A stretch of 64,000 bases of DNA from Porphyra umbilicalis. Taxonomy: Eukaryota > Rhodophyta > Bangiophyceae > Bangiales > Bangiaceae. Every line of letters begins with the position of its first letter. Position 1 is the stretch's first letter. The translations under genes and the position numbers were made by a program. Below, one piece after another: positions 1 to 64,000 of this stretch. The notes under the pieces were generated by a model that was given only the letters and a program-made list of their open reading frames with translations, was not told where the DNA came from and did no database searches. The stretch spans positions 1-64,000 of the forward strand of contig KV918768.1 of assembly GCA_002049455.2 (NCBI GenBank), given 5' to 3'.

Positions 1-366
1 CTCGTCCACGCCCGCTCGCCGCCCCACGCGGCCACGACCGCCACGTTGCCGACGACCCGGCCGCGGCCGCGCCACCGCCCCCCCTCCCCCGCCACGCCCC
101 CGTGTCCAAGACGACACGACATCGACTTGGCCACGGTTGCGCTCGCCTCGGCTCGCCTACGACCGGGGAGTGTGGAACGTCCGGCCCACAACTGGTCCGC
201 ATCTGGTTTCCCGGACTGCCGATTTCGTTAGACTTATTGTCGCATCTCCCGCTCGACCTTTCAATTATCGTATCTCCGACTTGACCTCACTGATCTTATA
301 TAAACCGCCACCCCGCCGCCGGACCGACGACGGCTGCGGCGGTCAGCCTTCTTTGACATATTCACA
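1..366 (+). mobile_element. 3' end of a copia-like LTR retrotransposon (copy A), including its 3' LTR
   Basis: Bases 1-366 align end to end with 26629-26994 of the complete copia-like element further on, with scattered substitutions. Bases 1-170 match the internal 3' non-coding end, including the purine-rich tract just before the LTR. Bases 171-366 are the 196-bp LTR, which begins TGTGGAACG and ends TTCACA. The LTR keeps an intact TATATAAA box at about 297-304. The rest of the element lies left of the window, so the target duplication (expected to be GCATG, 367-371) cannot be confirmed. It could instead be a truncated or recombined copy. Confidence 0.9.
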
Positions 367-2760
367 GCATGTGCTCGTCTCGAGGGAGAGACAGACAAGA
401 TTCCTCGCCGCAGCGGTGCGGCATGCAAAAAACGGCTAAGAAAATAGGACTGAGCGTACTTTTCTGCTGGTACTGCATATATCATTGTTCTATGATTGCA
501 ACCCTGCGCACGATGCCGTGTCCGAAACGGCCCCGCGGGGATGTGCGCTGCGTGCGCTCGGCAGCTACCCCGCCCGATGCAAATTACGGCTTTAGAAGAG
601 TAACGGTCAGCCCCGCCGGGACAGGAGAGGAGGTGGTGTGGGTGTGGTCGGCATTTGCCGGCGTGCGGCACGCCCGATCATCACCCGCAGGTGTGCGTCC
701 AGGTGTCCCGACGCCGCGCCAGGGCACCCGCCAGAGTTGAGGCCGGCGACTCGCGCCCATGTGCCAAGCACCGCCAGACGGTTGGTGCGGCCAACGGCGC
801 CGGCGGACGGATCCGGGCCGGGCGGACGGGAGCCGCGAGGGGAGCCGCAAGTGGAAAAGGCAGCGGCAATGCCGGCCGAACCGGCCAAGCCGGTGCCGCC
901 GCCGTCGCCGACCCCAAGGCGGGGACGCCCGAGGCGGCGGCCGACGCCCCCCCCGCGGCAGCCGTTAGAGCAAACCCTGCAACGTCGATCCCATCTTCCA
1001 ATTGGGGAATCTAGAGGCGCAACGTGTGGCACGCTGAATGGAGAGCCCATTCTGGGGGCCCTGTTTGGGGCCAGGCGCGATGTAGTTGGGCATCGACCTG
1101 TCTGAAACGAGCCACGAGACGGTCTGAATGGGGTCGTCATTGCTGGGTTATGCGTAGCCCCATTCTGGTAGACCAAATCCGAATGAAAGCGAAGGAGCGC
1201 TAAGGGATCTCGATCAGCGCTTAATGAAACGAAACCACTGAAAAGTTGTCCGGAAAGTGTGCCAAACAGTCGCGGTGAGATTGCCACGTCCCTGTCAAGC
1301 GCCAGATATGCCGCTAATAATCGTCGAAACCGATGACAACATCGAAGAAAGAGGCATTCAAAGGGACGAACGGGCCGACACCTGGCACGGCCACGACATA
1401 AACCGGGCACCTGAATGGTACGACGCCCCTGGGGAGAATCCGATCTCCTCGTGCGCAGTCCCGTCGTTTGTCAACTGATTGGATCGGGCCACCGAAGAAG
1501 CGGTAGGCGGCTAGGCGGGCAAACCGGCGAGCGGGCGTCGTCACTGGCGCGATCCGCATCGTGCGGAAGGCTCGTCGCGAGATATCAACAGGTCAGATGT
1601 CGTCGCCGTCGACACTCTCGGGAGCTGTTTTGAAACCGCCCAGTTTGGAGGGAAGTGCAGTGATTGGCTGAACCAGGGAATCGAACCAATCTGTCGTCCT
1701 GGATGGCATCACTTTTGTCAAAAGCTGCACTTTTGGAAACTAGTCGACGCCACAAACTGTCCGTTTCGGTGCCACATGCACAATGCTCGGTTGAAGCTGG
1801 GTCGCGTCATCGGATGAGATCGTGCGTGAGTGGGCCACTGGAGGGGTGCGAAGCGCTCTGCGCAATGGGTGGACATGGCGACGCCACAGAACGGATGGCC
1901 AGCCGGTCACGTGACCAACTGGTCATCCTTTTGACGTTGGAACGGCCCCCGCGCTGACGCCCTCGCTGGCTCTGGAGGCGTGACGGCAGTCAGCGCCGCG
2001 ACTCGTCAGGGGCCGCCTCGCGGCCCCTCAGCCGTCCGACGTGTGCCGCGCCCGGCGTCTCAGTCCGACGCGTGCCGCTCGACCCCCCAGCCGTCCAACG
2101 TGTGTGGCGTGGGGACGTCTGATCCCCGCCTTTAAACGGGTCTGCGTTGTCAGGCTGCGGTGGCGGGTCTCTCCGGCTCGTCCCACCCGCTGGTTTACAT
2201 TTTATCGGGCGGGCACGGCGCCGCTGTGGACCGGCTCCACGTGGGACGACGAGACGCATGGGCGCTGGTCGGTCCTCATCCGTGACCAGTTTTTGGGAGC
2301 CAGGGCCCCTGCGGGGCGGGCCAGGCTGACGCAGTCCCCCCACACTCGCTCACCCGCCGTCGGACGGCAGGTGGGATTGGGCGGGCGGCGAGGACGCGTC
2401 TCCTCTGTGTGCGCATTCGCGCCGGGGTGGTGGGACGTCTGTGCAGCGCGCGCGCGCCGCCTGCCATCCCGCCCACCCCTCCCCCCCACTTGCCCCGCCC
2501 ACCCCTCCCGCCCTCTTTAACCGCTCTCATGACGCGTGTGAAGGGCGCCAACGACACGCGACGACGCCGAGCGCAACGGCATCGCAACGGTCGCGCTGCC
2601 ACCCCGCCCTCTCCGCCTTGCACCTGCGCGGGGCCGTGTGACCACGGCACCGCGGACGCCCCCCCCCCCCCCCCCCCCACCTCCTGAACGGTGCGCTCCA
2701 CCCTGCCGCCCTTCCCGCCTCTGGTCCCCCAGCTGTGCTGGTCCCAGGGAGGACGGCGCC
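367..2760. other. Intergenic GC-rich region without a supported gene
   Basis: No reading frame here has a recognisable domain; the long frames in 600-1100 and 2000-2760 look like composition-driven shadows. Positions 967-987 carry a 21-base word that recurs in reverse complement at 13990-14010. Between 1020 and 1190 are GGGGCC/AATGGGGTCG-type words like those near 13.75-13.93 kb. Around 2028-2120 there is a short imperfect tandem repeat built on CAGCCGTCCRACGTGTG. The last 250 bases are C- and G-homopolymer rich and may include the promoter of the proline-rich ORF that starts at 2761. Confidence 0.5.
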
Positions 2761-3834
2761 ATGTACGGGCCTCCCCCCCCACCGCCCCGCGCTTTTGGGC
2801 CCTCCCCTCCCCGCAATCACTGCCGCCCCCCTCCTGCGGGCCGGGGTGGTGGCCGGCCGCTTATGAACGGCGGCCGGCCTCCGGCACCACACCGGCTGCC
2901 CTGCCGTCCTCACCCCCGCCGCCTCGGACCTGACGCCGACCACGCCGATCCTGACGACCAACGTGTTCGTCGACGCGTCGACGACGACGGGCGTTATCAC
3001 CCTCAAGCCGGCGGCGAGTACCCCCGTCGGTGGAGCCCGCCTCGTCGACCAGCGGGCCCGCCACGCGGGCCCCCTTGGCGCAGCCCCCCTCGACGCCCGG
3101 CGGGCCCCCCACAGGGCCCCCCCCCCCCCCCGTGGTGGAGCCCGCAGCGAGGACCAGCGGGCGCCCCACGCGGCCCTCGACGGTGCAGCCCTCCGCAACG
3201 ACCGGCGGGCCCCCGACACGGATCCCCTCGCTGGAGCCCCCCGCGACGACCGGCGGGCCCGTCTGACGACCCAGGGTGTTGGCCACCGGGGCCACCGGTC
3301 GACGACCACCGGCGCTCGTACGGCTCTTGGCCGCCGCCACCCCCGTCCTCGTGTGCCCACGGGTACGCCAGCGCGGGCGAGCCGTGGCCAACCGGTGGGT
3401 ACGACCCCACCGGTAGCTGGTCTTCCGCGTGGCGGCCGCCGCCGTACCCGGTGTTCCACCGTCCGGCGCTCTGGAGCGGCGAGTCACCCGCCAAGCCACA
3501 CGGCGGGCACGCGTACCAGTGGGCGTTGACGACGGCTCAGCCGCAGAGCACGCCTTCGCTGTTGATGTTGTTGCCCGCGCCGCCGCAGCCCTCGCTGCAG
3601 CCGACGCCGCAGGAGCCAGCGCGCCAACCTCTGTACGTGATCGGGAGCCACCCAGCCCCGCAGCCGACGCCGCAGCCGACGCCGCAGCCGACGCCGCAGG
3701 AGGCAGCTCGCCAGCCTCTGTACGTGGTAGGCGGGCACCAAGCCCCGCCCCCCTCGACGTTTGTGCTGGTGCCTGCTCCCCCCCAGCCTCCCCAGCAGGC
3801 CCCTCTCTACCTGACGCCGCCGTTCCAGCAGTGA
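2761..3834 (+). CDS. Proline-rich low-complexity ORF (possible 5' part of the trihelix-like locus)
   Basis: From the ATG at 2761 this frame stays open to TGA at 3832-3834 (357 codons). It begins [13 protein letters not shown]. The middle holds repeats of the type WSPPRRPAGPPRG (about six copies) and the end holds PTPQ repeats and two copies of an RQPLYVxGxH motif. Such motif periodicity is hard to explain as a shadow frame, so I think it is translated. The stop falls immediately before the trihelix-like segment, which continues in the -1 frame at 3834. This may be one gene interrupted by a frameshift or by an unrecognised intron, or two adjacent genes. No enzymatic or structural domain is recognised. 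Confidence 0.45.
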   Translation: MYGPPPPPPRAFGPSPPRNHCRPPPAGRGGGRPLMNGGRPPAPHRLPCRPHPRRLGPDADHADPDDQRVRRRVDDDGRYHPQAGGEYPRRWSPPRRPAGPPRGPPWRSPPRRPAGPPQGPPPPPWWSPQRGPAGAPRGPRRCSPPQRPAGPRHGSPRWSPPRRPAGPSDDPGCWPPGPPVDDHRRSYGSWPPPPPSSCAHGYASAGEPWPTGGYDPTGSWSSAWRPPPYPVFHRPALWSGESPAKPHGGHAYQWALTTAQPQSTPSLLMLLPAPPQPSLQPTPQEPARQPLYVIGSHPAPQPTPQPTPQPTPQEAARQPLYVVGGHQAPPPSTFVLVPAPPQPPQQAPLYLTPPFQQ

Positions 3835-4562
3835 ACTACAACCTCCCCAAGTCCATGGGCTCCAGCCTGGGATGGACGGACGAGGACCGCGTGCCGCTGT
3901 GTAGGGCCTACCTGGAGGTGAGCGAGGACCCTGTGACCACCACTGGTCGCCCCAAGGACCAGCTGTGGGCGGCTGTGCACGAGAAGTGGACGGACCTGAT
4001 GACCAAGAAGGGGCCCCTGCGCGTCAAGCGCAACGTGAGCGCGTTGGAGAAGCAGTTCAAGAAGATCCGGAAGGGGGTGAGCTCGTTTACCTCTCACTAC
4101 CTGGCGGTCAAGAATATGCAAACTACCGGGAACCTGACGGAGGAGGACATCATCAGCGGTGCGGTCGCGCGGTACTGCTCGCTGGACATCTACGAGTCCA
4201 TTCGCAGCGACCGGGAGAAGGACAAGCGCAAGGGCAAGACGGCCAAACGCAAAGCCAAACTGGCGCACTGCAAGTGGGTGGGATGCTGGCGAGTTTTGCG
4301 CACATCTGACAAGTTCAGCGGCGCGGCCAACACGGCGGACGACGCGAGTGTGGACCTGGACGACTCTTCTGACGAGGACGGCGAGAGCGGGAGCACGAGC
4401 AGCCCGAACTCCCGCAACAAGGGGTATCAGCGCCGACCGGGCGGCATCAAGGCCGCCAAGCTGATGCGGTCGGAGGACGCCGGCATGGAGAAGCAGGTGA
4501 AGGCGAGCACGGCGGCGGTGGACAAGCTGACCGTTGCGCAGCAAGAGCGCACTGCGCTTTGC
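3834..4562 (+). pseudogene. Trihelix/Myb-SANT-like DNA-binding domain protein (frame-disrupted)
   Basis: The frame starting at AAC 3834 reads a tryptophan-anchored domain: LGWTDEDRVPLCRAYLEV, then GRPKDQLWAAVHEKW, then KRNVSALEKQFKKIRKG. This spacing of W, L/C and QLW matches the Myb/SANT-like (trihelix) domain of plant NAM-associated proteins and of the companion protein of PIF/Harbinger transposons. A basic stretch (DREKDKRKGKTAKRKAK) and an acidic Ser/Asp tract follow. No ATG opens the domain in this frame: the upstream part is either the proline-rich frame ending at 3834 or the Ala-rich same-frame stretch from 3429. At about 4563-4567 a run of five T's marks a switch to the frame of the next segment; six T's would join them. 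Either the gene is broken, or there are indel errors or introns. Confidence 0.6.
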
Positions 4563-5086
4563 TTTTTGACTCTCCCGCGATGCGTAACACGCCCGAGGCG
4601 GCCCAGTACCGGCAAGCTGTTATGCGCAAGATGATGCAAGCTGCTGGCCTGGCGGCGCCCCCTGCACCGGCTCCCACGCCTGCGCCGCCGGCACGCAGTG
4701 CTGTTAAGGAGATCCATGTTGTGGAAGTTGACGACGGCGTGGCCGCCATGGAAGTCACGACTTTCGCGGCTGATGCGTCGTCGTCGGCGCCGCCGGCGGG
4801 CGGCTCTGCCGCCGGAGCTAACGCGCCGCCGGGGGAGGACCCGCCGGCGGCGCCTGTGGCAGCAGATACTGCTGCTGCAACGGCTCTGGCGGCGGAGGCT
4901 GAGTCGCCGGCGGCGCCGCCGGCGCGCGGCAGCGGGGGGGGCGACAACCAGCGTGGCCGCAAGTCGCAAGCCGCAAAGCAGCGGGCCGCTTCTGCGGCTC
5001 TCAACAAGCAGCTGGATACAACCCGCGGCCTTGACCAAAGTAGCGAGTCTGACACGACCACCACCACCACCACGGACACTGAGTAG
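4562..5086 (+). pseudogene. C-terminal Ala/Pro-rich part of the trihelix-like protein
   Basis: This frame continues the trihelix-like segment after a one-base shift in the T run at 4563-4567. It begins LFDSPAMRNTPEAAQYR, followed by QAVMRKMMQAAG, a predicted helix of the type that ends NAM-associated/Harbinger Myb-like proteins. It then becomes Ala/Pro-rich and finishes with a Thr-rich tail and a TAG at 5084-5086. No further domain is recognised. Sixty bases downstream lies a paired T-tract motif (5146-5190) that also follows the Harbinger-type transposase gene. Read with the previous segment, the protein would bind DNA, either as a transposon companion or as a host regulator. Confidence 0.5.
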
Positions 5087-5145
5087 CGTAGCGACTGTGT
5101 ATTGCTTTGTGCTTTGTGACATGTAGCAGCAGCTCGATGCCAACG

Positions 5146-5190
5146 AAAGGTTTTTTTTTTTATCCCTCTTCGGGGTTTTTTTTCCTATAC
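5146..5190 (+). terminator. Paired T-tract motif downstream of the trihelix-like gene
   Basis: AAAGG is followed by 11 T's, a 14-base C/G-rich spacer (ATCCCTCTTCGGGG), 8 T's and CCTATAC. The spacer can fold as a CCC-loop-GGG mini-hairpin. An almost identical arrangement (AAAGG-T9-14 bases-T9-CCTACAC) lies just downstream of the minus-strand transposase at 11124-11165. Position after the stop codons suggests a 3'-end or termination signal; a shared transposon end is the alternative. Confidence 0.35.
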
Positions 5191-5429
5191 TTATGCCTTT
5201 CTCGGTGCACACAGTCGACCTCCGCCTGCGGCAAGCAACCAGCGACGGACCACACGCAGTCGTGCGGCGTCTCCGCTTTGTGCTGCCGCCCCTCCATCAG
5301 CCCAACGCCTCGCGCGTCGCAGAGTCCAACACCAACCCGTCCCCGCCAACGCTCGCCTCCCCCTCCCCCATACGCCCCGCCTGGTCGGCAGCGTCGCTAA
5401 ACCCCGGCCCTCGGCACCGCAAAACTCGC

Positions 5430-5880
5430 AGGCGAAGGGAGCGCGGCGCCAGCGCGGGGGCGACGGCGGGGGGCAACAGGCGGGCAGACGCAGCCGCGGG
5501 CGAGGGGAGCGCGGCGCCGGCGCGGTGCCGACGGCGGCGGGCAACAGGCGCGCAGCGGCAGCCGCGGGCGAAGAGAGCGCGGCGCCAGCGCGGGGGCGAC
5601 GGCGGGGGGCAACAGGCGGGCAGACGCAGCCGCGGGCGAGGGGAGCGCGGCGCCTGCGCGGCGCCGACGGCGGCGGGCAACAGGCGCGCAGCGGCAGCCG
5701 CGGGCGAAGAGAGGGCGGCGCCAGCGCGGGGGCGACGGCGGGGGCAACAGGCGGGCAGACGCAGCCGCGGGCGAGGGGAGCGCGGCGCCGGCGCGGCGCC
5801 GACGGCGGCGGACAACAGGTGGGCAGACGCAGCCCCGGGCGAGCGGGGCTGCCCGGCGTGGGCCGCCCGTCCGCACTTGT
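5430..5880. repeat. 68-bp GC-rich minisatellite with alternating unit types
   Basis: The word CAACAGG recurs at 5474, 5542, 5610, 5678, about 5745 and 5813, a 67-68 bp period. Units alternate between a GGGCAGACGCAGCC type and a GCGCAGCGGCAGCC type, giving a 136-bp higher-order dimer repeated three times. Because 68 is not a multiple of three, the repeat walks through all reading frames. The long frames across it on both strands are therefore unlikely to be genes. Confidence 0.8.
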
Positions 5881-6273
5881 GCGCAGCCCCGACTTCGGAG
5901 CCGGAACTGAACGCATTGCGATCGGTGAGCGCCAATAGAACTCATCGAATGTACATGGCCAGCATGACAGTGCGACAATGAAATAAAAATAGGTTTTTGC
6001 GAAAACTGAGTGGTATTCGGAGTATGTTGGTATGTTCAAATTTCTGGTCGCGAGATCGACCGTACAGCCCCCCAAAGACGCCCGTCTCGCGTTTGCAAAT
6101 TTTGTGGCGCAAGCATATGTACATGTCCTGCTCTCCGTGCTCCGTAGCTCAACGCCACCGTTCAATTGGGACGGGAGAGCGCGGGGGATTTTCGCTTCCC
6201 CGCGTGCTGATCACCACCGCGCGAGTGCCGCCCCTCCGACGCCGATCCGCCGCACCCCCTCCCCCTCTCCTCC
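5881..6273. other. Gap without a supported gene
   Basis: The sequence drops to moderate GC around 5920-6160, with words such as AATAAAAATAGG near 5980, then returns to GC-rich DNA. No domain, RNA gene or repeat is visible. Confidence 0.5.
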
Positions 6274-7320
6274 ATGAGCGTCCCTCCGTCCCTGTCGCTT
6301 CGCCGCCAGGGTCGCCTGTACCCCCCCCCCCCGCCCCAATGGCGGCGCCCGCCGACGCGGCGGCGCTCTTTGCTGCCGCGCCGTCGCCGGCCGCCGGCCA
6401 CTGCTGGTGCCTTCGGCCACCAGCCCGCCGCAGGCGCGATCCGTGTGGTGGCGCTGCCGGGCAGCCACGGCGACACGGCCTTCGGCGCCCCGCTGGCGCG
6501 CTCGGCGTCGGCCCTGCCGGGCGACGGCGGCGGCACGGTCGTCAGCCCGCCGCCTATGCCCTCGGCGTCGGCCCCGCCAAGCGACGGCGGCGGGACGGCC
6601 GCCACCCCGACGCGTTTGCGCTCTTCGTCGGCGCCGCGGGGCGGCGCCGACGACACGGCCGCCAGCCCGACGCCGGGGTGCTCGGCGTCGTCGCTTCCGG
6701 GCAGGCACCGACGGCCACGCCGGCCGGCGGCGGCGATCTCGGCGGCGGCGGCGGATGGCGGTGGCGATGGCGACGCGCCGGACGCCGCTCGTGGGGGGGG
6801 GGGGGCGACGCTGGCGCCGCCGCGTCCATGTCGCTGGCCGACGTCACCACCGCGGCGGCGGCCGCGGCCGAGGCGGCGGCGGCCGACGAGGTGGCGCCGC
6901 GGTGACCAGCGGGGGCTCGTGGGTGGGGGTAGACCACGCCCCGTCGCCCGCGGCGGCGGCGGCGGCTGCCACCGGTTCGTCGGCGGCGGCGCTGCCGCGG
7001 CCGCCGCCGTTGCTGTCGTTTCGGGCAGTGGTGCTCGTCGCGGACATCGCGGCCGCGGCGGCGGCGCTGGCGGCGGCGGCGGCGTAGGCGGCGGCGGCGG
7101 TGTAGGCGGCGGCGGCGGTGTAGGCGGCGGCGGCGGCGCTGGCGGCGGCGGCGGCGTAGGCGGCGGCGGCGGTGTAGGCGGCGGCGGCGGTGTAGGCGGC
7201 GGCGGCGGTGTAGGCGGCGGTGGCGCGCCCGTGGCCACCTCACGGTGTCCCGCGCCGCTGCCCCCCCACCCCAGACGGCGGCGCTGCCGCGGCCGCCGCC
7301 GTTGCTGTCGTTGCGGGTAG
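6274..7320 (+). CDS. Hypothetical repeat-containing ORF (20-residue repeats)
   Basis: From ATG 6274 the frame is open for 348 codons. Between about 6455 and 6700 it carries four to five in-frame 20-residue repeats with the consensus SASALPGDGGGTxxSPxPxx, from a 60-bp DNA repeat. The second half is Arg- then Gly-rich because of GGC microsatellite. A second plus frame (ATG 6339, stop near 6905) reads the same 60-bp repeat as ALGVGPAGRRRRHGRQP and also looks protein-like, so the true frame is undecided. No known domain. Given the composition, either could be a shadow; only the 3-fold periodicity argues for coding. Confidence 0.25.
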   Translation: MSVPPSLSLRRQGRLYPPPPPQWRRPPTRRRSLLPRRRRPPATAGAFGHQPAAGAIRVVALPGSHGDTAFGAPLARSASALPGDGGGTVVSPPPMPSASAPPSDGGGTAATPTRLRSSSAPRGGADDTAASPTPGCSASSLPGRHRRPRRPAAAISAAAADGGGDGDAPDAARGGGGATLAPPRPCRWPTSPPRRRPRPRRRRPTRWRRGDQRGLVGGGRPRPVARGGGGGCHRFVGGGAAAAAAVAVVSGSGARRGHRGRGGGAGGGGGVGGGGGVGGGGGVGGGGGAGGGGGVGGGGGVGGGGGVGGGGGVGGGGAPVATSRCPAPLPPHPRRRRCRGRRRCCRCG

Positions 7321-7470
7321 TGGTGCCCGTCGCGGACACCGCGGCCGCGGCGGCGGCGGTGCCGGCGGCGGCGGCGCAGGCGGCGGCGGCGGTGTAGGCG
7401 GCGGTGGCGCGCCCGTGGCCACCCCACGGCGCCCCGCGCCGCTGCCCCCGCACCCCAGACGGCGGCCACG
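6998..7470. repeat. GGC-rich minisatellite and duplicated block
   Basis: From about 7081 to 7220 an 18-bp unit (GGCGGCGGCGGTGTAGGC) is repeated in tandem. The surrounding block, starting GCCGCCGTTGCTGTCGTT and ending CCCCAGACGGCGG, occurs at about 6998-7280 and again at about 7285-7465 with a shorter GGC core. This explains the very long open frames on both strands. Confidence 0.75.
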
Positions 7471-8115
7471 CCCACGGCCGACGTCGGCCCAGACGTGGGC
7501 GGCGCACTCGCAGCGTCGACGAAGCCGCGGGCCATGGCCGCCGCCGCCGCCGCCGGCGGTAGCGGCCGCAGCGTTGCGGGCGGTGAGGCGGCCGTCGCGC
7601 CGTGGGGGGGGTGGGGGGGGGAGGGGGGGCGCCGCCCCAGCATGGTCGCATCGACAGCGTTTCCACCGCCGCGTCGCGGCCGTTGGCCGGCTGGCCCGGC
7701 GGCCGACCGACGGGCCGCCGGCGGCGCCCGCGTCGCCGCCGCCGTCGCCGCCGCCGCAGGTGGACGGGCGCCCCGCCGCCCGCGTGCGCCGCCCGTGCGG
7801 TGGCCGCCGCCGCCACCGCCGCGGCCGCCGCCCGTCGGCCGCCGCCGTCACCGCCGCCGCCGCGGGGCTCCACGCGGCGGCGGCCGCCGCCGAAGGCGCC
7901 GACGGCACGACGCGCCGGCGGTGGCTCGCCCGCTGCTTCCCGTGGGCGGCGACGCGGGTGCGAGAGCCGCGGCTTCGCTCGACGTTTCTTTTTTTTTTTT
8001 TTGGCGCCTATGTCCCACCTCCTACCTCATCTCCATCCCACTCGAGCGCCGCGTCTCTCAAAGAAGTTAATGAATGTAGTAAACTCAACGCAAGCACATC
8101 CCCACAAAGCACGAG
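7471..8115. other. GC-rich spacer downstream of the histone gene
   Basis: 7471-7980 is CCG/GGC-rich with frames open on both strands and no domain. A run of about 13 T's lies at 7990-8002. From 8030 to 8115 the sequence is ordinary, unique and presumably the 3' untranslated region of the minus-strand H3 gene. I do not see the metazoan histone 3' stem-loop. Confidence 0.4.
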
Positions 8116-8529
8116 CTACGCCCGCTCGCCGCGGATGCGGCGAGCAAGCTGGATGTCCTTCGACATGACAGTCACACGCTTGCCGTGGATGGCGCACAGT
8201 TGGGCGTCCTGGAAGAGGCCCACCAGGTAGGCCTCGGACGCCTCCTGCAGCGCCAACACAGCAGACGCCGAAAAGCGAGGAGAGTTAGTGTACTCCTGCG
8301 CAATCTCGCGCACCAGGCGCTGGAAGGGGAGCTTGCTGATAAGCAGCTCCCCCGACCGCTGGAATTTGCGGATGTCCCGCAGGGCGACCGTCCCAGGCCG
8401 GTAACGGCGCTTGACTGCGGCCTTGCCACCGGCCTTGGACTTGGTCGCCCGCCTGGCGGCAGCCCTGGCCAGAGAAGCCGGGGCCTTGCCGCCAGTGGAC
8501 CGCCGCGCCGTCTGCTTCGTCCGCGCCAT
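8116..8529 (-). CDS. Divergent histone H3 variant, intronless
   Basis: This encodes 137 codons including Met, from ATG 8527-8529 to TAG 8116-8118. The N-tail begins [17 protein letters not shown]4 and K14 are kept but position 9 is Arg, where almost all H3 have Lys. The K27 equivalent is also Arg (AARRATKS replaces AARKSAP), and the K18 and K23 region is rewritten with one extra residue before the core. The histone fold is well conserved: [56 protein letters not shown] and a canonical [12 protein letters not shown] end. Loop 1 (YTNSPRF) has no insertion, so it is not a CenH3. It should be a nucleosomal H3 that cannot take K9 or K27 methylation. The upstream region has a TATAAAG on the minus strand at 8870-8876 and CCAAT repeats. 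The open frame continues upstream of the ATG without domain content. Confidence 0.9.
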
Positions 8530-8569
8530 GGCTGGCGGGGCGCAGGTGTAGTAGCCGCCACAGGTGGCA

Positions 8570-8830
8570 GAGGAGAGGGGGGGCAGGGGGGGGGGAGTTG
8601 AGGCGGGGTGAGGGGGGGGGCAGGTCCACGCCAGACCACAGTCGGCGCGGCGGGGGCAGGTCGCACCACCGGTAGAGGTTGGCGGGGCGGGGGGGGGGAG
8701 GGCGGCGGGGTGCCGGGGGGGACAGGTCAACCCCAGACCACAGTCGGCGAGGCGGGGGCAGGCCGCACCGCCGGTAGTGGTAGGCGGGGCGGGGGTGGGG
8801 AAGGGGGCGGGCAGAAGGGACGATACTGCG
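8570..8830 (-). repeat. 102-bp tandem duplication in the H3 5' leader/promoter
   Basis: The block beginning CCAGACCACAGTCGGCG and running through the CGCACC...CCGGTAG word starts at 8631 and recurs at 8733 with a few substitutions. Both copies are embedded in G-rich runs. It lies between the H3 start codon and the putative TATA box, so it would be 5' leader sequence. Confidence 0.7.
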
Positions 8831-8867
8831 GAATGACGCCGAGAGGAGATGGCCGGGATGGGCTCCT

Positions 8868-8878
8868 CTTTATACCTG
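8868..8878 (-). promoter_or_regulatory. Putative TATA box of the H3 gene
   Basis: On the minus strand GGTATAAAGAG reads as a TATA box about 340 bp before the H3 ATG. It is the only good TATA word between the start codon and the CCAAT repeat array. A 5' leader of about 300 bp would follow; the transcription start is not known. Confidence 0.35.
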
Positions 8879-9348
8879 GAATGGGTCTCCCCTGGGTGCC
8901 CTGGGTGACGGGCACGGCCACTGCCTGCCAGAGACCACCTGGGCAGGACCAGAAACCCCTCCGCAACTCATAGTGGATGCATCTGTGGGGACATTCCTTC
9001 GCCTTTGTATTGGGCTCGCAGAGTCATCCGAATCCGCCGTCTCCATGACTCCGTTCAAGCGTGGAAATGTACATTTCTTCTCATCTTCGTGAGTTAGTGT
9101 CCAAGAAAGTGCGAAAATTATTGCCAGAGAAAGGAATGCTTATCCAAAGAACCGCGCCACCCGGTCGCTGACGCCCCACTCAATGCGGGATCGATGACCA
9201 CAGATCGCCCCAGCTGATCGCCCCCCCCCGGGAGCGATCTTCGGGTGACAACCCGCCTCCCCCCAGCTCCCTGCAGGTCCCGCTGTCGCCGCCGTAGATC
9301 TCATTCGCAGCCATCCACTCGACTACGTCGTTCACACTGCGTCACGGC
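8879..9348. other. Upstream region between the H3 TATA and the CCAAT repeats
   Basis: No gene is supported. There is a short inverted CGATCGCCCC/GGGAGCGATC-type word near 9205-9240 and otherwise unique sequence. It probably belongs to the H3 promoter region. Confidence 0.35.
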
Positions 9349-9842
9349 AACCAATGGGGTGCACGGAAACGCTATTCGCCAGCGACGCGGTTGAGAGCTG
9401 TGCATTGTAAGATAGATGCAAGTGTTCTGATTGGATCTTGGTAAATATACGTTTGGGACCGTGTGATTCTATGTCGTTCGCCCACTGTGGGCATTGAAAC
9501 AGCGCCACGACAACCAATGGAATGGCTTAGACATGTTAATCGAGAACGACGAGGGGCCATGTCTTGCAATGTATGGCAGATTCGAGTGGTCTGATTGGTT
9601 CTTGAAGTCATGTAAGGAATCACGTGAGTTTCTGGCGTCCGTCAACTGTGGGACATCATTCTTCGAGAGCCTTGAAAACCAATGGGATCACTTACATTTG
9701 TTAATCATCAAACACACTGTTCAAAGCCTTGCATCATATAATGGATACAAGTGTTTTGATTGGTCGTTGTGGTCATGTGAGGGATCACATGACTTTCCGC
9801 ACGTTCGTGACATGTGTACCTCCTCTGAGTGAAGCCATGTCA
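9349..9842. repeat. Three tandem ~164-bp units, each with a CCAAT box and an inverted CCAAT box
   Basis: AACCAATGG occurs at 9349, 9512 and 9677, and TGATTGG (inverted CCAAT) at 9428, 9592 and 9757, a period of 163-165 bp. Units 2 and 3 also share TCATGTRAGGRATCACRTGA; in unit 3 this is a perfect 9-bp inverted repeat (GTCATGTGA / TCACATGAC, about 9773-9794). The array is 0.8-1.3 kb upstream of the H3 ATG. CCAAT boxes (NF-Y sites) are common in histone promoters, so a regulatory role is plausible but unproven. Confidence 0.6.
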
Positions 9843-10130
9843 TTGGACTGTGGCGTCGACAGGACACGTGTGGCAATGAATTGTTTGTGCTTGATTTTCA
9901 TGGCGAGCGGTGACGACAGAAGCAAGTTAAATAATAATGTCGATCGGCAGTGTATCGAGCCACAAGATCTTGCGAAGCTCGCACGCGCCACCATCGTGCG
10001 GCACTTGGCACGAGTGCCGCCCCCACCGCAGGCCGCCGCCCTGCCCACCGTGCTGCTGCCCGCAATCCTCCCCCCCCGCCCCCCCGCGAGGCGACCGCCG
10101 GCAATCTCCGTGGCTTAGTCGCCTGGTGCC
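9843..10130. other. Spacer without a supported gene
   Basis: This is the transition from moderate-GC to CCG-rich DNA. No domain or RNA gene is seen. Confidence 0.4.
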
Positions 10131-10139
10131 GCTCCGCCG

Positions 10140-10655
10140 CCGCGGCGCGTGCGCTCCGTACCCTCCCGCCGACGCACGTGCGCTCGCCGCCAGCCTCTAC
10201 GCCGCCCAAGCGCAGTGGGCGGCGTCGGTGGCGGGCAACGGCGCCATGAGCGGCGACGGCGGCGGCAGCAGCTGCGGCGGCGGCTGCACCGGCGGCTGCG
10301 ACGGCGGCAGCGGCGACGGCGGCGGGGGCGGGGGCGGCGGCGGCGACGGCGGCGGGGGCGGGGGCGGGGGCGGCGGCGGCGGCAGCGGCGGCGGTGGCGG
10401 CGGTGGCGGCGGCGGTGGCGGCGGCGGCGGCGGCGGCGGCCCGCTGCCGCTGCCTGCCACCTCCGTGACGTCCCCCCCGGTGGCCGCCTCGGCGCAGCCG
10501 TCGCGTACCCTCCCGCCGCCGCACGTGCGCTCGCCGCCAGCCTCGACGCCGCCCAAGCGCAGGGGGCGGCGTTGGTCGCGCTCAACGGCGCCATGAACGG
10601 CGACGGCGGCGGCTACGGCCGCGGCTGCGGCAGCAGCGGCGACGGCGGCGGCGGC

Positions 10656-10688
<33 letters not shown>

Positions 10689-10694
10689 GGCGGC

Positions 10695-10745
<51 letters not shown>

Positions 10746-10870
10746 CGGACTACTGCCGCTGCCTGCCGCCACCGCGGACGCCTCGGTCGCGCCCCCCGCC
10801 GCCGCCGCAGGCACACAGTTGGCCGTCTGCACGCGCCGGCGGCAACGGCTGCGTGCTGAGTGGCCTCGCC
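10140..10870 (+). repeat. 345-bp tandem duplication with glycine-rich (GGC) cores; coding-like
   Basis: The block starting near 10151 (CGCTCCGTACCCTCCCGCC...) recurs near 10498 (TCGCGTACCCTCCCGCC...). Each copy has a conserved 110-bp head, a long GGC tract (10310-10440; 10636-10745) and a CTGCCGCTGCCTGCC tail. Read in one plus frame per copy, the heads encode near-identical Ala-rich helices (ARALAASLxAAQAQ, then NGAMxGDGGG). The tails encode PLPLPATS and LLPLPAATA, but the frame changes inside each GGC tract. It may be a repeat-rich gene with tract-length errors or slippage, or a decayed duplicate. No known domain. Confidence 0.45.
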
Positions 10871-11123
10871 TGTGGCGCGGGGTCAGCGGCGGCAGCGGCG
10901 TCGGCGGCGGAGTCGGCGACCCGCCTTCGGGCGCTGCCGCCGTCGCGGGAGCGTCACCACGGGTCGGCACCGTGTGGAGGCCGCGGCGGGCCGGCGGGGG
11001 CGGCCCTCAGCGACGACCGCGGCTGAAGAAACCCGGGGGATCCCCCGCCGTACCAGTCGGCCAGCCGCTCGGGGCTACCGGCGCTGGGGGCCTCCCGCCG
11101 TGGACACGATCGTTACGAAGGTG

Positions 11124-11165
11124 TGTAGGAAAAAAAAACCCTGCCCAGCGGGAAAAAAAAACCTT
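11124..11165 (-). terminator. Paired T-tract motif downstream of the PIF/Harbinger-type gene
   Basis: On the minus strand: CAAAGG, 9 T's, CCCGCTGGGCAGGG, 9 T's, CCTACAC. It starts about 35 bases after the transposase stop codon. It closely matches the motif at 5146-5190 after the trihelix-like gene, including the flanking AAAGG and CCTAYAC words. Interpreted as a possible 3'-end signal. Confidence 0.35.
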
Positions 11166-11195
11166 TGTGTCTACTCTACTACGCCCTACATCACG

Positions 11196-12782
11196 TCACC
11201 CAACGTACGGGGCAAGCAGTTCGCCTCGGTCGCGATAAATGTCCGCAGTCAGGTCGGCTCGCAAGCGCTCGTTCTCCTCCACGTTCTGCGTCTCAGCCCA
11301 AGCATCAAAAATGGCAGCCATGCCGGCGGCAGGCGGGTGGGCGACAGGATTAAGAGCAGGAGGCGCGTTGCCGACGGCGTCAATGTTGTCCATTGCCGCA
11401 GCGACGCCGCCGACGCCACCGCCAGGTGCTGGAGCCCCGGCGGCAGCAATAACAACGCCGACGCCACCGCCGCTGCCGCCGCCAGGTGCAAGTGCCCCGG
11501 CGGCAGCAGTGCCGCCAGCTGGTGCCCCACCGCTCTGTCCTTCCCCACCATCTGACCCGCCGCCAGCATCGCCACCTACGCCACAGTTAGTCCCATCATC
11601 ACCCCCCGCCGCACGTCGACGGCGACTCAAAAAGTTGCTACGTCGACTCTCCACACACATGTTGTGCAGAATGCAAATGGCCTTGTAGGTCGTCACTAGC
11701 TGCGACACAGAGCGGTAGCGCCCAGGGTGGAGCGCAACATGAAAGCGCTTCATCAATACGCCAAACAGCCGCTCCACGTCCTTCCGGATGGCCTCTTGGA
11801 GGCGGTTGAACGTCGTCTGCTCCTCGGTGGACGGCTTGGGGTGCGGCGACATCAGAAAAGCGTAGCGCGGGTAAATCCCGTCGACAAGGTAGTAGGGTAG
11901 CGTGCGGGTGCGGCCATTGATAGTAAAGGGCGTGCCGCGCGGCGGCCACCGGCCGCCAGTGACGTCCAGGTACAGCGGCGACTGCTGCATGACGTTGATG
12001 TGGTTAAGACTGCCGGGGGCCCCTACAAACAGGTGCCACACCCACAGGTCCTCGTCACACACAGCTTCTACGACGATGCCCCTCTTGCCCTTGCGACTCT
12101 GGTACGCCCCCGCCATCCCCGTCGGGCACTGGTGCCACTCCCAATGGCAACAGTCGAGGGAGCCCATGCACCCCGGCATCCCGCGCTCCTTGTTGCGCTC
12201 CATAATGGTGTTGAGCTCGTCTTGGTTCGGTCGTCGCAGGTAGGTAGGTCCCCATCGCTTGACAATAAACTCCATCAGCAACTTGGTCGACTTGGCGATC
12301 ACCGTCCGGGACAGGCGCACGTACTCGTCCGCTCGGTCGGCCGCCTCGCCGTAGGCGATCACGCGAAAGGCTGCCACCACCTTCTGCAGTGGATGCGCTT
12401 GCAGCTTGCCCGTCGCATTAATGCGTTGTTGGAAGAAAGGCTCGTCCTTGACAGCCAAATAGATACGCCGAAAGACGGCGCGGGGGACACGGAACCGCGT
12501 CTCAAAGTCCCGGTCATCGTAGATAGGAAGCAGACCGCCAACACCGAAGTAGTCTCGCAAAATGGCGTGCACACCGGCCGCAAAGTCGCGGCGCTTGTTG
12601 CCACGGCGCCCCGCGGTGGAGCCACGATAGAGCCATCGTCGCGCGATGCGCTTGGCGCGCGCGCGTCGGCGCACCGCCATGAGCACATTGACGTGCGCCT
12701 GCACCACAGCAGCAACATCCGCGCCGTCGTCCTCGGCCAGCAGGGCGGCGGTGGCCGAGACCTCCTCCTCCTCGACGTCCAT
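11196..12782 (-). CDS. PIF/Harbinger-type transposase-like protein with a lost catalytic Asp
   Basis: 528 codons from ATG 12780-12782, uninterrupted. The core matches the plant PIF/Harbinger transposase family (DDE_Tnp_4/Plant_tran): RGMPGCMGSLDCCHWEW carries the first Asp, LWVWHLFVGAPGS follows, and KDVERLFGVLMKRF carries the Glu. The second acidic residue, normally in a G-S-x-N-D-I-N-V motif, is His here (GSLNHINVMQQSPL), from GAC to CAC. The N-terminal 150 residues are acidic then Arg-rich, typical of the family. The C-terminus is a Gly/Ala-rich linker plus a conserved-looking tail. An intact long frame with one lost catalytic residue fits a domesticated transposase (compare ALP1-type host proteins) or a very recent inactivation. 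A trihelix-like gene, the usual partner of this class, lies 6 kb away on the other strand. Confidence 0.85.
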   Translation of the reverse strand: MDVEEEEVSATAALLAEDDGADVAAVVQAHVNVLMAVRRRARAKRIARRWLYRGSTAGRRGNKRRDFAAGVHAILRDYFGVGGLLPIYDDRDFETRFRVPRAVFRRIYLAVKDEPFFQQRINATGKLQAHPLQKVVAAFRVIAYGEAADRADEYVRLSRTVIAKSTKLLMEFIVKRWGPTYLRRPNQDELNTIMERNKERGMPGCMGSLDCCHWEWHQCPTGMAGAYQSRKGKRGIVVEAVCDEDLWVWHLFVGAPGSLNHINVMQQSPLYLDVTGGRWPPRGTPFTINGRTRTLPYYLVDGIYPRYAFLMSPHPKPSTEEQTTFNRLQEAIRKDVERLFGVLMKRFHVALHPGRYRSVSQLVTTYKAICILHNMCVESRRSNFLSRRRRAAGGDDGTNCGVGGDAGGGSDGGEGQSGGAPAGGTAAAGALAPGGGSGGGVGVVIAAAGAPAPGGGVGGVAAAMDNIDAVGNAPPALNPVAHPPAAGMAAIFDAWAETQNVEENERLRADLTADIYRDRGELLAPYVG

Positions 12783-13735
12783 ACTGAAGGCAGGGACGCA
12801 GACGACCGGACCCCGTGGGGCGCGGGGTGGGAATGGGGAACAACAGCAGGGGCGCCTAGTGCGTCGTGGAAAGGGAGGAGGGGGGGGGAGGGGGGACGAG
12901 CGGTGCGAGCAGCGCGCGTACCCATCGAGATCGAGGAGGGGGGGGGAGTGGGATGGAGCCCAGCGGTGAGAGCAGAGCGCGTGGCCGGCGCGATGGAGGA
13001 GGGGCCGCGTCGGCCGTGCTCACGGGTGTGGTGGGTGGACAAAAATCGGCGGCGGCGGGATGGGGGTGACGACGGCGGTGGCAATCAGCGGGCGGCCCGT
13101 GCCGTCCTCTGAATGGCGTGTCCGGCCGACCACTGCGGACAGCCACCCCAGCGCACCCCCCCACCGCTGATGCACGCCGGGATGCCCCGCCACCACCCCC
13201 CCCAGGCAGCGCTCGTGCGGGCGCCCCTGCCACTGATGCACGGTGGCTGGGCGGCCACCCCCCTCCAAACGGTGCCGATCGCGGCCCCCCCATCCAGGCG
13301 CGACCATTCAGGCTGCAGGACCCCCTCAGGCTCCTGTCAGGGCGCCCCAATAGCTGTGGCACAGCGACCGGCCCGATCTCGCCCCTCCACGCGGCGCTGT
13401 CGACGGCCCGCGCCGCCCTCGCGCCACGACCTCCCTCCACGTGGGCCCCCAGGGAGGCCCTACGCAGGCGCAGCACCCCTGGGTCGACAGCCCCACCCCT
13501 CTCAGATTGCTCTGTGAGCGATGCGTGGGAGCCACGCAGGCGCAAAAAGATCCAACGCGCTTCCCTCTGTGCACGCCGTAACCAAAATATCTCGCGAGCC
13601 GTGGGTCCGCTTTCGAGAGGAGTGGTCCAGATCGACAATTTCTAGTTTCTGAATGACTGTGAAAAACCAAGGCTGATCGTGGGCCCACACGTTGCTCGCT
13701 TAAGCGTGCTATCTTCTATACTGTTTCGAATCGTT
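12783..13735. other. GC-rich region upstream of the transposase gene; no gene supported
   Basis: Positions 12840-13110 are G-rich with open frames on both strands but no domain. 13110-13530 is C-rich with frames of the same kind. No terminal inverted repeat matching the left side of the trihelix locus was found by eye. Confidence 0.4.
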
Positions 13736-13737
13736 CG

Positions 13738-13932
13738 ACCAATGAGAGAGCATAGAAGAATGGGGTCGGCTTCGGACCGACCCCATTTCCGGTCGGGAAT
13801 GGGGTCGGTCCGGCACAGGCCCCATTTCTGAAAGCAACATATGTGTTGTACTTACGTCATTTGATTTGGTTGAAATGAAGCCTAAATGGGGTCGGAGACG
13901 TTGATGCGGGAGCGTTCCGGCCCCATTTCCTT
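13738..13932. repeat. Cluster of inverted AATGGGGTCGG / CCGACCCCATT words
   Basis: GGGGTCGG and CCGACCCC face each other at about 13761-13783, with further GGGGTCGG at about 13801 and 13890 and CCCCATTT at 13823 and 13920. They form several imperfect hairpins. Related words occur at 1020-1190. It may be a small non-autonomous element or a regulatory cluster; boundaries are unclear. Confidence 0.4.
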
Positions 13933-13977
13933 AATAATGAGACACGTTTGCGCCACGTTGCGCCACGTTTCGCAAAT

Positions 13978-14379
13978 ATGACTTGGGGCCGACGTTGCAG
14001 GGTTTGCTCTTACCCCCTCTCCGCCAACACCACCCCGGAAACCCTGCCCCCCCCCGCCAGCGTCGCGCCCGCCGAAGCAGCCGAACACCCGAGCGCGTGC
14101 CCCTTCACCACTGGCAGCTCGTCCAACCGCCCTACCGCCGCCGTCCGCGCCATCCCGAACACCGCTACCACCGTCAATGGCGACGCGATTTTCCACGCGG
14201 GCGGCAGGACGAGGGTGGGCGTCGGCAAGTCGCCGCCGTCGCCCCGCGCCGACGCGCCGTCGACCGAAGAGGATGAGAATTTCCACGCGAGCGGCCGGGC
14301 GAGGATGAGCATCGGCCCCCCGTCGCCGTCGCCCCGCGCCGACGCACCGTCGACCGACGCGGATGAGAACAGCTCCTAA
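13978..14379 (+). CDS. Hypothetical small protein with a 32-33-residue tandem repeat
   Basis: From ATG 13978 to TAA 14377-14379, 133 codons. The start reads MTWGRRCRVCSYPL. The C-terminal half holds two tandem units of the form FHAxGRxRxxxGxxxPSPRADAPST followed by DEN. In-frame periodicity suggests translation. The RRCRVCS stretch is encoded by the 21-base word that recurs inverted at 967-987, where the minus strand reads WDRRCRVCS after a similar HVAP motif. No known domain. An antisense frame across the region is equally long, so the call is weak. Confidence 0.3.
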   Translation: MTWGRRCRVCSYPLSANTTPETLPPPASVAPAEAAEHPSACPFTTGSSSNRPTAAVRAIPNTATTVNGDAIFHAGGRTRVGVGKSPPSPRADAPSTEEDENFHASGRARMSIGPPSPSPRADAPSTDADENSS

Positions 14380-15099
14380 ATGACGAGTGAGGCAAGCACC
14401 CGCCCAGCAGCAACGACGGATGACTTCGCGTGGTGGGCGAAGGAGTGGGGCGTCGTGAGCCCCCGCGTCGCGGTGGCGGTGACGGGACGATACGACCGGC
14501 AGGACCGCCAAATAACAGATGCACGACCATGTCGGCCCACGCACTGGGGCTAACAGAGGGGGAGGGGGAGTCGTCACGGGTGTGGGCGCAAAGACAACAA
14601 CGGCTACGTTGCGCGGGGTCACAATGCGGACCTGGATGCATTCTGGATGGGTCCCCTGCCAGACTGTATGCCTGGATCGTCCCTTACTCCCTGCCAGGGG
14701 ATTGCACGTGGCGCCGAGGGGACCGCGAGGGGACCGACGTGTCTCGAACGCGCCCCCACAGCGTCCTTTTACAGGGGCACACGTGGCGACCGAGTCCCCT
14801 GGCAAAAGTACGAGGATCAAGGCCTTCGGGAATTTCCGTATTAGCTGAAATGCCCGTCCCCCAATGTACCGCCCTACCACTCTACTAAGCGTTGGTCCCC
14901 TGGCGGCGGTAAGCGGGCGGTGCGTCATGCGTGCCGGCCGTGCCCGATTGAGTCACTCAATTGGCGGCGCGCACGTTCGTCGTGATCCGAGCACCCACAA
15001 GCAACTCATTTCGTGTACCATTCGCCACACCCCCGCACCACCGCAACACCAAAACCGTGTGGCACGCTCGTACAGAGCTGCTCTGCACGCACTCCCACC
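14380..15099. other. Putative promoter region of the kinesin gene
   Basis: No gene is supported. There are short inverted words (GTCCCCTGCCAG near 14650 and CCCCTGGCAAAAG near 14798) and moderate GC in 14900-15090. Confidence 0.35.
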
Positions 15100-15202
15100 A
15101 TGCTGACCCGGCGGCAGCGGGAGATCATCCGCCTGCGTGCGCAATTGCGTGAGGCGATGCTATTTGTGGCTGTTCAGAGGTCGGGCGTGGTCCTGCCACG
15201 CA

Positions 15203-18034
15203 ATGAGACTGCCGACGGTGATCCCCCCTCCCCCGGGGCGTCATGCATCGGCGGCTCCCCCCCCCCCCCCCTCCCCCCGGCGGCGGCGGCCCCGCCGCCC
15301 CCCCACCTCGGCCGCGGCCGCCGCGGCGGCCCCGCCCGTCCCCGTCCAAGTCGTCGTCCGCTGCCGCCCCCTGTCCGCCACCGAAACCGCCCGCGGCGAG
15401 CGCCCGACCGTCGCCGTCGACCCGTCGCGACGGGAGGTGCGGCTGGGGGCTCCCTCGACCACCACCACCGGTCGCGGGCGCAGCAAAGCTGCCACCGCCG
15501 CCGCCATTGCCGCCGCCGCCGCCGCCGCCTCTGCTGGGGGTGATGTTGGGGAGGAGGGCGCAGGGGGAGGGGGAGGGGGGGCGGGCGGGGCACCACCACC
15601 GGTCGCCACGGGTCCCGGCGCCAAGCGGTTTGTGTTTGACGGCGTGTTTGGCCCCGCCGCCGGCCAAGCCGAAGTGTACGAGGCGGTCGTGTCGCCGATT
15701 GTGGAGGAGGTGCTCGCCGGCTACAACTGCACGGTGTTTGCGTATGGCTCCACGTCGTCGGGCAAGACGCACACCATCCAGGGGGAGCCGGGAGGGTGGG
15801 GTGGGGGAGCGGGCGGCAGCCTCCCCGCCGCCGCGGGCATCATCCCGCGGGCGGTGCAGCAGATCTTTTCGCACCTCCGCGCGGCGACCGACGAGTACAG
15901 CGTGCGCGTGTCGTACCTCGAGTTGTACAATGAGCAGATTACGGATTTGCTCGCGTCCGACGCCCCAGACGGCGGGGGTGGCGGCGGCGGCGGGGGTGGC
16001 GGTGGCGGTGGTGGTGGCGGCGGTGGCGGGGTCGGTAGCAGCGGTGGTGGGGGTGGTGGGGGTGGTGGGGGTGGAGGCGGCGGCGGCGGCGGCGCGTTCA
16101 ACCCCGACTCGCTGCGCATCTACGAGGACCCGACGCGGGGCACGGTGGTTGGGGGCCTCTCTGAGGTCCCCGTCGCCGCCGAAGGCGACCTCGCGGCGCT
16201 CCTCGAACGGTCGGCTGCCAAACGGCGCACCGCATCGACGGCCATGAACGCGGCGTCGTCCCGCTCCCACGCGGTCTTGACGCTCACCACCCACGCGCGG
16301 GAGGCGGTGGCGGGCGGGGAGGACCTGCTCAAGGTCGGCAAACTCAACTTGGTCGACCTCGCCGGCTCCGAGTGCGTCGGCCGCTCGGGCGCCGTCGCCG
16401 GGCGCGCGCGGGAAGCCGGCTCGATCAACACGTCGCTGCTCACCCTCGGCCGCGTCATCACCGCCCTCGTCGAACACCAGCCGCACGTGCCGTACCGGGA
16501 TTCCAAGCTCACGCGCCTCCTGCAAGAGTCCCTCGGCGGCCGCACCAAAACGTGCATCATCGCGACCGTCACGCCCGGCTCCGGGTCGGCCGAGGAGACG
16601 GCGTCGACGCTCGATTACGCGTCGCGCGCCAAGGCCATCAAAAACCGGCCGACGGCCAATCGGCTGGTCGCCAAAGCCGCCCACCTGCGCGAAGTCGCCG
16701 CCGAATCCGCGCGCCTGGCCGCCGCCCTCGGCGCAACCGCCGCCCACGTCGGCATCTACCTGCCCCCGGGACAGTACGCGGAGCTGTGTCGCCGCGCCGA
16801 GGATGCCGAAGCGGCCGTTGCCGCCGCCGCGGTGGAGCGCGAGGAAGCCGCGGCGGCACGCGCCGGGTTGGCCGCCTCCCTCACCGCCCTGCGCGGGACG
16901 GCGTCGGACTTGTCGCACACCCTCGCGGCGACGCGTCGGCGGTTGGCCGCCGCCACCGCCGCCGCCGCCCGCGCGTCGGCGCAACGCGACGAGGCGCGCA
17001 CCGTCGCGCGCGCGGCGGCGGCCACGGAAGCGGCGCTGACGGCGCACGCGCGGCAGACGGGGGCCACCGCGCGGTCGGCCGTCGCGGATGTGGCCGCGTT
17101 GACCGAGCGGGTGGCCGCGGCCGACGCGGCGGCCGCCGCGGCGGCTGCCGCCGCCGCCGCCCACCGGGACGACGCGGCGGCGGCGGTGGCGGGCCTCCGC
17201 GACGCGCTCGACGGTGCCGCCGCCGCGCACTCGGCGGCGGTGGACGGCGCGACGGCGCGCATCGGCGCGTCGGTGCGCGATGCCGTCGAGGCGGGGGCGG
17301 CGGCGGCGGCCGCGCTCGACGGTGCCGCCGCCGCCGCGGCGTCGGGGGGGGACACGCTGCGCGGGGTGGTGGCGTCGGCGCTGACCGCCGCCGCCGCCGC
17401 CGATGCGGACGGCATGGCCGCCGCGGCGGCGGCCGGCGAGGCGGCGGCGGCCGTGGCGGCGACCGCCGCCGCCGCCGCCGCGGCGGCAGCGGCCGACGTG
17501 CGGTCGGCGCTCGACGGGGTGGCGGCGGCGGCGGCCGACGGGGCCGCGTCGACGGCCGCGGCGGCGGCGGCGGCCGCCGACCGCACCGCCGCGGCGGCAG
17601 CCGACGTGACGGCGCGCCTCGACGCGGCGGCCGCGGAATCTCTCGCGCTCCCCCGTCCGTCCTCCCTGGTTCATCTCACTGGCAGGGTTGCGGCTGTCTC
17701 GGGGAGGGGAAGAGTGTGGAGGGACGATCAATATTTCCAGAACCAGAGCCTGTTTTCGTCAAAAACTTCCTGGTTTTTTTGTGCAACGACGCATCCTCTG
17801 TTTGAAAAACAGAAGAACACGGCAAAGCTCAGGACACCCCCACGACCGTCGACCGGCAGCGCCGCCTCTCCCTCCCCCCCCCGCCCATCCCCGCCTTCCC
17901 CCCCCCCCCCCCCGCTTTCCTTTCCGGCACCGGCCGCAGAGCCCCCCCCCCCCGCCCCACCATTGTTGTCTGCCCACCTCTGCGGCCGCCGTCGTCGCCG
18001 TCGTCATTGTCGTCCCTGCCGTCGGTCCTTGTCG

Positions 18035-18074
<40 letters not shown>

Positions 18075-18370
18075 TGTGCCGCCTCCGCCGCCGTTGGGGG
18101 CCACGACGCTCCGTCGACGGCGACGCCCGCCCGCGGCGGCTCGCCAGCAGCTACGGCGGCAGATGGCGCGACGGCTGCCCGTGTTTGCCGCCCCCCCACA
18201 GCGACAGCAGCGGCGGCGGCCGCACTGGCGGTGCCGCCGCGGGCGCGGCACCCCCCGCGATGGTGCCCCGCGCCCGCGCCCGCGCCCGTGGGGTGGGACC
18301 CCTGCGGGCGGCGCTGCGCGGCTGCCGCCGTTTTGGTCGCCCATACGGCAACGACGGGCGACACCCCTGA
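15203..18370 (+). CDS. Kinesin-5 (BimC/Eg5-type) motor protein; C-terminus uncertain
   Basis: An N-terminal plus-end-directed-type motor domain is clear. The first strand is [11 protein letters not shown], the P-loop GSTSSGKT is at 15746-15769 (unusual for the consensus GQTGTGKT), and NAASSRSHA is switch [11 protein letters not shown] is switch II, followed by [48 protein letters not shown] and [14 protein letters not shown]. These last motifs are most like kinesin-5, the spindle bipolarity motor. A roughly 40-residue Gly-only insertion interrupts the domain at 15970-16095. The stalk to about 17640 is Ala-rich. After that an AT-richer stretch (17690-17830) looks like intron or 3' UTR, so residues beyond it are doubtful, and no BimC box is seen. 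The start is also unsure: a better-looking N-terminus opens at ATG 15100 in another frame, joined only if the C-run near 15258 differs in length. Confidence 0.8.
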
Positions 18371-19102
18371 CAGGTGTCGGTGGTGCCTGCGCGCGCTGGC
18401 GCAGCGTGGGACACACCACCGCCCCGTGCTTGCGGCTGTGTGCCAGAGCGCCCTCGGGGCCGCGCATGACGGCGTCGGGCGGCGCACGCTGCGCGGGCGT
18501 CGTGTCTGTGGCCAAACGGGCCGGGACGGAGCGTGACGCGCGTCGAGGCGCGCGTCGCCGTCCCGGGTGACCATCAGGCGGCGGCGGCGCTGCCCGCAGC
18601 GTTTGCCCCCAAGGCGGCCTGCATGACGCATCGCCTGTGGAGGTGCCCCCGCTCCCTCGGTCGACTGTTTGCTGCCTTGGCGACGCCGTCGGCCATGGCG
18701 CACGCGGGTTTGCTGGATGCGGGCGGCCGCGTGGCAACGCGGCGGGGAGCGCCGCGGACGCGCCGCCAATGGTGGGTGGGCGTGCGCGCAGGCCGCCGTC
18801 GGCGTGCGCCCACGCCGGTTTCAACGCGGTGCGTCTCGATGGTCGTTTATTTCTCTACTCCTAGCCGCCGCCTGCGTGCACACACGCCACGCCACGCCAC
18901 GTCACGCCACCCGGCGGCACGGCGGGGCCTTGCGCTCAGCGGTCGCCCCGCTGCAAGACGGCGGGACGGGTTGCGGCGCTCCACCGCGGGCACGAGCGCA
19001 CCTCACTCGTGGCATGCCGCGACGCGCCCTGCCGTGGCGCCGCAGCCCCGCGGGCGGCGCCCGCCGGCGGCACCCCACCGGCGCGTCTGTGTGGCGCGTT
19101 GC
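18371..19102. other. Convergent intergenic region between the kinesin and monooxygenase genes
   Basis: GC-rich, with long frames on both strands but no domain. CACGCCACGCCACG-type micro-repeats occur at 18885-18910. It presumably holds the 3' UTRs of both genes. Confidence 0.4.
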
Positions 19103-20635
19103 TCACACCGCCGCGTCCCCGGTGCATCGACTCGCGGCGGCGGCGGCGGCGACCGCCGCCAGCGGCGCGGCGAGCAGCGTCCCCCCCAACACCCACAGCG
19201 CTGCGCCCGTCCTGCGGTCGCGGCTGCGGACTTCGCGGTAGGTCAGGCCCTGCCGGATGAGCGTGTCGACGTGCGGGGAGCACACGCCCGGCGCCACGGC
19301 CGCGAGCGCGGCGCGCACGCGCTTGGAAACCGCCGCGCGCGCCGCGCCCAGGCGGCTCTGCCCGTACTGGTACGGTGCCGCCACCGCCGCCAGCTCCATC
19401 AAAGTCCACGTCTCGCCGTGCCGCGCCGCCTCGTACGCGGTCAGCAGGTCGTGGGTGGACGTGCCGGACGCGGCGGCCGACCGTGCCAGGCGCAGCAAGA
19501 CGTCAACGTCTTGCAGCGCACAGTTGATGCCTTGCGCCGAGTCTGGCGGGAAGCCGTGCGCGGCGTCCCCGAGGAAGAGCACGCCCCCTTGCCGGGGGAC
19601 GTGGCGGAAGTGGGCGACCAGCGAGTGGGGGCGCGTGACAGCGGGGAACGCCGACGCCGTGGTCGACACAAACTTGTGCATTTCCGCTCGCAACACGCAG
19701 TCCTCCAAGCGCAGGTTGGGAAAGTTTTCCCGAAAGAGCCGCAGCGCCTCGTCCGTGTCCTTGACGTCCATCAAGGCGTGCCCAGCCGCTACGGTGATGG
19801 CCCCCCGCCGAGCGACGCGGTCGCCGGCACCCACGGGTAGCAGCATCATGTCAAAGGCCGTGGCGGGGTCGCGTCCGGCGCGAGCCCCGCGCAGCGTGTA
19901 GGTCACGGAAGGCTCCGCGTACTGCACAGGCGCGCCGGGGGGGGAGATGACCGGCCGTGCGTCGAGCACCACACCCTTGTGGCGCATGCCCGTGGCTGCG
20001 CTTGGCCGAGAATAGATGCCCGTGCCGTACTCGCTGTCCACCTGCGAGCCCAGCTTGGAAAACAGCGTCCGCAAGACAGAGTTGGAGCCATCACTCGCAA
20101 TCAACAGGTCGGCCTCCAGCAGCTGGTCCCTCCCATCCGCGGCGTGGGCCACCAACACCCGCGTGCGGACGGATGGTGCGGTGCCAGCGGGTGGCGCATC
20201 GGGCAGCAGCACCTCTTTGACGGACGCGCCCGTGATGAAACGGACGCCTGGGTGGCGGCCGCGAACATACTTGTCCAGAACTTGCAGCATCCGCGCCTTG
20301 AGCAACCAATACACGGGCCCCGCCGGAGGGCGGCGGGAGCTCATGGATACGCCACCGTTGGGGGCAACCACGGCGTCCACCCGCACGTGTTGGCAGAGGG
20401 CCTCACGCTTGACCAGCTCATCCAGCTTGGGGAGCGACCTCAGCAGGCGCTGCCCGGTCTGGTAGAGCACCAAGCTGTAGGCGCGCTCCCATTCAAACAC
20501 TGTCGGGTCCGGGCGCGCGTCCACGACCGTGATGTCTTGGAAGCCAGCTTCCGCCAAAGAGGCAGCAGTGGTGTAGCCGGCGATGCCGGCTCCCACAATG
20601 AGGACCTTTGAACAAACAGCCGAGTCTAGCGACAT
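19103..20635 (-). CDS. FAD-dependent monooxygenase, kynurenine 3-monooxygenase-like, with C-terminal membrane anchor
   Basis: 510 codons from ATG 20633-20635, intact. The N-terminal Rossmann motif VLIVGAGIAGYTTAASLAEAG binds the FAD ADP moiety. LLIASDGSNSVLRTL is the DG motif, and FLGDAAHGFPPDSAQGINCALQDVDVL is the GD motif that contacts the FAD ribityl chain. Order and spacing fit class A flavin monooxygenases. The length, the DSAQGxNCALQDV form and a hydrophobic C-terminal segment (ALWVLGGTLLAAPLAAVAAA) resemble kynurenine 3-monooxygenase, an outer-mitochondrial-membrane enzyme of tryptophan catabolism and NAD synthesis. Other class A hydroxylases are possible because substrate residues cannot be judged here. 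No intron is evident. A copia element lies about 0.8 kb upstream. Confidence 0.8.
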   Translation of the reverse strand: MSLDSAVCSKVLIVGAGIAGYTTAASLAEAGFQDITVVDARPDPTVFEWERAYSLVLYQTGQRLLRSLPKLDELVKREALCQHVRVDAVVAPNGGVSMSSRRPPAGPVYWLLKARMLQVLDKYVRGRHPGVRFITGASVKEVLLPDAPPAGTAPSVRTRVLVAHAADGRDQLLEADLLIASDGSNSVLRTLFSKLGSQVDSEYGTGIYSRPSAATGMRHKGVVLDARPVISPPGAPVQYAEPSVTYTLRGARAGRDPATAFDMMLLPVGAGDRVARRGAITVAAGHALMDVKDTDEALRLFRENFPNLRLEDCVLRAEMHKFVSTTASAFPAVTRPHSLVAHFRHVPRQGGVLFLGDAAHGFPPDSAQGINCALQDVDVLLRLARSAAASGTSTHDLLTAYEAARHGETWTLMELAAVAAPYQYGQSRLGAARAAVSKRVRAALAAVAPGVCSPHVDTLIRQGLTYREVRSRDRRTGAALWVLGGTLLAAPLAAVAAAAAASRCTGDAAV

Positions 20636-21403
20636 GGTGCTGGCGCTGGGAAGTGGCCGCCGCGCCGACGCTGGCTTGACGACACGCCGCAGAGGGAAAA
20701 CGTACTGGCTTGGAAGGAGGTACGGGAGTGGTCATTGGCATATGCGCCTGTTGCACGAGCTGCATGCTGACCAGAAGTAGACGAGAGAGGTGCTTAAGTA
20801 GGACCGCAGCCCTGCTGTCGTCGATGCCCAGAAAGGACAAGCGTCAGGGTAAATCGTTGGCTCATCACGGGGGGAGGCGAAGGGGCACCTTCGTCTGCGC
20901 ATGTGGTCGCCGCTGCAGAACCATGAGGCAGATGCGACGGAATGTACGACGGAATGTAGGTGAGGAGTCCTTGACGACGACAATGTGTGGCCACAGGGCA
21001 CGAAGGCCTTCCGCGCGGCCGCTCACCACATGCCATCCGCCGCCGTGTGATCCAAAATTGCTCGTAAATAACCGCCCAGTATGCGACGAGTGGTGGACGG
21101 CGGCGTTTTGGCAAGTTGAGTGATTGGCTCAGGCGCAATGGCATCTGTCCAAAGCGCCGACAAGATCTGTCTGCCGCAGCTATCCACGGCGACGTTTCCG
21201 CCGCCACCAGTGCGCTTTCGATTTAGCTCCTCACCTCCACGTCGCGACGGGGGGAGGCGGCACCACCCCGTCGCGGCGCGACCGCCCGCCGCCCGCCCGC
21301 CCGCGCGGCCTGCCCGCCCGCCAGTCGGCGCAGGCGCCCCCTGGCCGATGGCTTTGCACGCGGCGTGTCCGCGGCTGGGCCGGGGCGGGCGCGGGCGGCG
21401 GTA
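20636..21403. other. Upstream region of the monooxygenase gene
   Basis: No gene is supported. It contains the putative promoter of the minus-strand monooxygenase and, at its right end, the CAAAG target site (21404-21408) of the copia-like insertion. Confidence 0.45.
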
Positions 21404-21408
21404 CAAAG

Positions 21409-21604
21409 TGTGGAACGTCCGGCCCACAACTGGTCCGCATCTGGTTTCCCGGACTGCCGATTTCGTTAGACTTATTGTCGCATCTCCCGCTTGACCTTTC
21501 AATTATCGTATCTCCGACTTGACCTCACGGATCTTATGTAAACCGCCACCCCGCCGCCGGACCGACGACGGCTGCGGCGGTCAGCCTTCTTTGACATATT
21601 CACA
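21409..21604 (+). repeat. 5' LTR of copia-like copy B
   Basis: It begins TGTGGAACG and ends TTCACA. The TATATAAA box present in the 3' LTR and in copy A is TATGTAAA here (about 21535-21542), which may weaken transcription. The internal sequence starts directly with TGGTAGCC, consistent with a tRNA primer-binding site. Confidence 0.95.
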
Positions 21605-21805
21605 TGGTAGCCACGGTGCGCCGTTGCTGAGGGTTCCTGCTTCCCCACCGTCCTCTGCCCCGGCCCGGTCCCTCTACGCCGTCTCGCCCCCCCGCCCGAC
21701 TGCCCGGATCGACTACGCCCCGGCCCCCCGCCCGCCCCCCTCCCCTCCGTTCCGCCCGCCCCCCCCCCCCCCCCCCCCCCCCCCGCCCCTCCGCCCCCCG
21801 CCGCC

Positions 21806-24800
21806 ATGACCTCCACCGGCTCTCCCTCCATGTCCCCCTCCCCGGCCCCCTCCTCGCCCGCCGCCTTCCTCGCCTCGATCCCCAACGACCCAACGTCCTA
21901 CGACGACATCCTCGTCCGCCTCCGCGCCATCGGATCCTCCTCGTCGACCTCCTGGTCGCCGGCCGACATCAACCTCTCCACCGCCATGGCAATCGGGGAC
22001 TTCCCCGTCGCCTCCCTCTCCCGTCGCCAACTCACGGCCGTGTCCATAGCCGTCCACGACCTCTGGCCGCCCTACCCCACGGTCAACCTCCACCGCACGA
22101 CCGGCGGCCTCACCCGCCTCCAGCTCCTCCAGCTCTACCTCGACGGGGAGCACGAGCAGATCCAGGGCTTCGGCGCCCCATCTTCGCCCCTCGTCGCCCC
22201 CCTCCCCCCCGCTCCCGCCCCGCTGCCCCCGCCGCCTGCCCCGCCTGCCCCCCCCTCTCGCCCCGCCACTCCGCCCCCACCTCTCCGGCCGTCCACGCCC
22301 CCGCCCCGTTCGCCTGTCGCCGCCGCCGCCCTCCCCCCCGTCCGCGGCGCCCCTTCTTCTCACCCTCCCTCCACCGCCGTCCGCGCCGTCGCCCAGTACT
22401 ACACCGCCGACCGCCAGTACGGCGGCCTGGACAGCGAGTCCCTCACCCGCGCGCGCTCCAACTTCACCAGCATCTGTGACGCGTTCTCGGTCCCGCGCTC
22501 TCTCCGCGCCACCTGCATCCCCTTCGCCCTGCGCCTGAGTGAACACAACCTCCCCGCCCTCGCCCAGGACTCCCGCGGCCTCCCCGAGGACGCCATCTGG
22601 GAGGTCATCCACTCCCGCGTCTACTCCGCCGCCCGCACCCTGCGCATCCGAGAACAGTGGCAGTCCACAACTTACCGCTCCGAGCCCGTCCTCACTAACG
22701 ACACCGCCGTCTCCCGCTTCGAGCGCATGATCTCCCGCCTTTCCCTCCTTCAGTCCCAGCTGCCCCCGCGCTATCACACCGCCGCCATGCTCGCCGACAA
22801 GATCCTGGACACCGTCCGTGGCGAATGGTTCGCCGCCTCCCTCCAGGCCGGTGCCGCTCACAACAATCCCCACGAGCTCGCCGCCCAGGCCAAGCTGCTC
22901 CTCGCCACCGGCCCCCCCGGCATCCGTACTCCCGCCGCGCTCTCCCCCCCGCCGCCCCCCCCGTCCCGCACGCCGCCGCGTTCCTCGCCTCCACCCCCGC
23001 CCCCGACGTTCCCCTCCCCTCTGCCACCGATACCTGGACCGTGGACACCACCACCCCCGACGACTCCCGCCCCAACGACGTCTTCTACGTTCTACGCCGC
23101 TTCCGTGGCGGCGCAGACCGCCCCTACCGCACGGAGTCGTCCCCCGCCCGCCCGTACCGCGGCCCCGGGCCGGCCAACCCCTGCCGCATCTGCCGTGGCA
23201 CCGATCACTTCGCCCGCACGTGCCCCTCCCTACGCCCCAAGCCCCTCGCCTCCCCCACCTCCGCCAACCTCGCCTTCCCCACCTCTACCGACGCCGTTCT
23301 GCCCCCCTTCCCCACCGCCGACCCCCCGGCCGCCCCGCCGCCCCGGCCGCCGCCTCCCCCTCGACGTCGACTACGACGCCGTGTGGCACCTCCCCACGCT
23401 CCCCCTCTCGGCCGTCTACGCCGCCCCCGAAGTCGACATCTCCACCGCCATTGCGGACATTGGCACGCCCGGCGATATCGTCGGCGACTCCTGGTTGCGC
23501 CGCCGCCCCCAAGTCGCAACGTCCCCACTCCAACCCGCCACCACCCGCTACGCGCTCGGCCACGGCGTGCCCCCGTCCCTCGGCCGCCTCTCCCTCCGCA
23601 TCACCACCACCGACACTGCCGGCCGTGCCCTGTCCTTTGACCTGCCGGACGTCCATGTCCTCCGCCACACGGCCGTCCCCCTCCTTCTGGGCCTCCAGTC
23701 GCACAAGCGCCTGTGCCTGGTCGTTGACACCCATCGCGACACCATCCTCTTCGGCCACGCCCGACGCCCGGTTCTCTGCCGCCTCCAACGCGGCCACCTC
23801 ACCCTGCCCCCGCCGCCGCCCCGCCCTTCCGCCGCCCCCGCCCCCTTCGCCTCCTTCTACACCCGCTTGGAGCTTGGCCTTGCCCACCGCCAATTTGGAC
23901 ACGCCAGTGTTGACGCCCTGCTCGGGGCGTTCCCGCCCGCCACCTTCACCCCTACCGACGTGGCCACCCTGCGCGACGTAGCCCGCTCGTGCGTCCCATG
24001 CCAACAGTTCGCCCACCTGCCCCGCCGCCCCCGCCATGCCCTCCCGCCCCGCCCACTCATGTTCAACCGCGTCCTCGCCCTGGACACCTTTCAGTTGCGC
24101 CCCGACCTCCCCAAGGTCCTTGACGTTACTTGCCTCCACACTGACTTTGGCCTCGGCCGCTTTGTCCCCGCCATGCGCGGCTCTCACACCTTTGGCATCC
24201 TGTACCTCGTCTGGTTTTGCATCTGGGGCTGCCCCGACACTATCCTCTCCGACCGCGGCTCCGAGGTTGAAAACGACGTCTTCATTGGCGCGCTTCACTC
24301 CATGGGTGTCCATTGGCGCCCCATCCCCACAGAGGCCCCTTGGGGCATCGGCCGCAACGAGCGCCACCACGGACCCATCCGCGACGCCTACCTCCGTATC
24401 TCGGCCGAAACGCCCCAACTCGCGCCCGACCTGGCCCTGGCCATGGCTTACAAAGCCCGCAATGACGCCCCCCGCGCCCACGGCTCCTCCCCGACCACGG
24501 CCGTCACCGGCGAGGCCCCGCGCCTCCTGATCGGCCCCAACCACCACGCCGACCCCACCATCGCCGCCCGCCACAAGGCCATGCAGACGGCCCGCAACAC
24601 CATGGAGCACTACACAGCCGCTGACCGCCTCCGCGGTGCCCTTTCCCATCCTGGCACAACCGTCCCGTTCGTTGAACTCGGCCAGGAGGTCTGGTTCCAC
24701 CGCGACCGCCACGGCTGGCTCCGAGGCACCGTCCACTCGCTCGACCGGAAAACCGTGTACGAACGGCACAACGGCCAACTTTTTTCCTCCCACGAGTCCC

Positions 24801-25204
24801 GCACCAAGCCCTTCGTCTCCCGCCGACCACCCGCCCCGCCCGCCGCCGCCCCTCACCCCTCCCCTGCCGCCGCCGCCCCTCGCCCCGCCCCGGCCCCCGC
24901 TGCCCCCATCCGCACCAACACCGCCGCCCCGCCCGTCGCCCCGCCCCTCCCCGCCGCCTCCCGTGTCTTCCTCTCCCCCGCCGTCAGCCCCGACTCCCCG
25001 GCCCACCCCCGCTGGGACGCCGCCAAGGCTACCGAGATCGCCGTCTTCGACTCCATCGACTGCAAGTCTGCCATCCCCGCCCACTCCGTCCCCGCCGGCC
25101 GACAAATCTTCCACTACCTCTGGCGTGTCACCTACAAGCCCAACCGCGGCAACGGCAAGCCGGCCGAGCGGGCCCGCTACTGCATCGCCGGCAACCGTGA
25201 CTGA
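21806..25204 (+). pseudogene. Copia gag-pol, 5' part: gag, protease region and integrase
   Basis: From ATG 21806 to an in-frame TGA. Residues 1 to about 370 are gag, with the conserved helical part QYGGLDSESLTRARSNF...LPPRYHTAAMLADKIL. The zinc knuckle CRICRGTDHFARTC (about 23186-23227) lies in the +2 frame, so two compensating shifts in C runs (about 22945 and 23330) hide within this open frame. The protease/linker region follows. LELGLAHRQFGHASVDALL with C-x2-C is the GAG-pre-integrase finger. LALDTF, ILSDRGSEVEND and NERHHG supply the integrase D, D and E. The frame ends inside the RT region (RYCIAGNRD then TGA). Read-through would continue into RT. Confidence 0.85.
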
Positions 25205-25960
25205 CACAAGGCCAGCACCGTCGCCACGTCCCCCGTCACCCCCCAACGCGCCATCCGCGCGGTCGTTGCCGCCTCCGTCATCCTCCGATTCACCCTGCAC
25301 ACGGAGGACTTCCTCCGTGCCTACCTCCAGTCGGACCGCCTCACCGACCCCGTTTACGCCTGGTCGCCCCCCGAGGCCGGCCTGCCCGACGGCACGGTGT
25401 GGAAATTCCACCGCGCCATGTACGGGAAAAACGATGCCGGCCGTCACTTCCACTTCAACACCCAGTCCCGCTTCCTCACTATCCCCGACATTACCCTCAG
25501 CTCGGCATTCGACACCATCTACCTCGTCCCGCTCCGCGGCGCCATCTCCACGTAAGTCGACGACACCCTCAACGCCGGCGACCCCGCCTTCCTCGCCTCC
25601 GTCGCCACCGTCCTTAAGTCCTACTCCACCCACCGACCCGACCACGGCGACATCCAGTTCGCGGGCATCACCGCCCGCACCGGCACCACCGGCATCAACT
25701 GCGACGCCGGCCCTGACGCCGCCGCCCTCACCCCGCTGCCGCTGTCCCCCCCGCTCTCCTCCCCACTGCCCGACCCCAAGGCCCTGCACTCCCTTGCCGC
25801 CAAGCTCCTGTGGGTGGGCCGCGTCGCCCGTCCCGACGTCCTCACCAATGCCACCCACCTCGCCAAGCTCCCCAACCCCACCGGCGCCGACGCCCGCCGC
25901 GCCAACGACACCCTCGCCGCCATCGCCCGCCACCCTATCTCCCTCCACTACCCCCCCTCG
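25205..25960 (+). pseudogene. Copia reverse transcriptase segment with a stop in the YVDD motif
   Basis: After the TGA the same frame continues with HKASTVATSPVTPQRAIRAV, FTLHTEDFLRAYLQSDR and a DGTVWKFHRAMYGKNDAGRHF core, a copia RT. The catalytic YVDD is read as stop-V-D-D because TAC has become TAA at 25553-25555, so RT is dead in this copy. The segment is also shorter than usual between these motifs, suggesting deletions. Confidence 0.8.
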
Positions 25961-26607
25961 ACCCCGCCTCCCTCTGCTTGGAAGTCTACGCCGACTACTC
26001 CGGCTCCGCCACCTCCCCCCTGAACCGCCGCCAACTCGGGTACCCGATCGCCCTGGTCGACGCCTCCCGCCGCTTTTCCCTTCTACACTGGGCCTCCCAC
26101 CGCCCCCACCGCGTGTGTCGCGGCTCCTGCGCTGGCGAGCTGCTCGCCCTCGCTGACGCCGTCGCCGCCGCCCTTGACGTGCGCCTCCTGCTGCAAGAGC
26201 TCCTCTCCCGCCGGATCTTCCTCGCCGCGTACACGGATTCCTCCGCCGCCTATGACTTGGACACGTCCTTCAAGGACCCGACGGACATGACCGGCAAGAA
26301 CGACCTTTTCATGCTCCGACGCTCCCTCCTGTCCGGCTCTATCCACGCCATTTCCCCCGTCCAAGGCGCCGACAACCCCGCCGACGCGCTCTCAAAGCCC
26401 TCGTACGCCCGCCCCGCGCCCAACCCCGCCCTCACCAATGCCCTCTTGGCCGGCAAGCTCCATGTCCCCGTCATCTCCTGCACAACGTCCGCCGGCTACC
26501 GCAACGCCCCCCGCGACGCTGTGCCCTCGCCGCGCCGCGCCCCGCGGCCCCCGTCGCCTGCCCGCGCCGACGAGGGAGGAGTTTGCCCCCCGCCTCACGA
26601 CCTCTGA
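25960..26607 (+). pseudogene. Copia RNase H domain (shifted frame)
   Basis: At the C-run near 25950-25958 the frame shifts by one. The new frame reads LEVYADYSGSATS (first Asp), CAGELLALADAV (Glu), YTDSSAAYDLD (Asp) and NPADALSKPS, the canonical end of copia RNase H, then a Pro-rich tail to TGA at 26605-26607. Confidence 0.8.
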
Positions 26608-26798
26608 CGATGGCCAACTCGCGCAGGCCTCGTCCACGCCCGCTCGCCGCCCCACGCCGCCACGGCCGCCACGTTACCGACGACCCGGCCGCGGCCACGC
26701 CACCGCCTCCCCTCCCCCGCCACGCCCCCGTGTCCAAGACGGCACGACATCGACTTGGCCACGGTTGCGCTCGCCTCGGCTCGCCTACGACCGGGGAG

Positions 26799-26994
26799 TG
26801 TGGAACGTCCGGCCCACAACTGGTCCGCATCTGGTTTCCCGGACTGCCGATTTCGTTAGACTTATTGTCGCATCTCCCGCTTGACCTTTCAATTATCGTA
26901 TCACCGACTTGACCTCACTGATCTTATATAAACCGCCACCCCGCCGCCGGACCGACGACGGCTGCGGCGGTCAGCCTTCTTTGACATATTCACA
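26799..26994 (+). repeat. 3' LTR of copia-like copy B
   Basis: It is identical to the 5' LTR except at three positions. It keeps the TATATAAA box. The purine-rich ACCGGGGAG just before it (26790-26798) is the likely polypurine tract. CAAAG follows at 26995-26999. Confidence 0.95.
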
Positions 26995-28231
26995 CAAAGG
27001 GCGGCGCGCGGGCGCGCCGCTTTGCACCCCCCCCCCCATTGCGCTGGGGGTGCGCCGCGTCCGCGCGCCCACACGACCATTGCCGTTAAAGCCCATCGAC
27101 GACCCTGTTGTCCACCGGCACAGCGTCAACTGGATCATCACGTCAGATCTCAGCCGTGCGCGGGAATATTTCAGATACACGCGCGACCGTCAAACGACAC
27201 TTTTGAGAAAAATATTGCCATGCAATCTCTGGTGATCGGGAACAGACATACAAGAGTATATTTGTTCATCGTATCAGTTCAGCAACCACAGCCAAACACA
27301 GAGAAACAAACATGAGAGACACGAGAGGTATGCATTTACGCGAATCGAACTTGACTTCTGACTTGTAGTATCATGTCCGAGGATAACTCCTTACTAAGTC
27401 ATACTTCATGATCAACAATGGTGTTGTTGCCCAAACCAGGACCTCTCTCAACATACAAAGTTCGACAAATGGTTGACCCGCGCCACCTTCATGACGACGA
27501 TCACATCCGCAGTCGTCTTCTTTGCAAAGACAAGCACCACCGCTATCTTACATAGTCACCGGCTGACGTCGAAAGCAATAGTTCCTTATCAAATATCGCT
27601 TGACATATGTCATTGCGTGATTGAGGTTTTCTTCTTGATCATGATGATATAGCCAGGGTGCGCCTCACAAACGTCGACATTCGCTTTCCCACGCTGGAGC
27701 CATGCGCTCGACGTGCTACTTGCGGCCCTATCATCAACATCCAGTACGGTTGCGCCTTGACTTTGTCGGCAGCGTTTCCATTATCTAGGTCAGCAGGTCG
27801 ATTCCGGTTTTCTTCTTGGGATGTATACTTTTCTGGTCGTGCTTTCAAAGAAGTCGCGTCAAATGTAGTGAGCATCCATATTTCTTGTAGTCTGACACAG
27901 TATGTCAGTCGATAATTTCATTTCTGGAACAGTGAGGACCTCGTATACAATCTCGAAAGTCGGATCATCAACGCTATCGAACCTGACTTGATCAGTGACA
28001 GCAAGGGAATCCTTCGTTGATTTTGGCTGGGGTGGGTTTCTGATAATAATCCTCGATTGTCGAATCTTCCATGTCTCCGTTGCGTAGCCTCACGTGCGGC
28101 TGCCACGCCAACTTGGTCCGCCAGTGAGCGGACGGCCGACGATCCCCGCAGTCCGATAGGCATCATCGATTACTTGCCGAAAACTATTGGTCCTATCGTT
28201 AGCTGGCAGCACCCAACCCCTCACTAGTGAG
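26995..28231. other. Moderate-GC intergenic DNA, no gene recognised
   Basis: A clear drop in GC starts about 27.1 kb. Frames are short and carry no recognisable domain. There is a 12-base C run at 27027. It may hold transposon relics too decayed to name. Confidence 0.4.
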
Positions 28232-29702
28232 GCCTAGTTAAGGTGGCTCTTTTGAATTTAAAAACGAGGATCACATTACAGAAGTTGCCTGAAAGAGACT
28301 CAATTCTGAGGTGGCCGGTGGCACGCCTAGTTAAGGGCCAGTGTACCGGCTCTTCTGGGTTATGATGGGCGCGGCTGCATGTCGTTGGCTCCGGATTACA
28401 AATACGACTCGTCATTGGTAGATGACGAAAATGTAAGCTCAAATCCATCTTCACAGAGGAAGGCGCGAACCATTTTTGATGAATTCTAACGTGTCTGGTC
28501 CAACATGCCTTGAGCTCCTCCAGGGGTCGACAGCCGAATAGTCGCGTTCAGAGCTTTCACCAATCTCGAACCGACGTCGTGGCATGCTGCGATAAAGCCG
28601 TCGACGCCTCGGAAACAGAGGGAAACACCGTCAAACCTGACTGTGTCATCAACGGATGCTCGGCCATAGCTCTGCCTGCGTTGGTCCGTTTGCGATGCTT
28701 TTGGTATCATTTTCTTCGGCTATGTTAGCGCATGCTGTACACCTGCGAATTGTACGAGAACAAGGTTTTCCAAAGAACACAGCTGGGGTGCTCCGCACGC
28801 TCATGTATGGGGCACTAGGGGGTTGACAAAGAGGGGGAACGCAGCGGGAACACTTTCTGATGGCACATTCGTGTTCAGGGCACCTGTTTTACCTAGTGTG
28901 ATGCAGAGGGAAGTCCTGAACCCGCCAACATCACCGATGAAGACCCCGTCCCCCCGCAATGTCACTTGTGCACTCGACACCCATGTGTACTCGACTATTA
29001 CTCAGCCTGTGAAGGTCCGTTTGCGTTGCTCTTGGGCTCATTCTTCGGCTATGGCAGCGCATGCTGAACACGTGCTGTATGCGTGAAAACGATTTATCTT
29101 TGAAGATCTTTCACGAACCACAAACCACCGAAGGCCTGCAGGACATCTGCTGTGGTTGCCCTGTGCAGAAAGACGCAAAAAAAAATTGCCACATTTGGCG
29201 ATAGTATGTGAACCAGCCGGCGTGCGGTGAGGTCGAGAACGCATGTGCTTCAGTCGTTTGTTCAATAGCATTCAGAATCCGCGTCCAGTTCCGCCCCCCC
29301 ACCCCCCCCCCTCCCCCATTCGCCCCTGTCCCAGCGGTCACGTGCCACTCGTGGCATGAGGAAGAAACGTGCATCATGTTGTTCTCATTCTCCTTCATTA
29401 TGCGCCCAGCCAGAGAGTGGTGACAGTCGTGCCACCTTTGAGAACAAAGCAGGTCAAAGCACTCGGCACGCAAGCCAATGCGGCGAAGGCAAGACTTGAT
29501 CCGCTGCGGATCAAGTTTGACCACTGTTGATCCGGTTGCAACCGCCACCCCTCTTAGAGAAGCCGTCAGCAGGGGGATGAAATGGGGTCGCGACTCAATT
29601 CTCTCTGGGCCTCTCTGGACCACTAGACTTTTAGCACGTTGCGCTTAAGCTATCGTAGAGAGTGTGTAATACTCAGACCCAGAAGAGCCACCTTAACAAG
29701 GC
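28232..29702. mobile_element. Candidate non-autonomous element bounded by 23-bp inverted repeats
   Basis: GCCTAGTTAAGGTGGCTCTT (28232-28251) and its near reverse complement (29680-29702) face each other, 21 of 23 bases matching. A third partial copy lies at about 28328-28350. The interior has no transposase, but contains an imperfect direct repeat (CGTTTGCGATGCTTTT at 28688 and CGTTTGCGTTGCTCTT at 29013) and a perfect hairpin (CTTGATCCGC / GCGGATCAAG, 29495-29515). No target duplication was identified, so the element call is tentative. Confidence 0.35.
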
Positions 29703-30228
29703 GTGGTGGAGGCTGCGGTGGCCACTGGTGCGGAAAGTGGCAATTGGGCAAAGCGTCTTGCTCGCCAGCTTTTCGGCCGGTTGCAAGATTGCCTCTGGCG
29801 CGGCCCATCGCTTCTCTACTGCCGCCCCTGCCGAGCCCCCACCCCGTCCCCCCCAACCAGCCCCAACACGGGTCCGGCGGAGCCTGTTTCATCATCTGAC
29901 CGAGATGCACGCCTGGCCAGCCATGCTGCGCAATGGTAGAGACCGGACAGTGCCGCAACGGCCTTTGCGGTACGTATCACAATCGCTCTGGGTTCTTTTT
30001 CTATTGGTCATCTGTCACCCATCAGCTGGGTACGCCATCGTGATCACGGCTCAAAGTTGCTTCGGATGGTGTGAGGCGAACCCACTCGACTGTTATTTGC
30101 TTGTGCTGAAAATGGCAGCAAACCTAACCGTCTCCATTTCCGTGGCCATCCTATAGTGTGCCATCGTCTGCTGAGCTGCGAGAAGTTTTTCCGGTAAAAG
30201 TGCTTGCCTTTTTTGCCCCCCGTGTTAG
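29703..30228. other. Region upstream of the unidentified transposase copy 1
   Basis: No independent gene is supported. The same frame as the downstream gene reads a Cys pair (ACLFCPPC) just before an in-frame TAG at 30226-30228, so the original protein may have begun further upstream with a zinc-finger-like element. Confidence 0.35.
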
Positions 30229-32823
30229 CGACCATATCTTAGCCAAACAGACGAGGCGGCGGCGTGGCACAGTGCCGCGCAAGCGACAAATGATGGCAAG
30301 AACCAGGCGACGGCAGTCGGGGCGGTGGCCGCCCTGCCATTTCGAAGGGCCAAGGGCGGCAGCTTCACAGACGATTTCGGTGTTGCTCACCTGGTCTGTG
30401 GCCCGTGTGCCTCCACAGAGTACCGCCGGCGCCAGCGGGCTGGCCGATTCAGCAATGCGGCTACGGCGCCGGCTGCAGGCGCGGCGGGGCCTGCCACGAC
30501 AGCCTTTGCGTGTCTCGGGGCTGGCTCGCCACACCCCCTATCAAGTGCCGGTGTGGCTGCCTTCCCCCCTCCCCCATACTCCGACGGCGCCACGCATGAC
30601 GGCTCTGCGGCTGCCACGGCCGGACCGCCAAACACTGGGCGGCTGCCTCTTCTGGGGGGGGCGCGAACCCCCTGTCCGCGGTCGCTGGCTCTGGGCGCTG
30701 CGGCACCCCCTCTGCTCAGCGGTGCGCCGAAGGCGTCGCGAATGTCCACAACTGTGGATGGCGCCGGGCGGGCGGGGCCCGCAGAGGCTCGGACTCTGGA
30801 GAGTGTGGCGTTGTTTGAAGGGTCGGGACCTCCTCCCGCTGTGCTACGCCTCAGTGTACCTGACCTCGTCAGTCAGTTCATTGAGTGCCTGGGTCCGGCG
30901 CGGACGCCCACGGATATCGCAGTTCTGGATTTGGAACGGGTTTTATGTGCCATCTTGGTAAGAACCTGTCCATCTGCGGTGTCCGTGCGACACGCCAACG
31001 GGCGTGTCATCGTTTACACTCGGCTGCCTGCGACTGTGCTGAAAAAGCAAGTGCGGAGGAGCCAGAGAAACAAACGCTTGGTGGTGGGTGTACGCTCCAA
31101 TGCGGATGCGACACGCCCACGGGGCAATAGCGGACTCTTAACGCGCCCGACTGCCGCGGAGTCGGTCGGGCTGCTGGCATCCATTGGACTGAGCGATGCT
31201 AAGTTCAAACGGATACGGGTGTTTTTCGGCGGGGCGCTCAGCACAATGGCTAGTCTGTCCGTTCTGCGGGAGGATCGAGCATCCCCAATGATACTTCCCG
31301 CGATGGAGGTCTCCTTATTGGACACTGGCGCCCATCTGGCTCACCTCTCGCGGGCAGTGAAAGGGTGGCTCGCCGACCTGTGGTCTGCGGGGCTGTTCAT
31401 TGAACGCCCCGCATATGACCCGCAAGGCGTGGCCATCCCTCAGACTCGTGATTTTGATATTTCCAGCAATGGGAGACCCTCTTATCGCGATTTCTGCCCT
31501 CCAGCCGACATGCGAGATATTCATATCTGCATTGGCTTGGACAGGGGAGGTGACCCATCTTCTGTAAAATTTGTGATTGGTTTTCTAAACCAAGAACACC
31601 CGAAGAGACTTGGAAGTACCCTCCTCGTGGCAGTATGCCCAGAATCCAAGGACAAGTACCCAGAAGTGGCTGCCATGCTTGCTCCACATGTGGCACAGAT
31701 ACTACGACTGAGATGCACTGGGGTGGTGGTGGGTGGCCATAGACGGGCGGTGCGCGTGTTTGTCAACAGCGACTTCCCGGCTATAACCAACACGGTTGGC
31801 CATAAGGGCCCCTGCTGCCTTGGCATGAAATGCCCCACAGAGGCCCACTCTCTGCTGGATGAGGCATTCGGGACTCTGCAGGACTTGCACTGCATTCATC
31901 CCCCCCGGACGGCAGCGCACTTGCGGGAAATGCAAGAGGCTTATGAGGGCTTGGGACAGATCCCGGCCGAACTTGGGTTGGCCGCACACATGCCGGTGGA
32001 GCGGTCACCGGTCACTATTGTGCCACCTTCCCAAATCGTGCCCTTCCCACTTCATATTACGATTGGTATCACGGCTCGACCCCTGCGGTTGGCAATCGAA
32101 GCTGTTACCCAAGAGCGCGGGCCCGTGGACGGTCGGCAATTTGCGTACCAACTGGCAGCTATTTTAAGCGTCCACATTGGCGTCGAGTCTGTGCCTTACC
32201 AAGGGGGTAACTTTATCGGCCGGCACTGCCACACAATCGCTTCTGGGTGCGGTAAGATTGAGGACGCGCTGCATCCTCTTGTATCTGTTCCCCGGTTCAC
32301 TGCCTATCAGCGCGCTTGGGAGCTCTGGCGGGGGGTACTGTCAACCCTCAATCGAGCAGCGCATATTCTCCCCGCCAAGCAGGCGCGGTTTAAGGCCAGT
32401 GCACGGGCGTTTGTCAGGCTCCTCCAGGGTTCATTCCCTTGGATGAGCATTTCGCCTAAGCTCCATGTGCTGTTTGCCCGCACTTGGGATTTCATGGGGT
32501 TGTGGGGCAGCAAGGGGCTATACGGGGAGCAAGCCATCGAATAATGGCATGTTTTCGATAACCAAGACGCCCCCCGGTTTACCGCTGAGACGGCTCTGCT
32601 GTCCTGCCGAAAACTGGTGCAGACGATGGCGCTGAGCAACGTGGCGTCGGAGGCCCTGCGGCGGGCGAAGGCCGCGATTCGCAAGCGCAAGGCGGCGCAC
32701 CGCGGCGCGCTGCGGCCTGGGGACCGACGATTGCGGCAGAACAAGACATGGCGGCGCGAGTGCCTCGCGACGCTGCAAAGGAGGATACATGACAGAGCCA
32801 AGTGGGCCCAAGACCAGTATTAG
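30229..32823 (+). pseudogene. Unidentified DDE-like transposase family, copy 1 (nearly full length)
   Basis: Open from 30229 to TAA 32542-32544 (no ATG at the head; an alternative GTG lies at 30325), then continuing after that stop and a C-run shift at about 32570 to TAG at 32821-32823. Notable parts: a CGPCASTEYRRRQRAGRFSN head; IHICIGLDRGGDPSSVKFVI, a strand with Asp; TLLAVCPESKDKYPEVAAML; VRVFVNSDFPAI, a second Asp; GHKGPCCLGMKCPT, a Cys/His knuckle-like loop; PLHITIGI; and SPKLHVLFAR...GLYGEQAIE, an acidic end followed by stop then WH. This D-D-E order with a long helical insert is how large cut-and-paste transposases look, but I cannot assign a superfamily. A basic tail (RRAKAAIRKRKAAHR) ends it. 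A paralogue lies at 35185-35958 on the other strand. Confidence 0.55.
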
Positions 32824-35184
32824 GCGGGCAATGGCGTGATAGAAGCCTACGCTAAGAAGTAGATCATTTTTGCTACGGGTGGTCTTTCTCACAGGTGGAC
32901 CGCTGGGTGTGATCGAGGAGCCGCGGCTTCCACTTGGTGGGCTTGTTGGATGTCCCGTGTCCTGCGAGCCCAAGGCGGACCAACTGCCGGGCTTCCCATT
33001 GAGGATGGGATGAACCTGGCGTCACATGCTGATTGGTCCACGGGCTCTTCACTCTGAAAAGTGATGAACGTGGCAGCCATATGTGCGTGATGATTGAGCT
33101 CTATTGACAGCTTTTGCGATGGCCAATGGAAAGCTATAATTGTTGAACCGAGCTAATGAGGTGACAGCCTGGGCCTTGAAATCCAAATGAGCCGCTCGAG
33201 GGGGTCTTAAGTAGGCGTGCACTGAGGTGCATCCAGTCAGCAACACAGAACAATTATTTGAGTTTCGGCCAACTTGTGCATCATACAGACCAGGAAAGCG
33301 TATTTCTAACATAAAGTAACTACAGTCACATGGTGAGCATGGCAATGTTCGGCAACTCAAGTAGCGTCTTATGGTAATGTTCACTAACGCTACAAAGCAT
33401 GGCATATTGAGGCCATATCGAACATAGGGATTGGTGTAGACGCCCTACAAAGTGGCATCTTTGTTGGAATGTATTGGATGGTGCCCATCAGGGAAGCGCC
33501 TTAAGAGGGCTACGTTCGCAGTTTCGCGAGTATCTGGTAAATTCAGATATTGTGCGGCTAGCAGCGCTTGATGCTTCCTGTGTTTTTCCGCGATTGTGCC
33601 AGGTTGGCCAGCCTGTCAGTTGTGGCAGAAACAGGAATGAGCGTTTGGGCCAAACCCATCGATGGTTGGTAAAATATACGATATTTATTGGATCATGTTC
33701 GCAATAGTTGTGGAAGAATAGCTTACAGCTGTCGAAGCTGCTTCTGTCGGTGGAGCTTTTACAGTCAGTTTTGCGCTGTCGCCTTTGTTCAAGGTGGCAC
33801 CCAGATCTGGAACGTACCTTCGTCCTTGCTAGGGCGGCGCGGTCCATTCACAAAAATGGACCGGCTGTGGCGCTCGCCGAACATGCCGATGCCCCTTAAC
33901 CTTGAACATCAGCGAACGATGTGTCACGCGCAACCATGAACCGCTGTTTGCACGTGAGAAAAGTCACAGGTCCAAGACTCTCCCCAATGTCTCGCTTACC
34001 TTTCCCGTTGAATCTCTTCCGCCACAGCCGTCGAAGTACCAGGATAGCTGGAAAGGCTACGAGCAAAGGAGAAGCCGCAACCTTACCGCAGTCAGAGGCG
34101 AGTTCGTGCAGTATACGATTTACGTGGGTGGGATGGATAAATCTATAGATGGATCATCGTGCCACATTTCCAGACAAGACCGAACACTTGTCGATAATAA
34201 TTGTCCATCTCCTGATGGTTTCGATAAATAACGTATAATTTAAACTATAATAATCAGTCGATAATTATGGGGTCTCATCATTGGGCAACAATCGGTCGGA
34301 CGACACCCGCATGACACAGGAATGTCGAATGTGGTTTGAGTAGCGACAAATGACACAAGGTACCAATGTACAAGTTGTAAACTACTAGGACACGAAGCAC
34401 CATGGCACCAAGCTCCTCCGATACCTTTGGGCACGGCGACCGCCGCGGCACGGGCCATGGCGACGTCGTCACCGCACACCTGGTTAAACCCCCCCCAAAG
34501 CGGACTTCTGGCTCTCTGGCGTTCGGATTGGTTAGTTGGAAATTCTAGAGACGTGTCTTCGACTTCCACCAGCTTGTCATGCAATCTCAGGCCATTCCTT
34601 TGTTGAAACAGCCGTGTCACTGGCAGACTGTGTTTGTATGGTGGAATCGAAGCATCTCTGAAAAAAGCCTTCGAAGATTCCTCGCCAGTGATGAAGCGAG
34701 GAGGTCAAAGTTCAACTTTCTTGGCATTCGACAGGTCGCTTTTCATGGCCGACACCTTTGCAAACACCGCACAAGCCGACGCATTGCAAGTGCTTCCTGC
34801 CACTGGACTCAATCATTCGGGCAAGACTTCTTTTATCGCAATCATCTGTCTCTAACATCCATCTCACCGTTTCCATCAAAGCTGCAGCACTCTCATCAGA
34901 CAGCACCCCGTCGTCCCGCCGCCCAGAAATAGCCGCGGAGTCGGTAGCAGTGTTTCCCCCACTGGCAAGTCCCCAAGCTTTGTTCTGCTCTATTTGAGCA
35001 AGATGCGTGGAGAGTTTCACAGCTCTGCAGCCTTGGACACGGCGTCCCCCCACGCCGTCATATCCGCCGCAGCCTTGGCGCGACAGCCGACGCAGGTTCG
35101 TGCGAGCCCAGCCTGCTCCTTGTGGGCACGGGTACATTTGTCACAATGACCTTTCGCCGCACGGGCGGCTGCCGCGGCTGGTTT
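32824..35184. other. Intergenic DNA, no gene recognised
   Basis: Moderate to low GC, with an AT-rich patch around 34225-34270. Open frames are short (under 145 codons) and lack domains. A fragment of the neighbouring transposase family could be hidden, but none was recognised. Confidence 0.4.
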
Positions 35185-35958
35185 TTACTTTCGAAAATGG
35201 TTGTGAGCTGCTGAGCCTGGCAGAACACCGACAGATGAAGCTTTGACAAAGGCCTCACAGGAGCAAAGGAGAGTTGTTGACGTGTATCTTGCAGAAACAT
35301 GATTAAAGCGGCCGTGAATGGTGTCAAGGCCCTGTTCGCTGTAACGCCAGAGACTTCCAAAATGGCGCAGAAATGCCGCCGCGGGGCAACACAACACGTG
35401 CATATTTGGGCTGACACTGAACCACGCAAACCCCTTCTTGAGCACGACCAAAAACGAGGCAGCACGCGTGGCGAACCGGGTGATACTCTCTTCTGATACT
35501 GTGACGCACTGGTTCAGAATAGGCAACGGTGCCTGCCAGTGAGTGCAGGCTTGGCGCCACGCCACCGCACCAGGCCCCGGAGAGTTGTCGTCCATCAAGT
35601 CTGCCAGCAGCAACAGCTTGCAACCTTTGCGATGGCACTCCCGCCCCTCGAGTGTACCGCCCAAGTATGGGCCGGGGCACACCCCTGACTCTTGTTGCAA
35701 AATCTCCTCAATGGAGGTATAAAACGCGAGTGTGGCATCCTCCCGATGCGAGAACGTCACTGCCTCGACAGCCAGGTGGAGCAGCGCCATTGAAAGTCCC
35801 AGGGTGAGGTGGAGCGGCATCGGCGCCACATCAGCAAACGTAAAAACCATGAGGGGACGGCGCTTGACCAAAAGGTGATTTTTCAGAGACAACGCACGCA
35901 CCAGGGAGGCCTTGGGGCCGTGGGGGCACAGTGAGCTAATCTCCTGAGCGTGCTCCAC
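35185..35958 (-). pseudogene. Unidentified DDE-like transposase family, copy 2 (C-terminal fragment)
   Basis: 257 codons on the minus strand, corresponding to the C-terminal third of the protein at 30229-32823. Paired motifs are PLHLTLGLSMALLHLAVEAV (versus PLHITIGITARPLRLAIEAV), SPNMHVLCCPAAAFLRHFG (versus SPKLHVLFARTWDFMGLWG) and RYSEQGLDTIHGRFN (versus LYGEQAIE-stop-WH). This copy keeps the His-Gly-Arg-Phe-Asn after the acidic pair, showing what the stop removed in copy 1. The two copies are divergent, so the family has more than one lineage here. The N-terminal two thirds are missing. Confidence 0.55.
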
Positions 35959-36500
35959 GCGTCGTGCACGTCCCTTGCAGTGGATTCCATCCTGCCCTTC
36001 GAGAAGAAAACGCGGTATATGCCGGGTTCTGGTACCGAAAATTCTGGGAAACCCGGGATCTGCATGAGAATTGGCTCTCCCGCAGAAATCTACCAGGTAT
36101 ATTGAGGCACTGGCAATCGGCGCAAGCGAATCAACCGGTTTGATACTGAGTTGACGCTGAGGAGGAGTGATGGATCAACAGCGCATGCGGATCAACCGGG
36201 TAAAATGAGGGTTGATCTGGAAGCGTCGATTATCGATGCCAGCCTCGGACGGCCCCAATCCCAAACATGCTCTGCAAGCTAATTCTACTCCACTTTTCAC
36301 GGAGTCGCTTAAGCACCCCTCACCAACAAGCACCGGAAGCACGCATCAGACTTTTCCCGGTCAGGGTGGAACAGAATGAAGCGCCTGCTTTGATGGATGG
36401 TGGAAGGCTCACAAAACAGCAATGCATAAATTGCCTCCCGTGTCCAATCTGAGAAGCGAATTTGAGGCCAATGGCTCGTCCATAGCGACGACTGGAAGAT
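35959..36500. other. Upstream of transposase copy 2; short ATCAACCGG repeats
   Basis: GATCAACCGG-type words occur at about 36127, 36172 and 36190, and similar TTGATCCG words lie upstream of copy 1 (29495-29535). They could be subterminal binding repeats of that transposon family. No gene is seen. Confidence 0.3.
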
Positions 36501-36556
36501 GATGGAAGCCTCCAGCATCATGACTAGTTATTGTGCTGGTGCTGGAGGCTTCCATC
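36501..36556. repeat. Perfect 17-bp inverted repeat (hairpin)
   Basis: GATGGAAGCCTCCAGCA (36501-36517) and TGCTGGAGGCTTCCATC (36540-36556) are exact reverse complements around a 22-base loop. The function is unknown; it could be a transposon foldback end or an RNA hairpin. Confidence 0.8.
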
Positions 36557-36670
36557 ACGATCTGACAATGCTGTCAGGACCTTGTGCAACGCCCTCTGCC
36601 TCGGCAGCACAGTGCTCAAACTGGGTATAAAAGGGTATCCCATCCAACCCTTGTTACAGAGTGCTTTGTA

Positions 36671-37155
36671 TTGCAGTCTGCTCAATTTTGACCGATCGAC
36701 ACAGAAGCAAGAACACATGTACATTGATCAATGAGAGACCTTGAAAAGTCTTGCTTTGATGCCGTTCAGCCAATGAGATTCTCTGAATCCGCATGTTCGC
36801 GGTCGACAAACGACTGCAACAGGCGTTTCTCACTGATCGGCTCAGAATTCCGGGCCTGAAGCCGGATCCCACTTGCTCGACGCCGAGAATGACGGAGAAC
36901 GACCAAGAGACAGCCGAGATCGACCGAGATTGACCGCATTCTGACGGGATCCGCCGGAGACGTCAACCTGCAATCGACGAATCAGCAAGCAGCATGGGCA
37001 CTCGACACCAAAAGCCACCAATAGTTGCTATACTGCTGTCAGCAGTGATGTAATGGGATATCAATATACGATGTATGATTGGCGTTCGTACTGTAAGACC
37101 GTGCATGATGTGCTTGTGTTCTTGTCCGGATCGGCCAAAATTTAGCAGACTGCAA
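36671..37155. mobile_element. 485-bp MITE with TA target duplication, copy 1
   Basis: It starts TTGCAGTCTGCTCAATTTTG and ends with the near reverse complement, flanked by TA on both sides (36669-36670 and 37156-37157). It is roughly 94% identical by eye to the copy at 38752-39236, over exactly the same length. TA duplication and terminal inverted repeats of about 27 bp point to the Tc1/mariner/pogo group. It has no coding capacity. Confidence 0.9.
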
Positions 37156-37321
37156 TACTATCGACAGACACATCGTGCAGCGCCAGCGACTCTTTCCTTT
37201 TCCCCGCTTTCTTTCTCGCACCAGCCTGTTTCCTCCTTCTCCGCCGCCTTTCCTGTCCTGCCTCATCGTTTGATTGCGTGCAACTCTAACGTTCCTTTTT
37301 GTAATCTTCAACTTAATATCT

Positions 37322-40300
37322 ATGGAGTCCCCGAATCAGTTCTACTGCGCGAGCAGCTTTTGCACCGACGACAGGCAAAATGGCTCACAGGCTGTCTCCC
37401 GGGCGACCTTGTACAGGCACCGGGCGACCGAAAAGCGGCGTCGTGTGAGTTATGACAGTCCGGGTGGCGGCCCAGCCATCCCAGAGGGACCTTCGGGCGG
37501 TCAAAGTGCCCGGGCTGCGGCAGAATTTCCCGTGTACGCGAGTGTGAGCGCAGATATCGGCGCTAAGGGGGATGACGGCGCCGCAGCAAGCACTCCTCCC
37601 GGCACGGACGTGCGCGATACGCTTCGGTCGGGTGGCACGTCCTCCGACTCAGGTTCCGCACATGCACACCGGCGATGCGACGCCGAGGACACACCCGATG
37701 AATGCGACGCAAGTAGACACGTCAGCACAGACCTCGAATCGAACGAGTCCAACGACGGGGAGGCGCCCGAATTTATTGACGTGTCGGGATCAAGTGACGC
37801 TGTCAGGACAACCGCATTTCCAAGTCTCCAGTCAGACGTAAATATGAACGAGATACGGCTTAGAATTGATCAATTCAAAGAACACAAAGCAGATCTGGAG
37901 CTCTATGCTTACACGGTTCAACACGATTTGACGCAAGAGTCGATTGCTGATCTACTTAAGCTGAGCTCCGAAACCGTCAAGTATCGAACGCCTTACCTTC
38001 TGTGGCGTTTCATTGATGAAAGTGTTAAACTGGGCACCCGCCATATCGACTGCTGTGTCCACGGCTGATTGGCGTTTACGCACAAGCGAGAACAACAGAC
38101 CGAGTGCGACGCTTGCGGCGCAGCACGGTACAAAGCAAACGGAAAACCAGCCAAGCAGTTCACATACTGGACTTTGGTGTCGTGGCTGCGCAACCTGCTC
38201 AGTGACCTCGTCATTGGGCCGTCCATGTTAAGATACTTGACGGCCGCGCGCCAAGCCTCAGAAGAAGAATCAAACGTATGCACGACTACCCACATTCGCC
38301 CAATTTTCGCCACTACCGTGATAAAGGCCTTCTTGATGGCTTTCTCTTCGTTATGCTCAACATCGCGACAGACGGCTTCCAAGTTTTCAGGCAGAATGGG
38401 TTTCGAAGGCTAGTTCGTGACCGCCTACCAGCTTAGTCTTTGCCCCGACGAACGAAGGCGTATTAGGAACCAACTCGTGCTTGCTGAAACTCCTGGGCCA
38501 AGGTAACCCGTCGACTGCGAATACTTCCTTCATCCCATTGCCCAGCAGTTGAATGAGCAGGCCAAGGGAATTCCCGGCTGTCTCGTGCCTAACTCGTCTG
38601 CGCTCGTGGTGCTGAGAGCTGGTGTGCTTCACTTCACGACGGATCAACCCGGCGGCGACAAACTGTGCCATTCGACTGGCAGCAACAGCTACGTTTACAG
38701 CCATCTTCGAGATTTCAAAGAAGTGTACATGACTGCCAATAGCCACATCTATTGCAGTCTGCTCAATTTTGGCCGATCGACACAGAAGCAAGAACACATG
38801 TACATTGACCAATGAGAGACCTTAAAAAGTGTCGCTTAGATGCCGTTCAGCCAATGAGATTCTCTGAATCCGCATGTTCGCTGTCGACAAACGTCTGCAA
38901 CAGGCGTTTCTCACTGATCGGCTCAAAATGCCAGGCTCGACGCCGGATCCCACTTGCTCGATGCCGAGAATGGCCGGGAACGACCAGGAAACAGCTGAGA
39001 TCGACCGAGATTGACCGCACTCCGACGGCATCCGACGGAGACGTCAACCTGCAATCGACGAATCAGCAAGCAGCATGGGCACTCGACACCAGAAGCCACC
39101 AATAGTTGCTATACTGCTGTCAGCGGTGATGTCATGGGATTTCAATATACGATGTATGATTGGCGTTCGTACTGTAAGACCGGTCAAGATGTGCTTGTGT
39201 TCTTGTCCGGATCGGCCAAAATTGAGCAGACTGCAATATTATCCCCCAGAGGTCTTCAATGGAACACGCTTGTCCGAGTCGAAAATTACGATTTACCACG
39301 GCGGACAGCCACAAGTATTGGTGAAAGCGCTGCCGAAGCCGAGAAAGCACGATTGGCAGGCATGTCTGTGGCCTATCAATCGAGGCTCCAGCAAGCATCT
39401 TGTGTGAAAGGCTACTCCTTGTTTTTGGAATCTATCCCGGCCATGCGTACCTCGTACCCCCACCTCAAACATCTTTGGTCAATGGGTCCGTCGGTGGTGC
39501 CCTGCGACACTATGCACTTGATTCTTTTGAACGTGGTGCCACATATGTGGAAGCTCTTTGCGGTGCTAAAGCTGGTGAACATCGACAAAGATGAAGTCTA
39601 TATCATTCTAAAAGTCACGGTGGCTCTAATTGGTCGGGCGCTGCGGGCCGCTCGGTGGACTGTGCCCACCGCGCAAGCTCAGTCACTTCAAAATAATGAC
39701 ACCCACCACATGTCACTTAAGGCGGCCGATTGGATGCACTTCGTACTTGCAGCGCCGAAGAACTCTCAGCCGGACGGATTTCTGCGACTTACTACGCCAT
39801 GTTTATGTCACTAAGTTGTGCTTGCCGGCTACTATATCGGCTAACAGGCGTCACTAAGTCGGATATCGAGACGATTGACAAAGATTTCAAGTATTTTGTT
39901 GCCACCTGCCACTCTAACATCTACCGAGGCTCCGCTGAGCGGTTGCTGCTCCGCCTCTCCAAAATCGCCACTCTCCTAGACATCTTCGTTTTTCTTCGGG
40001 CGTGTGGACCAGCCTGGGGCGTTTGGCAGCTCCCGATGGATCGAAAGATTGGGGCGCTGGGTAAGTTGATCCGGTCATCGTCGAGGCCTCATGCGAGCCT
40101 TGTCGCTAATACGAAGCGCCAACTCAAATCCGACCTTGTAACTCCTTTTGGCAAAACCTTCACAGCACAGAAATGGGGCGAGGCAACGGGTCAGCAACGA
40201 TCATACGACGGCCTCCCTGTCGGTGGCCTTCTTGTGCCAGAGCGTGGAGGCTCCGAGTTCGCCCTGCTTCCCCGAAGAAGCGCTGTTGTTGTCCTTACGG

Positions 40301-40802
40301 GCGAGGAGCTGACCAATATGCGGGCATTACTTCGTCCAGAGAATGCCGATCACATTCCGTCGCAGATGATGGCCAGGAAATAATTCAAGGCAAAATTGGC
40401 ATTTGGCAGAACTCAGTATCTAAGCCGGTCGGGTCGGACTCTGACTCCCATTGGCGGCGTTGTTACCTGGTTAGCATCAACTCGAGCGAGCAAGTTTACA
40501 TCTCCGACGGGTCGGTTGGGGAGCGCCCAGTATCCACGCTTGGCGCCGTGCTGCATTACGTTGCGGTCTTTATCGACGGCCGTCTGATGGCGTTTGCGTA
40601 CATAGAGCGCGTGAACTCCGGGAAGGATTGCTCCGGCCGTTTTGGATACGCTGCCGTCAAGAACGGGATTGAGTGCAAACTCGGACTCGGGGGGTCGCGC
40701 CAAAAAGTGCCTATTGGGGTGCTGGAAGGAGTCGTCGGGACTATCAAATGGGTTGGTGTGCACTTCATTTTGTTTTCTCGCGAGCCACTTTCAGAAAGCT
40801 AG
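37322..40802 (+). pseudogene. CACTA (EnSpm)-like Tnp2 transposase, frame-broken and interrupted by a MITE
   Basis: The first part (ATG 37322 to TGA 38066-38068) is Ser/Asp-rich, ending in an alpha-helical DLTQESIADLLKLSSETVKY segment. The next frame reads CDACGAARYKANGKPAKQFTYWTLVSWL, the C-x2-C-x2-R zinc-ribbon entry of Tnp2-like proteins. Later frames read a weak D-containing strand before the MITE, then YDLPRR, VVPCDTMHLILLNVVPHMW (the conserved D-x-M-H of Tnp2) and GPAWGVWQLPMDRKIGAL, the family's GPxWxxWxFPMER block. After a further shift, LGAVLHYVAVF and FGYAAV complete the C-terminus to TAG 40800-40802. At least three frameshifts plus the 487-bp MITE insertion at 38750 make it non-functional. 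CACTA terminal repeats were not located. Confidence 0.7.
38752..39236. mobile_element. 485-bp MITE with TA target duplication, copy 2 (inside Tnp2)
   Basis: Flanked by TA at 38750-38751 and 39237-39238. The terminal inverted repeats are perfect for 27 bp (starting TTGCAGTCTGCTCAATTTTG) and continue imperfectly through AAGAACACA. It splits the CACTA-like transposase between its SHLRDF and LQWNTLVRV segments. Confidence 0.92.
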
Positions 40803-43800
40803 TAAGCTGGACAGCCGGTCTGCGCCACTGATAGCTTTGGAAAATATTATTGATGTTTACATCAAGCATTTTCCCAACCAGTTGGTCAAACTTGTACTTT
40901 ACCAGACATAAATGAATTATTTACGAAAATTGAACTGGGCCCGATCTCCGCTGAACTCGTCATCGAGGACGCATCAGCGCCACCATCTTCTGCACGTGCG
41001 GTCAAGCCTACTCCTGGCCGTCTGAGCTCCGAGTGGCTCCCGGTGCCTCGTCGGCGAGAAGAACGAGATCGTGGGATCGCGGCGTCTACATGTTGTGCGT
41101 GCGGGGGGTCTGCACAGCTTGCGTGGGAGAGGGACATGCACAGGCTGTTCGTGGGGGAGCATGCCCAACCTGTGTCCTGAGAGAAAATAACGGAGCCACC
41201 CCATCAGGTAGTTGTTTGCGCTGCCTCCACCACGGTACGCGTATCCTATACACGCACCCACTATCACCGGTGCCCCTTTGCGTGCCATGCTGTTGACACC
41301 ACACCGCTGAGATGCCCTCCGATCCTTGGCATTCCAATTATCTCGTTGACGTACTGTCGTAGCATAGTTCCCGCGCTCGTCGCTATCCTCTGACCGCTAG
41401 GGTGTGGTGATGTCGCTGCGCCATGGTAGGCCGTGTCAAGCGGACGCATGGGGACCTGAGCAGCGGTTCGTTGGTCTATTTCTCTCAGTCCTCCATGATA
41501 TCATCTCTCTGTCGCTTCTCGCATCGTCACCCTGATGCCCGCCGCCACTTGTACTCTCTGTGTACGCAGAAGGCGCGATCGTCTTTCATTTTGGCCATAC
41601 TGTTTCCCGTTCGAGATGTACGGAGCACTTGCTGACGATTGGTTAAGTCTGACATTATTATTGTGTACCGTGTCCATGACTTTGCTGCTCGTCATTATCA
41701 TCGGCTTTTTCAACGACCGCATTCTGTCTTTTTGTATGTCTGTGACGGTATTCTTCGTTTTGATGAGGTCACTCAGATGATATTGCAGCTGCCATGACAG
41801 CAGCAGCCAGACAAGCACCAGCGCCTTCTGTCAGTCTGCCACCGTCCCCGGTCACCACTCGACGATGAACGAGGTCGACACGCGGCCGTCGTGGGATGGA
41901 GTCGACGTCTGTCGTTCCACGGCCACTTTCTCGCCGGCTGCCCGTATGGGCCGCCCCACAAATGCTTCCCCCACCGCCGCCACACCGCGCTCCCCCGCCG
42001 CAGCCGCGCTTTCCTACCCAGTCTTTAACACGCAGTGTGCCGAATACCTGGTCGCCCGGGATTCTGAGAGCCCGGGTAAATAGGAGTATTGTAGCATTCT
42101 CAGCGGGTTCTTAGAGCCATACAGTCAATCCCCGATGATCCTCTGCCATCGGTCACTTACTGAGATCTTGCTCAGAACCCCCGTTCGGAGGGACTGGGAG
42201 CATGCTTGCCTCCAGGAGTCGGGCTCTGCTCGTCACGTCGGTCTGCACGACCGTCGCTGTGGAGGCATCCTGGTTCGCCCGTAACGCGGTCAAATGAAGG
42301 ATGAGGTGCTTAAATATGGGGGTTTAGAGCGTAAAGGTTCTGCGTGCCCTCGCTCTCGCACATAAAGGCTCTTTGGAAAGCCAAGGTTCTGGACAAAACA
42401 CAATACGACAGCCCGCCACCGATCTGGTGTGTTTTCGCCGTGTTCTCGCCACAAGTCGACACCTGTCAACCTTCTCACACCTTGAGTGTCATTGTTCGTC
42501 TCCCCTGCCTTGTGCTTCCCCCTCCCCCGCCCCCCCTCTCCCCCAACCATCTGCCTCTCGCTGCTTCTCACGACGCCTCACCCGTCCTCACCCTCATCTC
42601 CGCTGCTATCCCCCCCCCACCATATCCCTCTCCTGCCGTGCGGCCGCGCCCGCGGCGCTCGGTCTATGACATTTTTGTAGACGGGTTCCTCGGTATATCG
42701 CTGCCCATCGCGCCCGCCAATACCGACCTTGTGCCAAGGTCGTCTGCCTACCGTCGTTGTCTTTTTCAAGTCCGATGCTCTTCACGGCAGTTGCCAAGGT
42801 CGCTTCTTTACATCGAACGGTTTGCGACAGCTACCGATACCGACCACACTGTGAATGGCTAGCATCGACGCATGGCTCCATGCCACACGGCGGCGCCACT
42901 GCCACAGAATCTTTGAGGTTGGCGCCAATAGCTCTCTGTGTACCACCGCTGCAATTATGAGACGACGGGGGCAGTCGATGAACATGGAGGAGGGGAGGGT
43001 GTCGTGCAACGCGTGGCGCTATGGCAGAGCGAAAGCGGGCTGTTGTTGCGAGAGCATTGCTGATTATCATTGGTGTGAGTGTGGACGGCCTGCTTGACAG
43101 ACAGGGTGATTTAGGTCACGCGGTAAGTGTCAGTCTTTGGCGATGGCCTCTTTGGACTCCCATGCCTACCACTGTCCTTCTTGTATGCAGCCTACGTGCT
43201 GCATCACCATTGCCGCCTAAGCTCTTCTGGGACAGACTTCTGTGTTGATTGTGTTCGCACTTGAAAAGTTTTATTGACAACTGTTGTGATGCAGCACATG
43301 ATTTTCGGATATCAAAATGTGAGAAAAAGTGCAGAGAACACCCATATCTTCACTGTGTCTTTCAGTGAGCCCGTTTTGGTCTCGTACGACATGAACGGTT
43401 GTTGTTTCGGCTCGTCGGCGCAAGCCTGCCGATCATTTCTCTGTCACTGTCTCTTGGCCTTTTCGCGCATAGCCAATCCGAGTGCTCAAACACGTTTCAT
43501 GCACCCCTGAGGCCCCACAAGAAGCGCAAAATGGAGTCGAAGGCACGTTTTCAGTTCTATCTTACTGACGCGGCCCTGCTCACTCTGATGCGCCGCCCCC
43601 TGTGGGCCATCACCTCCCGGTTACTTCGGCATGACTACTAAGCCGACTGACACGATCTACTACTATAGATTTAGCTCCCAGTATTGCTGTCTATGTGTCC
43701 ATTTGAAGCCGACCAAAAGCCAATCTGTCAAAACAATCACCCAGAGCCGTCACGGTTGAAGGCGGCGGCACCACATTTACGTTCTTAGCGTCCTCTGTTT

Positions 43801-44146
43801 GCTCGCTCTCAACACAGGTGACCTACCCCAGCCACTTCTGGCAGCTGTAGGTCTTCGGAGGTGGTAATTATCGCTTTATATGTTTGCCAGCTTGCAGTTG
43901 GAGGGTTCTCAGCTGGGGAATGGGGTGCGTGACGGAGGTGGGGAGGGGGGGTGACGTGGACGTGTGCCTTGACCTGCTTGTGCCAAAGGATCTGTTTAGG
44001 TGAGATGGTGCCGGGTAATGTGGAGGGAAAAAATGGACGTGTCACAGCCACGGCCGCATTTTGGCTGCGCAAAGCGGTTGCTTTCGGATGGCTCTGTAAG
44101 GTAAGGAGGCCCCAAGAGAACAGGAAGAAAGAAAACCGATGGAGTT
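40803..44146. other. Intergenic DNA without a recognised gene
   Basis: Mixed composition. The only frame worth noting is 41033-41296 (plus, 87 codons), which is Cys-rich with four CxxC-like pairs (CTAC, CPTC, CLRC, CVPC), but it has no homology I recognise. A Pro-rich frame at 42344-42862 looks incidental. It may contain eroded transposon ends. Confidence 0.35.
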
Positions 44147-45819
44147 TTACTCTGTGTCACTCGCGACCAAGGAGCTCTCGATGCGACTGGCAATTTCAAA
44201 AACGGTTGCAGGGAGCTCCTCTGCCTCCAACAATTCTACCGCGCCCACCATGGAATTGGCTGCCTCACCCCGAGAGACTAGCGCAACGCGAGAATAGCAG
44301 GAACCCGTCATTGCCGCAATTTCTGCGACTTCTGTGTCCATGCGAGCAAGCCCAGGATGGTAACTGCCGTGCCGGCTCCGTAGAAGCGCAGCAGTGTCCG
44401 CCAAAACTAGGTCCGCCTTCAGCCTGCACTGAACGAAAGTGGTCTCCGATACTGCTTCCCGCTCCTTTTCCAGCATTCCGCAGACGTCCATGAGATTCAG
44501 CGTTGGGTCTGACCACCCGTCCTCTTCTGCTTCGCCACCAGCAACAGGAACAAGAGCAACGTGACGTGGCCGCCTTGGTACGAAAGGCCCCACAATTGTG
44601 CGGCGTGGGGGCGAGCAGGGAGTGCGGCCGGGCGGGGATTGTACGGCATTCCTGGGACGGGCGGAACCTGCGCAAGCCGTACCTCCTCGGCGGCAGAGAA
44701 GGGCACAGGGGGGAGCTTCGGCCGCCCAGGCGTGCCTGGAGAGCACTAAACAGGCAGAAAAAGTGCGGCCGCCGCGGGGGTGTCATGGATGGTTCCAAAG
44801 GCGTCCGAAGGACGACTGGTAGCTAGCGTGGGGCCGCCAGCAGGAGCCGAAAAGCTCCCGTGCGAGGCAGTGGCAAGGGTACGCCGAAGACCACCATCCA
44901 CAGGGGCGCCCGTGGGCGTCGCCACCTCGGGCGAGTCGCTGCTGCCGACCGGGGGCGAGAGGGGGGGGGTTGGTTGAGGAGCCGCAGCGGCGCCCTCTAC
45001 AGGCGTTACCGGCTGGTCACTCGGACGGGTTGGCGGAGGCAAACCAGTTGCCAACGTGGTGATGCCTGGAGATGAAGCCACTCGGGTCTCACAGTTCTCA
45101 CTTGACTGGGTGTTGAGACGTCTAAGTACACGCCGTAGTAGGCGCCCCTTGTATTTGCGTTTGACCGCCGATATGATACCCGTATCCAAAGGCTGATACA
45201 GTGCCGTCGTTTTGGGCGGCAGGCACACTGTAGTTACGATGTCCGCTCTCAGTTCTCCATGGAAGGGGCGTTGTCAATGATCAGAATCAAAGGCTCGGTC
45301 GTCACTCGCCGCACTTCTCGGACAAATACCGATGCAAATCACGCCGCCATGGTGGAACCGTCCATCCAAGAATTTTCCTGGCTGAAGTATGGCAGGGGGC
45401 AGGCCGCGGCGGGTGGACGGAAACATAGCAGTCGTGCCGCTTTGCCGATAATGGATATCGGTAGCTTATGTGAGCCGTCCGCATTCACGCACAATACTGC
45501 CGTCACGCAGTTCTTCGCCCGCATGGTCTTCGAGCCGCGAGAATACCGGCGTTCGCGCTCCGAAACGTAGGTGCGATGGGGGAGACAGCATTAGAACAGC
45601 CCGGTCTCGTCAATTCTGTAAATTCGGCGGGGATCCACGCCACGGAGAACCTCTCGGATCTCTGCGATGCGCTCGGCGGACCTGGCGACGTCGGACGACG
45701 CGCCAGTTCCAGTTAGGCAATTGCTGCGGACATCGTTCCGCTTGGCCCAGCGACAAATGTAGCCGGTTGTCGTGTTTAAGTCGTTGATACCATGCTCCTC
45801 GACCAGCTCCGCGGCCCTC
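44147..45819 (-). pseudogene. Pogo/Tigger-like (DDE_1) transposase, main part
   Basis: Read on the minus strand from 45819. MARAAELVEEHGI, with YICRWAKRNDV, is the CENP-B-type DNA-binding region. RIYRIDETGLF (about 45600) carries the first catalytic Asp. KNCVTAVLCVNADGSHKLPI and ARKILGWTVPPW / SWMDGSTM follow in two frames. LILIIDNAP (about 45270) carries the second Asp, and CLPPKTTALYQPLDTGIISAVK (about 45190) carries the third, the DDD form typical of pogo. Stops and frameshifts separate these blocks. The C-terminal 44147-44746 frame is a helical tail ending in TGA. The 5' end is cut exactly at 45820 by the chromovirus and resumes at 56163. Its domain organisation is otherwise complete. Confidence 0.8.
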
Positions 45820-45824
45820 GCCAT

Positions 45825-46592
45825 TGTGGGGGAGACCCCCTCTCCCCTGATGACGCGATCCCCCCGGTATGAGCCGGGGGAGGGGTCGCGAGCACACACG
45901 CAATGCCCCTAGAGGGAGCGGTGTGCGGCGCCCCTTCGAGGCGCCTGCCAGGTGGCGCTCAGGGCCACCCCCGAGTCTGACGTCCCCCTTGCCCGAAGGC
46001 AGGGGGGGACAGGGCCTGACGCGAACGAGGGGCCACGCGACCCCTCGATCCTGGCCCCCTAGAGGGGCCTGGAAGCTTGTGGAAGCTCCTCTGGCTGGGG
46101 AGAAGCCCGGGACTGAGATTAGATCTCGGCCACTGTTGATATCCCACGCGGACTTCGATCGGAGAGTTGAAAATCTGGGGATAAGTCCCTAGTGATGTAT
46201 TGGGCAATTTCAGTCCCAGCTGGCTTAAATCCAGGGACCATATCTCTCTTCCAGTGGAAGGGGGTCCCTTGATCCGTGGCAGGTGCCACCAGGACCCCTC
46301 ATCAGGGACCGTGGCCCGTCGGGCCCCGGCCCCCCTACGACCGTCTTTTCCTGGGTCGGGATTGTGCACGTCCTGTGTCTTGTTTCTGAGGGTATATGAG
46401 TGTATGCTTTGGGGTCATCGTGCGAACTCAAATAAATCAGCGTTGCGTTTGCGTTAGTTCCGGCGTTCTGGTGCGCTCCGCGCCCTGTGATCCAGGCGTT
46501 TGTGTTCTTTCTCCTTTGTGTCGCTCCGCATCCTGTGCTGGGTTTTCTGACGGGGCCGTGCCCCGTCGGCTTTGCGGGCAGAAACCACTACA
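45825..46592 (+). repeat. 5' LTR of gypsy-1
   Basis: TGTGGGGGAG...CCACTACA. AATAAA (about 46431-46436) is a likely polyadenylation signal. Several perfect hairpins are present, for example CCCCCGG / CCGGGGG near 45862-45881 and GACGGGGC / GCCCCGTC near 46549-46567. Confidence 0.93.
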
Positions 46593-46612
46593 TTTGGTGG
46601 ATCAGCGGGGGA
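46593..46612 (+). promoter_or_regulatory. Primer-binding site region of gypsy-1
   Basis: TTTGGTGGATCAGCGGGG follows the LTR directly; the TGG two bases in is the expected complement of a tRNA 3' CCA. The same word (TTTGGTGGATCAGCAGGG) follows the LTR of gypsy-2 at 60217, so the primer tRNA is shared, but I cannot name it. Confidence 0.7.
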
Positions 46613-46767
46613 CAGGGTCTGGCCCTTCTTGATCAGTCGGGTCTACCCTGTGTCAGTTCTCACGGTGGTCTTTCTGCTGTGCTTTGTCTTGCCCTTGGGT
46701 GTGACTGTTCTGTTGAGATCGTCTTTGAGGATTGATTGTTGCCGCATGAGGACGGAGTCTTCCCGCC

Positions 46768-48789
46768 ATGGACACCACTGAGGTGGCGGACACCGGCGCC
46801 TCGGGCGCCGGTAACCCGTCACGGGGCGACCGTGACGGAGCGAGCGAGGGCTCGGGGTCTCAGGACCCCGGAGGGATCCCTCCTCGGCGGGAGCGTCAAG
46901 CCGGCACCGCCATGCCGGAGCGTGGCGCGCCGGGCGACGGGGGTGGAGACGGAAGGGTATTCCCGTCTCTTCCCCCCCATGGGGCGGGGAGCCCAGGCGG
47001 AAGGGTATTCCCTTCTCTTCCCCCCCAAGGTGCGGGGGGCGTAGGTGGAAGGGAATTCCCACCTCCTTCCCCCCAATGTGTGGAGGGTGGAGCCGGAAGG
47101 GAATTCCCTCCTCCATCTCCTCTAACCCCGGGTAGGCGGGACCAAGCGGTCCCCCGTTTACCATGGGGCCCATATGACGGGCTGGCGAGAGCCGCCGGCC
47201 CACCCCGAACACCTCCTCGTGGAGGTGGTGACCGGGCCCCAACGGGGGCCCAAGACGCGGCTGCCATATCGGCAGCCCTACGGGATTCATTGGACGCTTT
47301 GATTAGCCCGTTACACGATCGACTGTCTCTCATCGAGACAGCCCTCGGGACCACTAGACGGTCCCGGCGCCGACGTCGGCGCATGAGTTCCTCCTCCTCG
47401 GACGGGGAGTACTCCGGGAGAGACGGGGGTCGCCATGTGCCCCGTCGATCGGTAACCCGTGCCCTAGGGCACGAGCTGGGAGGGGAATCTTACCGTCGGA
47501 TTCCCCCTAAGATCGTCCCCGCGGACGACCGCTATGCTGCAGTCTTAGACTGCGCAACTTATGTTTTGGCGAATACCGACATCCGGTACGACCGGACCAT
47601 GGCGCACGGCCTAGGCCGTCTGCGTAAGGATGTATCGGCCACTTTTGGCCGTGATGCAGAGTGGGATGGGATGCCCGCCTTAGGCGTCTTCGAATTTCTC
47701 AGCCGCTTCGTAAAAGCGGGTGACGACAATGACGTCTCGGAGGGCCGAGCCCTGTATCTCCATCCCGAGTTCACTAAGGGTGATCTCAAACGGGAATTGT
47801 ATACGATCATGCCGTCCCTCCAAGGAGGGTGGAGTGGAGAGGTCAGCTCCTACTTGGAACTGATCAACTGGCTCCTCCGCAAATATGCGGATGAGCAGTC
47901 GCTAAGCGACCAAGATGCCATGTTCCATGGGGCCGCCCAGGGGGCGGAGGAAACAGAGAATGAATTCTACGTACGCCTACGGGGGTTACGTCGCCTGTGT
48001 GGATACATTCACACGGAAGGACAGATGAAAAGTCGCTGTATGCAGGGGCTGGGTTGGGAGATTCGCGCCGATGTGCGCGAACATAATACCCTCAACATGC
48101 CAATGGACCTGCTGGTGCAATATGCCCAGCGGAAGGGGGACGTCTGTCGTAGGCGCCTCCAGGAGCAGAAGGATGAAGAGGACCGACGGGCCGAGGCCCG
48201 TCGGGTGCGTCGTGCTGCTCGACCAGCACCGCGGAAATACGTAACCGCGGCCGTAACAGCCCCACCTCAGGTGGGGCAAGTTCCTCCGGGTCCTTCCCGA
48301 TGGGGCCCACCTAAGGTGGGGGAGGTGTATCCCCCCGGAAGGGACCCCCCGAAGGCTGGGGAAGCAGGTCCATCCCGATGGGGCCCCCCTAAGATGAAGG
48401 AGGCCCCTCAAGGACAGGCTCAAGGGGCTTCCGCTAAGGTGGGGGAAGGGCCTCGAGGGCCTTTCCCACGGACTAACCCCAAGGGGGGAGAAGCGGGTCG
48501 CCCCGGGCGACCCCGGACGAATAACTGTCTCGCATGTAACATGCGGGGGCATTTCTTTAGAGAGTGTCCCCGCCTTGATGCGGGGACAAAGGCTCTGTTG
48601 ACCAAAGCATTTTTGGAGCGGTGCGAAGAGCGCCGCAAAGCGGACGAAGAAGTCCGTAAGGGACAACCGGTCGCGGCGGTGAGGGAACATTATGGTCCCC
48701 CGTGGTCGTCCTCGGACGACTCACCCTCCCCCGAGAGGGATGCGGCCGAGCAGGACGAGGAGGACAACTCCCCCTCGGGAAACGAGTAG
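46768..48789 (+). CDS. Gag polyprotein of gypsy-1
   Basis: 673 intact codons from ATG 46768. The N-terminal 120 residues carry four GRxFPxxPP repeats. The middle (about residues 250-470) is the Ty3-type gag core, with AEWDGMPALGVFEFLSRFVK, DNDVSEGRALYLHPEF and GEVSSYLELINWLLRKYAD blocks shared with gypsy-2. A Lys/Pro-rich linker with PPKxGEA repeats precedes one zinc knuckle, CLACNMRGHFFREC (residues about 587-600). The frame ends in an acidic tail at TAG 48787-48789. Gag should assemble cytoplasmic VLPs and package the RNA. Pol lies in the -1 frame and overlaps by 88 bases or more, so -1 frameshifting is the likely means of pol expression. Confidence 0.9.
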   Translation: MDTTEVADTGASGAGNPSRGDRDGASEGSGSQDPGGIPPRRERQAGTAMPERGAPGDGGGDGRVFPSLPPHGAGSPGGRVFPSLPPQGAGGVGGREFPPPSPQCVEGGAGREFPPPSPLTPGRRDQAVPRLPWGPYDGLARAAGPPRTPPRGGGDRAPTGAQDAAAISAALRDSLDALISPLHDRLSLIETALGTTRRSRRRRRRMSSSSSDGEYSGRDGGRHVPRRSVTRALGHELGGESYRRIPPKIVPADDRYAAVLDCATYVLANTDIRYDRTMAHGLGRLRKDVSATFGRDAEWDGMPALGVFEFLSRFVKAGDDNDVSEGRALYLHPEFTKGDLKRELYTIMPSLQGGWSGEVSSYLELINWLLRKYADEQSLSDQDAMFHGAAQGAEETENEFYVRLRGLRRLCGYIHTEGQMKSRCMQGLGWEIRADVREHNTLNMPMDLLVQYAQRKGDVCRRRLQEQKDEEDRRAEARRVRRAARPAPRKYVTAAVTAPPQVGQVPPGPSRWGPPKVGEVYPPGRDPPKAGEAGPSRWGPPKMKEAPQGQAQGASAKVGEGPRGPFPRTNPKGGEAGRPGRPRTNNCLACNMRGHFFRECPRLDAGTKALLTKAFLERCEERRKADEEVRKGQPVAAVREHYGPPWSSSDDSPSPERDAAEQDEEDNSPSGNE

Positions 48790-50936
48790 CGGGTGGGGCT
48801 ATCCCACCCGCCCGGGAGACGCACGGAGTCGACCGGAGATGCAAGTCATCTCGTAGGGCCGGGAGAAACCGGCCTAGTCGAGTAGTGGGGGCCTCCCAAG
48901 GGAGACCCCCAAAGGGAACGCCTTGCGCGTTCATGCCCTCCTCTAGATACCAACTAGCCGTCCGGTTATTCCTGACGGCAGGATTTGGTCTCACTACCCG
49001 GGCTATATTGGATGCGGGTAGTGGCTCAACGCTAATAGACCGGCGGCTATTTCCGGTCGATACCCCGCTACAACCGCTGGGTGATCTCGCGAAGATGTTC
49101 CATGGTGTCAATGGGGGCTGGCTCCCCATTGTTGGAGCTGTATGTCTTGGTGTGACCCTTGGGGGTCAGACCTCCTACAGCTCCTTCGGAGTCGTGAACA
49201 ATATGAGGGTCCCAGCTATTTTGGGCACCTCCTTTATTGACGTTGCGACAAAAAACATTGCAACACAGGAGCAACATGTGGAACTCCTAGACGGCACCAA
49301 GGTGCCGATAAAAAGGAGGGGAGCCCCTAGGGGACGCCCCGATCCCTCCATTTCGGCGGTCTGTGCTTGCCCCAAGGGGCTAACGGCTCAACTGAGGCCG
49401 GCCCGGAAGACCTGGGTTCGACCCGGGACGATAGCCCATGTTCCCGTAAGAAGTACATACACGGGGCATGGCCTCGTGAGAGGGCGACCGCCTTTGTACC
49501 ACAAGCATGGTTTACAGGTTGCCCAAGGCCCGGCCATAGTGATGGCAGACGAGCCCATAACCATCCAGGTGATGCACCTGGGCGTTACGCCGTTGCGGCT
49601 AACCACCGATATGACCATCAAGTACATCGACGCCCACGAGGGGCCGACGTACGAGGTCTCGGAAAGCGAGCTCAAGGAGCTCGCTACACCCCCTAAGGGG
49701 GTAGAGGGTTCACCTCTGCCGAAGGTGGATGTTTCTTCAGTGCCGGCGGAGTGGTCGGGACCCGTAAAGGCCCTCCTCCAAAAGCATTCCTCCCTTTGGG
49801 AGGGAAAGCTCGGCTTAATTCGAGGGGTGGAACACCGAATTCGACTGAAACCTGGGGCTGTCCCCGTGAGACAACACCCGTACAAGGCCGGGCCAATGGC
49901 CCGGGAGAGAGAAAAAGGTGAAGTCGAGCGTATGCGCTCGATGGACGTCATTGAGCCCGCAAGTGGGGAATGGGCTAGCCCCGTAGTGATGGTGCCGAAG
50001 CCTGATGGTTCGGTACGCTTCTGTATCGATTACAGAAAGCTCAACTTGATGACTATCAAGGATGCGTATCCCATCCCACGGATGGATGAATGCATCGACT
50101 CCCTAGGGGACGTCAGGGTGTTCTCCACCCTGGATTGTAATGGGGGTTACTGGCAAATACCAGTAGCCGAGGAGGACAAACATCTCACGGCTTTCACGTG
50201 CCACTCGGGCGCGTGGCAGTGCGTGCGCCTTCCCTTTGGGTTGTGCAACGCCCCTGCGACTTTTCAACGCGCCATGGATATGATCCTGGCCGGCGTGAAG
50301 TGGCAGATATGTTTGGTGTATCTGGATGATGTGATTGTTTTCTCGGGTTCCCCCGAAGAACACTTACAGCACCTTGATGAGGTGCTGACCCTGCTCGGGA
50401 AAGCAGGGGTCACCTTGAAGGCGTCTAAGTGCCACTTCTTCCAGGAGGAAGTGGAATACCTTGGTCATGTGATCCGACCAGGACGGGTACATGTCCTGGA
50501 GAAAAACCTCCGGGCACTTAGGGGCCTCCGTTATCCGGAAACCCAAACCCAGATGAAGAGCTTTCTGGGTATGTGCGGCGTATACCGCCGCTTCGTAGCA
50601 GACCTCGCTAAGATAGCGAAGCCACTAACGGCGCTTACAAGCACCAAGCTTCCTAAGAAGCTTTCTCCACCCTCAGGGAAGGAGACGGACGCCTTTGAGA
50701 TACTCCGAGGACGTCTATTAGACGCCCCTGTCCTAGCCCTGCCCAAGAGGCACGGGCATTATATCGTCGATGTCGACGCCAGCTATGAACAGCTGGGTCG
50801 TTGCCTACAGCAACAACAGTCCGACGGGGAATACCACCCCATCGGCTACTATAGCCGTGCTCTTCTCCCTGCGGAGAAGAACTATTTCGCCACGGAGATC
50901 GAGGCGCTAGGCGTCGTCTGCGCTGTGACCTATTGA
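48702..50936 (+). pseudogene. Pol of gypsy-1, part 1: protease, reverse transcriptase, RNase H start
   Basis: Overlaps gag in the -1 frame; the first in-frame start-like codon is GTG 48702. The protease signature is AILDAGSGSTLID (DAGS rather than the usual DTG/DSG). RT holds WASPVVMVPKPDGSVRFCIDYRKLN, FSTLDCNGGYWQIPV, RLPFGLCNAPATFQRAMD and the catalytic YLDDVIVF (about 50317). RNase H begins YIVDVDASYEQLGRCL with EIEALGVV. The frame is stopped by TGA at 50934-50936, where TGG or a similar codon is expected (AVTY-stop-RSYQEG), and continues in the same frame. It is therefore inactivated by a point mutation, unless the stop is read through. Confidence 0.9.
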
Positions 50937-51290
50937 CGGTCGTACCAAGAAGGTGCGGAATTTGTGGTGCGGTGCGATCACCGCGCCCGGTTATCGGTTC
51001 TCACTAGTATGAGTCCGAATGCTCGGATTAACCGATGGCGACTCCGACTATCGGAGTACAATTATGAAATACGGCATAAGCCGGGAAAGGATCACAAGGT
51101 GGCAGACGCGCTATCGCGTCTCCCTACAGAGGGTTTGGACACCTCGCCCCTGGACGAGGACATCACCGTCCTAGCTGTCGAGACCCGGGCCAGTGACGTC
51201 TTACAAGAAGCGTCACCGGAGGAGGCCCCTATGGGGGCCCTGACGGCCCGAGAATTTATCCTGGGCCAGGCTGAGGACACCTTTTGCTAG
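50937..51290 (+). pseudogene. Pol of gypsy-1, part 2: RNase H end and linker
   Basis: In-frame continuation after the TGA: EFVVRCDHRARLSVL, then NRWRLRLSEYNYEI and RHKPGKDHKVADALSRLP, the classic Ty3 RNase H C-terminus. It ends at TAG 51288-51290 (FC-stop-ARLKELDAL), where CAG would restore reading. The next pol segment follows in the same frame. Confidence 0.88.
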
Positions 51291-52847
51291 GCCAGGCTTA
51301 AAGAGCTCGATGCTCTTTCGCCCATTAACCCCACGTGGAGTCGTCAGGCGTTCTTCTTCCGAGAAAATAACGGGCTACTCTGCCGTCGCTCGGTGTACGG
51401 ACGGGAAACCCAAGTGGTTATCCCCGAGGCGCTAAAGAAGCGCCTCCTAACTCACCAACACCAGTCGGTGTTAGCCGGGCATCCCGGCTCGAGGAAGATG
51501 TATAAAACCCTTCGTAGGTATGTGTACTGGCCTACGATGGTCGTTGACGTGTACAAGCACGTGGAGCAATGCCCCGCGTGCGCCAAGAACCGTCTCTCAG
51601 AGACAAAACATACGACGGTGATGAAGTTGTTCGCCGCCGACGAGCCCTTCTCGGGGCTCGCCATGGACCTGTTGGGCCCACTGCCCACCTCTAGAGGGGG
51701 ACACAAGCACGTCCTGGTCATCTGTGACCGGTTCACGAAATTGACAAGAGCGATCCCCCTGAGGGAAGCCACGGCCCTGACCGTGGCATCAGCCTTTATA
51801 GATACATGGGTTGCCGCCTACGGCATCCCCGACACTGTCCTTACGGACAACGGACCGCAGTTTGCCTCGGTGTATTACCAGGGCATCCTGGGTTTACTCG
51901 GTATAGCCTCGAACTATACCTCGCCTTATCACCCGCAGACGAACGGCCAGGTGGAGCGGTATAACCGCAACCTCGTTCGACAGCTCCGCTGCTATGTGGC
52001 GGAGCACCAAGCCGAGTGGGACAGCCATCTGTCCCTCTTGACAACTGCGTACAATACGCAGGTCCATTCTAGCACTGGGGAAATCCCCTTTGCTTTCGTG
52101 AGCCCGAGGCGGCTCCAACTAATTGGGATTGAGAGGATGCCTCGGCTAAGACAGGCCGAGGAACGACCTGTCTACGCCAGCTCGGCGGCGGAACAATATG
52201 TTGAGGACCTGAAGGCCCTCATTCCCAAGGTCCGGGAGCACCTGGGGAAAGCCCTGGCAGCGTACAAGCGCGCCTTCGATGCGCGCGCTCGAGAGAAGAA
52301 TAACCAGCTAAAAGCTGGGGACTGGGTCTATCTGGATGCCCACTCCCGCTCGCCAAAGAAGCTTGGGTTCAAGACCCAGGGGCCTTATATGGTACTACAG
52401 ACCGATGGGTACCGATTCCCGGTAGAGAGCCCCAGGGGCATCAGGACGGTGAGCAGTGACCATGTCACTGGAGCTCCCACGCCCCCGGCGAGGGATGCCA
52501 AGTTGACCCGTGCCCTGAAGGCACAAGCCCTCTTTAAGGAGGGGACCCACCTTAAGGATTGTCCCGATTACGTGTTCGAAAAATTTATCAAACATGGTTG
52601 GAATGATGACGGGCAATCGAAGCTCTTAGTCAAATGGTTTGGGTTTCCCGAAGGGGAAGCCACGTGGCAATTTGCCTCTTCTCTTCCGAGAGAAGCCCTC
52701 CGGAAATACTGCCTCCGGAAGAAAATTAAACTCCCCGCCTTGACGCGGGAAGGGGTATACTTCTCTGACCAAGTCAAGAAAAGGGTACAAGACCTGCGAG
52801 TCGCTCGGGCGGCCGTAAAGACAAAGGTCACAAAGAAGAGGGGCTAA
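51291..52847 (+). pseudogene. Pol of gypsy-1, part 3: integrase with C-terminal chromodomain
   Basis: In frame with the preceding parts, ending at TAA 52845-52847. The HHCC finger is THQHQSVLAGHPG...CPACAK. The catalytic triad is in LAMDLLGPLP, TVLTDNGPQF and HPQTNGQVERYN. The GPY/F-like KTQGPYMVLQ follows, then a chromodomain: YVFEKFIKHGWND, SKLLVKWFGFPEGEATW, which in chromoviruses directs integration to marked chromatin. Residues themselves look intact; only the upstream stops separate it from protease and RT. With a variant H3 nearby that lacks K9 methylation, the chromodomain target is of interest. Confidence 0.9.
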
Positions 52848-52977
52848 GCCCCTTTATTCCCTACGGGGCCCTCTCGCACTCTCCCCCACAGTGCGGCACC
52901 TCCCTTTAAAGAGGGCGGTGAAGGGAAACACAACCAATGACCGAGGGACAGGGGTGCCAAGCACCCCCGGTGACAAG

Positions 52978-55185
52978 TCACCAACCCCCGGAGCGAGAAC
53001 TAAAGTCAGGGTTATAGCCCTGACCGGGATCATCATCGCGCGAGTAATACCCCGGCCCCGAGAAGGTCGGGGGTGTCGCCGAGGGACCCGTCGCCGTCCC
53101 ATAAGGGACAGGAATAGCAACACCAGAGCCCGCCCCGTAATGGGACGGGGTAGCCGATCCCGAGCCCGCCCCATAATGGGACGGGGTAGCCGATCCCGAG
53201 CCCGCTCCATAAGGGGGCGGGGCTACCGAACCCAAGGTCGCCCCATAATGGGACGGAACAGAAGAACCAGGCCCCACCCCGTAGTGGGGTGGGGAAGGGA
53301 ACGGCGGACGCTGTAGCGCCGCCGACGAAATACCACCCCCGGCCGGAACCGGGGGTGACGCCATGTTGCGAATGGACCATCCCGCCAAGACGGTATTGGT
53401 CTCGGCCACGGCCGCGCCATACTCCTCCGCCAAGAGGCGGCGGATCGAGTCGACTGTACTCAAGGAGTACAGCACGTCCGCTTCTCGGTCACCCATAGGG
53501 CGTGACACAATAACGGCCATCTCGTTGCGAAGCCGCACCAAGGTGCGGCTTAGGGCCATCATCAAGGTGAGATCCACCCCGTTGGTAAGGATCGGGGGAA
53601 GCTCCCCTAGGGAGCGGGCCAAGCCATCCCACACCGCGCGCCGCACAGGCCGCGGGGTCCCCAATTGGGCGGCCCCGTCCCACGAGAACAAGGGAAGGGC
53701 CGCCAACGGCGGACCCGAACGTCCCCCAATAAGGGGAACCGACCCTCCTCCGGGGTAGGCACGGCGCGACCGACCAAAGCGTCCACCCCCACGGGGGGTG
53801 TAAGGACGAGAGACCGCCCCCCAAAGGGGCGAGGCCGGATACGGCACCCCCGCGAAGCTCGCGGGGGGCGACGCTGGCTGTGCCGCCGGCGGAGCCAAAA
53901 TGGCCGCCGGACCGTAACGGTTCGGCCCGGCTGTGGCCAGGTCCCGATCAAGGGGACGAAGACGCAGTTCATGAGTGACATCCCTCCCACAAGGGAGGGT
54001 GGAGTCACCAAGGCCCTCCATGAGGACCAAGACCACGTCATCGTCAAGTACCTTGGCACACCGGAAGACCCCTCGGGGGCTCCCATCATACAGGAGCCAC
54101 GACTCCTTCCCATGCTCCTCCACAAGGCGGAGGAGCTCTAACCCGGCCTGCAAGAGGGGCCGAGCGGACGGATCGGCCGAGCACAGTCGCTCTGCCGTGA
54201 GCTTAACAAAAGCCGGCCGCAGGACCAGGGGAAGACGCCACAGATGGCCATGGTGGCGGATGCTGCCGACGAAGACGTTGGCCACCTCGGCGGCCCAAAG
54301 GGTCGCCAACATAATATGGTAGGGTCCCCCGAGGACCTCTCCCATCAGCTTGCTGCCACGCAGCGCCACCATCTGTGGCATCCGCGCGGCCATACCGCGC
54401 GGCACCTCGACCGACGCCCACCAAAGGGGGGCGATCGGATGCAGGGCCTTGCGCCGAGATACCGGAACTTCTCGGACCTCCCGCTGCTCATGGAGCACCA
54501 GGACGCCCAGGGTAGTCCGAATCGTCCACTCCCTCAGGGCGCCGGGTACAAAGTACCCGCGGTCCTCCTCCCCCAACTTGGGGGGGGTGCCAGGGAAGTA
54601 GTCCCACGAGAAATAGGGCTTGTCGCCTACCTCCGGGGGGAGGTCACGCTCCGCCAAATGGCGAAGCACCTGACACACCCGCCAGTCCTCCTGGCGGCGG
54701 AGAAAGGGGAAGTCCGTTGCCGTCCCCTCGGGGACGGCGTACAACGGGCCATAGTTGGCCCGGATGGTCGTCCATAGACGGACCATGCGGCGGCCCTCAA
54801 GGACCGCATACCGCTGTTCCACAAGGGACCCCCCGAGGTCCAAGGGGAACCGGCGAAAAGAGTCGTCGACGACGGCGGGAGTCGGCCAAGAAGCCGACAG
54901 GAGGGAGGCCAGGGTGCCGTCAATCTCCTCCTCCTCGCCGAGGACGTCACCAGGAGCACCACCCCGACTGTCGACCGCCATGGCGGCCGCACCGTGGGCC
55001 GCATCGGCCGACGCCATCGGACCCCGCGAGACGGGGCCCCAAAGAAGTCCGAAGAGCCCCACCCGTGGGCGGGGCACGAGGTCGGCGAAGAGGGGGGAAA
55101 AACCCCGGACACGCGCTCTCGGCGCTGTCCCACCTCGTGACGAAGAGGGTACCCGTGGGACACCCGAGTAGTCCGGTCCCCCCAA
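52978..55185 (-). CDS. Antisense ORF of gypsy-1, 735 codons, unknown protein
   Basis: Minus-strand frame from ATG 55183-55185 to a stop at 52978, intact, lying between the integrase stop and the 3' LTR where no sense gene exists. The first 70 residues are Gly/Arg-rich. The middle (about 80-400) is ordinary globular-looking protein with Trp and Tyr spread through it (RRMVRLWTTIRANYGPLYAV, DKPYFSWDYFPGTPPKL, RGYFVPGALREWTIRTTLGV). The last 150 residues are a low-complexity tail with tandem GAGSGSATPSHY units and a SGPGYYSRDDDPGQGYNP end. I recognise no domain. Antisense or extra ORFs in this position are known in some plant Ty3 elements (for example Grande), with unknown roles. Its integrity beside a twice-stopped pol suggests selection or chance survival. 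Confidence 0.7.
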   Translation of the reverse strand: MGGPDYSGVPRVPSSSRGGTAPRARVRGFSPLFADLVPRPRVGLFGLLWGPVSRGPMASADAAHGAAAMAVDSRGGAPGDVLGEEEEIDGTLASLLSASWPTPAVVDDSFRRFPLDLGGSLVEQRYAVLEGRRMVRLWTTIRANYGPLYAVPEGTATDFPFLRRQEDWRVCQVLRHLAERDLPPEVGDKPYFSWDYFPGTPPKLGEEDRGYFVPGALREWTIRTTLGVLVLHEQREVREVPVSRRKALHPIAPLWWASVEVPRGMAARMPQMVALRGSKLMGEVLGGPYHIMLATLWAAEVANVFVGSIRHHGHLWRLPLVLRPAFVKLTAERLCSADPSARPLLQAGLELLRLVEEHGKESWLLYDGSPRGVFRCAKVLDDDVVLVLMEGLGDSTLPCGRDVTHELRLRPLDRDLATAGPNRYGPAAILAPPAAQPASPPASFAGVPYPASPLWGAVSRPYTPRGGGRFGRSRRAYPGGGSVPLIGGRSGPPLAALPLFSWDGAAQLGTPRPVRRAVWDGLARSLGELPPILTNGVDLTLMMALSRTLVRLRNEMAVIVSRPMGDREADVLYSLSTVDSIRRLLAEEYGAAVAETNTVLAGWSIRNMASPPVPAGGGISSAALQRPPFPSPPHYGVGPGSSVPSHYGATLGSVAPPPYGAGSGSATPSHYGAGSGSATPSHYGAGSGVAIPVPYGTATGPSATPPTFSGPGYYSRDDDPGQGYNPDFSSRSGGW

Positions 55186-55389
55186 CGAGAGAGACCGTTT
55201 TGTATGCCCTGGGGGGGCTCACCGAGGCCCTCGTGGGGCCCGAGTCCGGGGGCGGCCCGCCAGGATGTCCCACAGAGGGGCCCTGGAGAGGCAAGGCCGA
55301 ACGAACCGCCGGGAGCTCCCCCTGGCCAGTGTGTGGGCTGTTGGACACAGCCCCGGGTCTGCGAGACGCAGGCCCTAAGGTGGGGAATA

Positions 55390-56157
55390 TGTGCGGGAAA
55401 ACCCCTCTCCCCTGATGACGCGATCCCCCCGGTATGAGCCGGGGGAGGGGTCGCGAGCACACACGCAATGCCCCTAGAGGGAGCGGTGTGCGGCGCCCCT
55501 TCGGGGCGCCTGCCAGGTGGCGCTCAGGGCCACCCCCGAGTCTGACATCCCCCTTGCCCGAAGGCAGGGGGGGACAGGGCCTGACGCGAACGAGGGGCCA
55601 CGCGACCCCTCGATCCTGGCCCCCTAGAGGGGCCTGGAAGCTTGTGGAAGCTCCTCTGGCTGGGGAGAAGCCCGGGACTGGGATTAGATCTAGGCCACTG
55701 TTGATATCCCACGAGGGCTTCGATCGGAGAGTTGAAAATCTGGGGATAAGTCCCTAGTGATGTATTGGGCAATTTCAGTCCCAGCTGGCTTAAATCCAGG
55801 GACCATATCTCTCTTCCAGTGGAAGGGGGTCCCTTGATCCGTGGCAGGGGCCACCAGGACCCCTCATCAGGGACCGTGGCCCGTCGGGCCCCGGCCCCCC
55901 TACGACCGTCTTTTCCTGGGTCGGGATTGTGCACGTCCTGTGTCTTGTTTCTGAGGGTATATGAGTGTATGCTTTGGGGTCATCGTGCGTACTCAAATAA
56001 ATCAGCGTTGCGTTTGCGTTAGTTCCGGCGTTCTGGTGCGCTCCGCGCCCTGTGATCCAGGCGTTTGTGTTCTTTCTCCTTTGTGTCGCTCCGCATCCTG
56101 TGCTGGGTTTTCTGACGGGGCCGTGCCCCGTCGGCTTTGCGGGCAGAAACCACTACA
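55390..56157 (+). repeat. 3' LTR of gypsy-1
   Basis: Begins TGTGCGGGAAAACCCC and ends CACTACA; the same length as the 5' LTR with about a dozen mismatches by eye. The purine-rich AAGGTGGGGAATA just upstream is the likely polypurine tract. GCCAT follows (56158-56162). Confidence 0.93.
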
Positions 56158-56162
56158 GCCAT

Positions 56163-56447
56163 GAGCAGCGCCACTGTCACGCGAACCGTGCGTCGGCTGC
56201 ACGCACGGAAAGCTAAGAACTAACGCAACAATGCGGCGTCCAGCTTCGGGTGCGTAGCTGGCCGGTAGCGAACCGAGTCCAAATCCACATTGACGAGCTC
56301 CAAAGCGCTTGTGTAAAGTTTTCGGCGGTAGCTCGTCCGACGAATGGCGCTGTCGCTTACGTCCACAGGCATCTCATGCTGAGTGCGGTCCCACGTCAGA
56401 CCTGCCCACCTTATACAAATAATCATGAGGCGGTACCGTCGGATCAA
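56163..56447 (-). pseudogene. 5' part of the pogo/Tigger-like transposase, beyond the chromovirus
   Basis: On the minus strand this reads SYRRKLYTSALELV and HPKLDAALLR, then a stop, then a helix (VRVTVALLMARAAELVE when joined across the GCCAT site to 45819). The W/R-rich HTH plus HPxLxxxL layout is the N-terminal DNA-binding part of pogo/Tigger proteins. It confirms that the chromovirus is nested within this gene. Confidence 0.65.
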
Positions 56448-57200
56448 CTTGGACCTCTTCTTGGATCCTCCCCCACGACGGGCGCTGGAGTTACCATTTT
56501 ATCTGGTGGGTGGGCTACTCTAGGGTGCCGTCCGGCTGCGAGCGACCGGCTCAGCAACGGTAGCCATCTCCACCATGGGCTATTCTGCCACCGCCACGCT
56601 CGAAGTTGGATCACAGCCGCCACTCCCACCCGTAGACCCATGCCGAAAGCTCCAATGCACCGATAGGTCGGCCGCGGCCAGGGCAGCTGCCCGGATTCCA
56701 TCGTGGGCAATCGCTCGCAGGTTGGGGAAGGAAGCCAGAAAGGCCGCCTCAGCCGACGCCATTGCTGCTTGAAACGGAGTGGCGAGGGAGGCATGCCATC
56801 CTGACGTGCGATCGCTCGCAGCCACCCACTGGTAGTCGTTATCGCTCGGTTTATCGATGATTACAGCAGCCACGCCGTAAGCCGCCTCCCGTTTGACGCC
56901 CAGGCTTTCGAATGTAAAACTTGACGGTGCCCCGTCGACGGCTTTCGTAATCCGCTGTATCTCAGACGGCAAGCCAAAGACAATATATTGAAGGAGAGGG
57001 GGGGGGAGGGCGGCCATGGGAGCGAGCATAGTGATCAAAAGAGTGTGGGACTGCGCCAAGTTGTCAGGTTGGCGGGCATCAGATGCGATGGGGGAGAAAG
57101 AGGGGAGTAGGGGCCACCGGGGCGTGCTCAACAGATGGGTCGTGAATCACGGGAAGGGACGACGACGGCTGCGACGAAGATGGCTGCGTCTTAATGGCTT
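56448..57200. other. Region right of the pogo fragment; one unassigned minus-strand frame
   Basis: A minus-strand frame at 56580-57131 (183 codons) is open and has normal composition (SLGVKREAAYGVAAVIIDKP; an AE-rich helix). It faintly recalls an RNase H-like fold, but no catalytic set can be assigned. Otherwise nothing is recognised. Confidence 0.25.
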
Positions 57201-57202
57201 CG

Positions 57203-57305
57203 AGAATAGTGACAAATCATATGTTAAATGTTTCTAAACTTTAACATTTGATTGGTCACTAATCTGTTAAATTTTAGACAGATTTAACATTTGATTGGTC
57301 ACTAA
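57203..57305. repeat. Direct and inverted copies of a TTTAACATTTGATTGGTCACT word
   Basis: TTTAACATTTGATTGGTCAC occurs at about 57240 and again at about 57283, with an imperfect inverted copy (AGTGACAAATCATATGTTAAA) at about 57207. The spacer itself contains GTTAAATTT/AGATTTAAC-like inverted words. It could be the terminal repeat region of a small DNA element, perhaps the pogo element's right end. Confidence 0.45.
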
Positions 57306-58379
57306 TCTCGGAGCCATTGAGACGCCGAGCGATCGAAGACAATTAACCGCTGTCGCGGCAAGTTCCCGATCGTCGGTCGACTCGTTAATGGCCTACCTGG
57401 GCCTGCACGGGGCGTGACAAGGTCGAGAATTGACTGCACGTGCGGGTGTGGAGGACCTTCCACCCTGTATACAGGTTTTAAGAACACGGTATTTTCCGCC
57501 CGAGTTTTCTTGTCGGGCTGCGGATAGCTAAAATCTTTGAGCATGTCAGCATTTCTCAGCGTCGGGTGAGCCACAGCCCTACACCACCGGCAGGCCATTC
57601 TCGCGCCGGGCCCGAAGTGGCCCGCCAACGCTGTCATCTACTTGTAGGTACCGATTCGGATGACTAAGACGGCGCGGGTCTTGCCCCGTTCTTAGTTGCC
57701 AATTGTGTGGGCCGTTTGGCGAGAGTGCTGCAAAAACACAGTGTAAAACGCAATCGACCCAACCCGCAGGTCGACGTCCCCCACGTCGGTGGAGACGGCA
57801 ATCGTCGCTGTCTGTACTGGCTTCCGGGCCCCCGTCCCCCTCTGGTCGGTGCGGAGAGGCGCTCCTAGAGGCCCGCGCGCGCATGCGTGCGTGGCCCGAA
57901 GCCTGCCAAAAGAATGACGCAGGCGACCCTTGGTCGCCAGCCCCCGCACACACATTTGTCGATTGCGTCGGCCCGCAAACCGCTCCGGTGCGAAACCACT
58001 CACCGGACGCCACACGTCATGCACGTACGAATGGACCGGCAAGAATCAGCTCGCCGGTCGAAAACAGACAATCAAATCAAAGCAAACTAAATCGCTCATG
58101 AAACGAAAACGAACTGAATCCACGAAAACCGAGGTACAATCACCAAGCCGGTTGCATGATGTGCCCACGGACGCACCAATCAGCGACCGTACATGGTACA
58201 CAGCCAAGTCTCGGTCGTGCAAGGGATTGCCAACGAACCCGGGCGCGAGGTTGAGTTCGCCACAAATGGTTGGAGTCGTGATGCGTCCGCGTGTGCCCGC
58301 AATCACTCCAGTCGGGGTACACGGCCCATCTTTGCCAGGTAGTCGGAGCGCTAACACTCCCGGCTGTTCCTCACAGAGC
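57306..58379. other. Unassigned region, possible transposon relic
   Basis: A minus-strand frame at 57302-57637 reads LAGHFGPGARMACRWCRAV, reminiscent of the CxxC gap in Tnp2-like transposases, but too little is visible to name it. Other frames are short. No RNA gene is seen. Confidence 0.25.
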
Positions 58380-59723
58380 GCCCTGTCGTGAAGCTCAGCC
58401 GGATGATGCACTGATTCACGGGGTTGAGGTCGTTGCTGGTGTGCATGACGCCATCAAGCACCGCGGACGGACAGGGCTTCGTTAGACCATCAGAAGTGTT
58501 GTGCTCGGACTTGCAGATGCCGACGTTGGAGATGTTCTTCCCGCCGTAGGCCTCACTTGCAGCAGCGACGTCGATCATCAGCCTCTTCTCCGTCGTGTGG
58601 GTTTCTTGGGTTACGACGTCAAACATCTGCTCAGAGTCGGTGAGCATGATTAACGGGATATGGTGACCGAACACACGCTAGACGTCGTGCCTGATGATTA
58701 ACGTAGCATCAAAGGGATCCGCGAAAGAATAGACCTCCCCAGCCAAAATTCTGCGTACCACCCGTGGCGCCCTCTTTCAAGAATAGGCCAAGACGTGACA
58801 GTTGTCGTCGTCGTCGCGCAGCAGCACAGTCTAGCCCAGCTGCGACGACAGGTCGTCGCTTGCGGCAAAGGAAGCGTCGGCGTACACGCGCAGGAGTAGC
58901 GACTCCCTCTCCTGCAGGGCGTAGTAGAGCGTCCGTGCCTTAGCCTTGACCGAATATTTGACCGCCGTGTAGAACTTCTGTCCATTATGTGGGCAGAAGG
59001 ACGTTGCGGTCGCCTGTGCGGCTCGGTAAATGGCGCAGAACACGTCGGGACGGCTTTGACAAACCCAGGCAAGTGCGGCCCTGGCCGACATAAACGTCTC
59101 GACGGCCGTGTCAATTGCGAGCGGCACCTTTTCTTCCGCGTATCGCGCCTGGTCGATATTGAAACTCCGTAGCGGCTCAGTAATCGTCTTCATGGACACC
59201 CCGGCGAAGTCAACGTTATCTCACATGCGCGGCTTGGCCTAAAACCCCTCAAGCGTGTTCTATGTTAGGTCTCGGAACGACTCGTTGCCGCCGTGACGGA
59301 AGTCGTCCGTGTAGCGAACTAGAAGTCGCTCGATGCCCTCAGCCCCGTCTTTGACAAACACAGCCAGGTTGCCTGTCAGTGACGTCATCTGCAACTCATC
59401 CTTCACATGCTCCGTTGCAGTTGCATTCCAGTAGTCACCAGCTTCACAGAATCCGTGCGATGGCCGTTGAAGCTCGAGCAAGTGGTCCGCCTCCATAAAG
59501 AAGTGCCACTGATTCTTGCCCCGCGGCTGAAACAAGATGGGGCGCGTCAGAGAGTTGCGGCTCTGCAGATACGCCTGGTTCTCGTCCTGGATGAAAATGC
59601 GGACGCTGAGAATGGCGTTAACAGAGCGGACATTGCACGTGGAGCTCTGTTGTCGTTGTTGTAGTTGTGCTAAACTATAGCACCAACCACACGGTTTCGG
59701 ATTCCGTTCATAACCAACTAGGT
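58380..59723 (-). pseudogene. Degenerate copia-type RT-RNase H fragment
   Basis: Reading the minus strand from 59723: IQDENQAYLQSRNSLTRPI, the RT entry; SHGFCEAGDYWNATATEHVK; LVRYTDDFRHGGN, the YxDD in altered form. Then SARAALAWVCQSRPDVFCAI and VYADASFAASDDLSSQLG lead into the RNase H. IPLIMLTDSEQMFDV, TTEKRLMIDVAAASEAYGG and HNTSDGLTKP complete it. Several stops and frameshifts separate the blocks. The family (TTEKRLMID, SSQLG) differs from the copia element at 21.4 kb and resembles copia-like elements of fungi and other protists. The 5' part is removed at 59724, where gypsy-2 begins. Confidence 0.75.
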
Positions 59724-60216
59724 TGTGAAAACCCAAATCGGCTGACTTGGCTGAAATGGCTGGTTCCTTACACTGTAATGTCCGACTTGGACAATTTGAC
59801 CCCTGGACTTAATTGGGGACTTGCATGTAATTTGTATGGGATTTTTGCGTGGGAGCCAGACGGATATCTCCTCTCCCCTTGAGCCGGGGGAGGCGTATGA
59901 TTGGTTGATATATTGTTCATTGTTTTTGTGTTCTGAGTGGGCGTTTTATGCGTGTTTTGAGGGGTTCTTCCTGCGTGCTTTGGGGACTGTGAGGGTATAT
60001 TTGTGCGGGACAGCGGGGCGAGTCGACCCTGCTTTGCTCGTCAAGTAAAAACCGTCTGGCTCCAACAGCTCTTGGTCGTGCCTTGCGACGGCGGCAACTG
60101 TTGCACACGCGAGTTGCGTGTTGGACGCTTTGAGGTTTTGCTTCCGGTACCCTAGCCCGGTATCGATTACTACGACGATGGCCCCGACTCGGGTGCCACC
60201 AGTGCGTAGTGCTACA
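59724..60216 (+). repeat. 5' LTR of gypsy-2 (left edge inferred)
   Basis: It ends GTGCTACA at 60216, just before TTTGGTGGATCAGC. The start is inferred from similarity to the gypsy-1 LTR start and from the break in the copia fragment. An internal CTCTCCCCTTGAGCCGGGGGAGG resembles the corresponding gypsy-1 LTR segment. The partner LTR lies outside the window, so the edge is unproven. Confidence 0.5.
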
Positions 60217-60646
60217 TTTGGTGGATCAGCAGGGGAAGGACTTCACTTAGTCTCTTCTGTCCGACGGGACAGCGGTGACCGAGTCTGCGCCTTCCCCCGT
60301 TTTTGGCCCCAGACACTGGGACGGCCTCCACGGAGTCCTCTTCGTACTTTGTGTTCGCGGGGTGACAAGGTGAGGGCCCGGGCCAGAGTCTGGTCGGGTG
60401 AATTTGAGGACTAACCCTGCGGCTTGCTTCGGGCTTGACTGCGGGCAGAGGTACTCCTCCCCGAGACAACGATCCCGAGTCGGGACCTAACGTCAAGAGC
60501 GGTGACCTCGAGCCGAGGACACCCGGAGGATGGCTGATCAGGGACACCCTCCCATCGGCCCGATATGGACTGGGGAGGAAGGGCGAGAGGACCTTCCATC
60601 TGAAGCCCCGAGTTAGGGCGATGCAGATGTCGTCGACACAACGCAA

Positions 60647-62288
60647 GTGTCACGGACGTCGAGCGGACGGTCCTTGTTCAGGCCTCCCCCTCCGAGTGCG
60701 GTTGGGGAGAACCCCCCTGTCGGTGGTAGACCGAGGCCGAGTTTGGCCATGGGAACCCCCCGTCAGGGTGTTGGCACACACTTCGGCAAGAGACAGCCGG
60801 AAGGCGAGTTGAGTGGGAGTCCTTCCTTCCTCGCCGGTGGGTCTAGCCACCCCCGAGAGCCCGCGGGTGGTAGCTCGAGTCGAGCTACCCCGGGGACCTC
60901 TGGGGAGATCGAGGGATCCTTCGGGTTCTTCGATGGCGGTTTCGAAAGTACCCTGGCACAACTTGTGCGGGATGAGATTGAGCAGTCGATGAGGAAGTTT
61001 ACCTTATCGACGCAAGGCGCTTTCCGACGGGCAAGTCGACGCGGGAAGCGGGCGTCAGAGTTGAGACGCCACTTGGACATTGACTCCAAGTCGGAGTCGA
61101 CGGACGAGTCCGCCGAGAGTGCTTCTGAGGACGGGCGAGCGCGAGGGCGCACCCCGGTTGAACGAGTTGTTCCCGGCAAGATTGTTGTCAACAACCCGTT
61201 GTACAAAGCCGTGTTTGACTGTGAGACTTATGGGCTGGCGAACAAGGCGACTCGCTATTCGCGCAGCCAGGCTCGAACTCTGGGCCGGCGCAAGAAGGAC
61301 GTCGCTCAGTCCTTTGGTGTCCGATCCGAGTGGGATTGGACTCCGGCGCTTAAGGTGTTCCAGGTTTTGCGTAAGTTCGCAAAAGCCTGTGACGACAACG
61401 ATGTCTCAGAGGCCGAGGCATTCTATATGGTCCAGGACTTCACCAAGGAACCGCTTCGCACCGAGGTGATGAACGTCATGCCGAGTCGGCATGGCGGGAA
61501 CCCCGGTGAGGTTTCCTCCTACTTGGAGTTGGTGAACTGGATGCTGCGTCGTCATGTCGACGAGGCAGACTTGGCAGCTCAAGCCGAGCTGTTCAACCGA
61601 GCACGCCAAGGCCCGATGAAGACGAGTTGTCTTTCTCGGAGCGCTTGCGGCAGATGAATGTCCTGTGTGGGTTCATTCAATCGCAGGGCGTCATCAAGGG
61701 GCGCGTTTTGGAGGGTGTCCACAAGGCGGCTCGCGCGACTGTGCGCGAGCGTAATACCCCTACTCTTTCCTTGGCCGAGTTGGCCAGGATCGCTGAAGTC
61801 AAAGGCGATGAGTACCGTTGGTCCCTTGCAGAGCAACACAAGGAACGCGAGAAGGAAGGGCGGAAGATGCCGGAGGTCTTCTCGCTTAATGCCCTACCCG
61901 AAGGCGGCTATGCCTGTCGGGGTTGTGGAACCGGAAGACCCGGCTCACTTGGCCGTGGCGGCAGTTCCGGATGCTCCTTCCCAACTCGGGAAGAAGGCCG
62001 GGTCGGGACCGTCCATGCTGGCAATGTGGCCAAGTCGGTCACTGGGCGACCCAATGCCCGAAGCTGGACGTCCGCCTTCGTGCCCAGTTGGCCGAAGCGT
62101 GGAAGGCCAAGATCCAGAAGACCACTCCGAACGCGGAAGCCTCGCGTCGAGTGGCATTTGCTGCCCAGCAACCCGCTGAGCAACAGGAGTCAGAGGCTGA
62201 CTCGCCGCACGAGGAAGAGGAGGAGCCAACCCCTTCCTCAGGTAAAGAAGCGTCGTCCCCTTCCGACTCGGAAGAGGGAAACGAATAA
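60647..62288 (+). pseudogene. Gag of gypsy-2 (two frameshifts)
   Basis: Frame 1 (to TGA 61655-61657) carries the gag core: SEWDWTPALKVFQVLRKFAK, DNDVSEAEAFYMVQDF and GEVSSYLELVNWMLRRHVD, clearly homologous to gypsy-1. The next frame from about 61627 reads SFSERLRQMNVLCGFIQSQG and RATVRERNTPTLSLAELARI. The third frame from about 61930 holds the zinc knuckle CWQCGQVGHWATQC and an acidic tail ending GNE at 62288. At least two indels break it. The start of frame 1 is not certain. Confidence 0.8.
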
Positions 62289-62498
62289 CCGCTGGCTACA
62301 AGAAGTCCTCACGTGCCTCAGCGGTTGGTCCGGGGACTAAGACCCCCCGGACTCCGGGGAGGTTGCGCATATTGAAGCGTCCTCGAGGGGTACGGCCAAG
62401 AGCCCAGGCCTTACCCAAGGGTACCGACCCGAGTCGGGTCGTTGCCAATTTGACAGGGGTGAACTATCAAGTGTCCGGCCGACTCTGGCTGGATAAGG

Positions 62499-63053
62499 TT
62501 GTTTGAACTTGCGTGCCGTATCATAGTCGATACCGGTTCTGCAGCCTCTCTAATTCGGCAGGAGTCTCTGCCGAAGGAGGTGCAACTGGGTCCTGTTGAC
62601 CCAGAGCAGTACCATATGTTTGATATTAATGGAGGACTCCTCCCTATTGTGGGGTCAGTCAAGTTGACTGTTCGCATTGGGTCCTATGACACCGAGGTGA
62701 CCTTTGGTGTGGTCCCACGAATGTCTGTCCCAGTACTCCTGGGTACGGACTACACGGACATACACGTGCCGGTGATCAGTGGACCGAGTCGGTTCATCCG
62801 TTTGTTGAATGGGGATAAGGTTCCCATCTTGGGGAGGGGGAAGTCTGTCACCCCTCCAGCTCCCAAGGTGGAAGCTGCTGCACACACAGCCGAGCCGGCT
62901 GATGCTTGCGTGCGTTTGGCCAAGGGGGTTGTGTGTGCCCTCGGTCAACAGGTTACATACTCGTTACCTCGACCTTTAAGGGAGACGGCTTTGTCTCCCC
63001 CAATGACCGCTTGTACCATAAACACCAGGAGCAAGTCGCGTCTGGCCCCATGA
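62499..63053 (+). pseudogene. Protease segment of gypsy-2 pol
   Basis: IIVDTGSAASLIRQ is an aspartic protease active site (D-T-G-S), followed by GGLLPIVGSVKLTV and VPVLLGTDYTDIHV as in gypsy-1 (GGWLPIVGAVCLGV, VPAILGTSFIDVAT). The frame shifts near 62940 into the RT frame. Confidence 0.8.
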
Positions 63054-64000
63054 CGTGTGTGGCTCACGCTGCATGGCGTGTTGAGATTCTCAACACGTCG
63101 AAGCACCCGCGTCGGCTTCCGAAAGGAACGAAGGTCGGGACTCTCCGACACTTCGAGGGCTCCGTCACGGCAGTGACCACCGAGCAGTTGGATGCTTTGG
63201 CTGAATACTCTCAGCCAAAGGCTTCGTCAGACTCGACAAAGTGCAAGATGCCCCATGGGCATCGGGAGAATGTCCCTCCCGAGTTACACTCTAAGCTCGA
63301 GGGGCTTCTCGAGAAACACCACAAGTTGTGGGATGGTGACCTTGGACTCATCAAGGCCACCAGCCACCGGCTCACACTCAAGCCGGGTGCGAAACCCGTC
63401 CGGTTGAACCCGTACCGGTTGGGCCCTCGGTCGAGAGGACTCATCAAGACCGAGGTGGACCGCATGCTGGACCGAGGAGTCATCGAGCCCAGCAAGAGTG
63501 AGTGGGCAAGCCCAGTCGTGCTTGTCCCAAAGCCTGACGGCTCTGTCAGGTTTTGCATTGACTATCGCAAGCTCAATGAGCTCACGGTGAAGGACAGTTA
63601 TCCTTTACCGCGGATGGACCATTGCCTCGACTCACTCGGCGATGCATCGTTCTTCTCGACGTTGGACTGCAACGCCGGGTACTGGCAGATCCCCGTGAGT
63701 CCGGAGGATCGGCACTTGACCACGTTTACGTGTCACTGTGGACTCTATCAGTGTACACGGATGCCATTTGGGTTATGCAACGCGCCGGTGACTTTCCAGC
63801 GCGCGATCGACTAGATCCTAGCTGGAGTCAAGTGGCAATATGCATTGGTATATCTAGACGATATCCTTGTGTTCTCCATGAGTGCGGATGAACACTTTTC
63901 CCACCTGGACAAGATCTTTACCGTTCTGAGTGAGGCGGGTATCACTCTCAAAGCCGAGAAGTGCCACCTCTTTAGTAATGAGGTGGAGTATCTTGGACAT
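62940..64000 (+). pseudogene. Reverse transcriptase segment of gypsy-2 pol, continuing past the window
   Basis: WASPVVLVPKPDGSVRFCID, FSTLDCNAGYWQIPV, RMPFGLCNAPVTFQRAID, then TAG at 63812-63814, then in frame ALVYLDDILVFS and AEKCHLFSNEVEYLGH up to base 64000. Apart from the stop the RT motifs including YLDD are intact. It is close to gypsy-1 in the same blocks. Confidence 0.88.

What the first reader, a model, noticed from the sequence alone, without database searches (positions are those of the whole stretch)
45825..56157. Chromovirus saturated with short perfect hairpins throughout coding and LTR sequence
Reading gypsy-1 base by base, perfect 6-9 bp stems with 2-9 base loops occur every few tens of bases, in gag, pol, the antisense ORF and the LTR. 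Examples: TGTCCCCGC/GCGGGGACA 48565-48588; GCCCCACC/GGTGGGGC 48259-48277; GGGGAATC/GATTCCCC 47482-47506; CAGCACC/GGTGCTG 50367-50387; CCAGGAC/GTCCTGG 50478-50499; TCTTCTCC/GGAGAAGA 50871-50890; GGTATAG/CTATACC 51900-51920; CTGCGTA/TACGCAG 52045-52061; CCTCGGC/GCCGAGG 52140-52161; GCTCCTCC/GGAGGAGC 54114-54136; CCGCGCGG/CCGCGCGG 54382-54402. A rough chance estimate gives only a handful of 7-bp stems in 10 kb; I found several dozen by eye. Proteins are still well conserved, so synonymous positions must carry the pairing. Possible causes: selection for RNA structure (packaging, silencing evasion or siRNA production), or RT template switching that perfects quasi-palindromes.
Basis: seen in the sequence. 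Interest (0 to 1): 0.92.

Follow-up and report, generated by a model that had tools for sequence, protein, structure and literature searches.

The report
Retrotransposons saturated with selected hairpins
A jumping gene in a red seaweed carries small perfect hairpins all along its length, far more than chance allows, and comparison of its copies indicates that they are kept while the element is active and lost after insertion; what the hairpins do is not yet known.

Summary
Gypsy-1 (45825-56157) holds 71 perfect stems of 7 bp or more with loops of 2-9, against 7.0 in dinucleotide shuffles. Codon-preserving shuffles give 1-3 per ORF against 12-17 seen; six of seven non-gypsy ORFs are at expectation. 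The excess is specific to inverted repeats with short loops, includes the LTRs, and was found in 20 of 20 other copies measured. Seven RNA-phage genomes show a smaller excess than gypsy-1.

On copy trees, internal-branch substitutions break stems half as often as expected and create them about twice as often; terminal-branch changes are close to neutral. Gains are not clustered and double changes are compensatory, against template switching. Related families have other hairpin geometries; one distant Ty3 and one copia sample lack the excess.

Best reading: selection for self-folding of a single-stranded replication intermediate. Pairing looks Watson-Crick and strand-neutral, so genomic RNA alone is not the obvious target, but that evidence is weak. 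Function unknown. The host is probably a bangialean red alga.

The parts
45825..46592 (+). 5' LTR of gypsy-1 (768 bp); 10 stems of 6 bp or more (loops 2-11) vs 2.9 expected
   Evidence: 98.6% identical to the 3' LTR, 11 mismatches
46768..48789 (+). ORF1 (673 aa, gag position, no Pfam match); 36 stems of 6 bp or more vs 7.9 in codon shuffles
48702..50936 (+). pol ORF with reverse transcriptase and RNase H domains; 33 stems vs 6.4 in codon shuffles
50937..51392 (+). stretch between the two pol frames of this copy; 5 stems of 6 bp or more vs 1.1 expected
51393..52847 (+). pol ORF with integrase zinc-binding and core domains, weak chromodomain match (20.0 bits, cut-off 25.1); 16 stems vs 3.1 in codon shuffles
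52978..55185 (-). antisense ORF (735 aa, no Pfam match); 26 stems vs 9.0 in codon shuffles
55390..56157 (+). 3' LTR of gypsy-1; 8 stems of 6 bp or more vs 2.5 expected
60647..64000 (+). gypsy-2, related family (54-55% aa in RT), runs out of the window; own hairpin type with A-N-T apex
   Evidence: continues in L048

Best explanation
A clade of Ty3/gypsy chromoviruses in this red alga keeps and makes short perfect hairpins along its length because copies whose single-stranded replication intermediate folds on itself locally leave more descendants. Shown for the gypsy-1 family: the hairpins exist far above codon- and dinucleotide-controlled chance; they are maintained, gained and compensated on internal branches of the copy trees, and decay close to neutrally on terminal branches. 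Shown from small samples: related families have their own stem length and loop type; no strand preference and no special tolerance of G.T was detected. Inferred: that selection, not a mutation bias, is the cause; that the folded molecule is single-stranded. Guess, marked as such: because G.T mismatches are about as rare as A.C and DNA energy rules fit better than RNA rules, the molecule that must fold is the cDNA, or both strands, rather than genomic RNA alone; family-specific geometry would then reflect the element's own Gag or RT that coats or copies it.
For: Excess over codon shuffles in 4 of 4 gypsy-1 ORFs and over local shuffles in both LTRs. 20 of 20 other copies (77-98% identity in the matched stretches) above the shuffle mean in 6.2-6.4-kb stretches. 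Stems of 7 or more: internal breaks 48 vs 108.1 expected, gains 55 vs 30.1 (n=801); terminal breaks 362 vs 410.1, gains 127 vs 112.1 (n=4016); internal vs terminal p=2e-6 for breaks, 5e-3 for gains; with threshold 6 p=1e-6 and 4e-9 (one search agrees with another sample of null sites). Protein constraint differs as expected for active vs dead copies (codon positions 169/105/527 internal, 1301/1150/1565 terminal). Pairs changed on both sides are Watson-Crick in 57-100% vs 15-36% for shifted partners in 8 of 8 copy pairs, which share copies and so are not independent. Hairpin centres kept: 20 of 46, 36 of 55, 14 of 19, 33 of 41, 56 of 58; chance 0.5 or less. Geometry: in gypsy-1 the excess in number is largest at 6 and 7 bp (77 vs 27.4, 57 vs 7.6); in the L050 group at 5-bp arms with 4-base loops (53 vs 5.3, three loci pooled that are 93-97% identical); gypsy-2 loops hold A[G/C]T in 24 of 48 vs 7.6. 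L049 (Ty3, 35% aa) and L054 (copia) near expectation, one sample each. Strand and pairing rule: G.T 40 and A.C 38 in gypsy-1, 109 and 101 over five sets, sense and antisense folding equal.
Against: No function is demonstrated, and more than 100 hairpins would each need to be visible to selection, which is hard to square with the small number of active copies of a transposon (recalled argument). On the shallowest internal branches (2-3 copies) gains of 7-bp stems are not enriched (6 vs 6.6), though gains of 6-bp stems are (18 vs 11.1). Gains of 8-bp stems are not enriched (17 vs 18.2), although longer stems are over-represented in standing sequence. Terminal branches are not wholly neutral (breaks 0.88 of expectation). 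The compensatory test in the L050 group was uninformative (8 of 15 double changes Watson-Crick vs 65 of 120 in shifted pairs). Strand evidence is mixed: on terminal branches A.C breaks are more depleted than G.T (78 of 121.2 vs 102 of 117.7), which would suit sense RNA, while standing 8-pair stems have more A.C than G.T (54 vs 71 over five sets; 15 vs 24 lineage-fixed, p=0.20). The G.T/A.C contrast with RNA phages is not significant (p=0.09 and 0.076). In one search the two hairpin-free controls differ between strands by -0.49 and +0.49, as much as the phages do. Two short stretches of the element show no excess (175 bp after the 5' LTR, 0 vs 0.3; 205 bp before the 3' LTR, 1 vs 1.3). Parallel-complement words are also in excess (66 vs 28.4 in gypsy-1, 47 vs 14.8 in L009), which I cannot explain. 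The A-N-T motif was picked after looking, and gypsy-2 has no close copy to test it on.
Confidence: 0.6

Rival explanations
1. Genome-wide sense-RNA structure: hairpins in the genomic RNA are selected, as in RNA viruses with genome-scale ordered RNA structure or as dispersed packaging signals bound by Gag.
For: Folding z in 120-base windows with RNA rules is of the same order as in the phages (L025 -2.22, L009 -2.70; MS2 -2.37, Qbeta -3.05, SP -2.09). Family-specific hairpin shape would suit family-specific Gag. On terminal branches A.C breaks are more depleted than G.T.
Against: Antisense folds as well as sense (sense minus antisense +0.20, +0.01, -0.09 for L025, L009, gypsy-2; L050 -0.43, L053 +0.23), while the phages lean to sense (-0.46, -0.32, -0.72), but hairpin-free controls vary by as much (L049 -0.49, copia +0.49). 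One-mismatch stems carry G.T and A.C equally (109 vs 101; phages 78 vs 49). Loop words show no strand bias in 8 of 8 sets (p>0.1).
Confidence: 0.25
2. Mutation bias: in single-stranded cDNA hairpins, mismatches are corrected one base at a time (or RT briefly copies its own arm), so stems become perfect without any benefit.
For: Explains Watson-Crick pairing, strand neutrality, spread over coding and non-coding parts, restriction to the replicating lineage, and does not need selection on each of more than 100 hairpins. Template switching can create and maintain RNA hairpins (PMC8794818, abstract and opening of the introduction seen).
Against: Gains are not clustered, no inverted loops (0 of 191), gains at 8 bp not favoured, shallow internal branches show no gain excess at 7 bp, and it gives no reason for family-specific loop length and loop sequence.
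Confidence: 0.15
3. Silencing-related: hairpins on both sense and antisense transcripts slow their annealing into long dsRNA, or hide the RNA from Argonaute, in a host with RNAi.
For: Needs folding of both strands, which fits strand neutrality; the element has an antisense ORF; the genome has 2 Piwi-domain loci and a frame with 2 RNase III domains.
Against: One distant Ty3 and one copia sample of the same genome show no excess; no small-RNA data; RdRP could not be looked for (the search did not complete).
Confidence: 0.1
4. Composition, codon-usage or assembly artefact.
For: The window is GC-rich, and GC-rich host stretches show a mild stem excess.
Against: Dinucleotide, local and codon shuffles, neighbouring ORFs, mirror repeats, and the same stems in separate copies.
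Confidence: 0.01

Closest known systems
Genome-scale ordered RNA structure (GORS) of persistent RNA viruses
   Same: Genome-wide excess of local structure over order-controlled shuffles, spread through coding sequence.
   Different: Here an LTR retrotransposon; short perfect stems with small loops; no sense-strand bias and no G.T preference detected in the tests done. GORS papers seen in a search listing only.
Dispersed packaging signals (MS2, hepatitis B virus and others)
   Same: Many hairpins along the genome (here one of 6 bp or more per about 77 bases); shape differs between families.
   Different: No common sense-strand loop motif in gypsy-1; no protein partner known. Review PMC6281560: passages seen.
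Leviphage genomes (MS2, Qbeta, GA, PP7, AP205, PRR1, SP)
   Same: Stem excess of the same kind.
   Different: Weaker: 109 vs 39.2 stems of 6 or more and 41 vs 10.0 of 7 or more summed over 7 genomes, against 122 vs 23.1 and 63 vs 6.4 in gypsy-1 and 101 vs 12.9 and 61 vs 3.2 in copy L009; the L050 group at 6 bp is not above the phages (7 vs 3.3, 10 vs 2.5). The three phages folded fit RNA rules slightly better than DNA rules on the sense strand.
Template-switch mutations that create or repair hairpins (Monttinen and Loytynoja, PMC8794818)
   Same: Perfect stems, compensatory changes, strand symmetry.
   Different: No excess of multi-base patches, no inverted loops, no bias in private changes.
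Ty3/gypsy chromoviruses
   Same: RT, RNase H, integrase zinc finger and core, LTRs.
   Different: Hairpin saturation is not a trait of the group that I recall; the parts of the result lists shown held no paper on it by title or start of abstract.

Membership tests
Ty3/gypsy chromovirus | RT, RNase H and integrase of the LTR-element type in pol | tested here: met
   PF00078, PF17919, PF17917, PF17921, PF00665
Ty3/gypsy chromovirus | C-terminal chromodomain | tested here: inconclusive
   PF00385 E=6.7e-4, 20.0 bits, below the 25.1 cut-off
Ty3/gypsy chromovirus | paired LTRs | tested here: met
   768 bp, 98.6% identical
Genome-scale ordered RNA structure | folding energy below order-controlled shuffles along the genome | tested here: met
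   mean sense z -2.22 and -2.70 in 52 and 53 windows of L025 and L009; L049 -0.37, copia 0.12
Genome-scale ordered RNA structure | structure of the genomic (sense) RNA strand | tested here: inconclusive
   sense and antisense equal; G.T and A.C equal; the contrast with control phages is not significant and hairpin-free controls vary as much
Dispersed packaging signals | shared recognition motif in the hairpins | tested here: inconclusive
   gypsy-2 A[G/C]T in 24 of 48 loops vs 7.6, chosen after looking; not in gypsy-1, L009, L050 or L053
Dispersed packaging signals | binding by the coat or Gag protein | not testable with these tools
   needs binding or crosslinking data
Template-switch hairpins | multi-base patches copied from the other arm, or inverted loops | tested here: not met
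   18 of 58 gains vs 228 of 818 other changes with a neighbour within 8 bp; 0 of 191 loops inverted
Known RNA family | match to an Rfam model at gathering score | tested here: not met
   0 matches in 45000-64000

The most novel reading that the evidence does not exclude
A clade of retrotransposons has evolved a hairpin code in its single-stranded cDNA: every 60-80 bases the reverse-transcribed strand must fold into a small strictly Watson-Crick DNA hairpin of a shape set by the family (7-bp stems; 5-bp stems with tetraloops; A-N-T apex), recognised or required by that family's own replication machinery, and this second code is written over the protein-coding, antisense-coding and LTR sequence.
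Probability: 0.2. Interest if true: 0.93.

Novelty: new variant of a known kind. Interest (0 to 1): 0.8.

Why it matters
It would be a genome-wide structural constraint in an LTR retrotransposon, denser in gypsy-1 and L009 than in the seven RNA-phage genomes used as a yardstick, with the internal versus terminal branch contrast giving a direct readout of selection on structure. Because dead copies serve as a built-in neutral control, these families could make the question of why genomes of RNA-based elements are so structured testable, and separate RNA-level from cDNA-level causes.

Tried and rejected
Template switching: tested by clustering, loop inversion and private changes; not supported. 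Composition and codon usage: rejected. Repeat-generating slippage: direct repeats close to expectation (42 vs 28.3, z 2.0) apart from a 36-bp array. A common loop motif for the families examined: not found. A strand-specific loop motif: TACT in loops of L067/L068 looked promising (4 of 10 and 6 of 14, against 0.5 and 0.9), but the general strand test was not significant (p=0.14 and 0.23), and the two are 93% identical. Relatives in IMG/VR: none confirmed. The energy comparison is void for its later rows, because worker processes kept the DNA parameters; one search failed to start; one search is the valid run. RdRP of the host: search did not complete. The organism was placed only by one host gene (73% aa to Pyropia vietnamensis, the closest named hit), so Porphyra or a close genus is a guess. 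Sampling limits: 40 copies of the gypsy-1 family including the window's (39 loci, L009-L047); 34, 35 and 33 of 40 rows entered the three alignments, the others dropped for length or coverage. Stem density was measured on 20 of the 39 loci (L009-L028), in stretches that also hold some flanking DNA; L014 has only about 1.4 kb of matched element. L009 and L010 were left out of the singleton count. Substitutions outside the ORF frames were dropped between (876 to 801, 4432 to 4016). Other families rest on 1.4-1.8 kb samples: eight loci 93-99% identical to each other (L050-L053, L055-L058), two of another family (L067, L068), one each of L049 and L054; gypsy-2 on one copy.


Full report
What was checked. 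The finding claims that a chromovirus at 45825-56157 is saturated with short perfect hairpins. All 11 examples are present (one is 10 bases off). Counting maximal perfect stems with loops of 2-9 gives 134 of 6 bp or more and 71 of 7 bp or more, against 25.1 and 7.0 in dinucleotide shuffles. In the 1-kb map there are 4-9 stems of 7 bp or more per kb from 46 to 56 kb, 0-2 in every kb between 20 and 46 kb, and 4-6 again at 61-64 kb in a second element; the GC-rich host part below 20 kb has peaks too (18 in the kb from 17001, 8 from 7001; shuffles give 5.7 and 6.2).

Controls. Codon-preserving shuffles give 2.6, 1.8, 0.9 and 2.6 stems of 7 or more in the four ORFs against 17, 16, 12 and 14 seen. 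Of the seven other ORFs tested, six lie within z = +-1.5; the seventh (15128-17731, 22 vs 12.0) is rich in GC-rich repeats. The LTRs and the stretch between the pol frames share the excess; two short stretches of 175 and 205 bp do not. Only inverted repeats are strongly enriched: mirror repeats are at expectation and direct repeats nearly so; a weaker excess of parallel-complement words is unexplained. The loop spectrum is that of single-strand hairpins: excess at loops 1-11, largest at 3-7, near expectation beyond about 13.

What it is. The element has 768-bp LTRs (98.6% identical), RT, RNase H, integrase and a weak chromodomain match, and its RT-upstream probe gives 41 matches in an 83.8-Mb genome, a lower bound. 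A host gene at 19106-20635 has its closest named relative in Pyropia vietnamensis (73% aa), so the host is probably a bangialean red alga. Twenty of the 39 fetched copies were measured, and all 20 exceed shuffles; the most divergent, L009, has the most stems (66 of 7 or more vs 4.3).

Selection or mutation. On trees of three pieces (33-35 of 40 copies), substitutions were placed by column-wise parsimony and compared with codon-position-matched random sites. Stems of 7 or more: internal branches, breaks 48 vs 108.1, gains 55 vs 30.1; terminal, breaks 362 vs 410.1, gains 127 vs 112.1 (one search agrees). Private changes alone are neutral (53 gains vs 60.6, 219 hits on stems vs 230.3, n=2218). 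Pairs changed on both sides are Watson-Crick in 57-100% of cases against 15-36% with shifted partners, in 8 overlapping copy pairs. Gains are no more clustered than other changes; in some stems successive gains fall on different branches, in others on branches of the same size, and in 7 of 58 gains the partner base changed on the same branch. Loops are not inverted (0 of 191 shared hairpins). Favoured gain stops at 8 bp (17 vs 18.2), which suggests a threshold near 6-7 bp. These results favour selection during activity over template switching. One-base correction in cDNA hairpins remains possible; the shallow internal branches, with 6 vs 6.6 gains at 7 bp but 18 vs 11.1 at 6 bp, do not decide it.

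Which strand, which molecule. One-mismatch stems of 7 pairs carry G.T and A.C equally (109 vs 101), where seven leviphages show 78 vs 49; with 8 pairs the numbers are 54 vs 71 and 41 vs 31; neither difference between the sets is significant (p=0.09 and 0.076). Internal breaks to G.T and A.C are equally avoided (19 of 37.2 and 18 of 41.5), but on terminal branches A.C is more depleted than G.T (78 of 121.2 vs 102 of 117.7). Folding z-scores are equal for sense and antisense in L025, L009 and gypsy-2, while MS2, Qbeta and SP lean to sense; yet the hairpin-free controls L049 and copia differ between strands by -0.49 and +0.49, so this contrast is soft. With DNA parameters the sense z-scores grow in all five gypsy sets (-2.22 to -2.73, -2.70 to -3.09, -1.84 to -2.19, -1.35 to -2.11, -1.18 to -1.68) and shrink in the three phages (-2.37 to -2.31, -3.05 to -2.72, -2.09 to -1.77); on the antisense strand the phages are mixed. 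The sets also differ in GC content. Loop words show no strand bias. Taken together the pairing looks Watson-Crick and strand-neutral. That fits cDNA, or a need for both strands to fold, somewhat better than genomic RNA alone; it is suggestive and not proof.

Family-specific geometry. In the gypsy-1 family the excess lies at stems of 6-10 bp with loops of about 3-9. A family at 45-49% aa identity (L050-L053, L055-L058) has 5-bp arms with a sharp preference for 4-base loops (53 vs 5.3 in three pooled loci). Gypsy-2 favours loops of 1, 3 and 5 over 2 and 4, with an A-N-T apex (13 of 14 one-base-loop stems end in A-T; A[G/C]T in 24 of 48 loops vs 7.6). L067/L068 have a milder excess with larger loops (stems of 6 or more 10 vs 4.0 and 12 vs 3.8). 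A Ty3 element at 35% aa (L049, 3 vs 3.4) and a copia element (L054, 7 vs 3.9, z 1.6) lack a clear excess. A global host process would be expected to touch these too, so the cause seems to belong to the clade; one sample each is thin.

Literature. Full-text searches listed GORS, packaging-signal and template-switch papers; in the parts of the lists shown, no title or start of abstract reports hairpin saturation of a retrotransposon. Most lists were longer than what was shown, and subscription papers are mostly not held. I saw the abstract and the opening of the introduction of PMC8794818 and passages of PMC6281560; all other papers only as listings.

Verdict. Observation confirmed; the selection part of the interpretation supported, the template-switch part not, the RNA part open. 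Function unknown; the mechanism given is the best-supported guess.

Noticed in passing
53126-53256: Tandem array of 36-bp units (3.6 copies, 86% matches) inside the antisense ORF of gypsy-1; it probably explains the direct-repeat peak at distance 36.
   Followed up: no
46939-47114 and 48289-48393: Degenerate tandem arrays of 48 and 39 bp in ORF1; the 48-bp unit itself contains GGGAATTCCC.
   Followed up: no
52978-55185: A 735-aa antisense ORF between integrase and 3' LTR without Pfam match; the hairpin excess holds there too.
   Followed up: partly
   Followed up: partly
G000 C574:12904-13800, C98:72899-73795, C361:8950-9864: Two Piwi-domain loci with nearly equal scores and one frame with two RNase III domains: the host seems to have Argonaute and a Dicer-like protein.
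   Followed up: partly
17117-17636: GC-rich simple and 105-bp repeats in a long ORF go with 18 stems in the kb from 17001; a caution for naive stem counts.
   Followed up: partly
L067 and L068: Loops of a gypsy-2-related family contain TACT on the sense strand (4 of 10 and 6 of 14 vs 0.5 and 0.9); the general strand test is not significant.
   Followed up: partly
45825-55389 and L009: Excess of parallel-complement words (66 vs 28.4; 47 vs 14.8), unexplained.
   Followed up: no
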